Position numbers and translations under genes: made by a program. Below are positions 1 through 64,000 of a stretch of DNA of 64,000 nucleotides, piece by piece (within the stretch, counting starts at the first letter, position 1; every line of letters begins with the position of its first letter). The stretch is from Cristatella mucedo (Eukaryota > Bryozoa > Phylactolaemata > Cristatellidae), in assembly GCA_009760855.2 (NCBI GenBank), contig WPIO01000017.1:6066501-6130500 (forward strand), in the 5' to 3' direction. The notes beneath the pieces were generated by a model that made no database searches, was not told the origin of the DNA, and worked only from the letters and a program-made list of their open reading frames with translations.

Positions 1-979
1 TAAACGACGATAAAACAAACTTACTATTTATGGTCAAACCGAGTGTGATTCAGAAACTGGAAAGGCTGGCGCTCAAAATTGGCTCTGCCAGCATATCTCC
101 TGATGAATCAGCTCGAAATCTAGGTGTCATGTTCCAAAGTGACCTCTCGTTAGACGACCACATCAGCTCCACAGTCAAATCTGCCTACTTTCAGCTATAT
201 AACATTGCTAAAAATTCGGGCTTGTTTAGATAAGGATACCACGTCCAAGTTGGTCCATGCATTTGTGACATCCCGACTTGACTTCTGTAACGTGCTGCTT
301 GCTGGCCTACCGGCATGTGCAATCAGGCGATTACAGCTGGTGCAAAACTCTGCAGCTAGACTTGTCTGTCGTGAGCGTCACAGCTGCCACATCACACCAC
401 TTCTCGCCGACCTGCACTTGCTCCCACTCATGCAACGGATCGACTTCAAGGTTTTGTCGCTCACTTTTAGGTCACTTCCATCTTTGGCTACAGCCTACCT
501 ATCAGATATACTCCCCCATCAGGCCAAGCATCGTACCACCCGCTTTTCGGAATCCAACAGTCTACAAATACCTCGTACAAACCTCAAATCCTTTGGAGAC
601 CGTGCATTTCATTCGTATGCTCCCAAAGTCTGGAACTCCCTCCCGACTTGCGTCAGAACATCCCCTAACCTGACCACATTTAAACAGAACTTAAAAACAC
701 ATTTATTATTTAGGAGAGTATTTAGTAGGTCCCTGTGATTCGTCCTTGATGTGCTTATGCATGCTGACACTGTGCATGCTGCCACTAACCACATTTGCAT
801 GCTTGACCTGTGCATGTCACCCCTAACCACGCTGTTCATGTTGTTTATCAAGCATGATATTACTCACGATTCAATCGAGTTTCCCTTTGCAGCAAATGTA
901 AAGTGCTTAGGAAGAGATTGAGTTCTCTGAGGGTGCTTTATCAAGTGCATTATTATTGTTATTATTGTTATTATTATTC
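1..979 (+). mobile_element. LINE family 1: 3' end of reverse transcriptase ORF, 3' UTR and ATT tail
   Basis: This is the C-terminal part of a non-LTR retrotransposon ORF, cut by the window edge. Reading-frame pieces 30-233 and 205-738 belong to one protein; the frame shifts in the A5 run near 211-215, where one A is extra. Recognisable blocks are SRLDFCN, LQLVQNSAARLV, HITPLL, GDRAF and VWNSLPTCV, typical of the region after the RT domain in L2/CR1/Jockey-type elements. After the stop at 738 comes a CATG-rich 3' UTR with two 38-bp units (about 758-835). Then follows a terminal hairpin (about 898-945) and an ATT-rich tail to 979. The clade is inferred from motif style only. The copy is inactive because of the frameshift and truncation. 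Confidence 0.85.
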
Positions 980-1282
980 AATTGATGGCTGCTGTTCAGC
1001 CACTTAGTGCAGCGTGACGTGACTTACTGTGCCAGCCTGCAGCCAACAACACAAGCCCAGACTGGCTCAGAGTGGCAATCACCAAGTCAGGAGATTCAGG
1101 ATGGCACGAAGAACCACAACCTGCGACTTGTAAGAGAATGAAGAGTATGAATAGAAGGACGCTTGGCATAGCATCCTAAGAGAACTCCTTCTCTGTCTTG
1201 GCACTTTATACATGCTGAGCTAGCAGCAGGCTCGGCAAGACCAGGACAGGCAGAGCAAAACGGCCTTGCAAGACGACGTGGG
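980..1282. other. Intergenic, no gene seen
   Basis: No exon-like reading frame or repeat was recognised between the LINE tail and the SINE remnant. Confidence 0.5.
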
Positions 1283-1640
1283 AAAAAGTTTAAGCTGTTT
1301 TAACAGCCTCATTTACTGTGCATGCTGCCACTAACCATACTAGCATGCTGACACTGTGCATGTCCCCCATACCATATTGTTCTTCTTGTTGGTATTGAGC
1401 ATGCTACAATTAACCATTCGATCGTGTTGCCTTTGCAGCAAATGTAAAGTGCCTAGAAAGAGATTGAGTTCTCCGAGGGTGCTATATCAAATGTATTATT
1501 ATTTTATTATTTATATAACGACAGAAGAGCCTATGCAGCGACCACCACTGCTTGCCATGTTCAATTAAGAATTGACCACTGTAGCAAGACTCGAACCCTC
1601 GGTAGCCCGGGTAGTGATGAGCAAACACCTTGTGGCAAGT
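1283..1640 (-). mobile_element. tRNA-derived SINE, interrupted by a LINE tail
   Basis: On the minus strand a tRNA-like head (box-B-like GGGTTCGAGTC near 1580-1600) runs into the body and the 3' motif AATGAGGCTGTTAAAACAGC (1287-1310), as in the copies near 13.0, 19.6, 28.7 and 35.6 kb. The body is split by a foreign + strand LINE 3' end at about 1311-1510. Removing the insert restores the continuous SINE sequence, with ATTTA present on both sides of the junction. Confidence 0.7.
1311..1510 (+). mobile_element. LINE family 1 3' end inserted into a SINE
   Basis: This short fragment has the CATG-rich 3' UTR units of family 1. It continues through the terminal hairpin (GTAAAGTGCC near 1444 pairing with the GGGTGCT block near 1477) into an ATT-rich tail. 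It is 5'-truncated, as is usual for target-primed insertions. Confidence 0.75.
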
Positions 1641-1920
1641 GGGGGAGTTGAGAATGAGGAGCAGAGTTGTTGTCAAGGTCGCTAAGGTGGTGCCAACAGC
1701 GCGATTTGATAGAGCGACCATTGAGCAGCGAGCCGTGGTCGAACAATGCAGTTTATTTTGCGAACAGCGAATCGAAGTCTCGAGAACCTGTTAGACAAAG
1801 CAAAGGGCTAACATTACAGCTTAGCCAGTCAGAAGCAGTCGCAGAGCGGTCACGCCTGTGTTTGAAGCTCCAGGCAATGCCTCTCCACGGCAGGGGGAGG
1901 GGGCCAACATCAAGTCTCAC

Positions 1921-2097
1921 TTGCAGAGCAGGCAGCAACAGCAGGCAGCAAGCAGCAGCAGGCAGTAACAGGCAGCAGGAACCAGCAGTGGCAGCAGCAG
2001 CAGGTAGCAACAGTAGGCAGCTGTAGTGCTTGCAGCAGCAGGCCACAGGCAGCAGGAGGGAGCAACAGCAGACAGCAGCACTGGCAGCAGTAGCAGC
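1921..2097. repeat. Imperfect GCAGCA/CAGGCAG-rich low-complexity array
   Basis: This is a degenerate array of CAG, GGCAG and GCAACAG units without a fixed period. It creates long Leu/Cys- or Gln/Ala-rich open frames on both strands, which I regard as artefacts of composition. Confidence 0.8.
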
Positions 2098-3758
2098 CGT
2101 TGTGACACAATCAACCATTATGACTGCTAAAAGAGCATGAAGCCATAGGGTCAGGGCAATGTGTTCATGAGGCTGCAACATTATTTTTATCCCTCTTGGC
2201 GAGTACTGACGGTAAGTGGTTGTGCTAGACTTGCTATCATCTGTGTTTTGCATTGACACAGAGCAGCTGCCATTGCAGTCTCGAGCAGCAACCAAAGCTC
2301 ATCTTGGCAGCCGATCACCACTGACTCTGCCGGGGTGAGGGAGGGAGGGATACTTTTAAAACCCTCATCTATTTCACCGGTGCCAAGTGTGGGATCCAAG
2401 TTCGATCGTCAGGGCGGTCTGGCGCAGTGCTTCACCCGGGAACAGAAGCAATAAACCACCGGCAGGCTCTGGCGGAGCTAGCCCTAAAGGGGCCACACCG
2501 CGAGGCACATTCGTGCCTCGCTCGGTCCATGCTCATCAGCTGCCCCAGTCTTCCTAGCCGCTGCCAATGTCTGCCGTTTATCGGACAGGAAGAAAACAGA
2601 TTGCATGCACCCACGCTCTCCTCCGGAAAGCCAAGGGGCCGGTCGTGAGCAGCCAGTGCAGCCGGTGCAGGCATCCTCCTCCCACGCAGCTGCTGCAGGG
2701 AGGAAGGAAGGGAGGGAGGGGGCAGCAGGGCGCGTGCTGCCCCCTCGAGCAAAGACGTCGGAGCAACCGGATCGGCTGCCTCTGGTGGACACACTGCTCT
2801 AGCCTGCCCGGGTGGCAAACACGGCCTGCAGGCTTGCACTGCTGCTAGCCCGCGCACAAAGACAGCCAGTCAGCGCACTTTTCGGCAGTGGTTGGCTAGA
2901 CTAACACGAAGGTGGGGAAGCTGGGAGCAGATCCTTGGAACTGGGGAGTGGGCAGTCAGTCATCACGCAATGAGACAGAAAAGCCCTGAGAGAGAACTGG
3001 ATCTCTCAAGCCCATCGAGGTGCAAGTCCAGCCAGGCAAAACACACAAGATATCCTGCCCAGCCCTTGGCTGTAGGCTGCCACTACCGGATGACCAGGGC
3101 AGCAGCTAACAGCAGACCGGCTGCTTGAGGCAGCAACATTCTGAGAAAAGTTAAGCAACACACCTGCCCCCCCCCCTGGGAGCTAGAAACGATTGAGCAC
3201 CTGGCATGGGGCAAGCACTATTAAGAACTTCATTAGGCACAGATGGCTGATTTCCCTGCAGGCAGCCTTGCGACCTGATTCCAAGAAAACTAATGATCAA
3301 GCCCCAGACCTGCAGCCCTAGACGTCGGAGCTACCCCAGCTGCAATTTCAGAACGACAGTCAGGAGTGCCCATAGGAGGGGGATAGGAGGCAGTCGATTT
3401 AATACGGACACTCAGCTGCTGCGAAAAATCTTGGTACACTGAGATTTACACTAGAATCACAACAGATATTGCAGTGCCTAGACTAGGTCGAGGCTACAGA
3501 ACTCCACCTCGCGATAGATATATGCTTTAGGCTGCATCTAATGATATTTTACTCTTTGGTATCGTCACAACACTAACTAGAGCCAGATGCACCACAGATG
3601 CCACTTGCAGAGACAACATGTCGACGATCGACATTCGACGATCGGTTAAAAGAGGTACGACAGCAACGGCTAAATCACTTTCGGTAGTGTCGCTTAAATA
3701 ACGACTGAAATTTTGTGACAGTTCATTCCTTTTAGAATGTTCTACAAGCTACTTGGCG
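2098..3758. other. Intergenic, no gene recognised
   Basis: The segment at 2400-3100 is GC-rich and has several overlapping open frames on both strands (for example 2432-2857 minus). Their composition is Pro/Ala/Cys-rich with no recognisable domain, so none is called as a gene. A C run lies at about 3167-3176. Confidence 0.5.
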
Positions 3759-3759
3759 A

Positions 3760-5050
3760 AAATTTTGTTTAAGTATCCTTGACAAAAAAGGAAGAAGGGA
3801 ACCTGGGTGATAGTTTGCTACGACCTCTATATCTAATCTAGGCTTTGGAAAGTATTGAAAGGAAACTGGAAGATAGTTTGCTTAAGACCTCAAATCCGAT
3901 CTAGGCTTTTAAGTATCGGTTGAACGATGGCCAATTTGAAAGACTTTGTGAAGCAGCCCCATTATCCAGAAATGCATTAAAAACCTGCATTATGGCTGGA
4001 CTAAGTTTGTCTGCCACTGAAAATCAGAGAAGGAATGGTAGTGGGTCTTCAAGAGACGATCTCCTTTTACAAGACTTTATTAAGGTAGCCACTTCCCCAA
4101 GGGAAACCTTGCCTACAGAAACCTAGGAATTTATTTAATATTTATTTATTTATTTTTATTTATTTATTTAACCTAGGAATTATTTTTGAGGATGGTTAAA
4201 CGCTGTGACTAAACATTTGCTTGAGTCGGAAGTGGCTTTATGGAGGCACTAATATGTTCAATTTTTCAACCAAGAAGGCAGAGCACTTGTCAGCCGAACC
4301 CTAATATCCAGACAGTAAGACCTCGAAGGGTTGGCAAGCAAATGGTTCACTGTCTTTGTTTCGGGTCTGACTGGTAGGACTTCAGTTTTCGAGTGAAGAA
4401 AGAAAGGAATCTTTACGAGTCTGTCCACTGCACGGAATGAATGTAGGGGAACATGCTCATCGTGAGCACTCCTAAGTTTCGAGTCTACTGCATCGACGAG
4501 GATATCAAGGCTATCGGCATAGTGTGGGTGTAGATCAAGAAGACCTGCCGACCTGCATTGCAAATAGATTTCAAAAGTTTTTGCATCAATACCCTTAAAG
4601 TTTCTTTGCTGGACAAAGTCGATGCTACCATCCACTATGATGGAGCTGGAACAGTAAATGAAACTGAGCAATGATTATAGATGGTCAGCAGGGATACAAC
4701 AAGGTCAGTGGGCAGACAGAATTAGTGACAACAAGATCCAGGATATGACCACCAATGTGAGCCGTACGACTAACGAGTTGGACGAGGCTGAAGTTATCCA
4801 GAAAATCAAGAAATGAGCAAACCTGACTGCTACTATGGTCGTCAATAGAAATCACAAAGTCTCCTGCCAACAAATAAAGGCCTGTCACACACGAATATTT
4901 TAGTGAGGAAATCCGATAAGTCCTCCATAAACAAGGTTAGACAGCCGGAAGGAGGTCGGTAGATCACGACTGTGAGAGGCATGGTCTTTGATGGGGATCT
5001 GATAGCAGCTGATTCAAACGATGACCCATGCGAACAGCTGCAGGTCATAT
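3760..5050 (-). mobile_element. LINE family 2: endonuclease C-terminal part, linker and start of RT, decayed
   Basis: Read on the minus strand, 5048-4685 encodes the end of an APE-type endonuclease, with VVIYRPPSG, LAGDF, SSQVCSFLDF and HIGGHILDLVV in order but split between two frames. 4671-4258 encodes the spacer before RT (HDEHVPLHSF and following). Below 4258 the sequence matches the region upstream of the RT at 22.1-22.5 kb. A stretch near 3790-3910 is a roughly 63-bp diverged tandem duplication. In the GDF motif the usual following Asn is Val, so the copy would be catalytically dead even without its frameshifts. Confidence 0.8.
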
Positions 5051-5059
5051 CGCCATGGG

Positions 5060-5250
5060 ATTAATACCAAGAGTTTTTTCATGGGCACTTTTTTGCATTG
5101 CCGCCTTCATTCAGCAAAGGAGACGCATTGCTGAACTTCTGGGATTTATTGACACCCTTATAGCCATATTCATCATATGTTACAGAGGCTTAATAGATTT
5201 TTTCGTTTCGGCAAGGTATGAAGGACTGCCAAGCCTAAAAGTGTCATAAC
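5060..5250 (-). mobile_element. LINE family 2 fragment (post-RT region)
   Basis: The block near 5115-5175 closely matches 24935-24995 and, less well, 21145-21210. All three correspond to the segment just downstream of the RT domain in family 2. No open frame survives. Confidence 0.6.
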
Positions 5251-6780
5251 TTTAGTCTAGTGCATCCAAACTAATGCTCTAGATGCCACTTGCCCCATCC
5301 GTACAGATGCAAACATTTTCCTTACAGGACACCGTGCACGTTCGAGAGGCTGCTATGCAGATATACATTACTTGATAATAGGAGGCACTTTTGAGGTGCA
5401 GCAGCCACCCGTGGCAAAAACTGTCATAGATACACCCTAAAACAGGCGATGCGAGTGCAGCCACTAAACACTACATTGCCAGGTTAGAGTTAACGGCTTC
5501 TCGGAACGCTCATGGAGCCAAGACGTAGGCGATCACATTATGGTCACAAGCAACATGGCCGTGTTCATTTTGGAATGGAGCCCATTTCAGCTCAAATGGC
5601 CTGGTCTGCCAACAAGGCAGAAAATACAACTGCTCACATGAGCAAACAAAAAATAAAAATATCTATCAGCAGCAATTCCCAGGCTACAGGCAGTCCCACC
5701 AGGGGTCAATCTTCAGAGCCAAGTGGTCGGTTGAGAGGGGATCTGACCGATAGAGATTAAATGCGCTGCCAGATACTTTTCATCAACTATCACATGAGAT
5801 GCTACACAATTATTCTTCGTTACACTCTACACTGTCTGAAACGTGGAAACCAAATGACTGTGCTAGATGGAGGAGGACGACGACGAGGAGGGGGAGGACA
5901 AGGAGGAGGACGAAGAGGAGGAAAATGAGGAGGACGAGAGAGAATAGCTGTACATGGGTGCCAAGCAACTGCATCCTTGCCATAACAAATGCTCTTTGGT
6001 CTGTCTTAGAGTCTGTCTTTGGTCCACCGGGCAAGCACTCGTTGGGCGCTGGCAGAGATGGACAGAGCATGCCACTTCACATTACCGGCGGCGACTCAAG
6101 AGGCAACAGCACTCAGCAGACTACACACGTCGGCATCAGAAAACAAACTGTGCTGGCTAGCGACCAAGAAAAGAAAGAGGTTGCCTCGGTGCCAGCGTGA
6201 CAAGCCGACTTCCGATGCACGGAGTGTCTTGACAGTCGAAAGCAGTTGAATCCGATCGGCTAAAATCGTTTAATGACCAACGAGTTAAACCGGCTTGGCT
6301 GAAAGAGGTACAAGAAAACTGCTGAAGGCTGCTCGACTAGGCTCACAACCTTCTAGCCACAGCTGCGTACACGACCACGGGGGGGGGGGGGGCAAAGCTG
6401 GGGTGGATTTTGGGTACTATTTTCCCGAGTACGGCTAAACAGCATACTTTTTGCAAGTAGGTGGTAGACGATGGCTTGCTCGCAGTAAGGCTTTAAGCAA
6501 AACCAGAAAATCGTTCAATGGTAAGATCGGCCGTGGCCGAGTAAAAACCTACACTCATGGATGGCCAGGAACAGTCCAACGACTTTTGCAGTTGCTCTAA
6601 ACCCGGTACAGCTGGACTGCTTTCTGCTGCCTAATACAATACAACCAATATAACCATACACCATTTAGGTTGCATGTCTACCCATCGGCAAGCCCATGGA
6701 AGCTGCAGGCACTACACTACTGCCAACACCGGCAGGCTGTCTCATGCCCAGCAAGCTAAACTACCAGGTCTATCGGTGTC
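5251..6780. other. Intergenic, no gene recognised
   Basis: Apart from a purine-rich tract and a G homopolymer near 6378-6392, I see no exon with splice signals and no known domain. Short open frames at 5512-5760 and 5799-6200 (+) lack recognisable motifs. Confidence 0.5.
5866..5945. repeat. GA/GAC-rich purine tract
   Basis: Irregular GAGGAC/GACGAC/GAGGAG units give an artefactual acidic/Arg-rich open frame. The tract lacks a stable period. Confidence 0.8.
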
Positions 6781-6980
6781 TTAATTATTAAAAAAATAAA
6801 CTAATTCATACATTTGTCTAGCACCCTCAGTACCCTTACGCTCTATCCAGGTGCTTTGCATGTGCAGCATATTGTGGTCGTTAAAGGCAAACATCTTGAG
6901 CCTGGGATACCTGGTGGGTCCAACCATGGCATGTAGTGCCATGGCAATCCGTGGATCCAAAACATTAAAAACCAGAACTA
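6781..6980 (-). CDS. Putative membrane protein, exon 3 (terminal)
   Basis: The acceptor is GTAGCAG before 6980, entered in phase 1 so that the split codon reads Val. The exon continues VLVFNVLDPRIAMALH, then a polar tail ending FFNN and a TAA at 6783-6781. There are 66 codons including the stop. Confidence 0.45.
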
Positions 6981-9900
6981 CTGCTACTGCTGCTGGTTAT
7001 CGTGTGAGAGTCTGCTCGCGCGCATGTCGTCTGGTATGGAATGCGTGGCAGTAGGACCAAGCATGTCAACCGGCAGAACATAATAAACCACGACAAGATG
7101 GAACTCACCCATCTGCTGGTCAGCAGCCAACATGATGATTGGAGTGATGAAGCATACGGCAAAGTTGGACAGAACCTTCCATAAGACTCCAGTACTGCGA
7201 TCGCGTGTTAGGCTGCATCCCATTAGCACGGCCGTGATAAGGCTAAGTTCGGCTAGTACGAGCTGACAGTAGTCACCTGAAGGATAGCATAATTTGAGGC
7301 CAGATCATCAGCACAGGTGAAAGCATCAGTGAGATGATATGATGATGATCAAATACCTCTAACTCAGAACATGATGGACACCCATAATACATCGGATGCC
7401 AGCTCTGGGCTGCCATGAGCAGACATGCGCTCACACTTACCCAGCAACCGAAGGCATCAGCTGAGCAAGCCGTTGCCACCCGTAGATGTTAACAACAGCC
7501 CTATTCAATGATAGTTACTAGCTAAACATCTCTCCACAATTTCACGTAAAGACTAGCAGCTACAAGAAAACGGATGAAATAATAAAATAAACTAATAACT
7601 CATAATTAATAATGCCTTGATGCATCAGCATGAAGTACAGTCAACACCTGACTTATGATGTTTTGACCTACAAAAATTTAAAGATACGAACTCGGCCACG
7701 GTCACACACAAAATAAAAAAATCAAATTTATCCAGGAAACTTTCAAAATCCATATGCGGTCACTAGATTTGACAACACTGGAAACAGTAGGAAGGAAACT
7801 ATGTCTGACAGCTAGGCACTGTGATTAATGATGGTCTCTCTCTTGCTTGCATGACTTTCTTGAGATAAGACGTGTTCAGAGTGATCTCCTGCGGTCTCAT
7901 GTTTTACGCTATGATTTGCCATTTGCTAATTTATTATTACTTTATTCACTACTATTATTACTCCACATTATGGTATGCAAAATAATCTTATTGACTTGTT
8001 CTTATGTATTTTTCATTTTTTATGTATTTGCACAAAATTCCATTCCTTTACCTCCCCATGTCTTTGTCAGACCGTATCGCAGTAGAACGTATTATATACC
8101 ATTCTTAACAAACGAAAATTCGACTTAGGATTGCTTTTCTGGTCCCAATCTATTTCGTAAGTCGGGGCTGCACTCCCAAAAAAGCCATTCCTCATATAAT
8201 CAAAACCTACAGACTGATTCTGTCTGCTTACTGCAACTATTAACCGTAAGCACAACTATACACTTTGTTCTTCTCCCACGAATCTAAACTGTGTGTGGCT
8301 CCTAATACTTTGAATGCAGAATCAGTGAAAAACTAGACTCCTTCTCAAAAGTTTTGTTCAACCCAACAAAGTGATGCGCGTATGATTCCGGCTGATGGCT
8401 TTCGATTTAACAAACAGAATACATCCTCAAATTCTGGGCTCTATATATTACATGCATGCTTAACGTCTTGGATTAGTAAAAATATCATTCATAGAACAAC
8501 TAATGTAATAGCAGATCAGGCCTCCACGGTTTTTAACAACCGGTGATTCAATAAAGCATCGCCAATATTCACAAAAAATAAAAATATAATAATTCGTTTG
8601 TATACCACACAAAGATAACTTAATCTCTATTCAGGCCTTCACATATGCCACGGGGCTCGAGCCCACGACATCGGCCATCAAATGCATTCGCCTTTACCTC
8701 GGTCTGGGCAAGGAACTCTTAACAACTGGGGCCAAACCAGAGCAGCACACAAACGTAAGCTAGTTGTCTTCCTACAAGGCAAGCTCAAGAATGATGTGGT
8801 GTTCAGCCCACTAATGTAGCCCTCCTTAAGTTGCATGCTCAGTGCAAATGCAGTGAAGCAAATACAGCATGTGGTGGCATAGCATAGATAGCGCTTAGCT
8901 GCTACAAGGCGTCAAGGACAAAAGCATGCACAGCGATAAGACAATAGGAACGGTTCACTCTCACAGCTCTGCCACCTCCAGCACAAACTAGCACGGTGGC
9001 ACATTATTTAATGACCAACAAAGAGAAGCTCTTATACCTTGCATGCTGCTGGAGGCTGAAAACGTAGTAAGCCGAATCACTGGGAGCAGCACAGCATAGC
9101 ACCAGCCACCTACATTTTTCCTAAAATAAAAGTTCTGAGAGCTGAAGCATCTGTGATCGTCTGTCCCCAACCTGACAATTTGCAATGAAGCTAACTGGGC
9201 AGTAACTGGCCAGCTAAAAGCAGGCACATCGTCAGAGTTGTGACCAGGAGTCACGTTGGCAAGCACAAACTACACCGTCGGTGATACTAGACCAAGCAGT
9301 GTGACAGCCTGCACGAGGATGCACCAGCACTACAACTAATGTACAAATTGCGTAGGCTCACCTTTATACTAATAGCTATTAATTTTAGCTATGGAAATAC
9401 TTCTGCAAGCTTAGAACACACTGGGTCGACCCTATGGCCTAATGACTGCTCACTGTGAGTAATCTTTTCAGGCTGCTATATAGTCCCAACTGAGACACCG
9501 TCACACATCGCCCTCTTATGGATGGTTTCAACTGACCGGCCGAGGACAATCGATTGTCCTCGACCGGTCCGGAAGATTTGAACCTAGTACATCAAGGTCC
9601 AGTTCCCACGAAATCAACCACTCGTCCAACTGAACGGCTCCAAAATGGCATCCTTACACAAGTGCGATTAACAAAGCTAATCAGCCCTAAGTGTTTGCTG
9701 CTAACTTGGGGGAATTCCAATGCATTTTGCTATCTTGAAGCAAAAGTAAGCACTGATTTATGGCATGTAGACAGCAAACTGCACATGCACACACTTGAAG
9801 TGATGGGCAAGTGTGGCATGCTCAGTGAGAGGTGATGATAGTGAGCCATGCCAACCTGACCGTGAGATGCACAAGCTGTCCGTGGCAGCATTTTGGCAAG

Positions 9901-11067
9901 CACGCTCTAATAAAAAGGTGCCAGAGAAACTTCCAGCACAAGATGGATCGGCAGACGTACCTTAATCGTAAGTTGATAGTGTTAATTCCAGGTTTTAAGC
10001 ACAGCGATAATAAAAATGCAAGGGCTATGACACCTGGAAAAAAACAGGTCGCTCGATATAAGCAGGCAAAGACTGCCGCTACTGGGGTGCGACGACATGC
10101 TGTCAGCAACTTCACCCACTCTGATTCACAGACAGCCAATAAGTCCACTTTAAGTTTAACGTACAGCATAACCGAAAAAAATGATCAAGCGAGTATGCCC
10201 TCATCTTCCTACAACACGGGTAGGGACACGCATGGGTGTGCGGCACATAGAAAGGCTGGGCATTGGGCATCCTTGCAACAGGGGGAGGGGGACCGCGAAA
10301 AAATAAACTGCGAGCAGCTTGGTTGGAAAGCGCTGCTGGAGTTGTTCGGCTCTGCTACAGGCTCTCCTCCCTAACTGGCACGGCGCTCTCGGTCGGGCCA
10401 AGCTTGGACTAGGAGTTTGCGGTGCACTGAATGCACAGCACGACACTGCAACGTCTAGCTCATATTATCATAACGACAAGAAGACGAGAAATTGCCAGCT
10501 CGGCGTGGGCAGGTGGCGAGTGCCTCACCAATGTGTGGCCATGGTGTTTGAGGTTGTTTGCAAGTCGACGATCGCATCTAACGAGGATTAAAAAGGTAAA
10601 CTGCGACGCGCTGTTGCATCTGTAACGGCACCAATTCGACCGCTCCCGCGACGGCGCTGCCATCTCCCGATGGAACTGTGGTTCACATCCAAGCAGGAGA
10701 TAGACTAGCTTTTATGCCCCTATGCACCGCTGAGCACCGGCAAGAGTACGGTTGCCCGGTTTGCGGAGAAAGTTTCTGGGATATGTCTTGTTGGAAATAA
10801 ACTTCGCTCGCGAAGACACGGTGGTAACGAGCTAACGTTGCAGCGAGCCGGCTACGGGCGCCGATCTGTAGCACGTCCTAGGTACCGAGGGCAGGGCGAG
10901 AACGGCGGCCGAGCGTGCGAGAACCATAGCAGGTATCCAAGATATTCCAAAACGTCCTTACTTATATGCCAAAGAACAAGATAACTATTTTCTCGCGCGA
11001 GAGAAGCGCTTCTATAAAGGGCGATGGCGACGCCACCAGCCAAAACAAACTTTTCGGCACAATCCAT
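6781..11067 (-). CDS. Putative small multi-pass membrane protein, three exons, family unknown
   Basis: Three minus-strand exons (10962-11067, 7109-7276, 6781-6980) join in phase into 157 codons plus stop, using GT-AG borders throughout. The ATG at 11067 has A at -3 and G at +4. The product is strongly hydrophobic. Likely membrane segments are about residues 27-54 (YLVLWHIS...ITAVLMGC) and 66-90 (LWKVLSNFAVCFITPIIMLA), with weaker hydrophobic stretches at 6-18 and 91-110. The C-terminal 45 residues are polar, with a YPRLKMFAF segment and a run containing NDHNMLH. I do not recognise the family. Large introns (3685 and 128 bp) leave room for missed exons. The gene is divergent from FAN1 with 451 bp between start codons. 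Evidence is phase consistency and splice signals only. Confidence 0.45.
7109..7276 (-). CDS. Putative membrane protein, exon 2
   Basis: The acceptor is CCTTCAG and the donor G/GTGAGT; the exon is phase 1 at both ends. It encodes DYCQLVLAELSLITAVL and the second predicted membrane segment. This is the most convincing exon of the model because of its strong borders and its hydrophobic, non-repetitive content. Confidence 0.5.
7277..9533. other. Large intron of the putative minus-strand gene, no further exon seen
   Basis: Mostly AT-rich unique sequence. A possible tRNA-like SINE head lies near 8640-8720 (minus; box-B-like GGGCTCGAGCCC). Open frames at 8067-8255 and 8988-9266 (minus) show no domain. 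Confidence 0.45.
9534..9569. repeat. 36-bp near-perfect palindrome centred on ATCGAT
   Basis: Two 18-nt arms (9534-9551 and 9552-9569) are exact reverse complements except for one position (9540 versus 9563), with no spacer. It adjoins a tRNA-like block on the minus strand. Confidence 0.95.
9570..9645 (-). mobile_element. tRNA-like head of a SINE (second type)
   Basis: On the minus strand a box-A-like GGACGAGTGGTTGA is followed about 35 nt later by a box-B-like TAGGTTCAAATC. This resembles the Leu/Ser-type tRNA layout, without a foldable complete cloverleaf. It continues into the palindrome at 9534-9569, so the palindrome may be part of the element body. Confidence 0.5.
9832..10374 (+). other. 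180-codon open frame of unknown status
   Basis: The frame is open for 543 bp and polar, with many Lys, Thr, Ser and Gln and no hydrophobic core or recognisable domain. It lies inside the intron of the minus-strand model. It could be a chance frame or part of an unrecognised gene; I lean to chance. Confidence 0.15.
10962..11067 (-). CDS. Putative membrane protein, exon 1
   Basis: The exon starts at the ATG of MDCAEKFVLAGG and ends with donor A/GTAAGG in phase 1, so the junction codon with exon 2 is Ser. The frame could also run on past this donor to 10852, and a different partner exon cannot be excluded. Confidence 0.4.
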
Positions 11068-11518
11068 GCTACTGACAACTATCCGTGTCAAGGTTATACG
11101 GTTGCAGTGCCAAAATGACGTGAATAATTTAAGGATTTGGAGACGTTATTGTAATCGAATAATATAATATATTTATTAAATTATAGGCTGCATACGTGAA
11201 AAAAGTTTTTGGATTGGATACTTAGTGGACAGCCAGTACGTCGAGAGGCGCGCGCTTTTAAACATGGGCGCCTCCACTGGCAGAGTTCCGTGTACGGAGC
11301 TTACAATTTTGTTCTATTTTTGTTCCGATTAGCTGGCGGATAGTTTCATCAGAATCTCGGCACTGACCATTCGCCTCAAGTCTCAACCGAGCACCATTTT
11401 TAGCATCTACGCATGCAGCGAGAAACCTTAATGTACGTTAGCTGTGTGGCGTGTATGCACGTCCGTTGAGCAACCACTGTGTATAGAAATCGCTTGCTAT
11501 TTTTTCATCTCCAACGAA
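11068..11518. promoter_or_regulatory. Probable shared promoter region between divergent genes
   Basis: This 451-bp gap separates the minus-strand start at 11067 from the FAN1 start at 11519. It contains an AT-rich TATA-like block at about 11157-11187 and a flanking segment (about 11230-11470) richer in CpG than the repeat-rich surroundings. No 5' UTR boundaries can be read from the sequence. Bidirectional use is inferred from the head-to-head layout. Confidence 0.4.
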
Positions 11519-12239
11519 ATGGGCGAATCTTTTACGGCTGAAAAGAGGCCAACGGCATCGACGGCGCAGCAGGTCACGCTGTTTTCTATCCTAAGAAAAT
11601 TCGAAGCCAGAACCAACTCAGCCGCAGTGAAAACGAGCGAGGGTACTTCGCGGGCTGTAACTGTGAGTTCAGGTAATGAGCCCGCCAAGAGGACTGCAGC
11701 TACCGTCAGCGATAGACCGAGCGCCCGGAAGTCGTTGCGACTGTCTCTCAGCAAACAGCGCCGCGAACTCGGGCTCGAGACGGCCGCGAGCAAGTCTATC
11801 GCGGAGGACGACGACGTTATATTTATTAATCAATATTCTGCAGCGACGACAGCGCATGTGGCCGCCGGGCGGCTGGATTCCACGAAAACGAACGAGGAGT
11901 GCGCAGCAGAACTGCCAAACTCCTTTGTCAAGACTGAGCCAGATTCGGGAAGTCGAAAGGATGTTCAGCAAACGCCAGCGTTTGAGGAGGCAATTGCAAC
12001 ACCGTGCAAAATTTCAGACTCGAATAAGTCCGATGCGATCGCCGAGACCAGTGTTCTACTGGAACTGGATGAGCAGTGGAGTGTGGGCGAGCAGCCTGAT
12101 CTTAGCGGCAGTCGTAGAGTACCGTATTATTTAGAAAACTTTCGCCGTATCTTAAGTAGTGTGCTTGGTAGCGAACTTGACTCCAGGTACTTCAATGAAT
12201 GCGACGTCGCCTTAGTATCCAAGTTCAATAATCTTTCAG
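11519..12239 (+). CDS. FAN1: FAN1 exon 1
   Basis: Codons 1-240 plus one base, donor CAG/GTGCGT. It holds the whole disordered N-terminus. Near residues 17-28 lies [12 protein letters not shown], a hydrophobic patch loosely like a PCNA-interacting peptide but lacking the aromatic pair. At 95-104 an acidic run precedes VIFI, a candidate SUMO-interacting motif. From 201 onward it enters the conserved FAN1 NTD ([11 protein letters not shown]). No Cys/His set for a UBZ finger is present. Confidence 0.93.
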
Positions 12240-15200
12240 GTGCGTCTGCGTCAGCTTACTTGTTTTATAGGTTTTGATGAGCATGCAACGATGTATTTTG
12301 TTTCTGTTTGATGTGGCTGTGATTTCTTGTCACATCTCCACTCTGATTTCTAGATTCAGCTCAAAAGCTTTATGTACGGCTATTTTGTCGTAAATATAAA
12401 TGGATTTCACTGCACAAGATCAAGTACGACCACATTGCACCTGACCTAGCACCGTGCCTTGGTGAGCTGGTTGAACAAGGATTTATAAATGACGGTAAAC
12501 TCACTGATCAAAGCTGGTCTATGTAAGCTGATTCTGCTAAACTACGTGTCTGCTAAACTATGTGTCTACCCCTGAGTCTAAGACAGGTGGTCTTACCTCA
12601 CTTATTTCTTGTGGATAGCCGTAGTTCTTTATGTGTGGGTTTAAGTAGTCGCTCGGTAAGCAAGTTAAGACATTCGTTGTGTGATTTGGGGCAGCTGCTC
12701 AGGTGTTTGATTCATGCTAATGCTAATGCGATTGCTTTTATATTCTCAAACTGCGATTACTTTCACGTGTGGTGTTCTTATGATGCCCTGTTTGTGATTC
12801 CTACCATAGCATGTTCCTTCTGCCATGCTGATATCTCACTGGGCTTTGGTTGACCTGTAGACGTTCGCTCTGACTTCAATCGCATAGGTATTTTATAATG
12901 CATCCGTCCAAAAGCAGAGCAGCAGGCTAACGTGGCACTGGCCCACCTTGGTGATTGCTATGGGCAGTTTTTGTAGTTCATCCTGGTTGACCACCCCTGG
13001 ACTAGCACTCAGAGGTGCACTACGCGACTTAGGTAGCGGGTTCGAGTCTTGTCGAGGGCAATCCTTCATTGCTCACTTCAAGTGGTGGTGATAACCACTA
13101 GGGCTCTTTTTCTGCTTTATAAATGAGGGTGTTAAATCTGCTAGCCATTACTTTACTCTTGCTTGACTCCGTTGGACTGGTTGCTTGTTTAGATAGAAAT
13201 GACCCTGCAGTGGCATTGCAAAGCAAAGCTGTGTGATTGTGAAAGCCAGCTTCTTGGCTTTCCTAGCACTGCCAATCGCTGTTAAAAAAGTAGGGAACAT
13301 TTCTTTTCTGTACTCAGTGGGATTGCAGACGTCTTCTGATTATTCCATTATTCCATATTGAAATTACAATTCAGGTCATTTGAGAGGCATGATGTAGACA
13401 TGCATCAAGAACAACTGCTTTCAGCAGCAGTGTGGAATTTACTAATCAAAAGAGGCTTGTGGATTTCGGGCTTGGATGTTCAGGGTTCCGAGTCGTGCTA
13501 GTGGCAGAATTGTTTGTGTGTAGATTATCACGGCATCATGCCGTATGGTTGGTGGCCCGGCACGCCTGCTGCGACTTTTGTGAGCCGGCAATGTGCAAAA
13601 ATTGTGTACAGTACCCATGGTATCTCTGGAAGTTGTGCGGATGTTAGGATAAGTGAGCATCTCAAGTCGGAGGTAGTGAAATAACTTCCAAGGCCTACAG
13701 GACATGCTCTCCTGACACTCTTATCCAGTGCTGTTATATGCTGTGCATTGCATAATGGTATTGCAGTAGAAGTAAAGTCCATCTAAAAGATTAGCAAAGT
13801 TCACTTATCATACTTGCATCAGTCAGCAGAGGGGCATAAAGTATCCTCTTTGTGAACAGCCTTAGATTGAATTACCACAGCCCTGCTCTTATGCCGATGG
13901 CTTGGTTCTTGGCTGCAATGCATCTTTCCTTATCCCATGTCTTGTCTTCCACCGAACGTTCAGCAGTGCACGTGGCCTTCCGTTTGCCAAGTCTTTGTTC
14001 CTTAGCCTGGCGATTAGTTTTCTCATTCATTCAGCCCTAGGTATTAATGTGCTTGCTCTTGACGTCTGAGGTCGTGAGCTCCAGCCTGGTGACATATGTG
14101 AAGCATCTGAATCGAGATTATCTTACTGTGCTATACAAATGAAGAAATATATATACAACACACACACACACTCACACATACACACACATTCACACATATA
14201 TATATATATACTGTCTATACATCCATGATTGCAGAAAAAAGCTCCAGGACGTTTGATAACGTGTGCAGCAAAATCTATTTGACAGAATTCAGAATAATTC
14301 TAGAATCATGTCAAACAAGCAGAGCTGAACTTGAATTTCAAATTTCACTCTGATATGTGAAATATCAGCCGAGTTATGTAATTTACCAGGCATCAAGCAA
14401 CACTGAAAATGATGCTATATGAAAGTCACAATAATGCACCTCAACGAGCTTCATATACCTCGATCTACCAAGGTTTGACAAGTTGGGACACGAGTCGCAT
14501 ATGCTTCAGATATTAGTAAATTTGTTATTTGTAGATACATAACTTCCGGTCTACATCCAGTTTAGATATCGTTTGCATAATAAGTTTTTTATGTAGAAGT
14601 CGTCAGAACATTCAATTTCGTTTCTATCATGTTTGTCTATTGAAAGGTACCCTAAACAAATATTTGATTGCCTGACCAATTCTTAAGTATGTTCTTGACG
14701 TCCTCCCATAAACTAAAACTGGCTCTTAAGGTTGAATAAGTTAGCATCGAATTTGTCAAATCATCATTTCAAACTGACAATTATTTTCGGCAGTGTCCTA
14801 CTACTGGTTAAGCACATGTCACAAAGCCAGATTTGGCTGTGGCATATGAAAAACTAGTGTTGTTGAATCATATGCATAATTTGTTAGTTCTAGCAAGATC
14901 GTTATCGGAATTTCAACCCTTGACCTCCAAACTAAAAATGGGAATCGCAGGCCAACTCACCCATTTTGATTTACATCGTTATTGTATGACGATTTTGCTT
15001 TTTTGGCTCAGGGGAGCAACCTGGTCCATAATCCTCTTATGGGTGGAGTGAGTGGCGGAAGTTTATCGACACTGCTAGCTAAAAAATAATCAATAAAAAA
15101 TACATAATAATCCCTTGGGATTAAGATGTATTTTATAGACTGCTGGCTGAAAAAATTCACTTAGTCTTAGAACTACCATAAGTTTTCTTACCAGGTGGGA

Positions 15201-17848
15201 AACATATGAACCAATCCAGACTAACACTACCTAAAGGAATTTATGGATTCCAACATATTTGTCTCTTTAAAAGAAAATCATTTTGTACTACCGTCTGAGC
15301 ACTGCAAAGTAAGATTTACTGGATACACCAATTATTTCCCCTCTATAAATGAGTCAGCAAGTATATTGGACGTCTTCTGCACAACTATCGATGGTTTGAA
15401 GCCTCATCTCCTAGTTCTTAATTATATCAGTTTGCCAAATGCATGTAGTAAATTAAACTACCTTCTCGTAATCTCAATGAAAAATTGTTTCTGTTTGCAG
15501 TTCACAATGTTTTTGGTATCTTGAGTGTTTGCCAAGCCTTCTGATGCAGTGTATATGGTTTCATAGCTCTTGTTTTATCGGAAACATAAGTTGCTACTTT
15601 CTCCGTCTAACTGCACTGTCTATATTTTTTGCACTGTCTTGAACCAGATCTGGTATACTAGTGCACAATACTGAACGTCTCAATTCTTAGCCATTCGTGA
15701 TGCAGGGCCCAATGCGGCCATTGGGACTTTTTTTTGAAGATATCGATACATGGCACTTTAAAAAATCTTGCTTCACCGTGTTCTGATTGGTTTTCCCAAA
15801 AATATTGTTTCAACACCTTGTTTATTTTCAAAACCCACTTGAAATCACAAAGCTAGGTAATTTTACGTTTTTCCATACCAGCATGCAAAATTTGAAGCAG
15901 TTGACGTTTCCTCATATTAATTCTTATGTGATAGCATTTTTATGCATTTCTAAAACTCTGCAATATGAGATTTTTTGCTAATTCCCAGGGAGTGTGGATT
16001 TTGGGAACCAGCACTGTATGTCAGTGACTGCATTCAAAACTCACTGAGCATTACTTGCTAATTGCATGTATTTTCCGATTAGAGCAGCTCCCAGCTTGCT
16101 TCTAGTGATCATTGATGCAGTTAGCGTAATATCTTGTGAAAGTAACCCCTTCGGTATCTGGCATCTGTGGCAAGTACTCCTGCTCATGATGTCGAAAGTG
16201 ATGCTGGACATCCAGAGCTATTGGGTACACAGTGCCTCGGGCATTATGCATGCTAGTTCACTGTGCCCCCCCCCCCAGAGGGTTTGGGGAAAAGACAAAA
16301 AGCAGTAGAAGAATTGCCTTTCACGATTGACTCACGGCACCGTTTAACTAGACAGAGCCGACGCTCGTGTGCAATACTGCACCCCCCGATTTACAAGGGG
16401 GCAGAATTACGTGCACAGTGCAGTCACATTGCCTACTCAGGTCCATGCTTGTGTGGCTGACCTGCTGGGCGGCAGTCCAGATAGAGAGGTCCAGTGCTGT
16501 CGGCAGGCAGTGCTTAATAGCGTTGCTTCTCGGCTCGTTTGTGCCAAGGATTAGCTTCGGCAAGCTTCACTTGCTGCCGTCATGGCTGCCTGACTCTGCC
16601 GCCACTGGCTGCCTGACTGCCTCTGCTGCTGGCTCTGCCAGCCTTCTCCCGTGCTCCGAACTTGCACCGGCTGCCAGTGTAGAAAGCTAGTGCTCGGCTG
16701 AGTGCAATTGCTCATCGATCCTGCTGACGCTGGCTAACGTACCTTGCCAAAGCAGGTGGGGCTGGCATAGTGCTCCCCAAAGGGGCTGCCAGCGTGTGAA
16801 CCTGACAAATAGCAGCTGGCTGCATAGGAGAGCAGTAGCTGCTACCTCTTCTTTGCTGTTGCAGCTTTTCGTCGTCGCTAGTGGCAGTCTGCAGCCGTTT
16901 ACTCGATGGTGAGGCTGTGCAGCAGCGAACTGTCCGTGCTCGATTGGTTCAGTGTTATCTCAGCCGTGCAGAGGATTGTCTTATATGCTCACGTGTGCTC
17001 TACTTTGACATGGCCATGCAGTGCTGGTAATCAGGCAACTATGCAAGTGGTATCTGGGTTAAGTTGCTCTATTAAGAAGGCGGTAATACGATCGATGCCA
17101 GGTTCATTCATCGGTCGGGCCAGGTGGTGTTTTTTCGTAGGTCCTAGTCCACCAGCAGACCCCTGGGCTCACTCTATATTTTCTTAACAATTCTAACGAT
17201 GGTAGCTCGGCCTGCTAGTAAGGGTGAGCTGTGAGTACTTTATAGAATGGCAGTGACCATAGCCAGAGCAACCATAGGCTACTAAGGCAGCAAGAGCAGC
17301 AACGCCGTACACTGCATCGTCCACTAGTTTGCAGCCTCGATCAGCTCGCCCGATGGCTGTTACAGCCAAGGTTGAGCTATCAGAGAAGTCGCAATATGCT
17401 ACTTGTTGAACAAGTATGCTTTTTAATGCATGTGCTTGCCTGCTGAATGTCAGCGTGTTAAGCTAACATGGAAACCCACCAGTCTTAAGGCACAGCGTGG
17501 TTTGTCTGTTATCTATGTGGAGCAGTGCCAAGCTGGTAGTTGTCGGAATTCTGAAGCTGCAGCATCAGCTGTAATAATGAGGTGTCTAGAAAGCTTGGAG
17601 CCTGTGCTTGAAAGTATATGTCACGTTGTCTCTGTATTGCCTGCATTCTCTATATTTACCCTCAGTGTTTCTAAAGCTCGTCCAATGCCAGCCCGAGAGC
17701 TGCTCTATGACTAACGGCAATTACTGCAGCATTTGCTCCATGACCTCATCTCATGCCCTCTGCGGCTGTTTCAGCTTTAGCATATTTTTCCAAGGCCAGA
17801 ATTGTTACTCCTCGTGTTCGTCTGCATGTGTGCATGCCTCGTTTGCAC

Positions 17849-17891
<43 letters not shown>

Positions 17892-20800
17892 CCTTGTATA
17901 GGCATTTATGTCAAGCCCTATGTTTGATGTGCGCTCACTGCTACCATTTGTACAAGGCAGGAGGCAGCTGTGACCGACTTTATAGAGATTCTGATTGTGC
18001 AAGGGAAAGTGGTCTCAGCTCGGTCAGTTTGTTGGATTGGGGTAGCTGCTGCTGTTGCTAAAATGCCAGCCTCTCAGCGATCAGCATCAGTAGCCTGGTT
18101 TCGATCCCCAAGACTAGGAGCAAGACGTGTGGCAGCAACCTCTCTCGGTCAAAGGAGGGTGCGGTTAGAGCCACTAGGCCTCCTTTTACGAGCCCAGCTG
18201 GTGGCTCAGGTTTTTACTTCTTTTTTTGCAAGTCGTTCGTTAAGTTTAAAGTATTCATAGAGACTTTTCGCACTGTTTCCAGCTTTGCTACTTGCTGATA
18301 TCAATGGCCTGACTGCAGGCAGGTGGCTATATGGCCCAACTTTCCCTGGGGATCTGCCACTTGTTTTGCACAGCATTTGTTTTGCGTGCTACTGTAACAA
18401 GCCACCGTAGTAGTTTCGAAATAGCGAACGACTGACGGCTATCTGCCGTGAGGCTGAGTGCCGTAAAAATTGCGTTTCGAAATGAGAGCAACTGTGGAGC
18501 CTCTTGGCTACCCTCTAGTGTTCTCACCAACTAAGTATTCAAGACTGACGTTCTACGGCAGTCGGCTCAAAGCCTTAACTGCTGGCTTTACATTTCCGAT
18601 AACGTGCTCGAGCCGAATCCCGTTGTATAGCTGGTGTGCCTGCATCAGTTTTAATTGCCAATGGATGCCAAGTTGGAGCCATTATGTCTGCTATGTTCGG
18701 CGACTAGAGACGTTATTCCAGATTGCACGTAGAAGTGCTTCGAATGGATTGCTACTAGCTGCAAGCAGTGGCAGTAAAATTACTGCCTGCAAAACGATGC
18801 CACCCATTGTCGCTAAAAACTTCATTGCTGTTTTACTTTTGATTGGCTAAGTCTCCTAGCATGCGATTTGTTGTTGTTATTTTTCATTCAAGGGGCATGC
18901 ACCGATGACCTTCACGAGGTACTTGAACTGCTTACTGCTGCCCAGCTGAAGCTGCTGTGCAAGGACATGCGCCAAGACCTCAGCACTTCTACCGGAAGTA
19001 TGGGTCGCTCGGGTATGATCGAGGCTCTGCTCAAGCACTGTCGCCGACAAAACATTGCCAGCATGTTTGCCTGTTCTACGAAAACTTACACGATTGCTTT
19101 GCGAAAGTGAGTAACCACCCTTCTATATTTTCAACAGCACCATATCAATAATGCAACGATGAAAAATCCGATGCCTCGTTTGCAGAGGTACTGTTTGATG
19201 AAGAGTGTGCATGTGTTAGTGAGACTGCACAGTTCCACTCACTTAGGTTAATTACAAGTTAGCTTATGCAACAGCTTGGTTTTCCTGTAGACCTCTGCTT
19301 TGGCTGCTCTTCACAGCGTTTGCCGTTAGTGGTGATTGCTCTTTGTGTGGCTATGCATTCTGACAGTGGGCATGCTATTACTAATGTATGTGGTTTATTT
19401 CTAACATCTATAAAGTGCATAGAAATAAAATTTGGTTCTCCTTGGGTGCTGAGCAAATGGCTTATTGGTTTTATTATTATTACAGCAGCCCAGAATTTGG
19501 CTCCTAAAAATAAGCTAAAGGTCTGTTCTAGTCAGCTGCCTTAAAATGGCACCTGCATCTAGAGCTGCTGTGCCGTGCAGTTCCTTACCACTTGATGACC
19601 ACAAGGTAAGGTGGTTGCTTTTCGCAATCTCGGTCCCGAGCTTGTGGGTTCGAATCCTGCAGTGGGCGATCCTTTATTGCCACTGCAAGCAGTGGTGACA
19701 GCCTTTGGGGCTCTTCTGGTACTATATAAAATGAGACTGTTAAAACAGCTAGTTATTGCATAGGGAAAGCTTCTTAAAGGCCTTCAAGTCTGTGCAGACG
19801 TAACTCTTCACTATTACATAAGGGGTCTTACGCTTTTGGCCTTTTATAACAAGGATTGAGGATGGGCAGGCCCGTGATATTGAGTAGTATTAAACAGTCC
19901 AGGTGCAGAAAAAATGCAAAACAAAACGTTTACTATCCAAAGTGAACAGAACTACATTAATCGCAAAGGCTTTGTGTTACATGCGTGTTATGAAGACTGA
20001 TTATTGGCAATAAGGCCGCAATCGTGATCGTGGCTATGTCACGGTAAAAAGCATTTTCGCATTTTAGCGGCAGCTGCTATGGCAACTACTGTGTTTGGGT
20101 AATAGAGCATTTTCTACGACGTCGGGCATACTAAAACTGCATGTGGCATGGGCAAATATTTATAGATAGCCCAAGAATAGGCAGCATATGCGGTTGGCCT
20201 GTAGTTGCTTAGAATGACCTTGCTGAACCACTACCCTTTGTGACCTAGCTTATCTGGCTAGGGAGAGATGCCACAAGCTTCATCGGTGTCTCTTCTGCTG
20301 CGGCATTCTACGAAGCCTGTATTTTACTGAAAAGGTCGGCGACTTATGAAGGCTGAACACCCTATCTCAGCCATCTTCCATATTACTCCATAGTCGTTCT
20401 GGGGTACCTACCGATAAGGCGATAGGCTATGTCACTGCATCAGCTCCACATAGGATTCGTCGAAAAAGGTACTTTACTTCAGTTATAGTTGGTCAAGCGA
20501 GTTTAATTTCAAACGTCAAGTACTGTGCTTGGGGGTCGTTAGATTTGGCAGCAAGATTACAAACTTAATGCGTACTGCCGGCCCAGTAAAGTAATTTTTT
20601 GACAAATGCCTCTTTGGAGCTAAAGCAGTTGCCAATGTAATGTATCTTTGTCTGTAACTCCACAAAGTCATCAAGACCATGTGGGTGTTACACAGGAGAG
20701 TTTTGTATAGCGCACTCACAGCCTAAGCGGCTTTCGGTATGCATTCGGTAGCCGACAGACTTCATCTCACGCAACAAAGAGAAAGTGGTAAGCATAGCAG

Positions 20801-23800
20801 AGTAAGGAGAGCAGTTGAGGTAGTGAGTAGCATGGAAGTAGCAGCTCAGGACCGCTGAAAAAGATGAGCCATAGTTGGCCGTAGGAGAGTAGTTGTCGTT
20901 GCGTAAGAATTGTGGAAGCGAGTTCCACAGTATAGGACCTACAGAGCTCAAGCTTCTGTCGCCAACTGTCTTTAAGTGGAGGACTGGAACAGCTAATTTA
21001 TTGTCCACACAGGACCTGAGAGCACAAAGAGGCTGAAACAGGTGCACCAGTTCAGCTAGGTACGAAGGAGCCAAGCCGTGGCGGGCCTTGTGGGTCAGCG
21101 TAAGAACTTTGCTCTGTATCTGTTGATCAACCGGTATCCATCCTAGTTCTCTTAGAAAAGGAGACACGCGCTCAAACTGCTGGGACTTGAAGACTAGCCT
21201 TGCAGCCATATTCATAGTCAGCTGCAGTGGCCTAGTTGCTTTCTTTGTATCCCAGCCAAGAGGGAATTACAATAATCAAGCCGAGACAGAACTAAGGAGC
21301 TAGTTAAATTTTTTACAAGCCACTGTGGGAGACAGCTCCTAATCTTGGATAGGGATCGGACGTGATGGCTAGCTGTAGAAGCAGTCATCTGAATGAAGCT
21401 TTTAAAATTGAGGCAGCTGTCGAAAACGACATCTAAATTTCGAGCACGTGGTGATGGTCGCACAATGGCATCATCTATTAGAAGAGCAAAGCCGTTTAAT
21501 ACAGCCACACGCTTAGGGTGTCCTATGAGCAGCAGTTCGGTTTTATCGTCAATAAGTTTCAAGAAGTTTTCCGACATTTAGGATCGAATGTCGGCAAGCC
21601 AAGCATTCAGTTTCTCAGTTGCTGCAGCAGATTCCGACGGTTTGAATGACAAATACAGCTTAGTATCGTCAGCATAAAAGTGATATCCTATTCCGTGGGC
21701 CTTAATCACTTTTCCCAGAGGTTGAATATAAATGGAGGTGACCCGTCTCGCGTGTGAGACCTGACCCCCAAACGACACGGATTGAACACGATCAGACAAG
21801 TAAGATTTAAACCACGCCAGTGCTTCGTCTGCCAGACCGATCGTCATTCTCAATCGTTCAAGCAGAACATCATGATCGGTGGTGTCGAAGGCAGCCGACA
21901 GATTTAGCAGAGCTAGGGCAGTGACATTCCCGTCGTCGTTGCGACGTAGAATGTCATCGTTAACTGGGAGGAGAGCAGTTTCAGTGGAGTGCTGCCTATT
22001 GAACCCTGATTGAAATGTTTCTGACATTTCATTTTCATTATGTTCAACCAGCTGCTTAGCAACAATGTTTTGAAGAATCTTTGACAAGAAAGGAAGAAGG
22101 GAAACTGGACGATGGTTTACAAGGACCTCTGTATCTAATCCAGGCTTTTTAAGAATGGGTCGAACGATTGCCGATTTGAAGGACTTGGGGACGACCCACT
22201 TTCTCAGAGAAGCATTGAAAATCTTGGTTATAGCAGGGCTAAGTTGGTCTGCTAGTGAAGACCACAGAGATGAAGGTATAGGGTCTTCAGGAGACGAGCT
22301 CGTTTTGCTAGACCTTATTAAGGTAGCCACATCGCATGCATAAACCTCGGAAACCTTTTAAGGAAGGTCCAGGTTGTGGAACGGCGATTGCTTTGGTCGG
22401 AGGGGGCTTTATGGAGGCACGAATGTGCACAATTTTTTCAGTAAAGAAGGCTGAAAACGTTTCGGCTGAGCCCTTAATATCTGGGGAGTCAGACCTCTCA
22501 GCATTGACCAGTTAATGGTTTACTGTCTGACAAATCTGTGTAGGGTCCGACTGGCAGGAATTCAGCTTTCGACTGATTGGTACTACATAGAACTACTATG
22601 GAGCGATATCGACTGTCAGCGGAGGTGGGTGTTCGTGGGCCTTCGTTAGTCGCTGACCTTTTCAGTGCAATTCCGGCTCCATCGATTATGCTACAGCAGA
22701 AGAGACAAAGTAGAAGCTTGTTGCCTCTGCATGGCCAGACAAGTTAGGTCACAAAGAGTAGTGGTGGGGCAACGTCACTCTAAGCAAACACATAAACAGT
22801 TTACACGTTTGTTCTTAGGTCTTCGATAAATATTTTCACATACTGCACACAACTTTAGCATGCCTGGCATTGTAGAAAATACTCATATTATCCAAATGAA
22901 GTAGGAGCCACAGCAGCCGCCGCCATGCTTCAAAGACTTTTTCGACCGAGTGTATATGTGTCACATATGTCGCACAGTACTCATGCTCCCGTAGCATTCA
23001 ACATGTTTGAACTAGTAGACCAGCTCACCGATCTTCATTCCCTGGGAAGCTCGGCGGTCACATTTATTCTAGAATTTTTCCGAAAAAGCATCGGGATATG
23101 AGACTGGCATCTTGGTATCATACAACCAGCAGCTTCTGCAACTTTAACTACAGCACTTGAAGAAAAACAAGCATGGGATAGATGTACCAGGGAACAGCAT
23201 TTTTAGTGGTTTCTGAGGCAGCTTCATGCATGCCATAGATTCACGGTTTTTGGAAGGGATGTTGTGGCATGGTCTCACCACTCTGCACTGAGATGCGATT
23301 GGTGTGTTAAAGATTATACATTAGGGAAAATCCTTACAGTCGAATGATTCGTTTGAGCGACAGGAAAGGTCCAAAACTTTTTATTTGTTTTTGGTATTAA
23401 TTATTTGGAGTAAGCTTCTCGTTTGAAAAAAATTCCACTACAAGAAGTTATATTGTAGTCGAGTCATATTTCAATCCTTTGGGATCTGATTAATTAGCCT
23501 CGGCCAATGTATTAGTGTAGTCACATAGTTTTGTGCTAGTTATGGCTGTATTAAAGTCTCAAATTTGTCAGCGATTGTTTGTTGATGGGCTGGTGGCTCG
23601 ACCATTGCTATGAGCTGCTGATTCCTAAGTTAGTATGGTTCTTCGAGTTCTTGCAATTGTGCATGCACATCTCTGGGTCTCCCACTTCATGCAGTTACCA
23701 CAATATCAAGTACCTGGGTGCCGCCCTTTAGTGATAATAGTATTGCTCATAATAGTGATACATTTGTAAGCCACTGTAATTAAACTGAATCTCTTTCTAG

Positions 23801-26800
23801 GCATGTTGCATATGATGAAAGGAAGCATGTTATTGGTTGTGATGCGTGCATGATTTTGTTTGCTGGCATTATGTTATATGCTTGCATGTTGCAGATTATC
23901 GTCTCGTTTCCAAGATGCAGAGTCTATATTGAGAGGGTTGTTTAATATTATGTGAAGCCCAACAGGAGGTCATACTAGAGGCTTTCACTTTAATTTGATT
24001 GCCGCACTTCTGCTCCAGAGCTCGTCAGATGGCTGGTGCCTTCTACAAGGTGGTGGATGCACCACGTGACGTGTTCATGCGGCTGCTGCTGCTATTTAGC
24101 CTGATGTACGAATCTGTTACCGACCGTGAGCAGAGCAGGCAGCAGATCATGTGAGTGTTTGTTGCTTGGCTACTAAAGCTACGGTGGCTACCAAAGTGGC
24201 AGACGCTACACACAGCTTATGGCAGGCATGCTTGCTTGCATTGCTGCATGCAATAATCTCATTTTGTCGATGGCCTCACTGTGTTGAGAACATGGTAATC
24301 GGATGGGCCGTTGCCTTTCGTCTGATAGCTGCTTAGGCTGCTGTGCACTGAAAGCTTTAGGTGTGCTCCGGGAATTCTGCAATAGGACTCACTTAGTCTT
24401 CATGGCTTTCCCATTAATGATACAATCAAGGCCACAATATAATGTATCTCTGTCTGATATTCCGTAAAGGCTAACTGGGTGTTACGAAAGAGAGTTTCTA
24501 TAGCGTACTGCAAGCCGAAGAGGCCTTCGGTACACATGCTGTAGCCCACAGACTTAATTTCAAGCAACACAGAGAAAGTGAGAAACATAGCAGAGTCACG
24601 AGGCCAGTCGAGGTAGTGAGTAGCATGGGCGTAGCAGCTCAGGACCGCTGGAAAGGATGTGCCTCAGTCGGCAAAAAGAGAATAGACGTCGTTGCATAAG
24701 TGTTGTAAAAATGAGTTCCACAGTCTAGGACCTCAGATCAAAAGCCTCTTTCGCCAACAGTCTTTAAGTGTAGGAATGGAAAAGCTAATTGATTGTCCAT
24801 ACAGGATCTGAGAACAAGGAGGCTGAAACTGGTTCAACGAATCAGCTAGGTACGAAGGAGCCAAGCCATGTCAGACCTTGTGGATAAGAATTTAATTCTG
24901 TAGCCGTTGATTAACCGGGAGCTGGCGCAGCTCTTTTAGCAAAGGAGATGCATGGCTGAACTTCTGGGATTTGTTAACTGCAGCCATATTCATTAGAATT
25001 TATGTAGGCCTGCACGATGGTCCGGCTGATAGACGGCTGGTTCATTAGCCGGCTGATGAATGAAGCTATGACACTGTAGTCACCGAGCACAGGGAATGCC
25101 ACTGCTTTTCTGTATGTACGCTGATATAAACATTCGCGTTCCGAATGTGAAGAAGGAACATGATGTAGTACTCGGATACCTTCAGCCACGTGTGGCACCT
25201 TACCACTGGGCTGAGACCCGCAGGGCAATCTTCGGTAGTTGAACTCATGCCTCCAAAACCGGAGTCATGTTAGCTCATCCATTCCGACCGACGAAGCCCA
25301 TGCTCACCTTATGAGCTGATTAGTGGAGAGTCTGCTATTCTGCAGTGGTTTAATGTACTCAGTACCGACGTTTGTTCGGTGTCCCGACAACCTTGGGAAC
25401 TAACTACTGGGTATCATGCTTACTGTTAAGAACAATGGTTAGTAAACAATCTGTGCAATAATTGTTTAATTTAGTCCTCACTTTCTACTGCTGGCTTTTT
25501 TATATGTACTGTCTATGTGGGTGCTGCAGTGCAATGTCTGACAGTGATCGTTTAATTTAATGACACGCCGGCCTCAGTATGTTATTGGTTGACTTCTGCA
25601 TGCTTGCCTAAGCATGATACCACATATATTATTAATTCTTGGTTATTGACTCTGTTGGAGCGAGTTGTAAAGCACCTAGATAATGATTTAATTCTCTTTG
25701 GGCACAATGAAAACGACTTATTAGAAAAATAATAATAATAGTTCTTGTCATTATTATTTGTCATGCTTTCTACTAGCTTTGTGATATGTCCTGGGGATAT
25801 GCAGGTTGCTATACAACGTCTATAAGAGTGGATTCGCTCTGTCACCGGTTCTTAATGCTGTGCTTTTCTGGTGGTCAATGGCAGTTGTAGCATTTTAGTG
25901 TGTAGACATATCGCTTGCTCTTGGTTTATAAGTGATGCTCGTTGATGGCTCACTGCTTTAAAATAGCATCTTAAAAAGGCAGGCAGCCGTATTGCATGAG
26001 TGTATGAACTGGGGTCTGTGGGCTCTGCAACCCCCCTCCCCCCGTGGTTCCACCTACCTGCAGGGCTCGATATGGCAGGCAAGCCAATCGAGCTGGAATA
26101 GCAAGGCAAGGTACGCCTCTCACCTTCCTACGTTTGGCATCCTCTGGAAAGTTAGGTCTAACCAGGTGTTTGACATCTACGGTATGTGTGTATGCCACAT
26201 GCAGGTAGTGTTTGTCTCTCAAGACCTTCAGCAAGGGTTTTAGAGAGCAGTCACAAGATATTGCTAGTTCAACATGTAACATGACATCTATGTGTCAATG
26301 CACTATTGGATTGCATTTTTTCTTGGCTACCATCAGCAGCTACAGGCACATCTTGTAAGGGCCCAATCGTGTAAGGATACTTTTGACCTGTTAGGAAGCT
26401 GGAGTCAAAGTAGTCACAGTAACTATTCAGCTCATGCGACAAGAGATTCGAGCTGCTTATATATCTAATGCTAAATGAAGCATAATGTTTCTTGTAGGTT
26501 CGAGATGCTTATGGTGAACAATGGGGAGATTCTGTACCCCTATTACGAAATCAATCGTAAGACTGCAGTATTTGCAAACAGAGAAAGCGTCATGCGGTGA
26601 GTTTGCCTACGCAATACAGCCGTGCTCGGTAGTGCACTTGGTGCTGTCACCAAAAGCAGCACCGACGTCTTTGATGGATAATCTAGCAACCGAAAGACGG
26701 TCGACCCAAATGATGCCAATATACTGCCTATCGAAGTCAGCAGCTTTGTCTATTGCTTTGCAGTACTTGGTAAAAGCTGCATTTGCCTCCCTCTCCCACA

Positions 26801-29800
26801 GTGTGGGAAAGGTCGTGAAATTTTATGCAGCCTGAGATGGGTGTGCCTGACTTGTGTCATACCATCCTATAGTTTGTTTATTGGGTCACCGGCATGTGCT
26901 CGAAGCAAGGTGGCAGCAGTTTTGACACTGACAGTTGATGGATTACACACACAGATCAGTGCTGCTTGCACTGTTGCAGTCTGGCTGCTCTGGTTTGCTC
27001 CCGATGGCATCATCGCCAGCCAGCTAGCCTCTGCCTGCTCTGCAGCTCTCGCCCATCCATGCCCCACCACAGATTGCTTGCTGTGTCTCCGACGAGACCG
27101 TGCACAGGTGCAGGCAGAGGGCACTTTTATTAGTTAGAATTGTGGCAGAAGCAGCTGCTCGCATGTTGCCAAGTCGTTTAGCCGCTGCTCTTGCTGTGCT
27201 GCTCCTGCTAGGCTAGTCACCGTTCTGCACATGGAGAACGACATATTTGCGGCGCTGGAGCAGTGCAAATTCGACGAAGGAATCACGATCTACATGCAGG
27301 CCAAGAGCTTGTTTGCCAGCTGGTGGGCCGATGCAGCTTGGCGAGAGTAAGTGACACTCTCGATGCCATCGGCAGCATCCGGGCCATCTGCTTGATCGTT
27401 CCTGATCGTTGATCACACCACCTGATAGCCTTCGTGCAGCAGTCGCCTCAGTGGCGCTGCAGGTTTTGCTTTAAATGGCTTCCCTCTGTCCTGCTTCCGG
27501 TGGTCATAACTTCAGCCGTGCAGGCTGCCTTTCCGGCTGCTACTCTCCACGTGACGGCTGCAGTCGAGGCTCCTCTGTCTGCCATTCAGTGACGACAGCA
27601 GTGGCACGCGCCTCGGCAGCAGCTCTGACCGCCTGCTGCACCGGATTTTTGCTGGCTTGCCTGCCTCGCGAAGCGCTCGCCACACGCGCATCCCCCTGCA
27701 CAGGTACGACGAATCGCTTCCGCCGTTCCTGCGCCGCTACACGACCATGTACGCACTGCTGCGTGTGCTCGGCTACGGCGTAGAGGTGTTACAGAAGAAG
27801 CGCGACTACAGCGCCGCAATTGCACAGCTGCGGGAGCTGCTCGACCAGCACACCTACGGCGCCTACAAGCGTGGCTACTGGTGGGAAAGGCTGGCGCTCA
27901 ACCTCGAGCAGCATCTCAAGCAGCCGCTGCAGGTGCGCCGAGTCCCTGAAGTGCCTTGCTGCTGCTCAGTGCTGCTGCTGCTGCCGCTACCTGCGTCCGG
28001 CTGGGCCTTCTGTGAGCTGTGCTCGAGTTGTCGCTTGTCGTTTTCGGACGACAAAAAGTCGCTGAGCTAGCTATGAACATAGTAAGGGAAATGCTCTTGC
28101 ATGCAATCTTTACTTGAGGATCGAGCGTGCCGGTTGCTGATGCCAGGATGCCGATACACCCGGAGCACCCAAAAGGCGGCACAAATCCGGAGGCTTGGCA
28201 CAGGCATTCGCGCCCAAAAGCCGACCCAGCCCCATTCATTGTTCGGCCATTCGGTAGTGCACGAAGATCCAGCCACCAGACTAGGAGTGTGCACCCCCAC
28301 CTGTGTGATGTGTGATGTCTGCATCTCAGTTCGTCATCCATGATTGCTTTGGCACAGCTTGCTTTCGTTTTCGGCTTTTGCTTGGAGAGAAAGCTGTGGC
28401 CGAGCTGGCAGCATTATTCTTTGCAGTTCGATATCCCATCCTTCCAGCTCGGCAAACTTACGCTTCTTCCTTGCGGCATGGAGAGCTGACATTCATACTT
28501 AAGTGGCATCGAACTTTCCAAAATTGAACGACTATGAAACCAGCTTACTAGTTAAGAGCAAGCATAATGTTAATCAGAAAATGAAAAGCCTAAACGTCAA
28601 AATCTGTTCGACCAACATATCTCTGTAAGAGTCTTAGGCTGATTCAACAGCCTCGTTTGTACATGGACAGAAGAGCCTTATTGACTATCACCTTTGCTGT
28701 TTAGTTGGCAATAAACTATCGCTCAACTGCAGGATTCGAACCCACGACATCGTTAATGACAAGCGATCTCTATCTATGCAAAAGACTCACTTCTCAGGCT
28801 TCTTATTGTTGCACCTGTTCCTCTGATCCGCATCGATTGGCTGTACTAGGCAAAATTTTAAAAGAAGCTACAAGTGCTCCTTGTCTCGACATTTTAAGTG
28901 GATATGTGAATTGCAGTTTGTGAACCTGTGTGCTGTAAAGCTGTGCACGCTATGCTTCCTTCCCATAATATGTAAAGTGCCTTGAAAGGGACCCTCTTTG
29001 AGCTCTACACAAGTGCCCTACTATAATAGTTACTGTTCATTCTTTGTCATTGACTTTTTTATTTAATTAACTAAAGACTAATTAGTATTTGTTGACATTC
29101 ATATTGTTACCGACCTTGCTTCCAGAACATAGCTGTGATGCTTGTACATATATTTTTTGAATGCATCTGTGGTGTTTGTCTTGACCACGACCTATTTCAT
29201 TTGGCTAAGAAACAAAATTCACTATAGAAGTGGTAGTGCAAGCTTTTTCTCACGGTGAAAAGGTATCATCATTAAACTCTCTGTACGGCTTGTTACCTGT
29301 GATGTTCCTCTCATTTCTGATCCAACTTTGCCCAGGAGAATCTCAATGAGAATGAGCACCTTATCTAATCTATGCTTGTCTTCTTCCTTGTTGCATCGGA
29401 AAAAAAGCTGCTGTATTCGCACTTTCCTAAAGGTCATCCGAATATGCATGAACTGAGTTTCAACAAAGGCGGTTGGCCCTTGCTATTTAGGAGAACTAGT
29501 GCATACATACTCCTCACATCAGTGTTTTTATGAAGGATGCTGAGATGCACATTAGGAATTCGGAGTGCTAGCTTCGATAATTGGCATGTGGTGTAACATA
29601 TTGTAACTAGGGTGCATGCCTAGTAAAGTGGCATTTGCTCACAACAGTTGCCTTAGGTGGAATAGGCCCGAATTGATCGTGCAATCGATGATCTTGAATC
29701 GTGCAGTTTGTCCGTCGAGCAGGTCTGGCCGAGGGTTGTTTGCTTGCTTGCCTGGCAGGTGAGAGGGTCTCGGTCACACAAACCAGCAGGGTCAGGTTGG

Positions 29801-31780
29801 ATCAAGAGTCCTGCAAATTCCTCAGTTGGCCAGTGCCTAACTTTTTCTGACGACACATTGGTGGCCATGCGGCTGCGAGAGCCAGTCTTTCGAACTACCT
29901 ACCTATTTGTTTCCTGCTGAAATGTGAAATGGGTTGCGAGTTAATTTCAAAACTGTTCTTTGACTTGCTGAAGTTCCACTCTCCAAAGTCAATACTAGGA
30001 TCCGAAATCGTGCGTAGTTTTGTTGTGCTGCTGTTTCTTATTAATATTCACGTCTTGTAATTATTGTTGGCCAGTAATTGCAATGAATCCGGTTGGTCTC
30101 TTTCTCAGCCAAAGTATTTTGTGTTGGGTAATCTTACTTGGCTCTTGATCGTGCAAACTTAGCCCCTTGAATTACATTGTCATAGGCCACTGCATATTTG
30201 ACATCCGGAGTGATGTATTTGACTAGGCCCATATTGACAGTTGGCATGCCATTTTTATTGGCTCAGAGTTCTTTGCTCGGGCGGCAGCCAGCACAGTGAG
30301 GCTGGTGATGGGGCTCCTAACATTGCCTACTGCTCAGCCTGCAATCATGTGCTCAGCCAACATTCTTGTGAGCCACCCGGGAGCTAGAGCTTTTCATGTG
30401 TGTAGTGGTCACTCGGTACTGCCAAAACACTACCTACCCCTGCTTGCACAGCACACCAGAATGCCTCGGTGAGTCTGCCATCAGGGTAAGAGGCTAGCAT
30501 TTCTTCCTTGCTTTCGGGCGTTTTCTGGGACTATTTTTACTGCCTACTGAGATAGCATCCCGAATGGCCATAGCACCTGTTGAAGTAGTCGTAACAGGGT
30601 TAGCTGCAGTGGTGATATCATCAGAAGCAGTACCAGCCTCAATTGCAGCAGCAGTAATTGGTAGTCAACGAGTGTTCTTTCATGCTGCTGCTTGAAATGC
30701 ATTGCTATTTTAATGCTCCGAGCCGTGAAGGAAAATCCACTGCATCGATTGATTGTCACAGCTGGTGGACCCAAGTCTCAAAATTAGGCCATTGCTAGCC
30801 CAAAGATTTTTAGTTTGGCTTATTAACTGACCCATGCCGTGTTGGTGCAGCATTCCGTCGTGACAAGTAGTGGGAAGTTGCAAACTGTGGGATTCCTGGC
30901 GATGCTATGACATAGCTGTAGATCATTTAATATACGCCCGTACTGAGAACGGCCTCTGGTTGTATACTGCTTGTAGTTCCTCTAATCGCTTAGTTGGGCG
31001 GGCTCATAGTCATACGTCGGCAATGGCTCGTTTTGCAAGTTTGTTTGCCTATATGTGTAGCCTTCTTTGTCCTGTCCAAAGCTGCCTTTCTTTTGCAGGC
31101 TCTAGAAGCTGTCAGGCAAGCCTTGGAGGATCCCTTCGTACGAATCGGATATCGACTTTCTCTTTACCAGCGAGCCATGCGAATCTGTGGCAATGCTAAG
31201 TACAAGCATCATATTTCCGGCTTCTATCACGAACCAGTAACATCAGTGCCTGAGGTGAGCATGACAAAAGGTGGTCGTGGCTGCCGTTCCTAAGTACAGG
31301 AAATATAGTGATTCTAATTGAAATTTGTTTTGCTATAGTCATCATAAACTATGACAGATATTCCCATTATGCCGCCTGGTATGGCAGCTGTTACAGGAGC
31401 TTCTCCCATGGAGTTAGTGATTGGAAGCAGATAGCTCGGTTCCTAAATGCCAAAAGCAGGATTGTTTAAAGTACCCCAGTGGAAAATAACATCTGTGATG
31501 CAGTCCATTTATTTACTGACAGTTTATCTTGTCAAAGATCTTCATCCCTTTATTCATGCAGGCATGCCTTCGCCCCCGTGTTGCATAGGCTTTGGTCGTG
31601 GCAGGTGACGTTGACATTGACGCAGACGGTAACTTTAAGTAATTTGTATCCATCGCTTGATCTTGTGACCCGCAAGTTGTCATCTGTGTTACTTGCCATC
31701 TAATTCTCAGGCTCTAGGAGAGATTTGCTTTGCTGAGTCATTCAACTAGCAATCATTTGTGTATCCCAGCACACTCATAT

Positions 31781-31845
<65 letters not shown>

Positions 31846-34800
31846 TTTATCTACACTAGTCGTGTACGCATCCCAACTATGGCAGCCACTTGCTTGGCTA
31901 TTGCTATTGGCAGTTTTAAAATCTAACTGGAGATGCAAACGAGTAAAATTGATTTCGAAATAAAAACAACAGCTAAATGCACGATTTAGTACCACGGCAA
32001 CCACAGTACGGGCTGTAGAAGGCTACAGCTAGTAGGATGTGGCCTCTCCCCCGTAAGCTACCACTTGAGCTATTTGGTCTACTGCTCTCAACCGAAGCTG
32101 AACATTGTCCTATAGATGTTCAATCGGGTCAAGGTCCGGGCTCTGACGCGGCCAATGCAAGCATGTGTAATGAGGGGAAATGTGAATTTGCTACACAACT
32201 TTGGCAGTATGTTTCGGATCCAGTTCCTGTTGGTTAATAAAATCAGTGCCTAACTGTCGTTAGTCTATATATCCTCAAAATATGGAGAAGTGCCCCCTAA
32301 ACTGCCTGCTGCAAAGCCTCCCCACGCCATCAGTGATTCATATCCAAACTTTGCAGTACGTTTGCAAGCAGACATCAGCACATGTTGATTCACTCCTGCG
32401 TTGTACCTTGGTTTAATCTTTTTTCAGCTACTGTAAACAGTAAACTTGCTTTCGTCAGTAAAGAACAATCGTCTTCAGTCTTCGGTTTGTGCTGCCACGT
32501 CCACGCCCGGCAGAGTGTGTTTAGTCAGTAGCACAGCTTGTGTGCACTCTTCTCATAAGCTCTAGCTCGTTGAGCCTGCGCTTCACCATCTGCTGCTCAC
32601 TTAGGATCGTGCCGATGCTAAGCACACGTATTTTATCACGGACTGGAACGTATACAAATCGGGCCTTCAGGCACCCCATTTGTAGTTGGCTATCATCCTT
32701 CTTGGTAGGAGCCCGAGGCCATCCAGAGGCAGGGTGGTTCTTCATCGTCCCAAGCGTGGACATTTTTGAATGCTCGGGCTCAAATGCTCTTTCGGACTTC
32801 GGGCTTCCTCACTTGTCCCCAGCTGACGAGCGATCTCTCAGTTGCTAACCTTTCTAAGTTTTTTCTTATCATAATTGGTTTAGAAAATCTGTACGGCATC
32901 CCTCCCTTGCCCTTGCTGCAGGTATTGCTCCCATGTGTCGATAGGTTCTTCCGGCCACGCTATCCTGGCTGCGGCCAAGGTCACTGATTGTCATGCTATT
33001 TTCCCCAGTGTGCTCGGACGTCACGAATGTTTTGCATCATCTATTAGACAAGCAACATGTGCGAATGCTGCACAAAGGGTCTTAGAAATATTTAAAGGTA
33101 CTACCGTACTACAGATTTGCTTTGCTTGCAGCTTTTCCTAGCATCTTTATCATGTGTCACACCGATGGGTGAGAAAAATAATACCTCCTGCCCAGTCACT
33201 GAAATCTGAAACCGTAACCAGTCATCGGTAACCGAGTTATCTGGTTGCTAAGGGGGCATGAACAAATATCTATATAATATCTAATATCTATATAATACCT
33301 CCGAGTGTCCCACGGTTCTGCTCTCAGTAGTCTTCCTGAGCTAGATAGTCAAGAAACAAAAACACATTTTGAATAGTTACTATAAACTTACCGCAGTTCC
33401 AATGGGTACCACCTGTGATACATCGATCATAAAGAGGACAAGTGCTGCAAAACTTATTGCAAAACTTATAGCCACTAATTTGTGTCACGATCTTCGGGAA
33501 AAGCTGGAGTTACATGTACTCGAGCTCTTCTGATGGACTGCAATTAACAGCAGATAGTGACCCAACCACTGTAGGAGCCTCTTAAAGTTGTACAACTGAA
33601 TCACCTGCTTAAGTAATGGATTCAATCGCATGTCGGAAGTTCTATAGAAATCCTTGTTGATAGGTTGGAGTCCAATGCTCGATACTAGATTCAGCGGCAT
33701 TCTAATGCATAAGAGGAGTGCAATTTTAAAATGTTGAACGACCGAAGGCCATCTGCTGTGGGATGGAGTGCTGAGAAGTGATATTGACCTCTAGATGGAA
33801 ATAATCTGTGATAACTTCGAGCAACTGCTTTACCATATTCCATATGGGCACCTCACAGGAAAGATTCGCAATTAGTGCAGTCGGCTGAAAAGCTTGTCGA
33901 CACCCAGGTAATGTGCTATGTATTTTTTTCATATGTAAACATTTGAATTTCAACCTGGTACATTAATAATACATTTGTGAAGCACCCTCAGATAACTTAT
34001 TCTCTTTCTAGGCACTTTACATATGCTGTTAAGAAAGCACGATCAAACGATTAGTGGTAGCATCCACAATGTCAACATGCGTGACATGGTTAGAGGTGGC
34101 ATGCACAATGTCAACATGTAAAGCATGTTTAGTTATAGCATGCACATTGTCAGCATGCAGAAGCACACAAAGGATCATAAGAACCCACTAAATGCTGTCA
34201 TAAATAGATGCGCTTTAGAATCTTTTTAAATGTCATTAAGTCAGGGAATGTCGTGACGTCAGTCGTGAGTGAGTTCCAGGCTTTGAGAGCATGCAAACTA
34301 AAGGCACGGTCTCCAAAGAATTGGTTACCGGACGATTCTTCGCAGCACAATTTGATATGAAAAGCTAGATTATGAAAAGCACACATCAGTTGATCACTTT
34401 GGTGGACGTCGCCACAAGGAGCACCTAATCCCCGGGCTAACACCCAGGCTTAGCTTAGGATTTTGGAATTGTGGGGTTAAACTGTGACGTTGAAGGACGT
34501 GGGACAATGTGAATGCCCTCTCTTTGAAATCTTCTCGTGAAAAGCTCTTAAGCCCTTGTAAAAGTATGCTGTACCCCATTTTGGGAGGATGTGTAGCTCT
34601 CATCAAAGGGTGCCATCCGTGAGCCTCATTTTACTTAATCCTTTAGAAGAAATGTGTACTCTTCTATTTAGAGAGCAGTCTCTAGCCCCGAGGTCACTCT
34701 TAAAATGTGCCTATGGAATCTGTATTCCATATGCAATAAACCTTAAATATTATGTGACATTATTTTTAAATGAAGCCCTTGATTTTTTTGCTGTGACAGA

Positions 34801-36714
34801 CCTGGCTGAAATCCACTAGCTGCCCGACCAAAACCGACGCCACCCCTACGAACTTCTCAATCTTTCCTACCTCGAGGTTTTTTAATTTGGGATAGCAGAG
34901 CAATTGTTGCCTATTCCTTGCTGATTGCTTTCACTATTTGCAGTCACCTCCAAGCACCTCCTTCGAATCTTCTGTACTCAGCTGCTCCGACCGTTGGCTG
35001 CCAGTGGTGGCAGTCATCTAATGCCTCAGAGCCTTCTCCTGCTATGATTTCATTGACTTTGCAAGTTGGTGAATGCAGTGCTGTGATCGTCGTGCTTTCA
35101 AGTTGGTAAATGCAGTGCCGTGATCATCGTGTACACGCAAATATACCAACTTCGTGAGGCTACGGACATGCAACGGTTGCCAAATCGGCTTGTGGTGAAA
35201 GCAGATGAATTCTATTTCTTGCTTCGATTCTCACTTTAGCTATAAATCACATCAACCGAAACTGGCTGCGACATGGTCACTGCATAACTAATGCTTAGAG
35301 TAACATCTGAGGTAGAAAAGCGAATATGTCTGGCTTAGGGAATCTACTGTACAGGCTGGGCAGCTCGAATCATTTGAAAATGTAGTTATTTCATAAGCAG
35401 CTCCTCTTTGTTGATGTCAGCTGCCGAAAATGCGACTGCATACCCCTCAATACAAGACTGATGCTGCTAAGTACTTCTTTGCGCAGGTAAAAACTTAGCT
35501 GATTTAACAACCTCATTTATATATCAGCAGACGAACCTTAGTGGCTATCAACACTGCTTGCAGTGGGCAATAAAGGATCGCCCTCTTCAGGGCTTGAACC
35601 CGCGTCTTGGGTTGTTAAGAACAAGCACCTAACCCCGTTGGCTATCAGGGGTCGGTGGCTAGGGCGAATAACACTTCTTAGTGCACATGAACTGTACGTT
35701 ACTGATTCATTTATAATAATAATTACAATAATAATAGATTTGATAGCATCCTCAGAGAACTAAGTCTCTTTCTGGGCACTTTGCATTTGCTGCAAAGGAA
35801 GCGCGATCGAACGGTAAGTGGTAGCATGCTCAATGGCAACAAGCATCTCAGATCTACTCTCCCACCAGGCCAAGCAGTGTACCACCCGCTTTTCGGAATC
35901 CAACAGTCTACCAATACCTCGTACAAACCTCAAATCCTTTGGAGACCGTGCATTTAGTTCGTATGCTCCCAAAGGCTGGAACTCCCTCCCGACCTGCGTC
36001 AGAACATCCCCTGACTTGACTACATTTAAAAAGAACTTAAAACACACCTATTTAGGACAGCATTTAGTGGGTCCCTGTGATTCGTCCTTCATGTGCTAAT
36101 AATAATGATAATAATAATAATAATGCACTTGATAAAGCGCCCTCAGAGAACTTAATCTCTTTCTAGGCGCTTTACATTTGCTGCAAAGTGAAATGCAATT
36201 GAATGGTAAGTAAAATCATGCTTGAAAAAAAATTATATTGTTAGGAGTGACATGCACAGGGTCAGCATGCAAATGTGGTTAGTGGCAGCATGCACAGTGT
36301 CAGCACGCATAAGCACGTGAAGCTGTGCCCAGGGGTCGTGCTACCTACTATTATTGGCTGATTCAGGCAAAGTCAAGGTCACTTGTAAGTTCACCCAGCA
36401 TCGGCCAATTCTTCTGGATGCACACAACCCTGAAGAGTCACCGACCAGACAGCCAGGTGGTCTTGTAACAGCTGGCCATTAGTCGTTCAACTTAATGTAC
36501 ATCTATATACAGCCGAAGATGCTGCATTCCAGCTCTCAGTCTGCAACTGGCTGTAGATGAAGTCCATCAATCAGTTAACTAGCAGGCTGAGCTGACACAA
36601 GGGATTGTCAGCTTTAGCCCTACCACTCCTAGCTTGGGTGTTAGTTGTCTAATCACATGACTGTCGATTGCTGGCTGACTCTCTTCTCTCCCTTTTTCCT
36701 GGCTGGGCAGGCTG

Positions 36715-36756
<42 letters not shown>

Positions 36757-37684
36757 TTCTCATTCGCTTTTCGTCGTTTGGCATTAAATCTTGATTTTAT
36801 TCTGACCACCGACCTTAAGACTTACCACTTACATTCATCCCAGCAGGCCATAGTATTGCCAGCCGGGAAAAAAATATTTGGGAGGGACAGAATCGCAGCC
36901 GACAGCTAAACGTGGGGCCGTGTTTGTTCGTGCGCCCGCAGGGACCCAGCACGATCGCTCACGTCCCTGCTCTTCCCTCCCTGATGCTGGATGCTGAGCC
37001 TTTGGCTAGCCCCTAATCGCATCTGTTCAGTTTCAACCTGCATGCCAGTTGGACCTGGCATCCTTACAGGGTTTGCCACTGTCCTACTAATGGTATGCCC
37101 ACCCTAGAATAAAAGGTATCATGATTCAAAACGCTTCGAGTATCATTCAAATGCATTGGTCGGTGATAATAGACTAGCTAAGGTTTTTTTTTGCAGGTAG
37201 CCTTGCTTGTTTTCAATCTGGAACGTACTTGAACGTGCACCGATTGTGTTCTTTTGTATTTTCTGTACTCGTGCAGGATCTTGTTAACGCGTTTGCTAGC
37301 CGGTGCTGCATGCTTCCACGTGCGAGAAAGTCGCACGATTTCCGTGCGATCTCAATTCTTTCGCACAGGTTATCATTCAAGGCCGCTTGCTGCCAAAGAC
37401 AAGTGGCTCAGGGCCGCAGAGAAGCATTTTCATCACTGACAACTCATACCAGGGCACTGCTGGTGGCAGCATGACCGACATTGAGATATGCTCCGTGGAG
37501 CAGCTCGCCTTGGCACACTACCTTCAATGTGGTTACAATGAAGGTATTCGGCATTGCTGTGTAAGACAGTGGAGGGGAGGGGCATTGGATACCATTCCTC
37601 TCGACCCATTGCGCAGCACCTTGCTAGCTCAAACTTTTTCTCTGGGCCCATCCATAGCCAGTGGTTTGCCCCTCGCCCCGTGGC

Positions 37685-37720
<36 letters not shown>

Positions 37721-38451
37721 TACTTGATAAAGCGCCCTCAGAGAACTTAATCTCTCTCTCTAGGCGCTTTACATTGGCTGCAAAGGGAAATGCAATTAAA
37801 TGGTAAGAAAAAATCATGCTTGAAAAACAAACAAAATGAATAGCATGGTTAGGGGTGACATGCACAGGGTCAGCATGCAAATGTGGTTAGTGGCAGCATG
37901 CACAGTGTCAGCAAGCATAAGCACGTGAAGGACGAATCACAGGGACCCGCTAAATGCTGTCCTAAATAGGTGTGTTTTTAAGTTCCTTTTAAATGTGGTC
38001 AGGTCAGGGGATGTTCTGACGCAGGTCGGGAGGGAGTTCCAGGCTTTGGGAGCATTGGCTTGGGCCACAGACGTTCCTCTGTGGCTTGGGCCTTACCTCC
38101 CCCCCCCCATGGCTTGCCCCCTGTAGCTTGGGCCAGGCTGCTTGCTCTCTCATGTCACGAAGTCCGTGTCCATGTTGTAAGCCGTTCCTCCATTGACCAT
38201 AGCTGGCTCTCTGCTTATCTTTTTTGTCAGACCTGCCAGCCGTTGCCGGACTGCTCAGCCTCGCCTGCAAGTAGGTTTGTGCAGGGCAGCAGTTTTGCTT
38301 GCTTTCCCACAGCATTCATCATCCGATGAGAAGGCAGTGCAGCCTTTGGCTGTTAACTTGCCTACCGACGCGCTGCGGCTGGGCTGCTTGCTGCACGTTC
38401 AGCCGGCTCTCTCTCTCTCTGTCTCTCTCTCTCTGTCTCTCTCTCTGTCTC

Positions 38452-38523
<72 letters not shown>

Positions 38524-41116
38524 TCTCTCCCTCTCCTCTCTCTCTCTTCTCTTCCTCTTGCTGAGAAATCGTGTGCCCTTTCTGAAGGTCGGAAGAGAGA
38601 CCTGTTCTCAGCCTCTTGCAGTTCCGGACTTGGGCAATTCAATATATGAGCCTGGTTTGATTGATTTTTAATGACTGGCGCCATCAGGCATTTGTCTCAC
38701 CCATGTGCTGTCTCGTGACTGTCTGGCGCGTGTGGTCATACCTTGACCAATGGGGTAGGAGGATTCGCCCTGTAGGTCTCGACCTTGCATTGCATGTGAA
38801 CGTTGCATGCATCCCACATGTTGTACGAGAGGGTTGCTTTGTAAACTGTAAAATTGGTAATGTTATGAAGGCATTTACATAGGGAGAGAGAGAGAGAAAG
38901 AGAGAATGTCTTTTTATGCATAAATGAGCAGACAGGCAGTTCGTTGCTGTTATTCGTGGTGCGGTGGCTTAATGCCTAAGTTAGCAGACAGGGATGTATT
39001 TCTGACTGATCCAGGAATGATTATGGAGGCTAGCATGCATATAGTTGGTGCTTGGCTTCTTGAATGTTGCCGGAGGAAACCGATGAGGTCTTCTGTGGAA
39101 GGGTTGGGTTCCAGAGCCCCTTTTGCAGTTGGTGGCATTTGATTTGAGCATTGTATTGTGTCTCCCTGACCCCCTGCTGTTACTGCCTAGGTCAGTTGAA
39201 GAACAGGAGGCCATCACTATTTGGCAGTCAGCCAGATTCATTCTCGGCTACCTAGGCAAAGCTATTTTGTCTCATGCTGCTGTGCATCTTGATCAGTTCA
39301 GATTTTATCTCGTGGGAGATGGCTGCTGTCTCTGTTGCTATTCCTTAGTCTCAGTGAAGCATTAAGTCGTTGTAACCAGTGTAGGCTGCTAATCGCTACT
39401 GCATGGTCTCTGGGGAGGAGGAGGAGGGTGTGAATCACTGGTCTTTTGAAACCTATCTGCCCACGTGTCTCGAATTGTTGATGTTCAAAGATCAGGTTTT
39501 TTCTTGGAACCCGAGAGTTGCTGTGAAAACGATCTCAGAAGATTGAGGCTTGGATTCAGTCTTGTACTCTGTGCCAGCTGCCCTTTCACTCTTTTAAAGT
39601 ACTTTCAGCTGTGGGCCAGTCGACTTTTTGCTGCCAAGGGGCTGTATTTTGGCTGCACTCCTTTTGCTTTGTGTCGTCATTTGTGGATGACTACTACTGA
39701 CAAATCAAACTCAGGAGGTTTCCGAAGGGGCATAATATCGACCTTGGCCGACCGTTTCAGGGTCAGTGAAAAGGAGCACTCGGCTCTAGGGCCCTCGGTA
39801 AGCCTTTGCTGTCGGTAGTTGTCATCGAGTAGGTTGCATCCTCATCGAGCAGGTTGCGTCGAGCTTTTCGGCGATAACAATACAGGCTAGTGAGTAGCAT
39901 TTTGGGCACCGGCCTCTTCGAGACCTCAAGTTCTCCGTGCACGATTAATCAGCTGTTCCATTCTTTTGGTCATAGTATGTTGGAACCAGAAGCTTTTGCC
40001 CTGAGAGTCCTAGGCTGTGGAACTCACTTCATCATCTCATTTTATCCCCGAGGGTCCTAGACTGTGGAACCCACTTCATCATCTCATTTAATTGTCGTCT
40101 CTCTCTTTCTCTTGATTACCACTTCATACGTATTAGTTCCTTCATGTTGCTATTACTGGACCTAGTACTCTTATGTATGCAATCCGTCTTGCGGTTTCCT
40201 TGAAAGCCAGAATTAATCGTTAGCTGTAGACACTGTCCCTTTGGCTCCTTGAGTTCTTTGGCTAGTGACATGCCCGTGTTCTGAGGATGAACTCGTAAGA
40301 ACAAATAGTGAGCAGCCTTGCAATGCAATCGAACATGGCCGCATTTCACGTACACAAGCTGCGAGTTTTTTGTAAGGATGCCCCATTATAAATCGGTGGC
40401 CTAGTGGCTGGCTGCATTGGTGGGTCACTCTTCAGGATACCATCTCTTGCTCATACAGCTTTGAGGATACTGTAGGTCAGTCTGTGTGCTGTCATGTAAT
40501 CAGTGGTCAAATCATTCTGCTAGGGGATTCGAACCTTGAACTTAAGAGTTTGAAGTCCGAGTCAGCAGGCCACTTAAAGTAACTGAAGGTGTGAAGCTCA
40601 CTGCACAGCTGCCTCCTCTGCTGTCTGTTGATCACTTCCGTCGGCTGCTGTTAGGTATGGCAGGCTGCTTACTACTTATGTTGGCACACTTGTATTGGTG
40701 CAGCTTCATGACGACAGCACAGAAGGGTGAAGTATAAATGTCAGATTAACCGCCGTCAAGTCGCTTAGCCTCTTGTGCTTGATTTCGTGCAGTATTTAGG
40801 TTAGTGTACGAGATAGTGGATTCGTGCCAAGACCAAGAGACTGCAGACAGCTAGCAGCAGCCGGCTGCTTAGCCTGCTGCGTGCTCGTGTGGAATCAGTT
40901 TGTGGAATCAGACTCCAGAGCTGCAGGTCACCTGCAACATCAGAAAAATATACAGCATGTGTACTGTAGCTGTCACTTGCTGGCCTCCACCCTAGCTCGG
41001 CTTTTCCTGCGAATCCGTGAGTCATGGTAGAGAATATGAAGGCGAGTTGGGTCGCTGTGGTACCAAGAACTGAACAGAGCCTCAGCCTTGCCCCGAGCCA
41101 AGATGGCTGAGAAAGG

Positions 41117-41172
<56 letters not shown>

Positions 41173-44100
41173 GAGAGAGGAAGAGAGAGAGAGGAAGAGA
41201 GAGAGAGAGAGGTAGAGAGCCCGCCTGCAGGCATAGGGGAGGCTAGGATTTTGAGGGCACAAGGAACAGGCCTCCCTGCGCCCCTGGCCCAAATGTCCCT
41301 CATGTCAACCTCTCTTAAGATTGGGTGGAAGGAGTGCGTTGGAAGAACTCGTTGTGCTAGCAAAGCCAGCGTAAACCCGGTGAGACCGACCGGCAATATA
41401 GCGTACACAGCAGCATATAAGATTGTGGGATATTGCGATCGGTCTGTTGGCTTTGAACCCCACGGGCTGCTTGAGACTGTGCACAACGTGCGTGCCGGAT
41501 AGCAGTCGAAGCAAGTGGTTTTGTTGGCTAGCCGAGCGTAGAGCACGGCAGCGTATCGGTGGCCGAGTATCGTTGGCTCTCAAGCCATTGTTACTCGGGC
41601 AGCAGCCATTAAGGAGCTTCAGCACAAAGAAGCCGATGCCTCCTCCCCCCCCCCTGGCTGTCATAACATTGCATGCATTTGCCTGGTAAATGTGCCGCGG
41701 CCGATGTGTGCCTCAAATGGTACTACAACTTCAAAAGGCACCAGCTCCCTAACCTTGTCGACTACGTCTGCACTTGGTGGTGTTTTTTCGTTTGCTACCA
41801 CAATTTAACCATGGTTTGCTACTTACAGATATTATCTTCTGAGGGTTCTATCGGGGCTGAACCTTGACCTCGAGCTCGCCAATCGTAGAAGGGGTAGCAC
41901 CTCCGTCTGGAAACATCTCGAGGGGCTGAAGCTTAGTTTCATTAGTTTCTACAGCTTACTTTTCCTTAGAAATGTGGCTTCAGCTGTTTCTATTTCCGAT
42001 ACCTTTCAAAAAGCCCAGGTAGCGAGAATGACAAAAGAATGTTGTAAGCCACATTTGCATGGTCCTTTTGTACGTAGACTTTTCTCTTATCATAACTTGC
42101 ATTTAAGGATGCATACTCTGCTGAATTTCAACCTATGTTATTTCTGCTCGCACAACCATTTCAGCTTCTTGCTGCAGTATTGCATGGGAGCATCAGTAGT
42201 GTGACAGAACATGCAGAGAAATTTCTTCTAATGACTCTCCACTCACTGACTAAGAATAATACTAATACTAAATTTGTATAGCTCCCTCAGAGAACTGAAT
42301 CTCTGTCTAGGCACTTAACAGATGCTGTATAAAAAAGCATTACCAAATGACTGGTAATAACATCTGCAAGCAGCAGGCACAGTGTATGCAGGTACATGCA
42401 CACGAAGGACAAGTCATAAAGACCCACCAAATGATGTAATAATAAAAAGGCGAGTTTTAAGCTTCAGTTTAAGTGTTGTTATGTCATTCGACGTTGTGGC
42501 GATAGTGAGTTCCGGGCGTTGGGGGCATAGGAACTAATGGCACGGTCTCCAATGGTTCTGACTAGTGCTGAAGCGAGTTTGCAGGTGCAGAAATGTTGTT
42601 AGACCACCGGGTATGTATACAACGGTGATAGGAATTTGAGTAAGCTAATGTAGTGTAATGTAATGTTTCTCTGTCTGCGACTCCTCAGCTACTACAGCTA
42701 CTAAGTGGGTGTCAGGCAGGCCGAGTTTCCATCTCGTACTCAAAGTCGAAGCATCGTATTCGGTATGCATTCGATAGCCAACGGACTTCATCTCACCCAG
42801 CAAAGGGAGAAGCAGTAGCTGATTCAGGAGGGCAGTCGATGAATCGTTAGCAGCATAAGTAGCAGCATTGAAATAGAGCAGCTAATTTGTTGACCATGGT
42901 GGACACGAGGATGCTTAAACAGATGCAGCAGTTCAGCTAGGTATGAAGAAGCCTGGCCACGGCGGATTTTGTGGGTGTGGAATGGGAATTTTGCTCTGCG
43001 ACCGTTGATCACTGGTAGTCTGCAGGAATCACATTATCTGTAGTGCAGTCATTACTGGACTGCAGCCATTTTGTTTCGAAGGGCCGTGGCCATCCTTTGA
43101 TACACACGTAAAAGCAAACAATAAGATATACAGGTCTACCGGTTTGTCGGACCTCAGGCCAGTAAAATGCACTGAATCATGCACGGGCAAGCATGCCAAG
43201 AACGAGGGAATCAAAAAAAGACAATTTGCTGGGGTCAGGGTTAGGCCGACCGACCAGAGTAGATAGTCTTGAGCGTAAACTTGAAGTGTGCAAGACCCAC
43301 CAAACAGGCTTTTATTTAGCTCTCGTTGCAGGTAGTACGCATAGGTGAAAGTGAGTTGTAGACTTTTGGTGCTTACGAGCTGAAGGCTCGATCACCAAAA
43401 TATTTCAATTTAGTGCAAGGGACGCCGAAATGGCTAGATACTGAAGAGCGTGTAGTGAGCAAGCACACTGCTAGCACGGTAGCATACCTCTAGATAGCCG
43501 GTGAATTTTTTGCAGCTATTGAATGAAATTTTTGTTAGTGCCGTGAACAATGTCGACATTTGCACTCCATAAGTATGTGACCATGTTGAATCGTGCACTC
43601 TGGTGTGGAATCTGGCTGAGTTCGCGTATTTTCCATATGGGTGACGACTTAATTTTTTTGCCGGCTTTTAGAATTGCTTTCAAAACACATTTTAGCCACT
43701 TTTTGCTCTCCAACCCCTCTCAGTCGTAATTAGGTGCAATTAAACTAGAGCACCTAGGGCTGCTACTATCACTTGATAACTGCCGACAGACCCTGTTAAA
43801 CATCATCTGGTACTCCGACTACCAGATGCATGGTAGCCCAGCATGTCCATTTTAAACATCTCTAAATTACTATTAGCCCGAAACTCCATCAAGAGAAAGC
43901 TAGTGTCTGCAGCCATACCAATGGCTAATATACTGCCAAGTTTTGTCACATTTTTAGCATCTCTGATGAATGTTAACTGAATTTCACCTTGCAATTCCCT
44001 CGACAATTTTGGGCAAATTATTGAGTTTTTGCACAGATTTTGTCCTTTTTGCACACATTCTGGCTATTTTCTGAAGATGCAGCAAAGCCCTAGTTATCGA

Positions 44101-47100
44101 GACAGTCTGCCCACTGTTCGATGCCCGGCGTGGCTCATTACGTTTTGCCAACTCACTATCCAATCAAAACTTTACACTTTACTCAGTCCTATGCAGCATA
44201 AGTAAAGTGCTTAGAAAGAGCTTCAGTTCCCTTTGGGCACTGTAAACGTATCTTATTATTATTACATTTTAGAAATAGATGATGTTCCGTGGGTTGTAAT
44301 GAGAAGACCTTACGAATACCTTACTCATGCTAGCAGTGAATAATAAACATCACACCTGCTAACTTATTCGATCTCGGGTTGCAGTCAACTTTCAAAATCG
44401 TTCAATCGTGAGGTTTGGCTTGTCGGTTGCACTCAGAAATCTGTCGTCGTACTGCCGTGCCACCTCCCACCACCACTACCGTGGTGATCTCCTGGGAGAG
44501 TTAACTAGGAAGTAGGCCTACATGAAACTCGCATTACGATGCTCGGTCTCTGACCTACAACTGCTAACGACTGCTATATGAAGAACAATTGCTGGGTTCA
44601 GTAGAGATATAAGTCATAGCACTTGAGCCCTTTTCTTTGGCAATGCTTCTTCGAAGCCGAGAGTTCCAGTGTAGTTTCGTCGTAGAATTTGCAAAACATT
44701 CATCAGAGATGCTAAAAATGTGACAAAACTTGGCAGTATATTAGCCATTGGTATGGCTGCAGACACTAGCTTTCTCTTGATGGAGTTTCGGGCTAATAGT
44801 AATTTAGAGATGTTTAAAATGGACATGCTGGGCTACCATGCATCTGGTAGTCGGAGTACCAGATGATGTTTAACAGGGTCTGTCGGCAGTTATCAAGTGA
44901 TAGTAGCAGCCCTAGGTGCTCTAGTTTAATTGCACCTAATTACGACTGAGAGGGGTTGGAGAGCAAAAAGTGGCTAAAATGTGTTTTGAAAGAAATTCTA
45001 AAAGCCGGCAAAAAAATTAAGTCGTCACCCATATGGAAAATATGCACACTCAGCCAGATTCCACAAAAAGTGAGTATTTTCTGCAAGAGAGGAATGATTT
45101 GCCTGATTCTGTCAATTACCGGTCAAACTACTTGATCTATCAAACAGTGGCCGAGCGTGCTATTGATGTCTGCTGATGGAGACCAGCCGGGTTGATAGTT
45201 TTGCAGGCCATACAGAGATTTGGAGGTGAGTGATACATTTCCAACAGCTAACGTGCCAGTATCAAACCACTCTCCCGAAAAGTGGCAAAGCTCTGTCTGC
45301 TTTAACTGACATCTTTCTGGTGCTGCAGTTTCTAAACAAGGTAACAAAGACTTGGAGTACCAGTATAAGCTAGGCTGTGATGTCACCAAAACAGTCTTTT
45401 TAACAGGTCAGTACAAGGCAAACCACATCACAGGGCAGAGGGAGACAGGGTTTGTATATAAACGACTCAACGAGTTGCTACCAACACGAGCACTAACTTT
45501 AGCGTATAGCTCTGCAACATGCATTGACATGCCCTGCAAACAAGCAAGGAGAGGCTATGACACCGCGACTCCACATAATCTCATGGAAGTAACTTAAAAA
45601 CAACGAATCACAAGCACAGCAGGCGATTGTTGTATCTCGATGGAATCTGGAAGCTAAACAGGGACAAAGTACGACAGGGTATGTCCGACTTTTTAATTGG
45701 CTCGAATTATGGCTACCCTTTTCGCCCACGCTAGCTGCTGCTGCTGAGTGCTGCGGCGGAGGTTCTGATTACCATTTTGTGGTATAGTTTTAGTTTTTTC
45801 ACTCTACTGTCATCTACGTCTCCCGATCGTCGTGCATCGTCAGAGTTCGCTTCTTCCATTAGATGTTGACATGTAAGCCCTTGAAGCCTAGCTCAATATG
45901 GCCACGACCTAAACAGTACCGTACGGTACGTGTTCGTCTTTTTCTCACTGTCTTTCTTGGTATAAAAGTTGTTGATGGTTGTTCTTGGGTGGGTCAGACG
46001 TGGTAGTGGCTGATCAGGCAGCAGCAGTGGCCACTGCTGCTGCTGCCGGCTCAGAGCTCAGTATCCATGCTGCAGGAGCAGTAGGAACGCTTGAAGCCTG
46101 CCGCACAAGCACTTGTGACCTCTGCTCTTGGCAGTCTTGGCTGCCTCTGCCAACAGTAGCCCCTTCCCTGCCACCCCCTCCCCCTCAGGGGCCCCAGTGC
46201 CCCAGTGCCTACCCTTACCACCCGGTGGTATCGACTTAGCTGGCCAGAGGGCGATCTGCATTCTAAGGTAGTTTGATGTCGAGTTCGGGCACGAGCCGTT
46301 CTACATTCCAAGCTCCTGGAAATGTAGCCAGCAGCTGCCACATAATGTCTTGGCCAGGTCGTAGGCCTATAGTGTGTCTATGCAGGACTAGTTAGGAGAG
46401 TCTGCTTCAAACGTGGCAGTGGCCTCTGTTAGTAAGTGCAAGCCTCCTTTCTGAAAAGCAAATCCACAGTGTACCAAGCAGAATGCATTCAATCGCTTTG
46501 GCAGCATTAAAAGAAATGCAGTCACTACTAGTTGCTTTCAGAAGGTGCTGCCTCCATCTGGAAATGGTTCTTGCATGCTTAAAATAGTGGAGACTTTTAA
46601 TGCTCAGTGTCATTTAGCCTTGCCAAAGCCATTAATGGTTTTTCTGGGTATATCTGGCAACGTGGCCAGAAATTTGTTAAATGGGTGGGTTGAACAGACA
46701 TTGCTTGGGCCCACTAATTGTAGGTACAGGTAAAAGATTGCCTGCTCCTGCTCCGGGCTTGCCCCCTCTCCCACGAATCCTGGCAGAAGGAGCCAGAGAG
46801 TTTGCTCCCCGTGTCCCCTAGTTACGTCGTTGGGTGTACCCGAGGCCACATCCCTCCAGCATGGTTGGCTGCATAAATTCGAATAAGACTTGGAGGTTAG
46901 AGCTCACAGGGATCCTCTTGCCAGCTGATGAGCCAGATCACTCTGCACCTCCTCCTCTGCTGCTGCCCCCCCTCCCGAAGGACACTCACCCCCTCCCTAA
47001 CAGCAGCTGCAGGACAGCATTGATCAGTGGTGGTGGGTGGTGTCTCAGCCCGTGACGACGCACGTGGGACACTAGCCGCTCATCCTAGCCATTCCTTTCC

Positions 47101-48071
47101 ATCGCCACAGACTGCTGCCGTGCGACGTTGCCACCCCTCGCTTGCTTGCTGCCCCCCCCCGTCAGGATCTGGGGGGGGGGCAGCCGCCGGCCCGCTGGTC
47201 GCATTTTTGTGCTGCCTCCACGAGCAAACGCCGCTCACTCTCCCTACACAGGCGTTCATGGGGAAAGCTCGACTTTCACCACGATTTTCGGGTTGCTCTT
47301 CTGGGACATCATATTCATGAACGGCATCAACGACACATTCCACAGCCCGTATCAGAGCCAGCCGACCGACTTTCAGACGGACTGCTTCTACTCGAGCCGC
47401 GAGCAGGCCATCGAGGCTCGGCTAACAGCGCTTCGGACGAGCTCGAGCGAGGTGTGCGCGCAGCAGCCAGCTTGCAGTGCCCCCTGCCGTCCGGTGGCGC
47501 CACACGTCCGTGCTGCGTTGGCGTTGATGCTGCGTTGGCGCAGCATCCTAATCCATCCCCCAGTGTTGGCTCACGTGCAGGAACTGGCTGAGGTTGCTGC
47601 AGAAGCGTGGCATTCGCATAAGAACGAACGGTGTGCACCTGTCGTCTGGGATCGCTTTGACAGTGACGAGCATCTTAAGGTAGGTCAACGCTCTCTCCAA
47701 TGCCTCTTGCCAGGTCGTGGGACATGCCCACACTCCAGGCTGACTCGCGAACGGCACCGTTGTGTCACCTGTGCTAGGTTCGTGTGGCGCAATCTCCTTC
47801 TGCTCTTGACTCCATACAGCTGCCAAACTAAGATTGGATGCAGGCTAGCACGTTTTCTGTGGCTTTCTCAAAGCCTGTGAGGCTTCCAGTCGATTGCCGA
47901 TGGCGATTCGCAGAATGAGCCAGAAGCAAGCGGCATGAGCATACATGGACATCGGTCGAGCAAGTGCCTGGTGATGGTAGCTCTGCAGGAGTGCTAGGTG
48001 CTACGTCACCGAAGAGGTAGTGGGGTTCCTGCTTGTACCAGTAGGGTGAGCATGGCTCAGCAGTGTGAGCT

Positions 48072-48155
<84 letters not shown>

Positions 48156-50131
48156 GCAGTCTGCCCGGGCACTTGCACACTCTAGCTGCCCAATCGTCGG
48201 ATTGCTTACGTGTGAAAATTGCAATCAGCAGTAGCAGGATTTGAACCCGAGATCGGTAGTTCCCGACTCCTCAGCCATGTCTTGTAATCGGCATACTTGC
48301 AAACGCCTGCCGATGTGGTACAAGCCTGGCCTACTACACGAGCTTATTAAATGGAACCATTCAAACATAGCACGGACTGCAGATATTCGAGCTGAGAGCT
48401 GCTAGGTGTGGGGAAGGTCAGGGTAGTAAGCGATGGTTGCTGTAGCCTCTGCTCTACGGGGGGGGGGGGCATGCAAGAATAATGGCATTAGCTTGTGTGT
48501 GTGTGTGTGTGTGTGTTCTACAGGTAGTAGCATCTCTGTTGGTACTTTCAATACGTAGCAGATGAAAATGAGCTTTCATTTGACATGATAATGATACAGC
48601 ATTGTTTTTAGCAGAAGAGGCTCTTGGAGAAGCGCTTGCGCTTGTTTAAATTTCCGTAGCTAGATCGAGGCCGATCCAGTCTCGCTAAGGAAGCAATATG
48701 ATTTTATCTTCTCACTGAGCTGCTGCGCCCACAACTAGCTAGACAATTGCCACTCAACTTTGCCATTACATTAAGGGTATGTCCTATCATGCTGTGTAGC
48801 CCACACTGGGCATACGGTGCTGCCATTGATCGGCTCAGCCTCCTCCCTGCCTCCCCCTATCGGCAGCTCATTCCCTGACAAGGTGTTTCACGACCTGATC
48901 ATTTCCATATATTCGGCCGACAATAGTGAATATCCATGCTTCAGATGCGTGTTTTTATTCATTACAGTGCGACTTGGTATCAGAAGCTTGACTATCTGCT
49001 GAGTATTGTGCGGCCAAGTACAAACATTGATTGATTGTGTCAATACTTCCGAACCACACCCACTCGTCACGGGGTGGTGGCTAGAATGACTCTAAAAAGG
49101 GGTCATTAGCTGCTAATCATGTGCAGCACGAACCATGCACCTAGCAGGCTACTATGCATGCAAGTAAAAAGAAAATGAACCAGTAAAACTGAGTAGCTAG
49201 GAGGACTGCAAGTCGAAGCCACACTTAATTTGGCATAGGAAGCTTTCGGCAAGCAATGCTTGTGCTTCTCCTGCGCACTGCTGCTAGAGATTCGGGTGTA
49301 TCGTCTGACAGTCGCCGACCGAAGGCCTCATCACTAGCACAGCACGAGTCTCAGTCCTGCCGCCGAATCTTGCTGCAGGGTCTCATCAGGTGCCTGCCCG
49401 GGAAGCTGCTCGCGGCTATCTGTGAGCGCTACTGCCGCTGGTTTAGGCATTGTCGCAGCGGCATGCCCGATCTGACCGTGTGGAACACCGGCGACCGAAC
49501 GTTCAAGGTGAGTCGGCGTCCCAAGCGTGACTCGCAAGCTCGCCGGATGCCGGGCAACTCCCTCCCTCGGCTGGGGGACGCGTGAGATGGCGTCACGGCT
49601 GGTAGGGGTGTAACAAACAGATCGTCTGCACAGCCACGAACGCCGACCAGACGGTGGGCGTTCGTGGCTGCGCAGACGATCTGTAGACGATGCATGCGTG
49701 CTCGTGCATTTTCGCGTAAGCACGCGGCACATGCTGATGCAGCTGAACGCACTTCGAGGTGCCACACACGTAGGACAGATATCGTTCGTGCAGGTGATCG
49801 AGGTCAAGGGGCCCGGCGATCGGCTGTCCAACAAGCAGATACTGTGGCTCGATTATCTCCACAAGCACGGGGCGGCGGTCGAAGTGTGCTACGTCGAAGG
49901 TCAGTTGCTGGCACTTTCGGCGACGGCAGTGGCAGCGCGTCCGAAGCCCCCCCCCCCCCCCCGCTCTTGGTGCTTTCGGCCACTGTGCCCCTCTGTGCTC
50001 TGCCCAGTTCTGCCAGTCAGGCGTGCCTCATCTCGTGCTGCTTGTTGCTCGTAGGGGTCGGGTCGAAGAGGCTTCGGCTGCCTAAAGAAGGGTCGGCGGC
50101 AGCGGCCGCTGCCCGGCGAAGCGCCACCTGA
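11519..50131 (+). CDS. FAN1: FAN1: FANCD2/FANCI-associated nuclease 1, complete, 14 coding exons
   Basis: FAN1 is a nuclear 5'-flap endonuclease/exonuclease that acts in interstrand-crosslink repair. Fourteen exons join in phase to 2613 nt (870 residues plus stop); human FAN1 has 1017. Order: disordered N-terminus (1-200); FAN1 NTD with SAP helices (201-360; [24 protein letters not shown]); TPR-like helical region (about 400-610; [23 protein letters not shown]); VRR-NUC (about 645-858; [39 protein letters not shown]). Catalytic E672, D798, E813 and K815 match human E834, D960, E975 and K977 with identical spacing. The zinc-binding UBZ finger and the SPYF MLH1-binding motif of the human N-terminus are not seen. 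The start is the only ATG in frame (G at -3 and +4); upstream in-frame codons lack ATG. The gene ends 174 bp from the convergent UBASH3-like stop. Confidence 0.96.
12354..12494 (+). CDS. FAN1: FAN1 exon 2
   Basis: Acceptor TTTCTAG, donor G/GTAAAC, phase 1 to 1. It encodes [16 protein letters not shown] and the following [16 protein letters not shown] helices, which align without gaps to the human NTD. It is separated from exon 1 by only 114 bp. Confidence 0.95.
12981..13147 (+). mobile_element. tRNA-derived SINE copy
   Basis: The box-B-like GCGGGTTCGAGTC (13037) is followed by a body with GGGCAATCCTTCATTGC and GGTGATAACCACTAGGGCTC. The end is ATAAATGAGGGTGTTAAA. The same order occurs near 19.6 kb (+) and, reversed, near 28.7 and 35.6 kb. 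Confidence 0.75.
14146..14210. repeat. AT and CA/TA dinucleotide array
   Basis: An imperfect (TA)n, (CA)n, (TA)n composite within FAN1 intron 2. Confidence 0.95.
17851..17889. repeat. (TG)n microsatellite
   Basis: About 19 uninterrupted TG units in FAN1 intron 2. Confidence 0.98.
18893..19106 (+). CDS. FAN1: FAN1 exon 3 (SAP region)
   Basis: Acceptor ATTCAAG, donor AA/GTGAGT; starts in phase 1 and ends in phase 2. It encodes [19 protein letters not shown] and [13 protein letters not shown], the two helices of the SAP-type DNA-binding element. The loop between them ([10 protein letters not shown]) differs from the human one. Confidence 0.95.
19330..19490 (+). mobile_element. LINE 3' tail fragment
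   Basis: It carries the terminal hairpin-type block (TAAAGTGCATAGAAATAAAA, then a GGGTGCTGAGC arm) followed by TTATTATTATT. It is a diverged relative of the other LINE ends in the window. Confidence 0.55.
19575..19757 (+). mobile_element. tRNA-derived SINE copy
   Basis: The head has box B GTGGGTTCGAATCC (19648). The body is GGGCGATCCTTTATTGCCAC followed by GTGGTGACAGCC. The 3' end is ATATAAAATGAGACTGTTAA. This is one of the best-preserved copies in the window. Confidence 0.8.
20640..22590 (-). mobile_element. LINE family 2 with decayed reverse transcriptase
   Basis: On the minus strand, 22330-21578 encodes RT palm and fingers blocks: [46 protein letters not shown] (motif A) and [11 protein letters not shown] (motif C). 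21577-21218 and 21215-20688 continue through [30 protein letters not shown] and LWNSLP to the 3' end near 20640. Motif B (the PQGS block) is missing: the frame jumps from RRVTS to IYIQPLG, implying an internal deletion. There are stops or frameshifts at 21578 and 21217. Its upstream part (22340-22590) matches 4140-4400 of the copy at 3.8-5.0 kb. Confidence 0.88.
24019..24150 (+). CDS. FAN1: FAN1 exon 4
   Basis: Acceptor TGCTCCAG, donor AT/GTGAGT, phase 2 to 2. It encodes [19 protein letters not shown] and [13 protein letters not shown], aligning with the human segment that ends in ILLLFSL. Confidence 0.95.
24400..24998 (-). mobile_element. LINE family 2, 3' fragment
   Basis: It is colinear with 20640-21210: the same 3' end, the block around TAGCATGGGCGTAGCAGCTC, and the segment AGCTAGGTACGAAGGAGCCA. 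The frame is destroyed by many indels. Confidence 0.8.
25600..25740 (+). mobile_element. LINE 3' tail fragment
   Basis: The block TTGTAAAGCACCTAGATAAT followed by TTAATTCTCTTTGGGCAC and then AATAATAATA resembles the terminal hairpin and tail of the other LINE copies. It is related to the copy near 58.8 kb. Confidence 0.6.
26498..26596 (+). CDS. FAN1: FAN1 exon 5
   Basis: Acceptor TTCTTGTAG, donor CG/GTGAGT, phase 2 to 2. It encodes [20 protein letters not shown] and [13 protein letters not shown], matching the human block LVNLGRMEFPSYTINR and its continuation. Confidence 0.95.
26597..27211 (+). other. FAN1 intron 5 (615 bp)
   Basis: No repeat or internal gene recognised. Confidence 0.6.
27212..27346 (+). 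CDS. FAN1: FAN1 exon 6
   Basis: Acceptor CCTGCTAG, donor GA/GTAAGT, phase 2 to 2. It encodes the helical segment with [18 protein letters not shown], corresponding to the human MANGNWEEAKELAQ repeat region. Confidence 0.93.
27347..27703 (+). other. FAN1 intron 6 (357 bp)
   Basis: GC-rich, with no repeat recognised. Chance open frames run through it. Confidence 0.6.
27704..27932 (+). CDS. FAN1: FAN1 exon 7 (TPR-like region)
   Basis: Acceptor CCTGCACAG, donor CAG/GTGCGC; starts in phase 2 and ends in phase 0. It encodes [29 protein letters not shown] and [16 protein letters not shown]. Residue Y539 stands where human FAN1 has Arg706 of the basic pocket that binds the 5' phosphate; the adjacent W540 is conserved. 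Confidence 0.96.
27933..31098 (+). other. FAN1 intron 7 (3166 bp)
   Basis: Contains a minus-strand SINE (28630-28790) and a weak + LINE tail (about 28960-29035). Nothing else was recognised. Confidence 0.65.
28630..28790 (-). mobile_element. tRNA-derived SINE copy
   Basis: In reverse orientation: box-B-like GTGGGTTCGAATCCTG (28732-28747), then the body with AGTTTATTGCC, and the 3' end ACGAGGCTGTTGAATCAGCC at 28637-28656. Confidence 0.7.
31099..31254 (+). CDS. FAN1: FAN1 exon 8
   Basis: Acceptor CTTTTGCAG, donor GAG/GTGAGC, phase 0 to 0, 52 codons. It encodes [20 protein letters not shown]575 replaces the human pocket residue His742. The region after SLYQRA is shorter and more divergent than in human FAN1. 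Confidence 0.95.
31782..31843. repeat. (CA)n microsatellite
   Basis: About 31 uninterrupted CA units in FAN1 intron 8. Confidence 0.98.
31925..32860 (-). pseudogene. Decayed Tc1-like (IS630/Tc1/mariner) transposase
   Basis: Read on the minus strand from 32860: an N-terminal part with [12 protein letters not shown] and a helix-turn-helix-like segment (frame 32763-32521). This is followed by TDESKFTVY (near 32455-32430), the motif around the second catalytic Asp. Next come [12 protein letters not shown] and [13 protein letters not shown], then [14 protein letters not shown] (near 32155-32110), the region of the third catalytic acid. An ATSY end precedes the 3' flank. In-frame stops and frame changes disrupt it, so it is a fossil. 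The flank at 31925-32040 resembles 54560-54660, beside the second Tc1-like remnant. Confidence 0.85.
33950..34600 (-). mobile_element. LINE family 1, 3' part
   Basis: From the ATT-type tail and hairpin (33965-34015) upstream through CATG-rich 3' UTR units (34030-34165) into the RT C-terminal frame ([16 protein letters not shown], minus, near 34320-34270). Further blocks extend to about 34600 with frameshifts. Confidence 0.8.
35490..35665 (-). mobile_element. tRNA-derived SINE copy, near full length
   Basis: On the minus strand: head with TAGCCAACGGGGTTAGG (box-A position) and GCGGGTTCAAGCCCTG (box B). The body is GGGCGATCCTTTATTGCCC and GTGTTGATAGCCACTAAGG. The 3' end is ATATAAATGAGGTTGTTAAA. 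It serves as the reference copy for the family in this window. Confidence 0.82.
35728..36100. mobile_element. LINE family 1 copy with internal inversion
   Basis: 35728-35838 is the 3' tail with hairpin in minus orientation. 35845-36095 is the C-terminal RT segment in + orientation ([41 protein letters not shown]). The CATG-rich UTR between these parts is missing. The arrangement fits a 5'-inverted insertion with a junction deletion. Confidence 0.65.
36098..36335 (-). mobile_element. LINE family 1, 3' end
   Basis: An AAT tail (36098-36126) is followed by the hairpin (GCGCC pairing with GGCGC arms around AGAGATTAAGTTCTCT on the minus strand). The CATG-rich UTR then runs to about 36335. Confidence 0.8.
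36718..36753. repeat. (TC)n microsatellite
   Basis: About 18 TC units in FAN1 intron 8. Confidence 0.98.
37369..37543 (+). CDS. FAN1: FAN1 exon 9
   Basis: Acceptor TCGCACAG, donor G/GTATTC (weaker than the others); starts in phase 0 and ends in phase 1. It encodes [10 protein letters not shown] and [20 protein letters not shown], matching the human entry into the nuclease domain (SVEELALAHY). The segment after [10 protein letters not shown] is poorly conserved. Confidence 0.94.
37687..38055 (-). mobile_element. LINE family 1, well-preserved 3' end
   Basis: Eleven AAT units (37687-37719) precede a hairpin with perfect GCGCC/GGCGC arms on the minus strand. CATG-rich UTR units follow (37850-37925). 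The start of the coding C-terminus runs to about 38055, where the element stops. Clean tail and hairpin suggest a young insertion. Confidence 0.85.
38407..38556. repeat. (TC)n tract with regular GTCTC interruptions
   Basis: About 150 bp of CT repeats, with G interruptions spaced 8-14 bp apart in the first third. Confidence 0.97.
38880..38906. repeat. Short (GA)n tract
   Basis: GGGAGAGAGAGAGAGAAAGA-type purine tract in intron 9. Confidence 0.9.
40000..40090 (+). repeat. Tandem duplication of about 43-45 bp
   Basis: Two adjacent copies share GAGNGTCCTAG, CTGTGGAAC and CACTTCATCATCTCATTT. The words RVL..LWNSL in one frame suggest the source was a LINE C-terminal segment. Confidence 0.75.
40520..40580 (-). 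mobile_element. tRNA-like SINE head fragment
   Basis: On the minus strand, AAGTGGCCTGCTGACTC resembles box A and CAAGGTTCGAATCCCC is a good box B about 35 nt downstream. No intact acceptor stem is seen. Confidence 0.45.
41119..41218. repeat. (GA)n tract
   Basis: About 100 bp of GA repeats with GGAA interruptions in the second half. Confidence 0.98.
42260..42575 (-). mobile_element. LINE family 1, diverged 3' end
   Basis: AAT-rich tail (42260-42275), hairpin region (42285-42330) and a shortened CATG UTR. Coding blocks up to about 42575 (VPTTLE and GDRAI-like on minus) are heavily mutated. Confidence 0.7.
42645..43085 (-). mobile_element. LINE family 2, 3' fragment
   Basis: Starts at the family 2 3' end (TAATGTTTCTCTGTCTG on +) and is colinear with 20640-21215, including CAGTTCAGCTAGGTATGAAG. 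An internal part has been deleted. Confidence 0.75.
43225..43440 (-). mobile_element. LINE remnant, third variety
   Basis: In one minus frame the words [18 protein letters not shown] and [12 protein letters not shown] appear, the usual post-RT block, but the DNA is not closely similar to families 1 or 2 here. Confidence 0.5.
43604..45065. repeat. Large inverted repeat: two 371-bp arms around a 720-bp spacer
   Basis: The left arm 43604-43974 and right arm 44695-45065 are reverse complements of equal length with only a few mismatches seen by eye. Examples are one base near 43673 and three near the outer end at about 43621-43628. The spacer (43975-44694) contains a LINE tail (44150-44270) and otherwise unique AT-rich DNA. 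Inside each arm is a 9-bp hairpin (left 43804-43828). No transposase or convincing target duplication is seen. Confidence 0.95.
44150..44270 (+). mobile_element. LINE 3' tail inside the inverted-repeat spacer
   Basis: GTAAAGTGCTTAGAAAGAGC, then a GGGCACTGTAAACG arm and TTATTATTATTAC, match the shared 3' end of the other LINE copies. Confidence 0.65.
47252..47451 (+). CDS. FAN1: FAN1 exon 10 (nuclease core)
   Basis: Acceptor CCTACACAG, donor GAG/GTGTGC; starts in phase 1 and ends in phase 0. It encodes [20 protein letters not shown] and FMNGINDTF, one of the most conserved stretches of the family. It holds the first catalytic Glu (E672). Confidence 0.97.
47452..47580 (+). other. FAN1 intron 10 (129 bp)
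   Basis: Short GC-rich intron with GT-AG ends. Its open frame is continuous with exon 10 but unlike the family. Confidence 0.85.
47581..47679 (+). CDS. FAN1: FAN1 exon 11
   Basis: Acceptor ACGTGCAG, donor AAG/GTAGGT, phase 0 to 0, 33 codons. It encodes [17 protein letters not shown] and [13 protein letters not shown], matching human WVAATWHEQEG and VSWDRF. Confidence 0.96.
48072..48153. repeat. (GA)n tract
   Basis: About 80 bp of GA repeats with one AAAG interruption. Confidence 0.98.
48230..48300 (-). mobile_element. tRNA-like SINE head fragment
   Basis: On the minus strand, ACATGGCTGAGGAGTCGG (box-A-like) is followed by TCGGGTTCAAATCCTGC (box B). No full cloverleaf can be formed. Confidence 0.5.
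49379..49507 (+). CDS. FAN1: FAN1 exon 12 (catalytic Asp)
   Basis: Acceptor CTTGCTGCAG, donor AAG/GTGAGT, phase 0 to 0, 43 codons. It encodes [29 protein letters not shown] and TFK. D798 is the catalytic Asp; R790 matches human Arg952 of the 5'-phosphate pocket. Confidence 0.97.
49508..49793 (+). other. FAN1 intron 12 (286 bp)
   Basis: Short intron dominated by the 28-bp hairpin at 49617-49684. Confidence 0.85.
49617..49684. repeat. 28-bp stem hairpin with a 12-nt loop in FAN1 intron 12
   Basis: Arms 49617-49644 and 49657-49684 are reverse complements with a single mismatch (A14 of the left arm). The loop is GACCAGACGGTG. On the opposite strand the mismatch would be a U-G wobble, making a nearly uninterrupted RNA stem. 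Confidence 0.97.
49794..49899 (+). CDS. FAN1: FAN1 exon 13 (ExK motif)
   Basis: Acceptor TTCGTGCAG, donor G/GTCAGT; starts in phase 0 and ends in phase 1. It encodes [20 protein letters not shown] and [10 protein letters not shown]813 and K815 complete the PD-(D/E)xK site, 15 and 17 residues after D798, exactly as in human. Confidence 0.97.
50055..50131 (+). CDS. FAN1: FAN1 exon 14 (terminal)
   Basis: Acceptor GCTCGTAG, entered in phase 1. It encodes [14 protein letters not shown] and an Ala/Arg-rich tail, stop TGA 50129-50131. VGSK aligns with human VGAK near the C-terminus, supporting this as the true last exon. The 9-residue poly-Ala/Arg end is lineage-specific. Confidence 0.85.
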
Positions 50132-50305
50132 GTGAAGCGCCGGTGGCCGCCACGTGAGGAGCTCGCTGCAGTCCCCAATATCATGCTGCCTCGAGAGGAA
50201 GCTCACGCCGAGAAGGCGCCGAGGCTGAAGCACTGCACGGGTTGAAGGAAGTCAGGGTGCGCGCCGCGGGTGCCATGCGTCGCACCCGCGGACGGATCAA
50301 GCTTG

Positions 50306-50643
50306 CTAGGAAGAGAATATATCCAAATCGAGCGCTTTGTTGTCGCGGTGCGACAAAGCTGGGATGGGCGACTTGTGGAACTGCCACTTGGCCTTCGCCG
50401 GGGCGTGCTCGGAGGCTAGCGATGCGATGCCGTCGGGGTCGTTGTCGCCTCTGCCGTCGTCCTCGACCCTGCCGGCACCGGCCTTGCCGGCACATCCGAA
50501 CAGAACCGTTGCACAGTAGGGCATGCGATTGATGATGTCCAGAAACGACAGCTGATCGCGAGGCTTGCCGTGCATGAGCCTGCGGGTGCACACCTCGGGC
50601 GTGGCGGCGTGCGAGACGAGGAGCACGCAGGGGCTGCCGCCGC
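50306..50643 (-). CDS. UBASH3-like terminal exon
   Basis: Acceptor TTGTTGTAG, entered in phase 1, stop TAG at 50308-50306. It encodes GGSPCVLLVSHAATPEVC, then PRDQLSFLDIINRMPYC, and near the end KWQFHKSPIPALSH. Between MPYCATVLFGC and WQFH lies an extra segment of about 35 residues rich in Gly, Ala, Asp and Glu. It is absent from vertebrate UBASH3, where the two blocks are only a few residues apart. Confidence 0.93.
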
Positions 50644-53600
50644 CTACAACAAGAGGTGCCAAGCAGCGATGTCATTAACAAGATATTGGAAGACGATTAT
50701 TGGCCAGTTGCTGTCTGGCCCCCCCACGGTCCCTATTGATGAGACGTTGCCCAACTTTCATCCCCCCCCCCGACTCGAGTCTACAATTGCTGTGCAGTCT
50801 CTTCATCGGGCTGTCGTTGCTGTCGATTTAATAAAATGCATGATTATAGAGTACTATTGCTATTTGATTCCTCCAAACTATCAGGTGAGCTAACTGCATG
50901 ATGGCAGCATTCATTGTATGCCGAGTGTTGGATCTTTTTTTATTGTAACAACTGGTGATTGATGGATGCCTGATGAATTCCGACTACAAGGTTGCAGGAT
51001 TTGCCAGCTGCTGCTGGTGGACATAATAAGCTGGTCAACGACCAGAATGTATCTACCCAGATAGCAGGTTTGGCAGGCCTGCTTGGTTGCCGAAAAAGCT
51101 CTTACTAGGTAGTCATAGTGTAACTTTTAAGATAACTTGAAGGCTTAAAATGTTGTGAAGGTTTTTCACCAAGGTTTCGAACACCTTTGCAGTTGCCGCG
51201 TTGCTGACTTGTATCAGATTAACTGGGGCTTGACAGTCTCCAGTGTGCTGAAAGGGACAGTGGCCAGTTACTTATCCATACAGTCGCATGATATATGCAA
51301 TCTAGCCACTACGTCTTACTGAAGCACAACCGCAGCAGCTTACAGTCCTGCGCCCGACCAAAGCTTGCGTGCATGCTTTTGGCATGCTTATGAAACAACT
51401 TGCCATCGGATAGACTGCTCAAGCCGCCCTTGTGCGATTCCAAAATGCTCGTGGCCAGTCTGTGACTGCGGTCGTAGTAGGCTTTCAGGCTTTCGGCTGG
51501 GTCTAGCATCGTTTGATAGGAACTGTATCCAAGATCGATATGGTAGCCCTGGTCCCTCAGGTCGGATGGTGTCATGAATACGATGTCGCTCTTATTCCTG
51601 TACCATCCCATCCACTCGAACAGTCCTTTTTCCACCCGAATATCAAGTGGATGAGGCAGTACTGCAATTAAAAATGGCCGGATGCAGTTTTTAACAGCAT
51701 CTTGAGCAGGCGGAAACTAAGATCGACAAGAACATTGACATCAGCCGACAGCATGCTATTTCCAACAGCTGACAGTCCAGAAGAATCAACGCACCTTACC
51801 GTATAAAGCTACGGCCTTGCTCCAGTTGTTTCTATAAAGACTGGGAATGCCCACTCCACCCTTTGTTTTTTTTTTAATATGAAGACCGTGTAAATAATTT
51901 TGCGATAAGTGAGAGTGTCACTGTGTTATGGATTCAGTCGCTACTTGTGCTATAGAGCTGAAGATTTATTTTCAGAATTACTATCACACCTAAACACTAT
52001 GAGCAACAGTCACCGCTCATGCGTTGGATGTGTTGATGGAATAAATTGTGTTCTGAAAGTAATGAGTACATATATCTAGGAAAGCCATGGGGACATGTGT
52101 GCTTCATGATGTGGACGGTAGCAGGTGCAGAGACGTTTTTATCACTGCAATTTGTAAAATACGTCGGCTATAGCTTGATCAAGATGATGCACGGAATCAA
52201 AAGTTGCAACTTCAGCATTGGAATTTTGCTTCCATCAGTCAGAAAGGTTGCATTTCTGCTGAAAGAATTTCTCTATTACACAACGGCCAGGCACTGATGC
52301 ATATAAAATATGTATCTTCGTTTCTGAGTAAGTAAGAGCTATAGCTGTATTACAGAAATGCAAAATACGTTTCTCCAGGTTAATCCAACGCCTCCAGTCA
52401 GAATAATATGTCGGATGTGATAAACTGATATCAACCAGTAAAGCAATATTAAACACCAGCTCAAAACGGCAAGCCCATTGTTGGTATACATGGTTCAGAC
52501 AAATACATAGCGTACACAGCAAATTATGTTTGGGGCTTATTCCAGACATTCGATGCATCCCGATTTACTTTCTTCTTTTGCTTACTTAAAGTGCAGAAAA
52601 TTGGCTGCAAACTACTCCGGCATTTTACACAGGTGCTATCGACCTTATCGCAATTATCTTAGGCCACGTGATAATGTGGACACTGACCCGGACAACTCCT
52701 GATCTCAGGCCATGGCCATCTTGGTTCCATATAGTGTGAGCCTGCGGGGTGTGCCTGCAAGCGTAATGCTCGAGTATTTCAACAGCCAAAAATTACTTAA
52801 TTATCTGCTGTATCACGGTCCCTAATTACGGTTGAGTTAGGAATTTGGGTCCCGTTATTAAGTCTAAAATTATCAAAAAGAAACAATTGCACTGGAAGGT
52901 AGATTAGCTGAAACATAGAAGTACCCGGAATACCTTCAAATTCTGTGAAGAATGGTGGTCATAGCATGTTAGACCAACCGGGATTGATGTATGCAGCAGC
53001 ACTGGTGTGACTCATAAGGCTGAAGATTGGTAGAATAGTAGAGTGGACCCAACACGTTTCTACCTCTAGCCTAATCGGTATTACTTGAGCGGTATAACTC
53101 TCAAAAGAAGCATAATTGGATCGTTAGTATAAAAAAAATAAAGATTGGCTGGTTCAACCCTTAGATTGCAGTAAAAGAGCCACTCTGCTGGCACAGGTCT
53201 CGAATGACCTAGGTAATTAGTTACTAGCACCTTACCCCCTAAGACTGAGGTGGCAACAAATCCCCCAAAAGTGCTCCATGGCAAGCAAGTTGCCATAACA
53301 CCGGAGCTGCTAAGGGAAAATGTTTGCTCGCTCGCTAGCATTTGTAAGAAGTATTTCGGTTGTCTTGACAGGAAGTTGTAATTATGCTTGTGACTGGATT
53401 ATCTAAACAAGAGGTGCCAATGATCGGAACCACCAAAAAGGTGAGACAAGCGGCAAAATTTCACACAACTACCGCCACTTCCATGCTACTCACTACCTCA
53501 ACTGCTCTCCTGACTCTGCTATGCTTCCCACTTTGTCTTTGTTGCTTGAGACGAAGTCTATTGGCAACCGAATACGTACCGACAGCCACTTAGGATGTGT

Positions 53601-56600
53601 GTGCACTACACAAAACTCTCCTCCGTAATACTCATACAGTCTTTATGGCTTTGTGGAGTTAGAGACGGAGATACATTACATTACCTATACCTCGTACAGA
53701 CCTCAAATCCTTTGGAGACCGTACATTTAGTTCGCATGCTCTCAAAGCTTGGAACTCACTCCCGAATTGCATCACGACATCCCCTGATTTAAAAACATTT
53801 AAAAAGAAATTAAAAACGCACCTATTTATGACAGCATTTAGTGGATCCCTATGATTCGCCTTTATGTGCTTATGCATGCTGACACTGTTGCATGCTGCCA
53901 CTAACCACACTTGCATGCTGATCCTGTGCATGTCACCACTAATCGTGTTGTTTGTCGGCCATGATACCACTCACCATTTGAATGTCTTTCCTTTGCAGCG
54001 AAGGTAAAGCGCCTAGAAAGAGATTGAGTTCTCTGAGAGCGCTTTATCGAGTGTATTATTATTAATGTTGCGGGAGAACCTGAAAGCACCAGGAAACTGA
54101 AACCGGAGCAACAGTTCAATTACATACGAAGAAGCAAAGTCGCAGTAAGCCTGTGGGTCAGAGCAAGAATGTGCACTGTCTTCGTTTGATCAACCAGAAG
54201 CTATCACAGCTCCCTGTACAAAGGAGGCACGTAGTTAAATTGCTTATACTTGGTCTTGCTATACCAACCTTGGCTGCCATGTTCATCACCAGCTCTAAGG
54301 GATTAATGGCTTCTTCGGCAGCCTGACAGAACCAGTAAGATCTTCAGCAAGCTATTGCAGTAAGAAGTTCTTCATGCTGGACGAGGATCGATCCTGGTGA
54401 CTACTGTGGAGGTGGCATTTTAACGTCAACGTAAACGTCCCGTGACCGTCAAAAGACACGTATACTAGCAGCCTAAGTTTGCTACACACTGCCCAACTAG
54501 GGCCGCCTAGAGGACTATTACTAAGGCAGCTTTAAAATCCTCTTAAGGGTATAGACGAGCAAAATTAATGCCAACATAAATACAACAGCCTAAGACACGA
54601 TTTTCTTAGCATGAAAATCACTGTACATGCAGCACTCGTGCTGGTAGGATGTGGCCCCATCCGGATTAGCGACCACGTCCTCTATTCGGGCTAGCATGGA
54701 TTCAAATATTGTTTCAGAGTTCCTTCGGATGGAATAGCATTCCAAAACTCTTGTAATTTATCCCATAATTTAGCCGATGATCTGATGCTACTGTCTACAA
54801 GTGTAAGCTGTCGCTGATCCTCATCCCACATATGTTCAATCGGCTTAAGGTCCAGGCTCTATCTCAGCCAACGCATGCACGTGAAATGAGGGGAACTGCC
54901 AAGAAACTGTACCCACGTCTCAAAAAACAACAAACATTATTAGTTTCAAAGGTTTTAAGGTTACATCGCTAAATAAACTCAACTTTTAAAAACTAATGAC
55001 GGCAAATAAATGGTACATGAAAGTGAGTAATGACCCAAAACGGCAAGCTGGCACACAGAGAAACAGCTAGTACAACCATTTCTTTATTGGGAGGTCAGAA
55101 ATGTGGCCATCAACACAAGTTGCACGATGGACTTGTCGAAACGAGTCGGAGCGAGGTGTTAAGACATGAAGCCAGCTAACTGTCGCAAGGGTCACCGAGA
55201 TTAATTTTAAATTCGACAGTCAACACTGTCCAATCAGAATGAGAGATTTTGGTGACCAAGATTAAAATCTTAAATAAATGAAGCATCACTACCTATCTCA
55301 TTTTTCTACTTAAACACTTTTTGTCTACACACACTTACACTACATATGCAAAAAGTTCCATTGTTTGCTGCCAAGAAAGATGGTAGAAGTTTTTGACAAA
55401 ACATAACGTCTGGAGCATTATAACTAGCTTATGCTAACATATGATGCATCCACTCGAGCCTCAGCTCACGAGGAGCTATTCCATGATATTACTGTAACAG
55501 CACACAAAGTAACCATTTTTAGCAAACGACGGAGCCAACCGACAATAGCTTTACTGAAACAAGTGTCATTTATGAGCTTTTTTTTATACAGAAGAACAGT
55601 ATTGCTGGCAAGCTTAAGATCAGGCTGCAACGTCAATTGTTTGCCTGGAGACAGAGAGCCGATGAAAAACTAGGGATTTGGATCGTGGAAAATAGATACA
55701 TCTGTACCTCACAGCATTTACTCCATCACTTTAACTTCTATTTTATGTGCTGATCCGTGCTGATACTACTGGATGTTACTACTTAGGAATTTACCTTCTT
55801 TCTTATCAGTGAGTGTATAGTGCCTAAGAATAGATTTGGTTCTCTTGCGACCCTAAAAAAATTGTGATTGTAATTTTTATCAACTACTACAAAAGGCTTT
55901 TAACGAGATGATAGCAAAATCTTGTGAAGAACTACAGCAGACAGTCCCCGACAAAGACAGTCTCCGATATTAACGCTTGCTTACCCTTAACAATTTCTTC
56001 TGCTGTTTCGATGCAGCGCAGTGCAGGCGACGAATAAATTGCCTCCACGTATAAGTTTGGACAACGTGCAATGGCCTGGCCTAGAAGAACATATAAAGGG
56101 CAACAGCGCTAGGATATTCTACGTTGCAGTAAGAGAGAAAACACGAGTGACGTGATTAATATTTGGAATGAGACGAGCTGTTGCCGTCTAGCTAGTGATG
56201 TTCAGCAACACGGCAATCCAACTAAACCGCTTTCTTGACAGGTTTACTGAAAATTCAGGTGTCTGCTAAATTATTCACATCTCTCATAATAAAATCGGAA
56301 GCAGTTATCCGCATAGGAAGGCTTGCAATACTGGGTGAGGACTGGTGCAGATTAGCATAACAAACATCACAGCTACGATACTTCACACATCTCACCGTCG
56401 TGACAAAGGTGCATTCACAATGGACTACTAACAAATTGACTAAGTAAAGAGCCACAAGTAGAACGGCATCCAAAGCACAAAGAGGCTCGCCTTATGTTCA
56501 CAGCATCATATGAAACATGCAGCCTGAATACACCGGATGTGTGTAGTACGTGTGACAAAAGGGGGATATGCTGAGCCGGAACACGAGAAGCTACTACAAA

Positions 56601-59600
56601 ACCCCTCACAAGGAAAGCGGCCTACTCCATGCATGCATATAACAAGATCAAACTTTTAACGTGCACATTAAATTCTGGTACACAAGTGATGACAAATAGT
56701 GCACTTGAAGTCTCAGTGCTTTCATGTCTCCAGGCCCTAAGCCCCACAATCACCACTACCTAAGAATTCCTTAGAGTGAAAGCGAGAGTATATAGCCCAA
56801 ACGATCAACTGCCAATCGTGGAAAAAAGGTAAAGAAGGAACACTTATTAGTAACACCACACAGTTCCTGCCAGAAATCATATGCTTGTCTTAACGATGTG
56901 AAAGTGCATATCTCGACAAGATGAAACCACAAATGGCTCATTATATTAGTCACGATTAATTAGATCGTATAATCCTACTTGGACAACTCTGTTCATTCTG
57001 GAACTGATAGATCACCAGATCACAACCAATCGGGGCAAACCCTACCTTTGATGACTCTAGATAACTTTGGGCTGATCGTATGGCCTCAAGCAAGCAACTA
57101 ATCTTTCAAATGTCTGCCCTATCAACTTTCGATGATACTCAAAAAAAACACGCCTACCACGGCGGTAGTGAGAAATCGAGAATCGATTCCAGATAGGGAT
57201 GATGGGAAACGGCTACCATAACCAAGGAAGGCAGGCAGGCAGGCGCTCTCATCACCTATTCCAGGCATGGTAATGTATTTGCGAAAAATTACAATACGCG
57301 ACTCTTGTGAGACTTAAATCCTTTAATGAGAATCAATTGGAAGGCAACTCTGGTGTTAACAGCAGAGGTAATTCCAATGGTGATCGCATACATAAAAGTG
57401 TTATGGGGTCAAAAAGCTCATAGTTGGATCTCGGCTCAAGGCTGATGGCCCTCCCTTGAAGCAGTCACTGCCTGTCCTGTGCAATCAGGCGTTTCCTCTT
57501 GGTGCTCTTAACAGAGTGTTTCGTGCGGCTGGAAAATGCAATTTGGAAGATTTTGGATGTAGCGCATAACACAGCAACCGCATAGCTTTCACATAAAGGT
57601 AGAGGACAGATACTGTATACAAGATTCACCCCTGCTGCTGTATGAACTGTCATCCTTTCAAGCCAGCACCTGGCAAAATACAGATCTACATATGTTCTTT
57701 CTTGCACCCATACAGCAGCGGTTCCACCACCGCTCTCCATGAGGTCTACAGTGACATTCCGAACGATGCTGATCAAGATAGTGAGCCTCTCTACTAGCTG
57801 TCTCATATCTATAAGCAGCATTTTTTACACTGTTGACGACTGGATCCCTCTGGATCGCCTCTTTATACGCATAGATATCAAGAGAATAATGCTAAGTTGG
57901 GCTAGGTCCTACCTTAGTGAGAGAGATCAGAGTGTAGATGTAAATGGCTGAAAGTCATGTGAGAAACCGTTAAAGTATGTTGCACCTCAAGGTTTGGTCT
58001 TAGGTGCTCTTGTGTTCTCAATCAATACTCTCCCTCTGGCAGATGTCATTGCAATTCAGAATTACGTAGAAATTAAGGCCTCGCCATCAAGTTGGTTTAT
58101 CCACAATCACTTCCGAGAAGTCTGCACGTAATCATGGGGTACTATTCAAAAGTGGCTTGCAATCAGATGAGCATCCTTCCTCCACAGTCAAGCTGGCCTG
58201 TTTCAGTTAAGGTACATCGTCAAAATCAGGGCCTGCATAGGCAAGAGGCCGACAGCTGAACTAATGCACGTGCTTCTGACACCACTTTTAGGTTACTGCC
58301 ATTTCCTTTAATCATTATTCAGGAGTTTAGGCCCATGCCCTTGATTATCTGGAACAGGTGCAAAACTCAGCAGCTTTGCTTCAGCTCTGCAGCCACGAAT
58401 GGAGCAGCTGCCACATTAAAACACTTTTGACAGAGCTTCGATGGCTCCCTATCAAGCATGAACAACGTGGTTAGGGGTGACATGCACAGGGTCAGCATGC
58501 AAGTGTGGTTAGTGATGAAGCATCATTTAAATCTCAGCAAAGGTGGCCTCGGTTCTACTAAGTTTTATTAGCATCCCAGTGAAATTTGTCTTTCTTTGTT
58601 CCTATGTGCTTTCAGTACGTACCTGTGCATTACTCAGTGCATGCTACTAGCTTAAGGTCGAACTACTAACCAGAGACCCTGAATGTAGTCTTGTTTTGCT
58701 TTAGAATGCTGGTCTAAGCACGATGTTCGCTTTTGCACAGTCAAAGCATGATACCTTGCATGTCACTAGCCCTTGGTCATTGATTCTTTTGCAAAGTAAA
58801 GCATTGTAATTGCAGTATAATTGACTGTGTTGTAAAGCACCTAGGTAGAGATTTAATTCTCTTAGTGTGCTAAAAAAAGGCCTACTATTATTATTATGTG
58901 TTATTGTTTTATCTCGTTCATCCATCCACAGCACGTATACACGGCAGACACATTAATGTTTGATGCATTTTGGCTGATTGCAAGGTGAATCTCAAAACCA
59001 GTGGGGTAGTGTTCAGATTTAGCCACTATCCACTACACATGGTCAACTAGTTTCTCCCATTCCAATAAGCTTTTAATCCATGCTTCTCCCGTGTCACGAG
59101 TAAGAACAGCCTACATGCAGCTAGCCACAGTGTCAGCTGCTCACGGAATCTACTTCCTTGACAGTGTCCAGGATAGAAGGAATGACGTAATAAGTAGCAC
59201 TGGGTCTACAGGCAACATGGCCCAAGACGGTGCCAGTGCAGAAATATGCAGCAAACGTTGAGAGACACGCGACGCTAATAAGCTGCTGCCCTTGCCATTA
59301 ACGTAGTCACACGTGCATGTCACAGGGGATGAATCGACCCGTAACCTTGGCTGCCTATTCATGGAAGTTTGATGTGGTTGGCAGGCCATCCTCCTCCTCC
59401 TCCTCCTCCTCGAACCCTCTCAGCATGCCTTTGACAATGAATCGCTAGGTCATGGACAGCCAAAAAAGGCCTTGCCATGTACTAGCACCAAAATATAACA
59501 TACTAGCAATAGGTGGCCACCGACTTTGCTTCCATATATAGCCAGCAAATTGTGCACTGTCTTTGCTTCCATATAGCCAGCAAATCGTGCACTGCCATGC

Positions 59601-61625
59601 AGGCCATCCCGGCTAATTTGCAGATCGTCACATGCCTGGGTGGCACACCATGCATGCACTACAAGCACGCACGATACGCACGTGCGACGTGCATGCATGA
59701 CATGCCCACACACATGCGACACAAGCTCACGGCCAGCCGTCTAATGAACAGGACCAGGGGGTCACTGCCAAGATATTACTAGCAAGCCCTGCAGTCGGGT
59801 ATCGACAATGAAATAGCTACTGGTGAGAGCATTATGCACTGTCCTTGTCAGTGTGCTGAAAAGATAATAATAATAATAATAATATATTGATTAAGTGCCC
59901 AGAGAGCTCAATCTTTTTCTAGGTGCTTTACAATTGTTGCAAAGGAATCACGATCAAATGGTTAGTGGTAGCATGCTCAATAAACCACAAGAATAACGTG
60001 GTTAGGAGTGACATGCACAGGGTCAGCATGCAAGTGTGATTAGTGGCAGCATGCAGCAGTGTCAGCATGCATAAGCACATACAGAACGAATCACGGGGAC
60101 CCACTAAATGCTGTCACAAATATATGTTTTTAGTTTCTTTTTAAATGTGGTCAAGTCGGGGGATGTCGTGACACAGGTCGGAAGTGAGATGAAGATAGTC
60201 GTGCAGGCACGTAACAGCTGCAATAGCTTGTTGTGAGCAGTGTCAGTAATTTTTTAAAGGCTTCCGAAAGGAAATGCTGATGTCAGCGCTGAGGGTACGG
60301 CATGCCTTATGGTTCTCCCTCTAATTGAACGAATGATCTATCCGAGCTTGATCTGCCTTGATCCTCGGTCTCCAACAGCACCTAGCCAATGAGACAGGTG
60401 AGACAGCCAGCATACCTGTTAGCCTGGCCTGCAGCCTCCCAATCTCAGTGATGGGGCCGTCCAGCTCAAAGTGACTGACCTGCTTGCGACGAAGCATACG
60501 GTCAGGCATGTTCAGGTTGTATCTCTTCATGACATAGCCTGCCGGAAAAGTGAACGCACGTTTCTAACGGCACCAAGCCTGAGCAATCAGGCAGCACATT
60601 CGAATCTGAAATGGCCAAACTGGTCATACGTGGGCAAACAAATCGACTATGCTGTCAGGCGACCATAACAGCTCAAGACCTGACACTCACCAAGGTAAGA
60701 CAAACTACTTAACAGAACCGCTTCTGCCATACTCCCTTTCACTTCCTTACCCTCATCACGACAATTATGATAGTAAGACAGACACAGACAGGTAGTGACG
60801 GCAATAGACAGCAAGATAGAGAGAGCCACGAAATGTGGTGTATGTAACTGGTACATACCCTACGGATTAAGATATAACTTCAAAAATGTCAACGTTGTAT
60901 TGACTGCTGGTCAAATAAATCTCCAGATAAAGAGATTCCCATGAGTTAGTAGTATTTGTAACAAATTGTCATTGCTGCCATCTTTGTTAGCCTGCCACAA
61001 TATGGCTTAACCAAGACCTATAATAGCACTGTGACAGCACTGTGCCTAGGGCTGCCACGAATGAAAAGTTTCTCTTCCATCTGCACTTAATGCTGTGCAA
61101 AGTGGCAAAGCTTAGACAAAATGATACAACACGTGTTCAATGATTTAATAACCATCCAAACAATTAGAAATTTTCATCCGAGAAGCAAGAAAAGAATGAA
61201 CTAAGTGCACATATCACGGATTTCCTGGCGTAGGTTGGTGACGGTTTGCTGCCGAGATTACAAAAGTGGTAGTTTTTACTTAGTTCTTTTCTTTTCATCT
61301 AAAACAGTGTACTAGACACAAAAGTAGCTCTTTAGGACCGTGGACTGTTTCGTGGCAGATAACAAACCCTCTCATCCTTACTGATTAGAAATATGTTGCA
61401 TGTACGCTAAATACCAAAAGAAAAACATAAGAAAAGCAAAACAAAAAGAGGAAAATAAGGCCATTGAAGAAAAATGAATGTTTAGCAAGCTGCATGGGTA
61501 GCTGAAGATGATCTCTTACTTGATCCTCGACTTTCGAAGCAAGTCTTTACCCAGTCTTTGCCCATCACGGCATCTATACGCTCACCATGACGAAGAAACA
61601 GCAGCATCGGACAGTCTCCAGGATC
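50306..61625 (-). CDS. UBASH3/Sts-like protein, histidine-phosphatase domain (5' part not found)
   Basis: UBASH3 (Sts-1/Sts-2) proteins are UBA-2H-SH3-phosphatase proteins whose C-terminal domain is a 2-His (phosphoglycerate-mutase-like) phosphatase. In vertebrates they act as tyrosine phosphatases that dampen receptor signalling; insect ecdysteroid-phosphate phosphatase is a relative. Five in-phase exons give 326 codons (306 if the alternative splice below is used). Seen in order: FLRHGERID (catalytic R12, H13 and R16), NLNMPDRM, DGPITEIGRLQARLTG, IYSSPALRCIETA (R98), VEKGLFEWMGW, LLVSHAATPEVCTR (second catalytic His) and WQFHKSPIPALSH. All catalytic residues known for Sts-1 are kept. It converges on FAN1. 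Whether it is a true UBASH3 ortholog depends on the missing UBA/SH3 part. Confidence 0.9.
50644..51343 (-). other. UBASH3-like intron before the last exon
   Basis: The donor is uncertain: T/GTAAGC at 51343 or, 60 nt upstream, G/GCAAGT at 51403. Both are phase 1. C homopolymers lie near 50720 and 50763. An AATAAA on + at 50830-50835 is the first canonical poly(A) signal downstream of FAN1. Confidence 0.6.
51344..51661 (-). CDS. UBASH3-like exon with GLFEW motif
   Basis: Acceptor AATTGCAG, entered in phase 1. It encodes PLDIRVEKGLFEWMGWYRN, FMTPSDLRDQGYHID, and AESLKAYYDRSHRLATSIL, matching the UBASH3 region between the two catalytic halves. The 3' border is ambiguous: ending at 51344 uses a GT donor but adds 20 residues not seen in relatives. 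Ending at 51404 uses a GC donor and gives a loop closer to family length. Confidence 0.88.
53425..53688 (+). mobile_element. LINE family 2, 3' end
   Basis: In + orientation this is the reverse complement of 20640-20880: it contains AACTACCGCCACTTCCATG..., CGAATACGTACCGAC and GTTAGAGACGGAGATACATT before the junction at about 53688. Note that no ATT tail is present here. Confidence 0.7.
53689..54066 (+). mobile_element. LINE family 1, 3' end
   Basis: C-terminal coding block ([12 protein letters not shown] in one frame, LGTHS/WNSLP-type in another), stop region, CATG-rich UTR (53870-53960), hairpin with AAAGCGC/GCGCTTT arms (54004-54050) and a short ATT tail. Confidence 0.8.
54075..54400 (-). 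mobile_element. LINE family 2 fragment
   Basis: Minus-strand similarity to the post-RT part of family 2 (blocks near 54115-54170 and 54270-54330 matching 21060-21290). It directly abuts the family 1 tail in opposite orientation. Confidence 0.6.
54560..54905 (-). pseudogene. Tc1-like transposase C-terminal remnant
   Basis: On the minus strand SLDLKPIEHMWDEDQRQLTL then KLWDKLQEFWNAIPSEGT matches the Tc1 pattern SPDLNPIEHxWD...LxxxWxxIP with the third catalytic acid region. An Arg-to-stop change lies just before it. The downstream flank 54560-54660 resembles the flank of the 32-kb copy, so both belong to one family. Confidence 0.82.
55770..55875 (+). mobile_element. LINE 3' tail fragment
   Basis: TGTATAGTGCCTAAGAATAG followed by TTTGGTTCTCTTGCGACCCT is a strongly diverged version of the shared hairpin end. 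It lacks a clear ATT tail. Confidence 0.4.
55985..56080 (-). CDS. UBASH3-like exon with SSPALRC motif
   Basis: Acceptor TTCTTCTAG, donor G/GTAAGC, phase 1 to 1. It encodes QAIARCPNLYVEAIYSSPAL and RCIETAEEIVK, the counterpart of VYCSPSLRCVQTA in UBASH3B. It supplies the third catalytic Arg (R98). It is too short to be found as an isolated open frame. Confidence 0.95.
57780..58455 (+). mobile_element. LINE reverse-transcriptase fragment
   Basis: Blocks in order on +: PLDRLFIRIDIKR and WARSYLSERDQSVDVNG (after motif A), VAPQGLVLGALVFSI (motif B), then after a degraded motif C, KIRACIGKR and QVQNSAA, and finally CHIKTLLTELRWLPI. Frames are broken by stops and indels. Confidence 0.82.
58456..58512 (-). 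mobile_element. LINE family 1 UTR fragment
   Basis: The CATG-rich UTR motif AACGTGGTTAGGGGTGACAT is directly fused to the end of the + strand RT fragment, in opposite orientation. Confidence 0.65.
58690..58895 (+). mobile_element. LINE 3' tail
   Basis: TTGTAAAGCACCTAGGTAGA, then TTAATTCTCTTAGTGTGCT and ATTATTATTAT. The arms AGCAC/GTGCT pair, although their bases differ from the family 1 arms. Confidence 0.65.
59389..59410. repeat. (TCC)n microsatellite
   Basis: Seven uninterrupted TCC units on + within the intron. Confidence 0.95.
59520..59595 (+). repeat. Two-copy tandem duplication (about 37 bp unit)
   Basis: Both copies read TTTGCTTCCATATA...GCCAGCAAAT.GTGCACTG and differ by a TA indel and one substitution. 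Confidence 0.9.
59862..60190 (-). mobile_element. LINE family 1, 3' end
   Basis: AAT tail (59862-59885), hairpin region (59890-59940), CATG-rich UTR (59995-60070) and the end of the coding C-terminus (60100-60190, on minus ending before GDRAF). Confidence 0.8.
60416..60538 (-). CDS. UBASH3-like exon with NLNMP and ITEIGRLQARL
   Basis: Acceptor TTTCCGGCAG, donor G/GTATGC, phase 1 to 1. It encodes YVMKRYNLNMPDRMLRRK and DGPITEIGRLQARLTG, matching YIRTNLNMP and APITVFGCMQARLVG of UBASH3B. Confidence 0.95.
60539..61519 (-). other. UBASH3-like intron (981 bp)
   Basis: AT-rich, with no repeat recognised. Confidence 0.7.
61520..61625 (-). CDS. UBASH3-like exon with RHGER catalytic motif
   Basis: Acceptor TTGCTATAG, donor A/GTAAGA; starts in phase 0 and ends in phase 1. 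It encodes MLLFLRHGERIDAVMGKDW and KTCFESRGS, matching the first catalytic block of the Sts phosphatase domain (RHGER) and its WLxxCF sequel. The split Ser codon with the next exon fits. Confidence 0.94.
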
Positions 61626-62639
61626 CTATAGCAAAGTGTAAGCAAAGTGATAGACACTATCACGTGGCAGCACCACGTCTACACCAGTTACTAAAGCTCA
61701 CATGTGCACTCCGGGTGTAGGAAGTCTGGAAAGATTACCATCTATTAAGCAGGCAGCAGTCGCACTGCTCTGTAGCTTCCGAGATCCTGCACACGGAATC
61801 GATCTATGCAATGCAACCTGGGGGTCACCAGTCATCTCTGCTTGACAAAGCAATCACAAGCAGGGCCATTCAGTGATCGGTCGGTCAATGTCCCTAGATG
61901 AAGTTCACAAACTAATTGCAAGATACTGATTCTGGCAAATATCTCAAATTAAAAGACATGCAAAGTTTGTCTTTTGTGTCACCATTTCATTTTTCAAGCT
62001 AGTGCAAAAGAAAGAGATACCGTGACTTCCCATACAGGGCTCTTAAAGCTCAATCAGCAGACATCAATCGGCTAACGGCTCCATGTTCTCGGTAATTTCT
62101 TCTCAGAGATCTATAATGATCTAGCAAGGGCACAGAAATGAGTGACAAAGCTGGGGAAAAAATGAGCTATAATCAGTGGGGGAGCCAAGATTTTCATTTA
62201 GGCGGCCAACTCTGTAAACTTGCTATGTAGGGGGAAGACCAGCAAGATTTTCATGCGGGTGGGCTAGACTCACAATTAATAAAAAAAAAAACTAGTGCAG
62301 ATTATTTCGTTTATTCGACACGAACTCAGCGGTCTCTCGTCGAGTGGAATTAAGACATAATTTAGTCGTTGGTGACGATCGGTGATGGTAGGAATAGGGG
62401 AGCGGCCCAGGTCATTGCCCCACTGTAGGGTGCAAATGTCCCCTGCCTCAACCGCTGGCTATAATGCATTATTGATTAAGTCTCATAAGAAGAGAATCCT
62501 AAGGAATCCATCGAAAGCATTAAAACCGAATTACAGCTAAAAGTATTGTAGTAGACACGTATCTTAATCAGTTAGTCTGCAAAGCCTTTGAGGACTGGGC
62601 GGCTATTATGTAGAGAGTCCACTACAACACACTAAAAGC

Positions 62640-62860
62640 CGAAAATGGCTCTTCTGGTTAGCCAAGAAGTAGGATACTAGTAGGCCAGCCGGTAGCCAAC
62701 AGCCTTGAAGTCATGCAAGAAAGAAAAGGCAGCTGGCCTAGCTACATAGTGAGTACGATTGAGAAAGTAAGAGGCATAGAAGTAGCAGCACAGGACGGCT
62801 GAAAGGAAGTGCCGACAATACAATAGATAGTACAAGACAGCAAAATTAGTCAAGGAGTTT
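62640..62860 (-). mobile_element. LINE family 2, degraded 3' fragment
   Basis: Blocks TAGTGAGTACGATTGAG... and GCATAGAAGTAGCAGCACAG match 20815-20860 and 24610-24650, in the same strand orientation. Confidence 0.65.
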
Positions 62861-63051
62861 GAGGAATGTTAGGGAAAATCACCTCTCCATAACAGAAACA
62901 TGTAGAAACACACGGGGAGCTGCAAGTACCCGAAAGATAATTTGATCATTGTAAGGAGAGGACAGTAGCGAAACATGAGGCTACATCTACCATTTCTTAC
63001 AATGTCTAGCTATTAGATACATAGCCTATATTAGATACATCATCTGTTGTG

Positions 63052-63054
<3 letters not shown>

Positions 63055-63126
<72 letters not shown>
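63055..63126. repeat. (GT)n microsatellite
   Basis: About 35 GT units. Confidence 0.98.
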
Positions 63127-63129
<3 letters not shown>

Positions 63130-64000
63130 TGCGTATTGCTAAACAGCAAACGACTTGGAGCACTCGGAACACAACCGAACTCAAACTCGACAACGTTTAG
63201 TCAACAACTCTCCACAGACGTTCTGATCTAACCGTAGCTTATGTCGTCTGCGCCCAGGGATGCTTCGCTCCGATTCTCCAGCACCGTTGCTAATGCCAGC
63301 AGCAGAAACACTGTGCCTCGATTGGTCAGTCAAGGTCGGGAGGCCCCCCCAGCCTAGTACCGCAGACAACAACATCTAGGCACGGCACTGTTGTAAGCTG
63401 GGGTATGCATTCTCTATTACGATCTCAACACATCTAATCTTAACTTTCCATTGATCGCCCATATCTAAGACAGCAGCTCTTACACCTCCAACGGTGGTCT
63501 CACTACCATGTGATACTAAGTAATATCATTTCCAGGGTGGGCTGAAGCACCTAATCTATCATCAAACTAGATGGAAATAAGTTATTGCAAAACAGAACTC
63601 TTAATTTGCAGTAATGTCCCATGAAACATACCCTGGCACGAATCACGACCGTTTGTCAAGCCAAAGCTGCTGCAGCAAAGCAATCGTACAAAGATAAAGA
63701 CCAAAGAAGCCGACTACTGATACCATGGTTACACACATATTGACTTGGTACAGCTGGAAAGATACAGATGGAAACTTTGAGTGAGCTTATAAACAACCAA
63801 GCTGGCTAAATATGGGGAAATGATCTCAGACTGAGATCCAGAACAATACAGCTACCAAGCAAGGAAGGTGGCTCACAAGCCTGGATTACATCAGCGGTTA
63901 AATGTGACTCAAAGGACATCCCAAGGAGCCTGCCCCAGCAGTGTCACGGCACTCCAATCGACAGGGCCAATCTTGGCCGCCAACAAATAATCAGACGATA

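Follow-up and report, generated by a model that had tools for sequence, protein, structure and literature searches.

A long inverted repeat in a FAN1 intron of Cristatella mucedo as the probable product of a compound templated insertion

A pair of near-identical inverted arms in an intron of FAN1 in the bryozoan Cristatella mucedo probably belongs to a compound templated insertion of 2,333 bp that arose during break repair. We analysed a 64,000-nucleotide stretch of contig WPIO01000017.1 (the window), in which the insertion occupies positions 43604-45936. Its sequence has distant templates in the same genome, on contigs C166 and C299. The pieces stand in a fixed order: an inverted 371-bp piece of C166 sequence, two bases, 1,685 bp of C166 sequence and 275 bp of C299 sequence. 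The best reading of its type is template switching or fold-back priming, of the MMBIR or class 2 templated-insertion kind.

The inverted repeat and its intron

The FAN1 intron carrying the insertion extends from 37549 to 47250 on the + strand, with limits set by protein alignment to human FAN1. On one side, 37363-37548 aligns to residues 400-453 of human FAN1 chain 4ric, weakly when taken alone (i-Evalue 0.27), and on the other, 47251-47451 aligns strongly to residues 452-518 of the same chain. Since these flanking stretches match adjoining human FAN1 residues, the repeat lies within one intron (putatively intron 9, the number given in the preliminary description), and the gene is on the + strand; the 5' part of FAN1 was found only partly. 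A literature search framed on ticks found no work joining FAN1, an inverted repeat and an intron. The location in a DNA-repair nuclease gene is a curiosity and does not in itself point to a link.

The left arm (43604-43974, - strand) and the right arm (44695-45065, + strand) are separated by a 720-bp spacer (43975-44694, + strand). The arms are 98.9% identical after reverse complementation and differ at four paired positions (43622/45047, 43623/45046, 43626/45043 and 43676/44993), in agreement with the earlier estimate by eye of about 99% identity and about four mismatches around a 720-bp spacer. Each arm measures 371 bp, and the "exactly equal length" first described holds in this sense, meaning only that the ungapped alignment contains no indels. 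Within 43000-45600 the longest inverted stretch that matches perfectly measures 298 bp, whereas it was 10-20 bp long in all 50 first-order Markov shuffles. Three of the four mismatches fall within 5 bp (chance 0.001 under random placement); two of these are CpG losses on the right arm, which account for the cluster in part only. The coordinates first given for the feature, 43604-45065, are correct for the arms, but the feature itself runs on to 45936.

Within the spacer lies an old truncated LINE tail (44187-44264, + strand, reaching 44285 in some matches). It is 67-79% identical to copies within the window and 77-84% identical to 38 other places in the genome among the matches listed, confirming the earlier view that the spacer holds an older LINE tail. 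The insertion contained nothing at the Rfam gathering threshold, and the one sub-threshold match obtained at E up to 1 falls on this tail. Pfam gave no match above cut-off for six open frames of the insertion and a 115-aa frame of C166, with weak sub-cut-off matches (E 0.026 to 0.2) in three of these seven frames. ARAGORN found no tRNAs in the window. No match was obtained in a 21-mer scan of viral contigs or in a 35-position pattern scan of bacterial and archaeal genomes; seven 17-mer matches in viral contigs could be lengthened by no more than 2 bases and were taken as chance.

Second copies of the inserted segments

The larger inserted segment, block A (43977-45661, + strand, 1,685 bp), comprises the spacer, the right arm and 596 bp beyond it. 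In the 572-Mb assembly the search recovered just one further full copy of it, on contig C166 (5042112-5043788, on the opposite strand there), with 34 substitutions in 1672 columns (2.0% divergence). C166 carries window positions 43974-45661 in one alignment run at 97.0% identity and does not carry the left arm, which matches the C166 block as an inverted piece (7 substitutions in 360). The full arm has one other copy, on C166, followed there by the same flank as beyond the right arm in the window; the spacer, LINE tail apart, occurs once in the window and once on C166; and 45066-45661 has one other copy, also on C166 (2 of 2 candidates scored). The genome search passes over very common words, and these copy counts are counts among the candidates scored. 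The bases at the left arm/block A junction (43975-43976) read AA in the window and AT at the same place in C166, and are not clearly assigned to a source. Block B (45662-45936, + strand, 275 bp) begins at the base directly after the end of the C166 block, and has one other copy, on contig C299 (3222144-3222419, on the opposite strand there), 98% identical with 4 substitutions in 275 (1.5% divergence). The preliminary description had named a templated duplication among its three options, and this is the one supported here.

The same description had also offered a fold-back element or a non-autonomous transposon, here with 371-bp terminal inverted repeats. The arms are long, near-identical and terminal-looking, and the outer ends of the pair read TG...CA, both of which would fit such an element. 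However, on C166 the right arm is internal to a longer low-copy block and the left arm is missing, the searches gave only one other full arm copy and one other spacer copy, old relatives of the arm run across the right-arm edges, and a target-site duplication was not found. The one-armed C166 copy speaks against such an element, and we regard a transposon or fold-back element as extremely improbable.

The earlier statement that no target duplication is obvious was upheld both beside the arms and at the insertion ends. The 35-bp outer flanks of the arms have no exact 6-mer in common and show 0 to 3 matching bases at adjacent lengths 2-12; apart from a singly mismatched 8-mer close to the right arm, the duplication search around each arm gave no match. 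At 43603/45937, adjacent lengths 2-12 likewise gave 0 to 3 matching bases, and within about 35 bp on each side there was no shared 5-, 6- or 7-mer, nor an 8- or 9-mer with one mismatch. The insertion ends read GG|TGTGG and GTTCG|TCTTT and carry no poly(A) tract. We also considered two opposite insertions of one 371-bp element, and rejected this because neither arm has a duplication and C166 continues past the arm.

The sequences around the insertion behave differently from the inserted segments. Control stretches 45930-46500 and 46500-47230 matched only themselves in the genome search. The left flank (42560-43330 and 43230-43603) gave repeat matches at 69-89% and no near-identical copy among the matches listed (40 of 1090 and 40 of 3362 candidates scored, respectively), and none of the matches listed reached the last 129 bases before the insertion. 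The C166 sequence adjoining the block had only its self-match on one side and, on the other, only its self-match for the first 205 bases. Neighbouring window segments had no near-identical counterparts in about 29 kb around the C166 copy or 9.9 kb around the C299 copy.

These flanks bear on whether the FAN1 intron was instead the source, with block A exported to C166 and block B to C299. Pairwise identity cannot give the direction of copying, which leaves room for such an origin, but two separate exports would need the common breakpoint 45661/45662, the end of the C166 copy would have to fall no more than 2 bp from the inner end of the left arm, and the stretches examined around both copies hold no near-identical piece of the neighbouring window segments. 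An origin by export from FAN1 is therefore very unlikely. Each internal breakpoint is common to two segments, which fits a recipient built from pieces, whereas the window as donor needs coincidences. From one assembly, we infer that copying ran from C166 and C299 into the intron, and that the site was formerly empty.

The order of copying and its timing

Inverted chimeras are known artefacts, and a single assembly shows the locus; an assembly or amplification artefact, with a chimeric inverted join, was weighed for these reasons. Against it stand the four arm differences, which C166 as reference divides into two on each arm, and the distance of about 2% between insert and sources, which shows that identical reads were not simply placed twice. 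We consider an artefact highly improbable.

Old relatives of the arm cross a right-arm edge in four of five cases and a left-arm edge in none of the five, which indicates that the left arm is the copy and that the right arm, continuous with spacer and flank on C166, keeps the original orientation. The arms differ from one another at 4/371 positions (1.08%), compared with 27/1312 for block A outside the arm and 4/275 for block B (chi-square p 0.41). Block A as a whole is 2.03% from C166. The divergences did not differ significantly in either test (p 0.41 and 0.38), nor in a rougher count (0.21), and are compatible with one event. The recent origin earlier proposed for the repeat is supported, whereas the arm-to-arm gene conversion proposed as its alternative is not needed, as each arm carries two changes with C166 as third sequence and the divergences do not differ significantly.

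The arm-arm divergence is nevertheless the lower one, so that a later second event may have followed, although the difference is not significant. In that history, a dispersed duplication from C166 would first have brought in block A, alone or together with block B, and a local fold-back or template switch would later have added the inverted left arm at its edge. The arm-arm value is about half that of block A against C166, and both arms have 5 substitutions and 2 indels in common against C166. Polarisation of the nine arm substitutions on three sequences assigns 5 to C166 and 2 to each arm (p 0.14 under equal rates), which also leans toward a later second event. However, later change in C166 following a single event would likewise produce differences common to the arms, and under two independent steps it would be a coincidence that no more than 2 bp separate the end of the inverted copy from the left end of block A. 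We judge a two-step history rather unlikely.

The single compound event that we favour would have proceeded as follows. At a double-strand break, or where a fork had collapsed, in the FAN1 intron, a repair polymerase would have used the C299 locus as template for 275 bp and the C166 locus for 1,685 bp; part of this C166 stretch, 371 bp long, would also have been copied in the opposite direction, before the end was joined to the other side of the break. For this reverse copy, the nascent strand may have folded back on itself, with the 720-bp spacer as the loop, or the polymerase may have switched to the other strand of the donor. Either would leave the pattern seen here: one end bearing an inverted copy, sharp junctions whose homology amounts to 0-2 bp, no target-site duplication and no transposon ends. 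The left flank/left arm junction has no bases common with the source, the left arm/block A junction has two unassigned bases in between or about 1 bp of overlap, and the block A/block B junction has 1 bp in common; 0-1 bp is also frequent by chance. At the fold-back point, the strand end (43975-43977) showed no terminal priming homology to the sequence that finishes at 44694. The only homology nearby is the palindromic hexamer TTGCAA, present at the right end of the spacer and again 14 bases inside its left end, and hence 14 bases off the left junction.

Relation to known repair insertions

Class 2 templated sequence insertions (TSI/TSIP) of the human genome resemble this insertion in being patches from a distant locus with no target-site duplication and no poly(A), and their end-joining-type junctions may be a further resemblance (PMC5110952). 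The insertion differs from them in chaining two donor loci, one of which is also inverted; that source favours RNA-templated patches, and the words "length" and "inverted" are absent from its main text. Complex chromosomal insertions formed by FoSTeS/MMBIR template switching likewise chain templated segments that stem from different loci and are inverted in part, joined bluntly or through microhomology from 1 bp up; the listed templated pieces include ones of 376 and 815 bp (PMC5120786). Those are large rearrangements in human patients, unlike the 2.3 kb in an intron described here.

In fold-back inverted duplications, a non-duplicated spacer represents the fold-back loop between copy and original; it measured 766-70,466 bp in 21 human junctions, compared with 720 bp here (PMC3907307, PMC10622511). 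The human cases are large, involve chromosome ends and a dicentric intermediate, and show inverted microhomology of 2-8 bp at 13 junctions, whereas the FAN1 repeat is interstitial, 371 bp long and without terminal priming homology. Insertions at yeast breaks also include inverted templated copies made by fold-back at the break, but these are reported as mostly about 5-34 bp (PMC11724301).

The insertion looks like an unusually legible scar of error-prone DNA repair and not like a transposon. The assembly lets one read, for a single probable germline repair event, which two donors were used, how the pieces are ordered and where the inversion came in, and the case would exemplify a route to long near-perfect inverted repeats that needs neither transposon nor gene conversion. 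RNA from the repeat could, as predicted by folding, form a very long duplex, which would be a candidate for the Dicer or ADAR substrate proposed in the preliminary description; the 371-bp arms would be a by-product of repair, and any double-stranded RNA from the pre-mRNA would be incidental. A broader and tentative possibility, which we think improbable, is that break repair in this genome repeatedly links kilobase-scale copies of unlinked loci and switches strands in doing so, whereby long near-perfect inverted repeats and intronic dsRNA-capable hairpins arise without a transposon. If so, some long inverted repeats of animal genomes filed as fold-back elements or MITEs would be repair scars. 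If common, the route seen here would change the annotation of young long inverted repeats and would be a source of new intronic hairpin RNAs.

The inverted repeat and its host intron

The preliminary description reported two 371-bp arms in inverted orientation within a FAN1 intron, differing by about four mismatches and separated by 720 bp, and this was right to the base: the left arm spans 43604-43974 (-), the spacer 43975-44694 and the right arm 44695-45065 (+). An exact inverted match of 298 bp is the longest in 43000-45600, where all 50 first-order Markov shuffles stayed at 10-20 bp. Aligned from the outside inward, the arms are identical over 18 bp, then carry three mismatches in 5 bp and one in the remaining 348 bp. 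The clustering of three of the four mismatches within 5 bp has a chance of 0.001 under random placement. Two further early claims held: no target duplication lies outside the arm pair or flanks either arm alone, and the spacer contains a LINE tail, which is truncated (44187-44264). A sub-threshold Rfam match to SNORD64 on this tail (44198-44265 (-); 27 bits, gathering threshold 40) is probably due to chance. The folded 1,462-nt strand has a predicted energy of -891.8 kcal/mol with the arms pairing end to end, and on this model a near-perfect 371-bp duplex in the pre-mRNA would be physically plausible.

To place the FAN1 exons, solved structures were searched with three-frame translations of 22050-37042 and 37000-51992, with X at stops; one of these six translations gave 0 matches among solved structures. 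Human FAN1 was matched at 26505-26609 (weak), 27693-27923, 31099-31290 (weak, E 0.02), 37363-37548 (weak by itself), 47251-47451, 49373-49513 and about 49776-49898; Pfam VRR-NUC is matched as well by the final two. Since 37363-37548 and 47251-47451 align to adjoining human residues (400-453 and 452-518, respectively), the inverted repeat lies within a single intron of a gene on the + strand. Elsewhere, the window holds a retroelement reverse-transcriptase fragment at 21578-22357 (-) (Pfam RVT_1, E 2e-15) and an apparent 18S rRNA pseudogene copy, a decayed eukaryotic fragment at 56876-57393 (+) that matches Rfam RF01960 with 110 bits over model positions 23-604; at the Rfam gathering threshold, the window has no further rRNA match.

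Second copies elsewhere in the genome

As proposed in the preliminary description, further arm copies were sought throughout the window's own genome (572,011,866 bases, 688 contigs). The left arm matched eight places, from eight candidates that were all scored. Besides the two arms themselves, these comprise a copy of full length on contig C166 (95%, 361 bp) and five relatives that match only in part (70-78%). For the spacer, the best 40 of 322 candidates include a single further full-length copy, directly adjoining the C166 arm copy; the remaining 38 listed matches are LINE tails. C166:5042112-5043788 aligns with the window in a single run from 43974 to 45661 (97.0%), and 45066-45661 searched alone likewise has its sole other copy on C166. 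Because the C166 copy carries the spacer, right arm and right flank without the left arm, it is a one-armed state of the locus. The right end of the C166 block carries a 115-aa open frame (3120-3464 (-) of the C166 stretch L036), which a stop codon shortens to 95 aa in its window counterpart (45310-45594 (+)); a Pfam search gave no match above the cut-off.

The next segment, 45662-45936 (block B, following block A at 43977-45661), has one other genome copy, C299:3222144-3222419 (98%). This match starts one base past the end of the C166 block, and the sequence on both sides of the C299 copy is absent from this part of the window. The sole further match of the block B search was a perfect 26-bp intronic palindrome, 46018-46043, against itself; it lies just beyond the right end of block B, where the insertion stops.

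In the same search, 45930-46500 and 46500-47230 gave self-matches only. Repeats at 69-89% and no near-identical copy were found for 42560-43330 (best 40 of 3362 candidates) and 43230-43603 (best 40 of 1090), and the listed matches of the latter all left the final 129 bases next to the left arm uncovered. On C166, sequence past one block end gave a self-match only, as did the first 205 bases past the other, the rest being a common repeat (best 40 of 5831). Near-identical second copies were thus found only for 43604-45936 (2,333 bp), by a search that omits very common words and scores best candidates only, so that a segment without a match need not be single-copy. Long GA dinucleotide arrays flank this insertion on both sides (41119-41219 and 48072-48153), and GA/CT arrays also occur about 290 bp from the C166 block.

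Direction of copying and putative mechanism

Two internal breakpoints in the window, left arm|A (within 2 bp) and A|B, are each common to two segments. A donor window would require that copies exported independently to C166 and to C299 have the same breakpoints; in a locus assembled from copied pieces, breakpoints are shared by construction. This argues strongly that the window is the recipient. Four of the five partial relatives (L011, L012, L014 and L015) extend over one or both edges of the right arm, entering the spacer from 44529, 44631 or 44684 or running out to 45087, with end positions approximate at 60-72% identity; the fifth, L013, is contained within the arm. None of the five crosses a left-arm edge, and a second analysis gave the same picture. 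The C166 comparison again places the native context at the right arm. The core of the arm (44750-44920 in the right arm) belongs with these relatives to an old family of dispersed sequences that carries a 9-bp hairpin at 44841-44865. Across the six sequences, both-sided changes occur at two of the nine pairs (one sequence each) and five pairs are disrupted in one or more sequences; six sequences are too few to call a structured RNA.

The insertion is a chain of segments with templates elsewhere, one inverted, with sharp junctions. Junction homology is 1 bp at A|B and at most about 2 bp at the others, and there is no target-site duplication around the whole. We infer break repair in which the template was switched repeatedly. 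In right-to-left synthesis, C299 would have been copied first and C166 second, after which the strand would have folded back onto its own product 718-720 nt away, copied 371 nt and been joined at the left end. From left to right, C166 would have been copied backwards first, followed by a strand change on the same donor and then C299. No terminal priming homology was found at the fold-back point; the palindromic hexamer TTGCAA occurs twice in the spacer, once at its right end and once 14 bases in from its left end, a placement that may be chance. It is also possible that several broken fragments were joined without copying, but this would need two C166 fragments.

Divergence and relation to known systems

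With C166 as third sequence, the four arm differences were polarised as two on the left arm and two on the right, the latter both CpG losses; both arms differ from C166 by five substitutions and two indels in common. Divergence is 1.08% between the arms (4/371), 2.03% between block A and C166 (34/1672), 1.45% between block B and C299 (4/275) and 1.94% between the left arm and C166 (7/360). Taking 7/360 for the arm within block A leaves 27/1312 outside it. The arm-arm, outside-arm and block B values did not differ significantly (p 0.41), nor did the arms from the rest (p 0.38; rougher count, p 0.21), and the fall of five of nine changes on C166 has a p of 0.14. One event is enough to account for these values; there may instead have been two separate events. 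At an assumed, insect-like mutation rate of 3e-9 per site and generation, the pooled 38/1947 corresponds to about 3.3 million generations, as an order of magnitude only.

Taken together, class 2 templated sequence insertions (PMC5110952), FoSTeS/MMBIR complex insertions (PMC5120786) and inverted duplications of the fold-back type, in which the spacer is not duplicated (PMC3907307, PMC10622511), account for what is observed here. This locus is a compact, compound instance of such events, and no part of it requires a new kind of mechanism.
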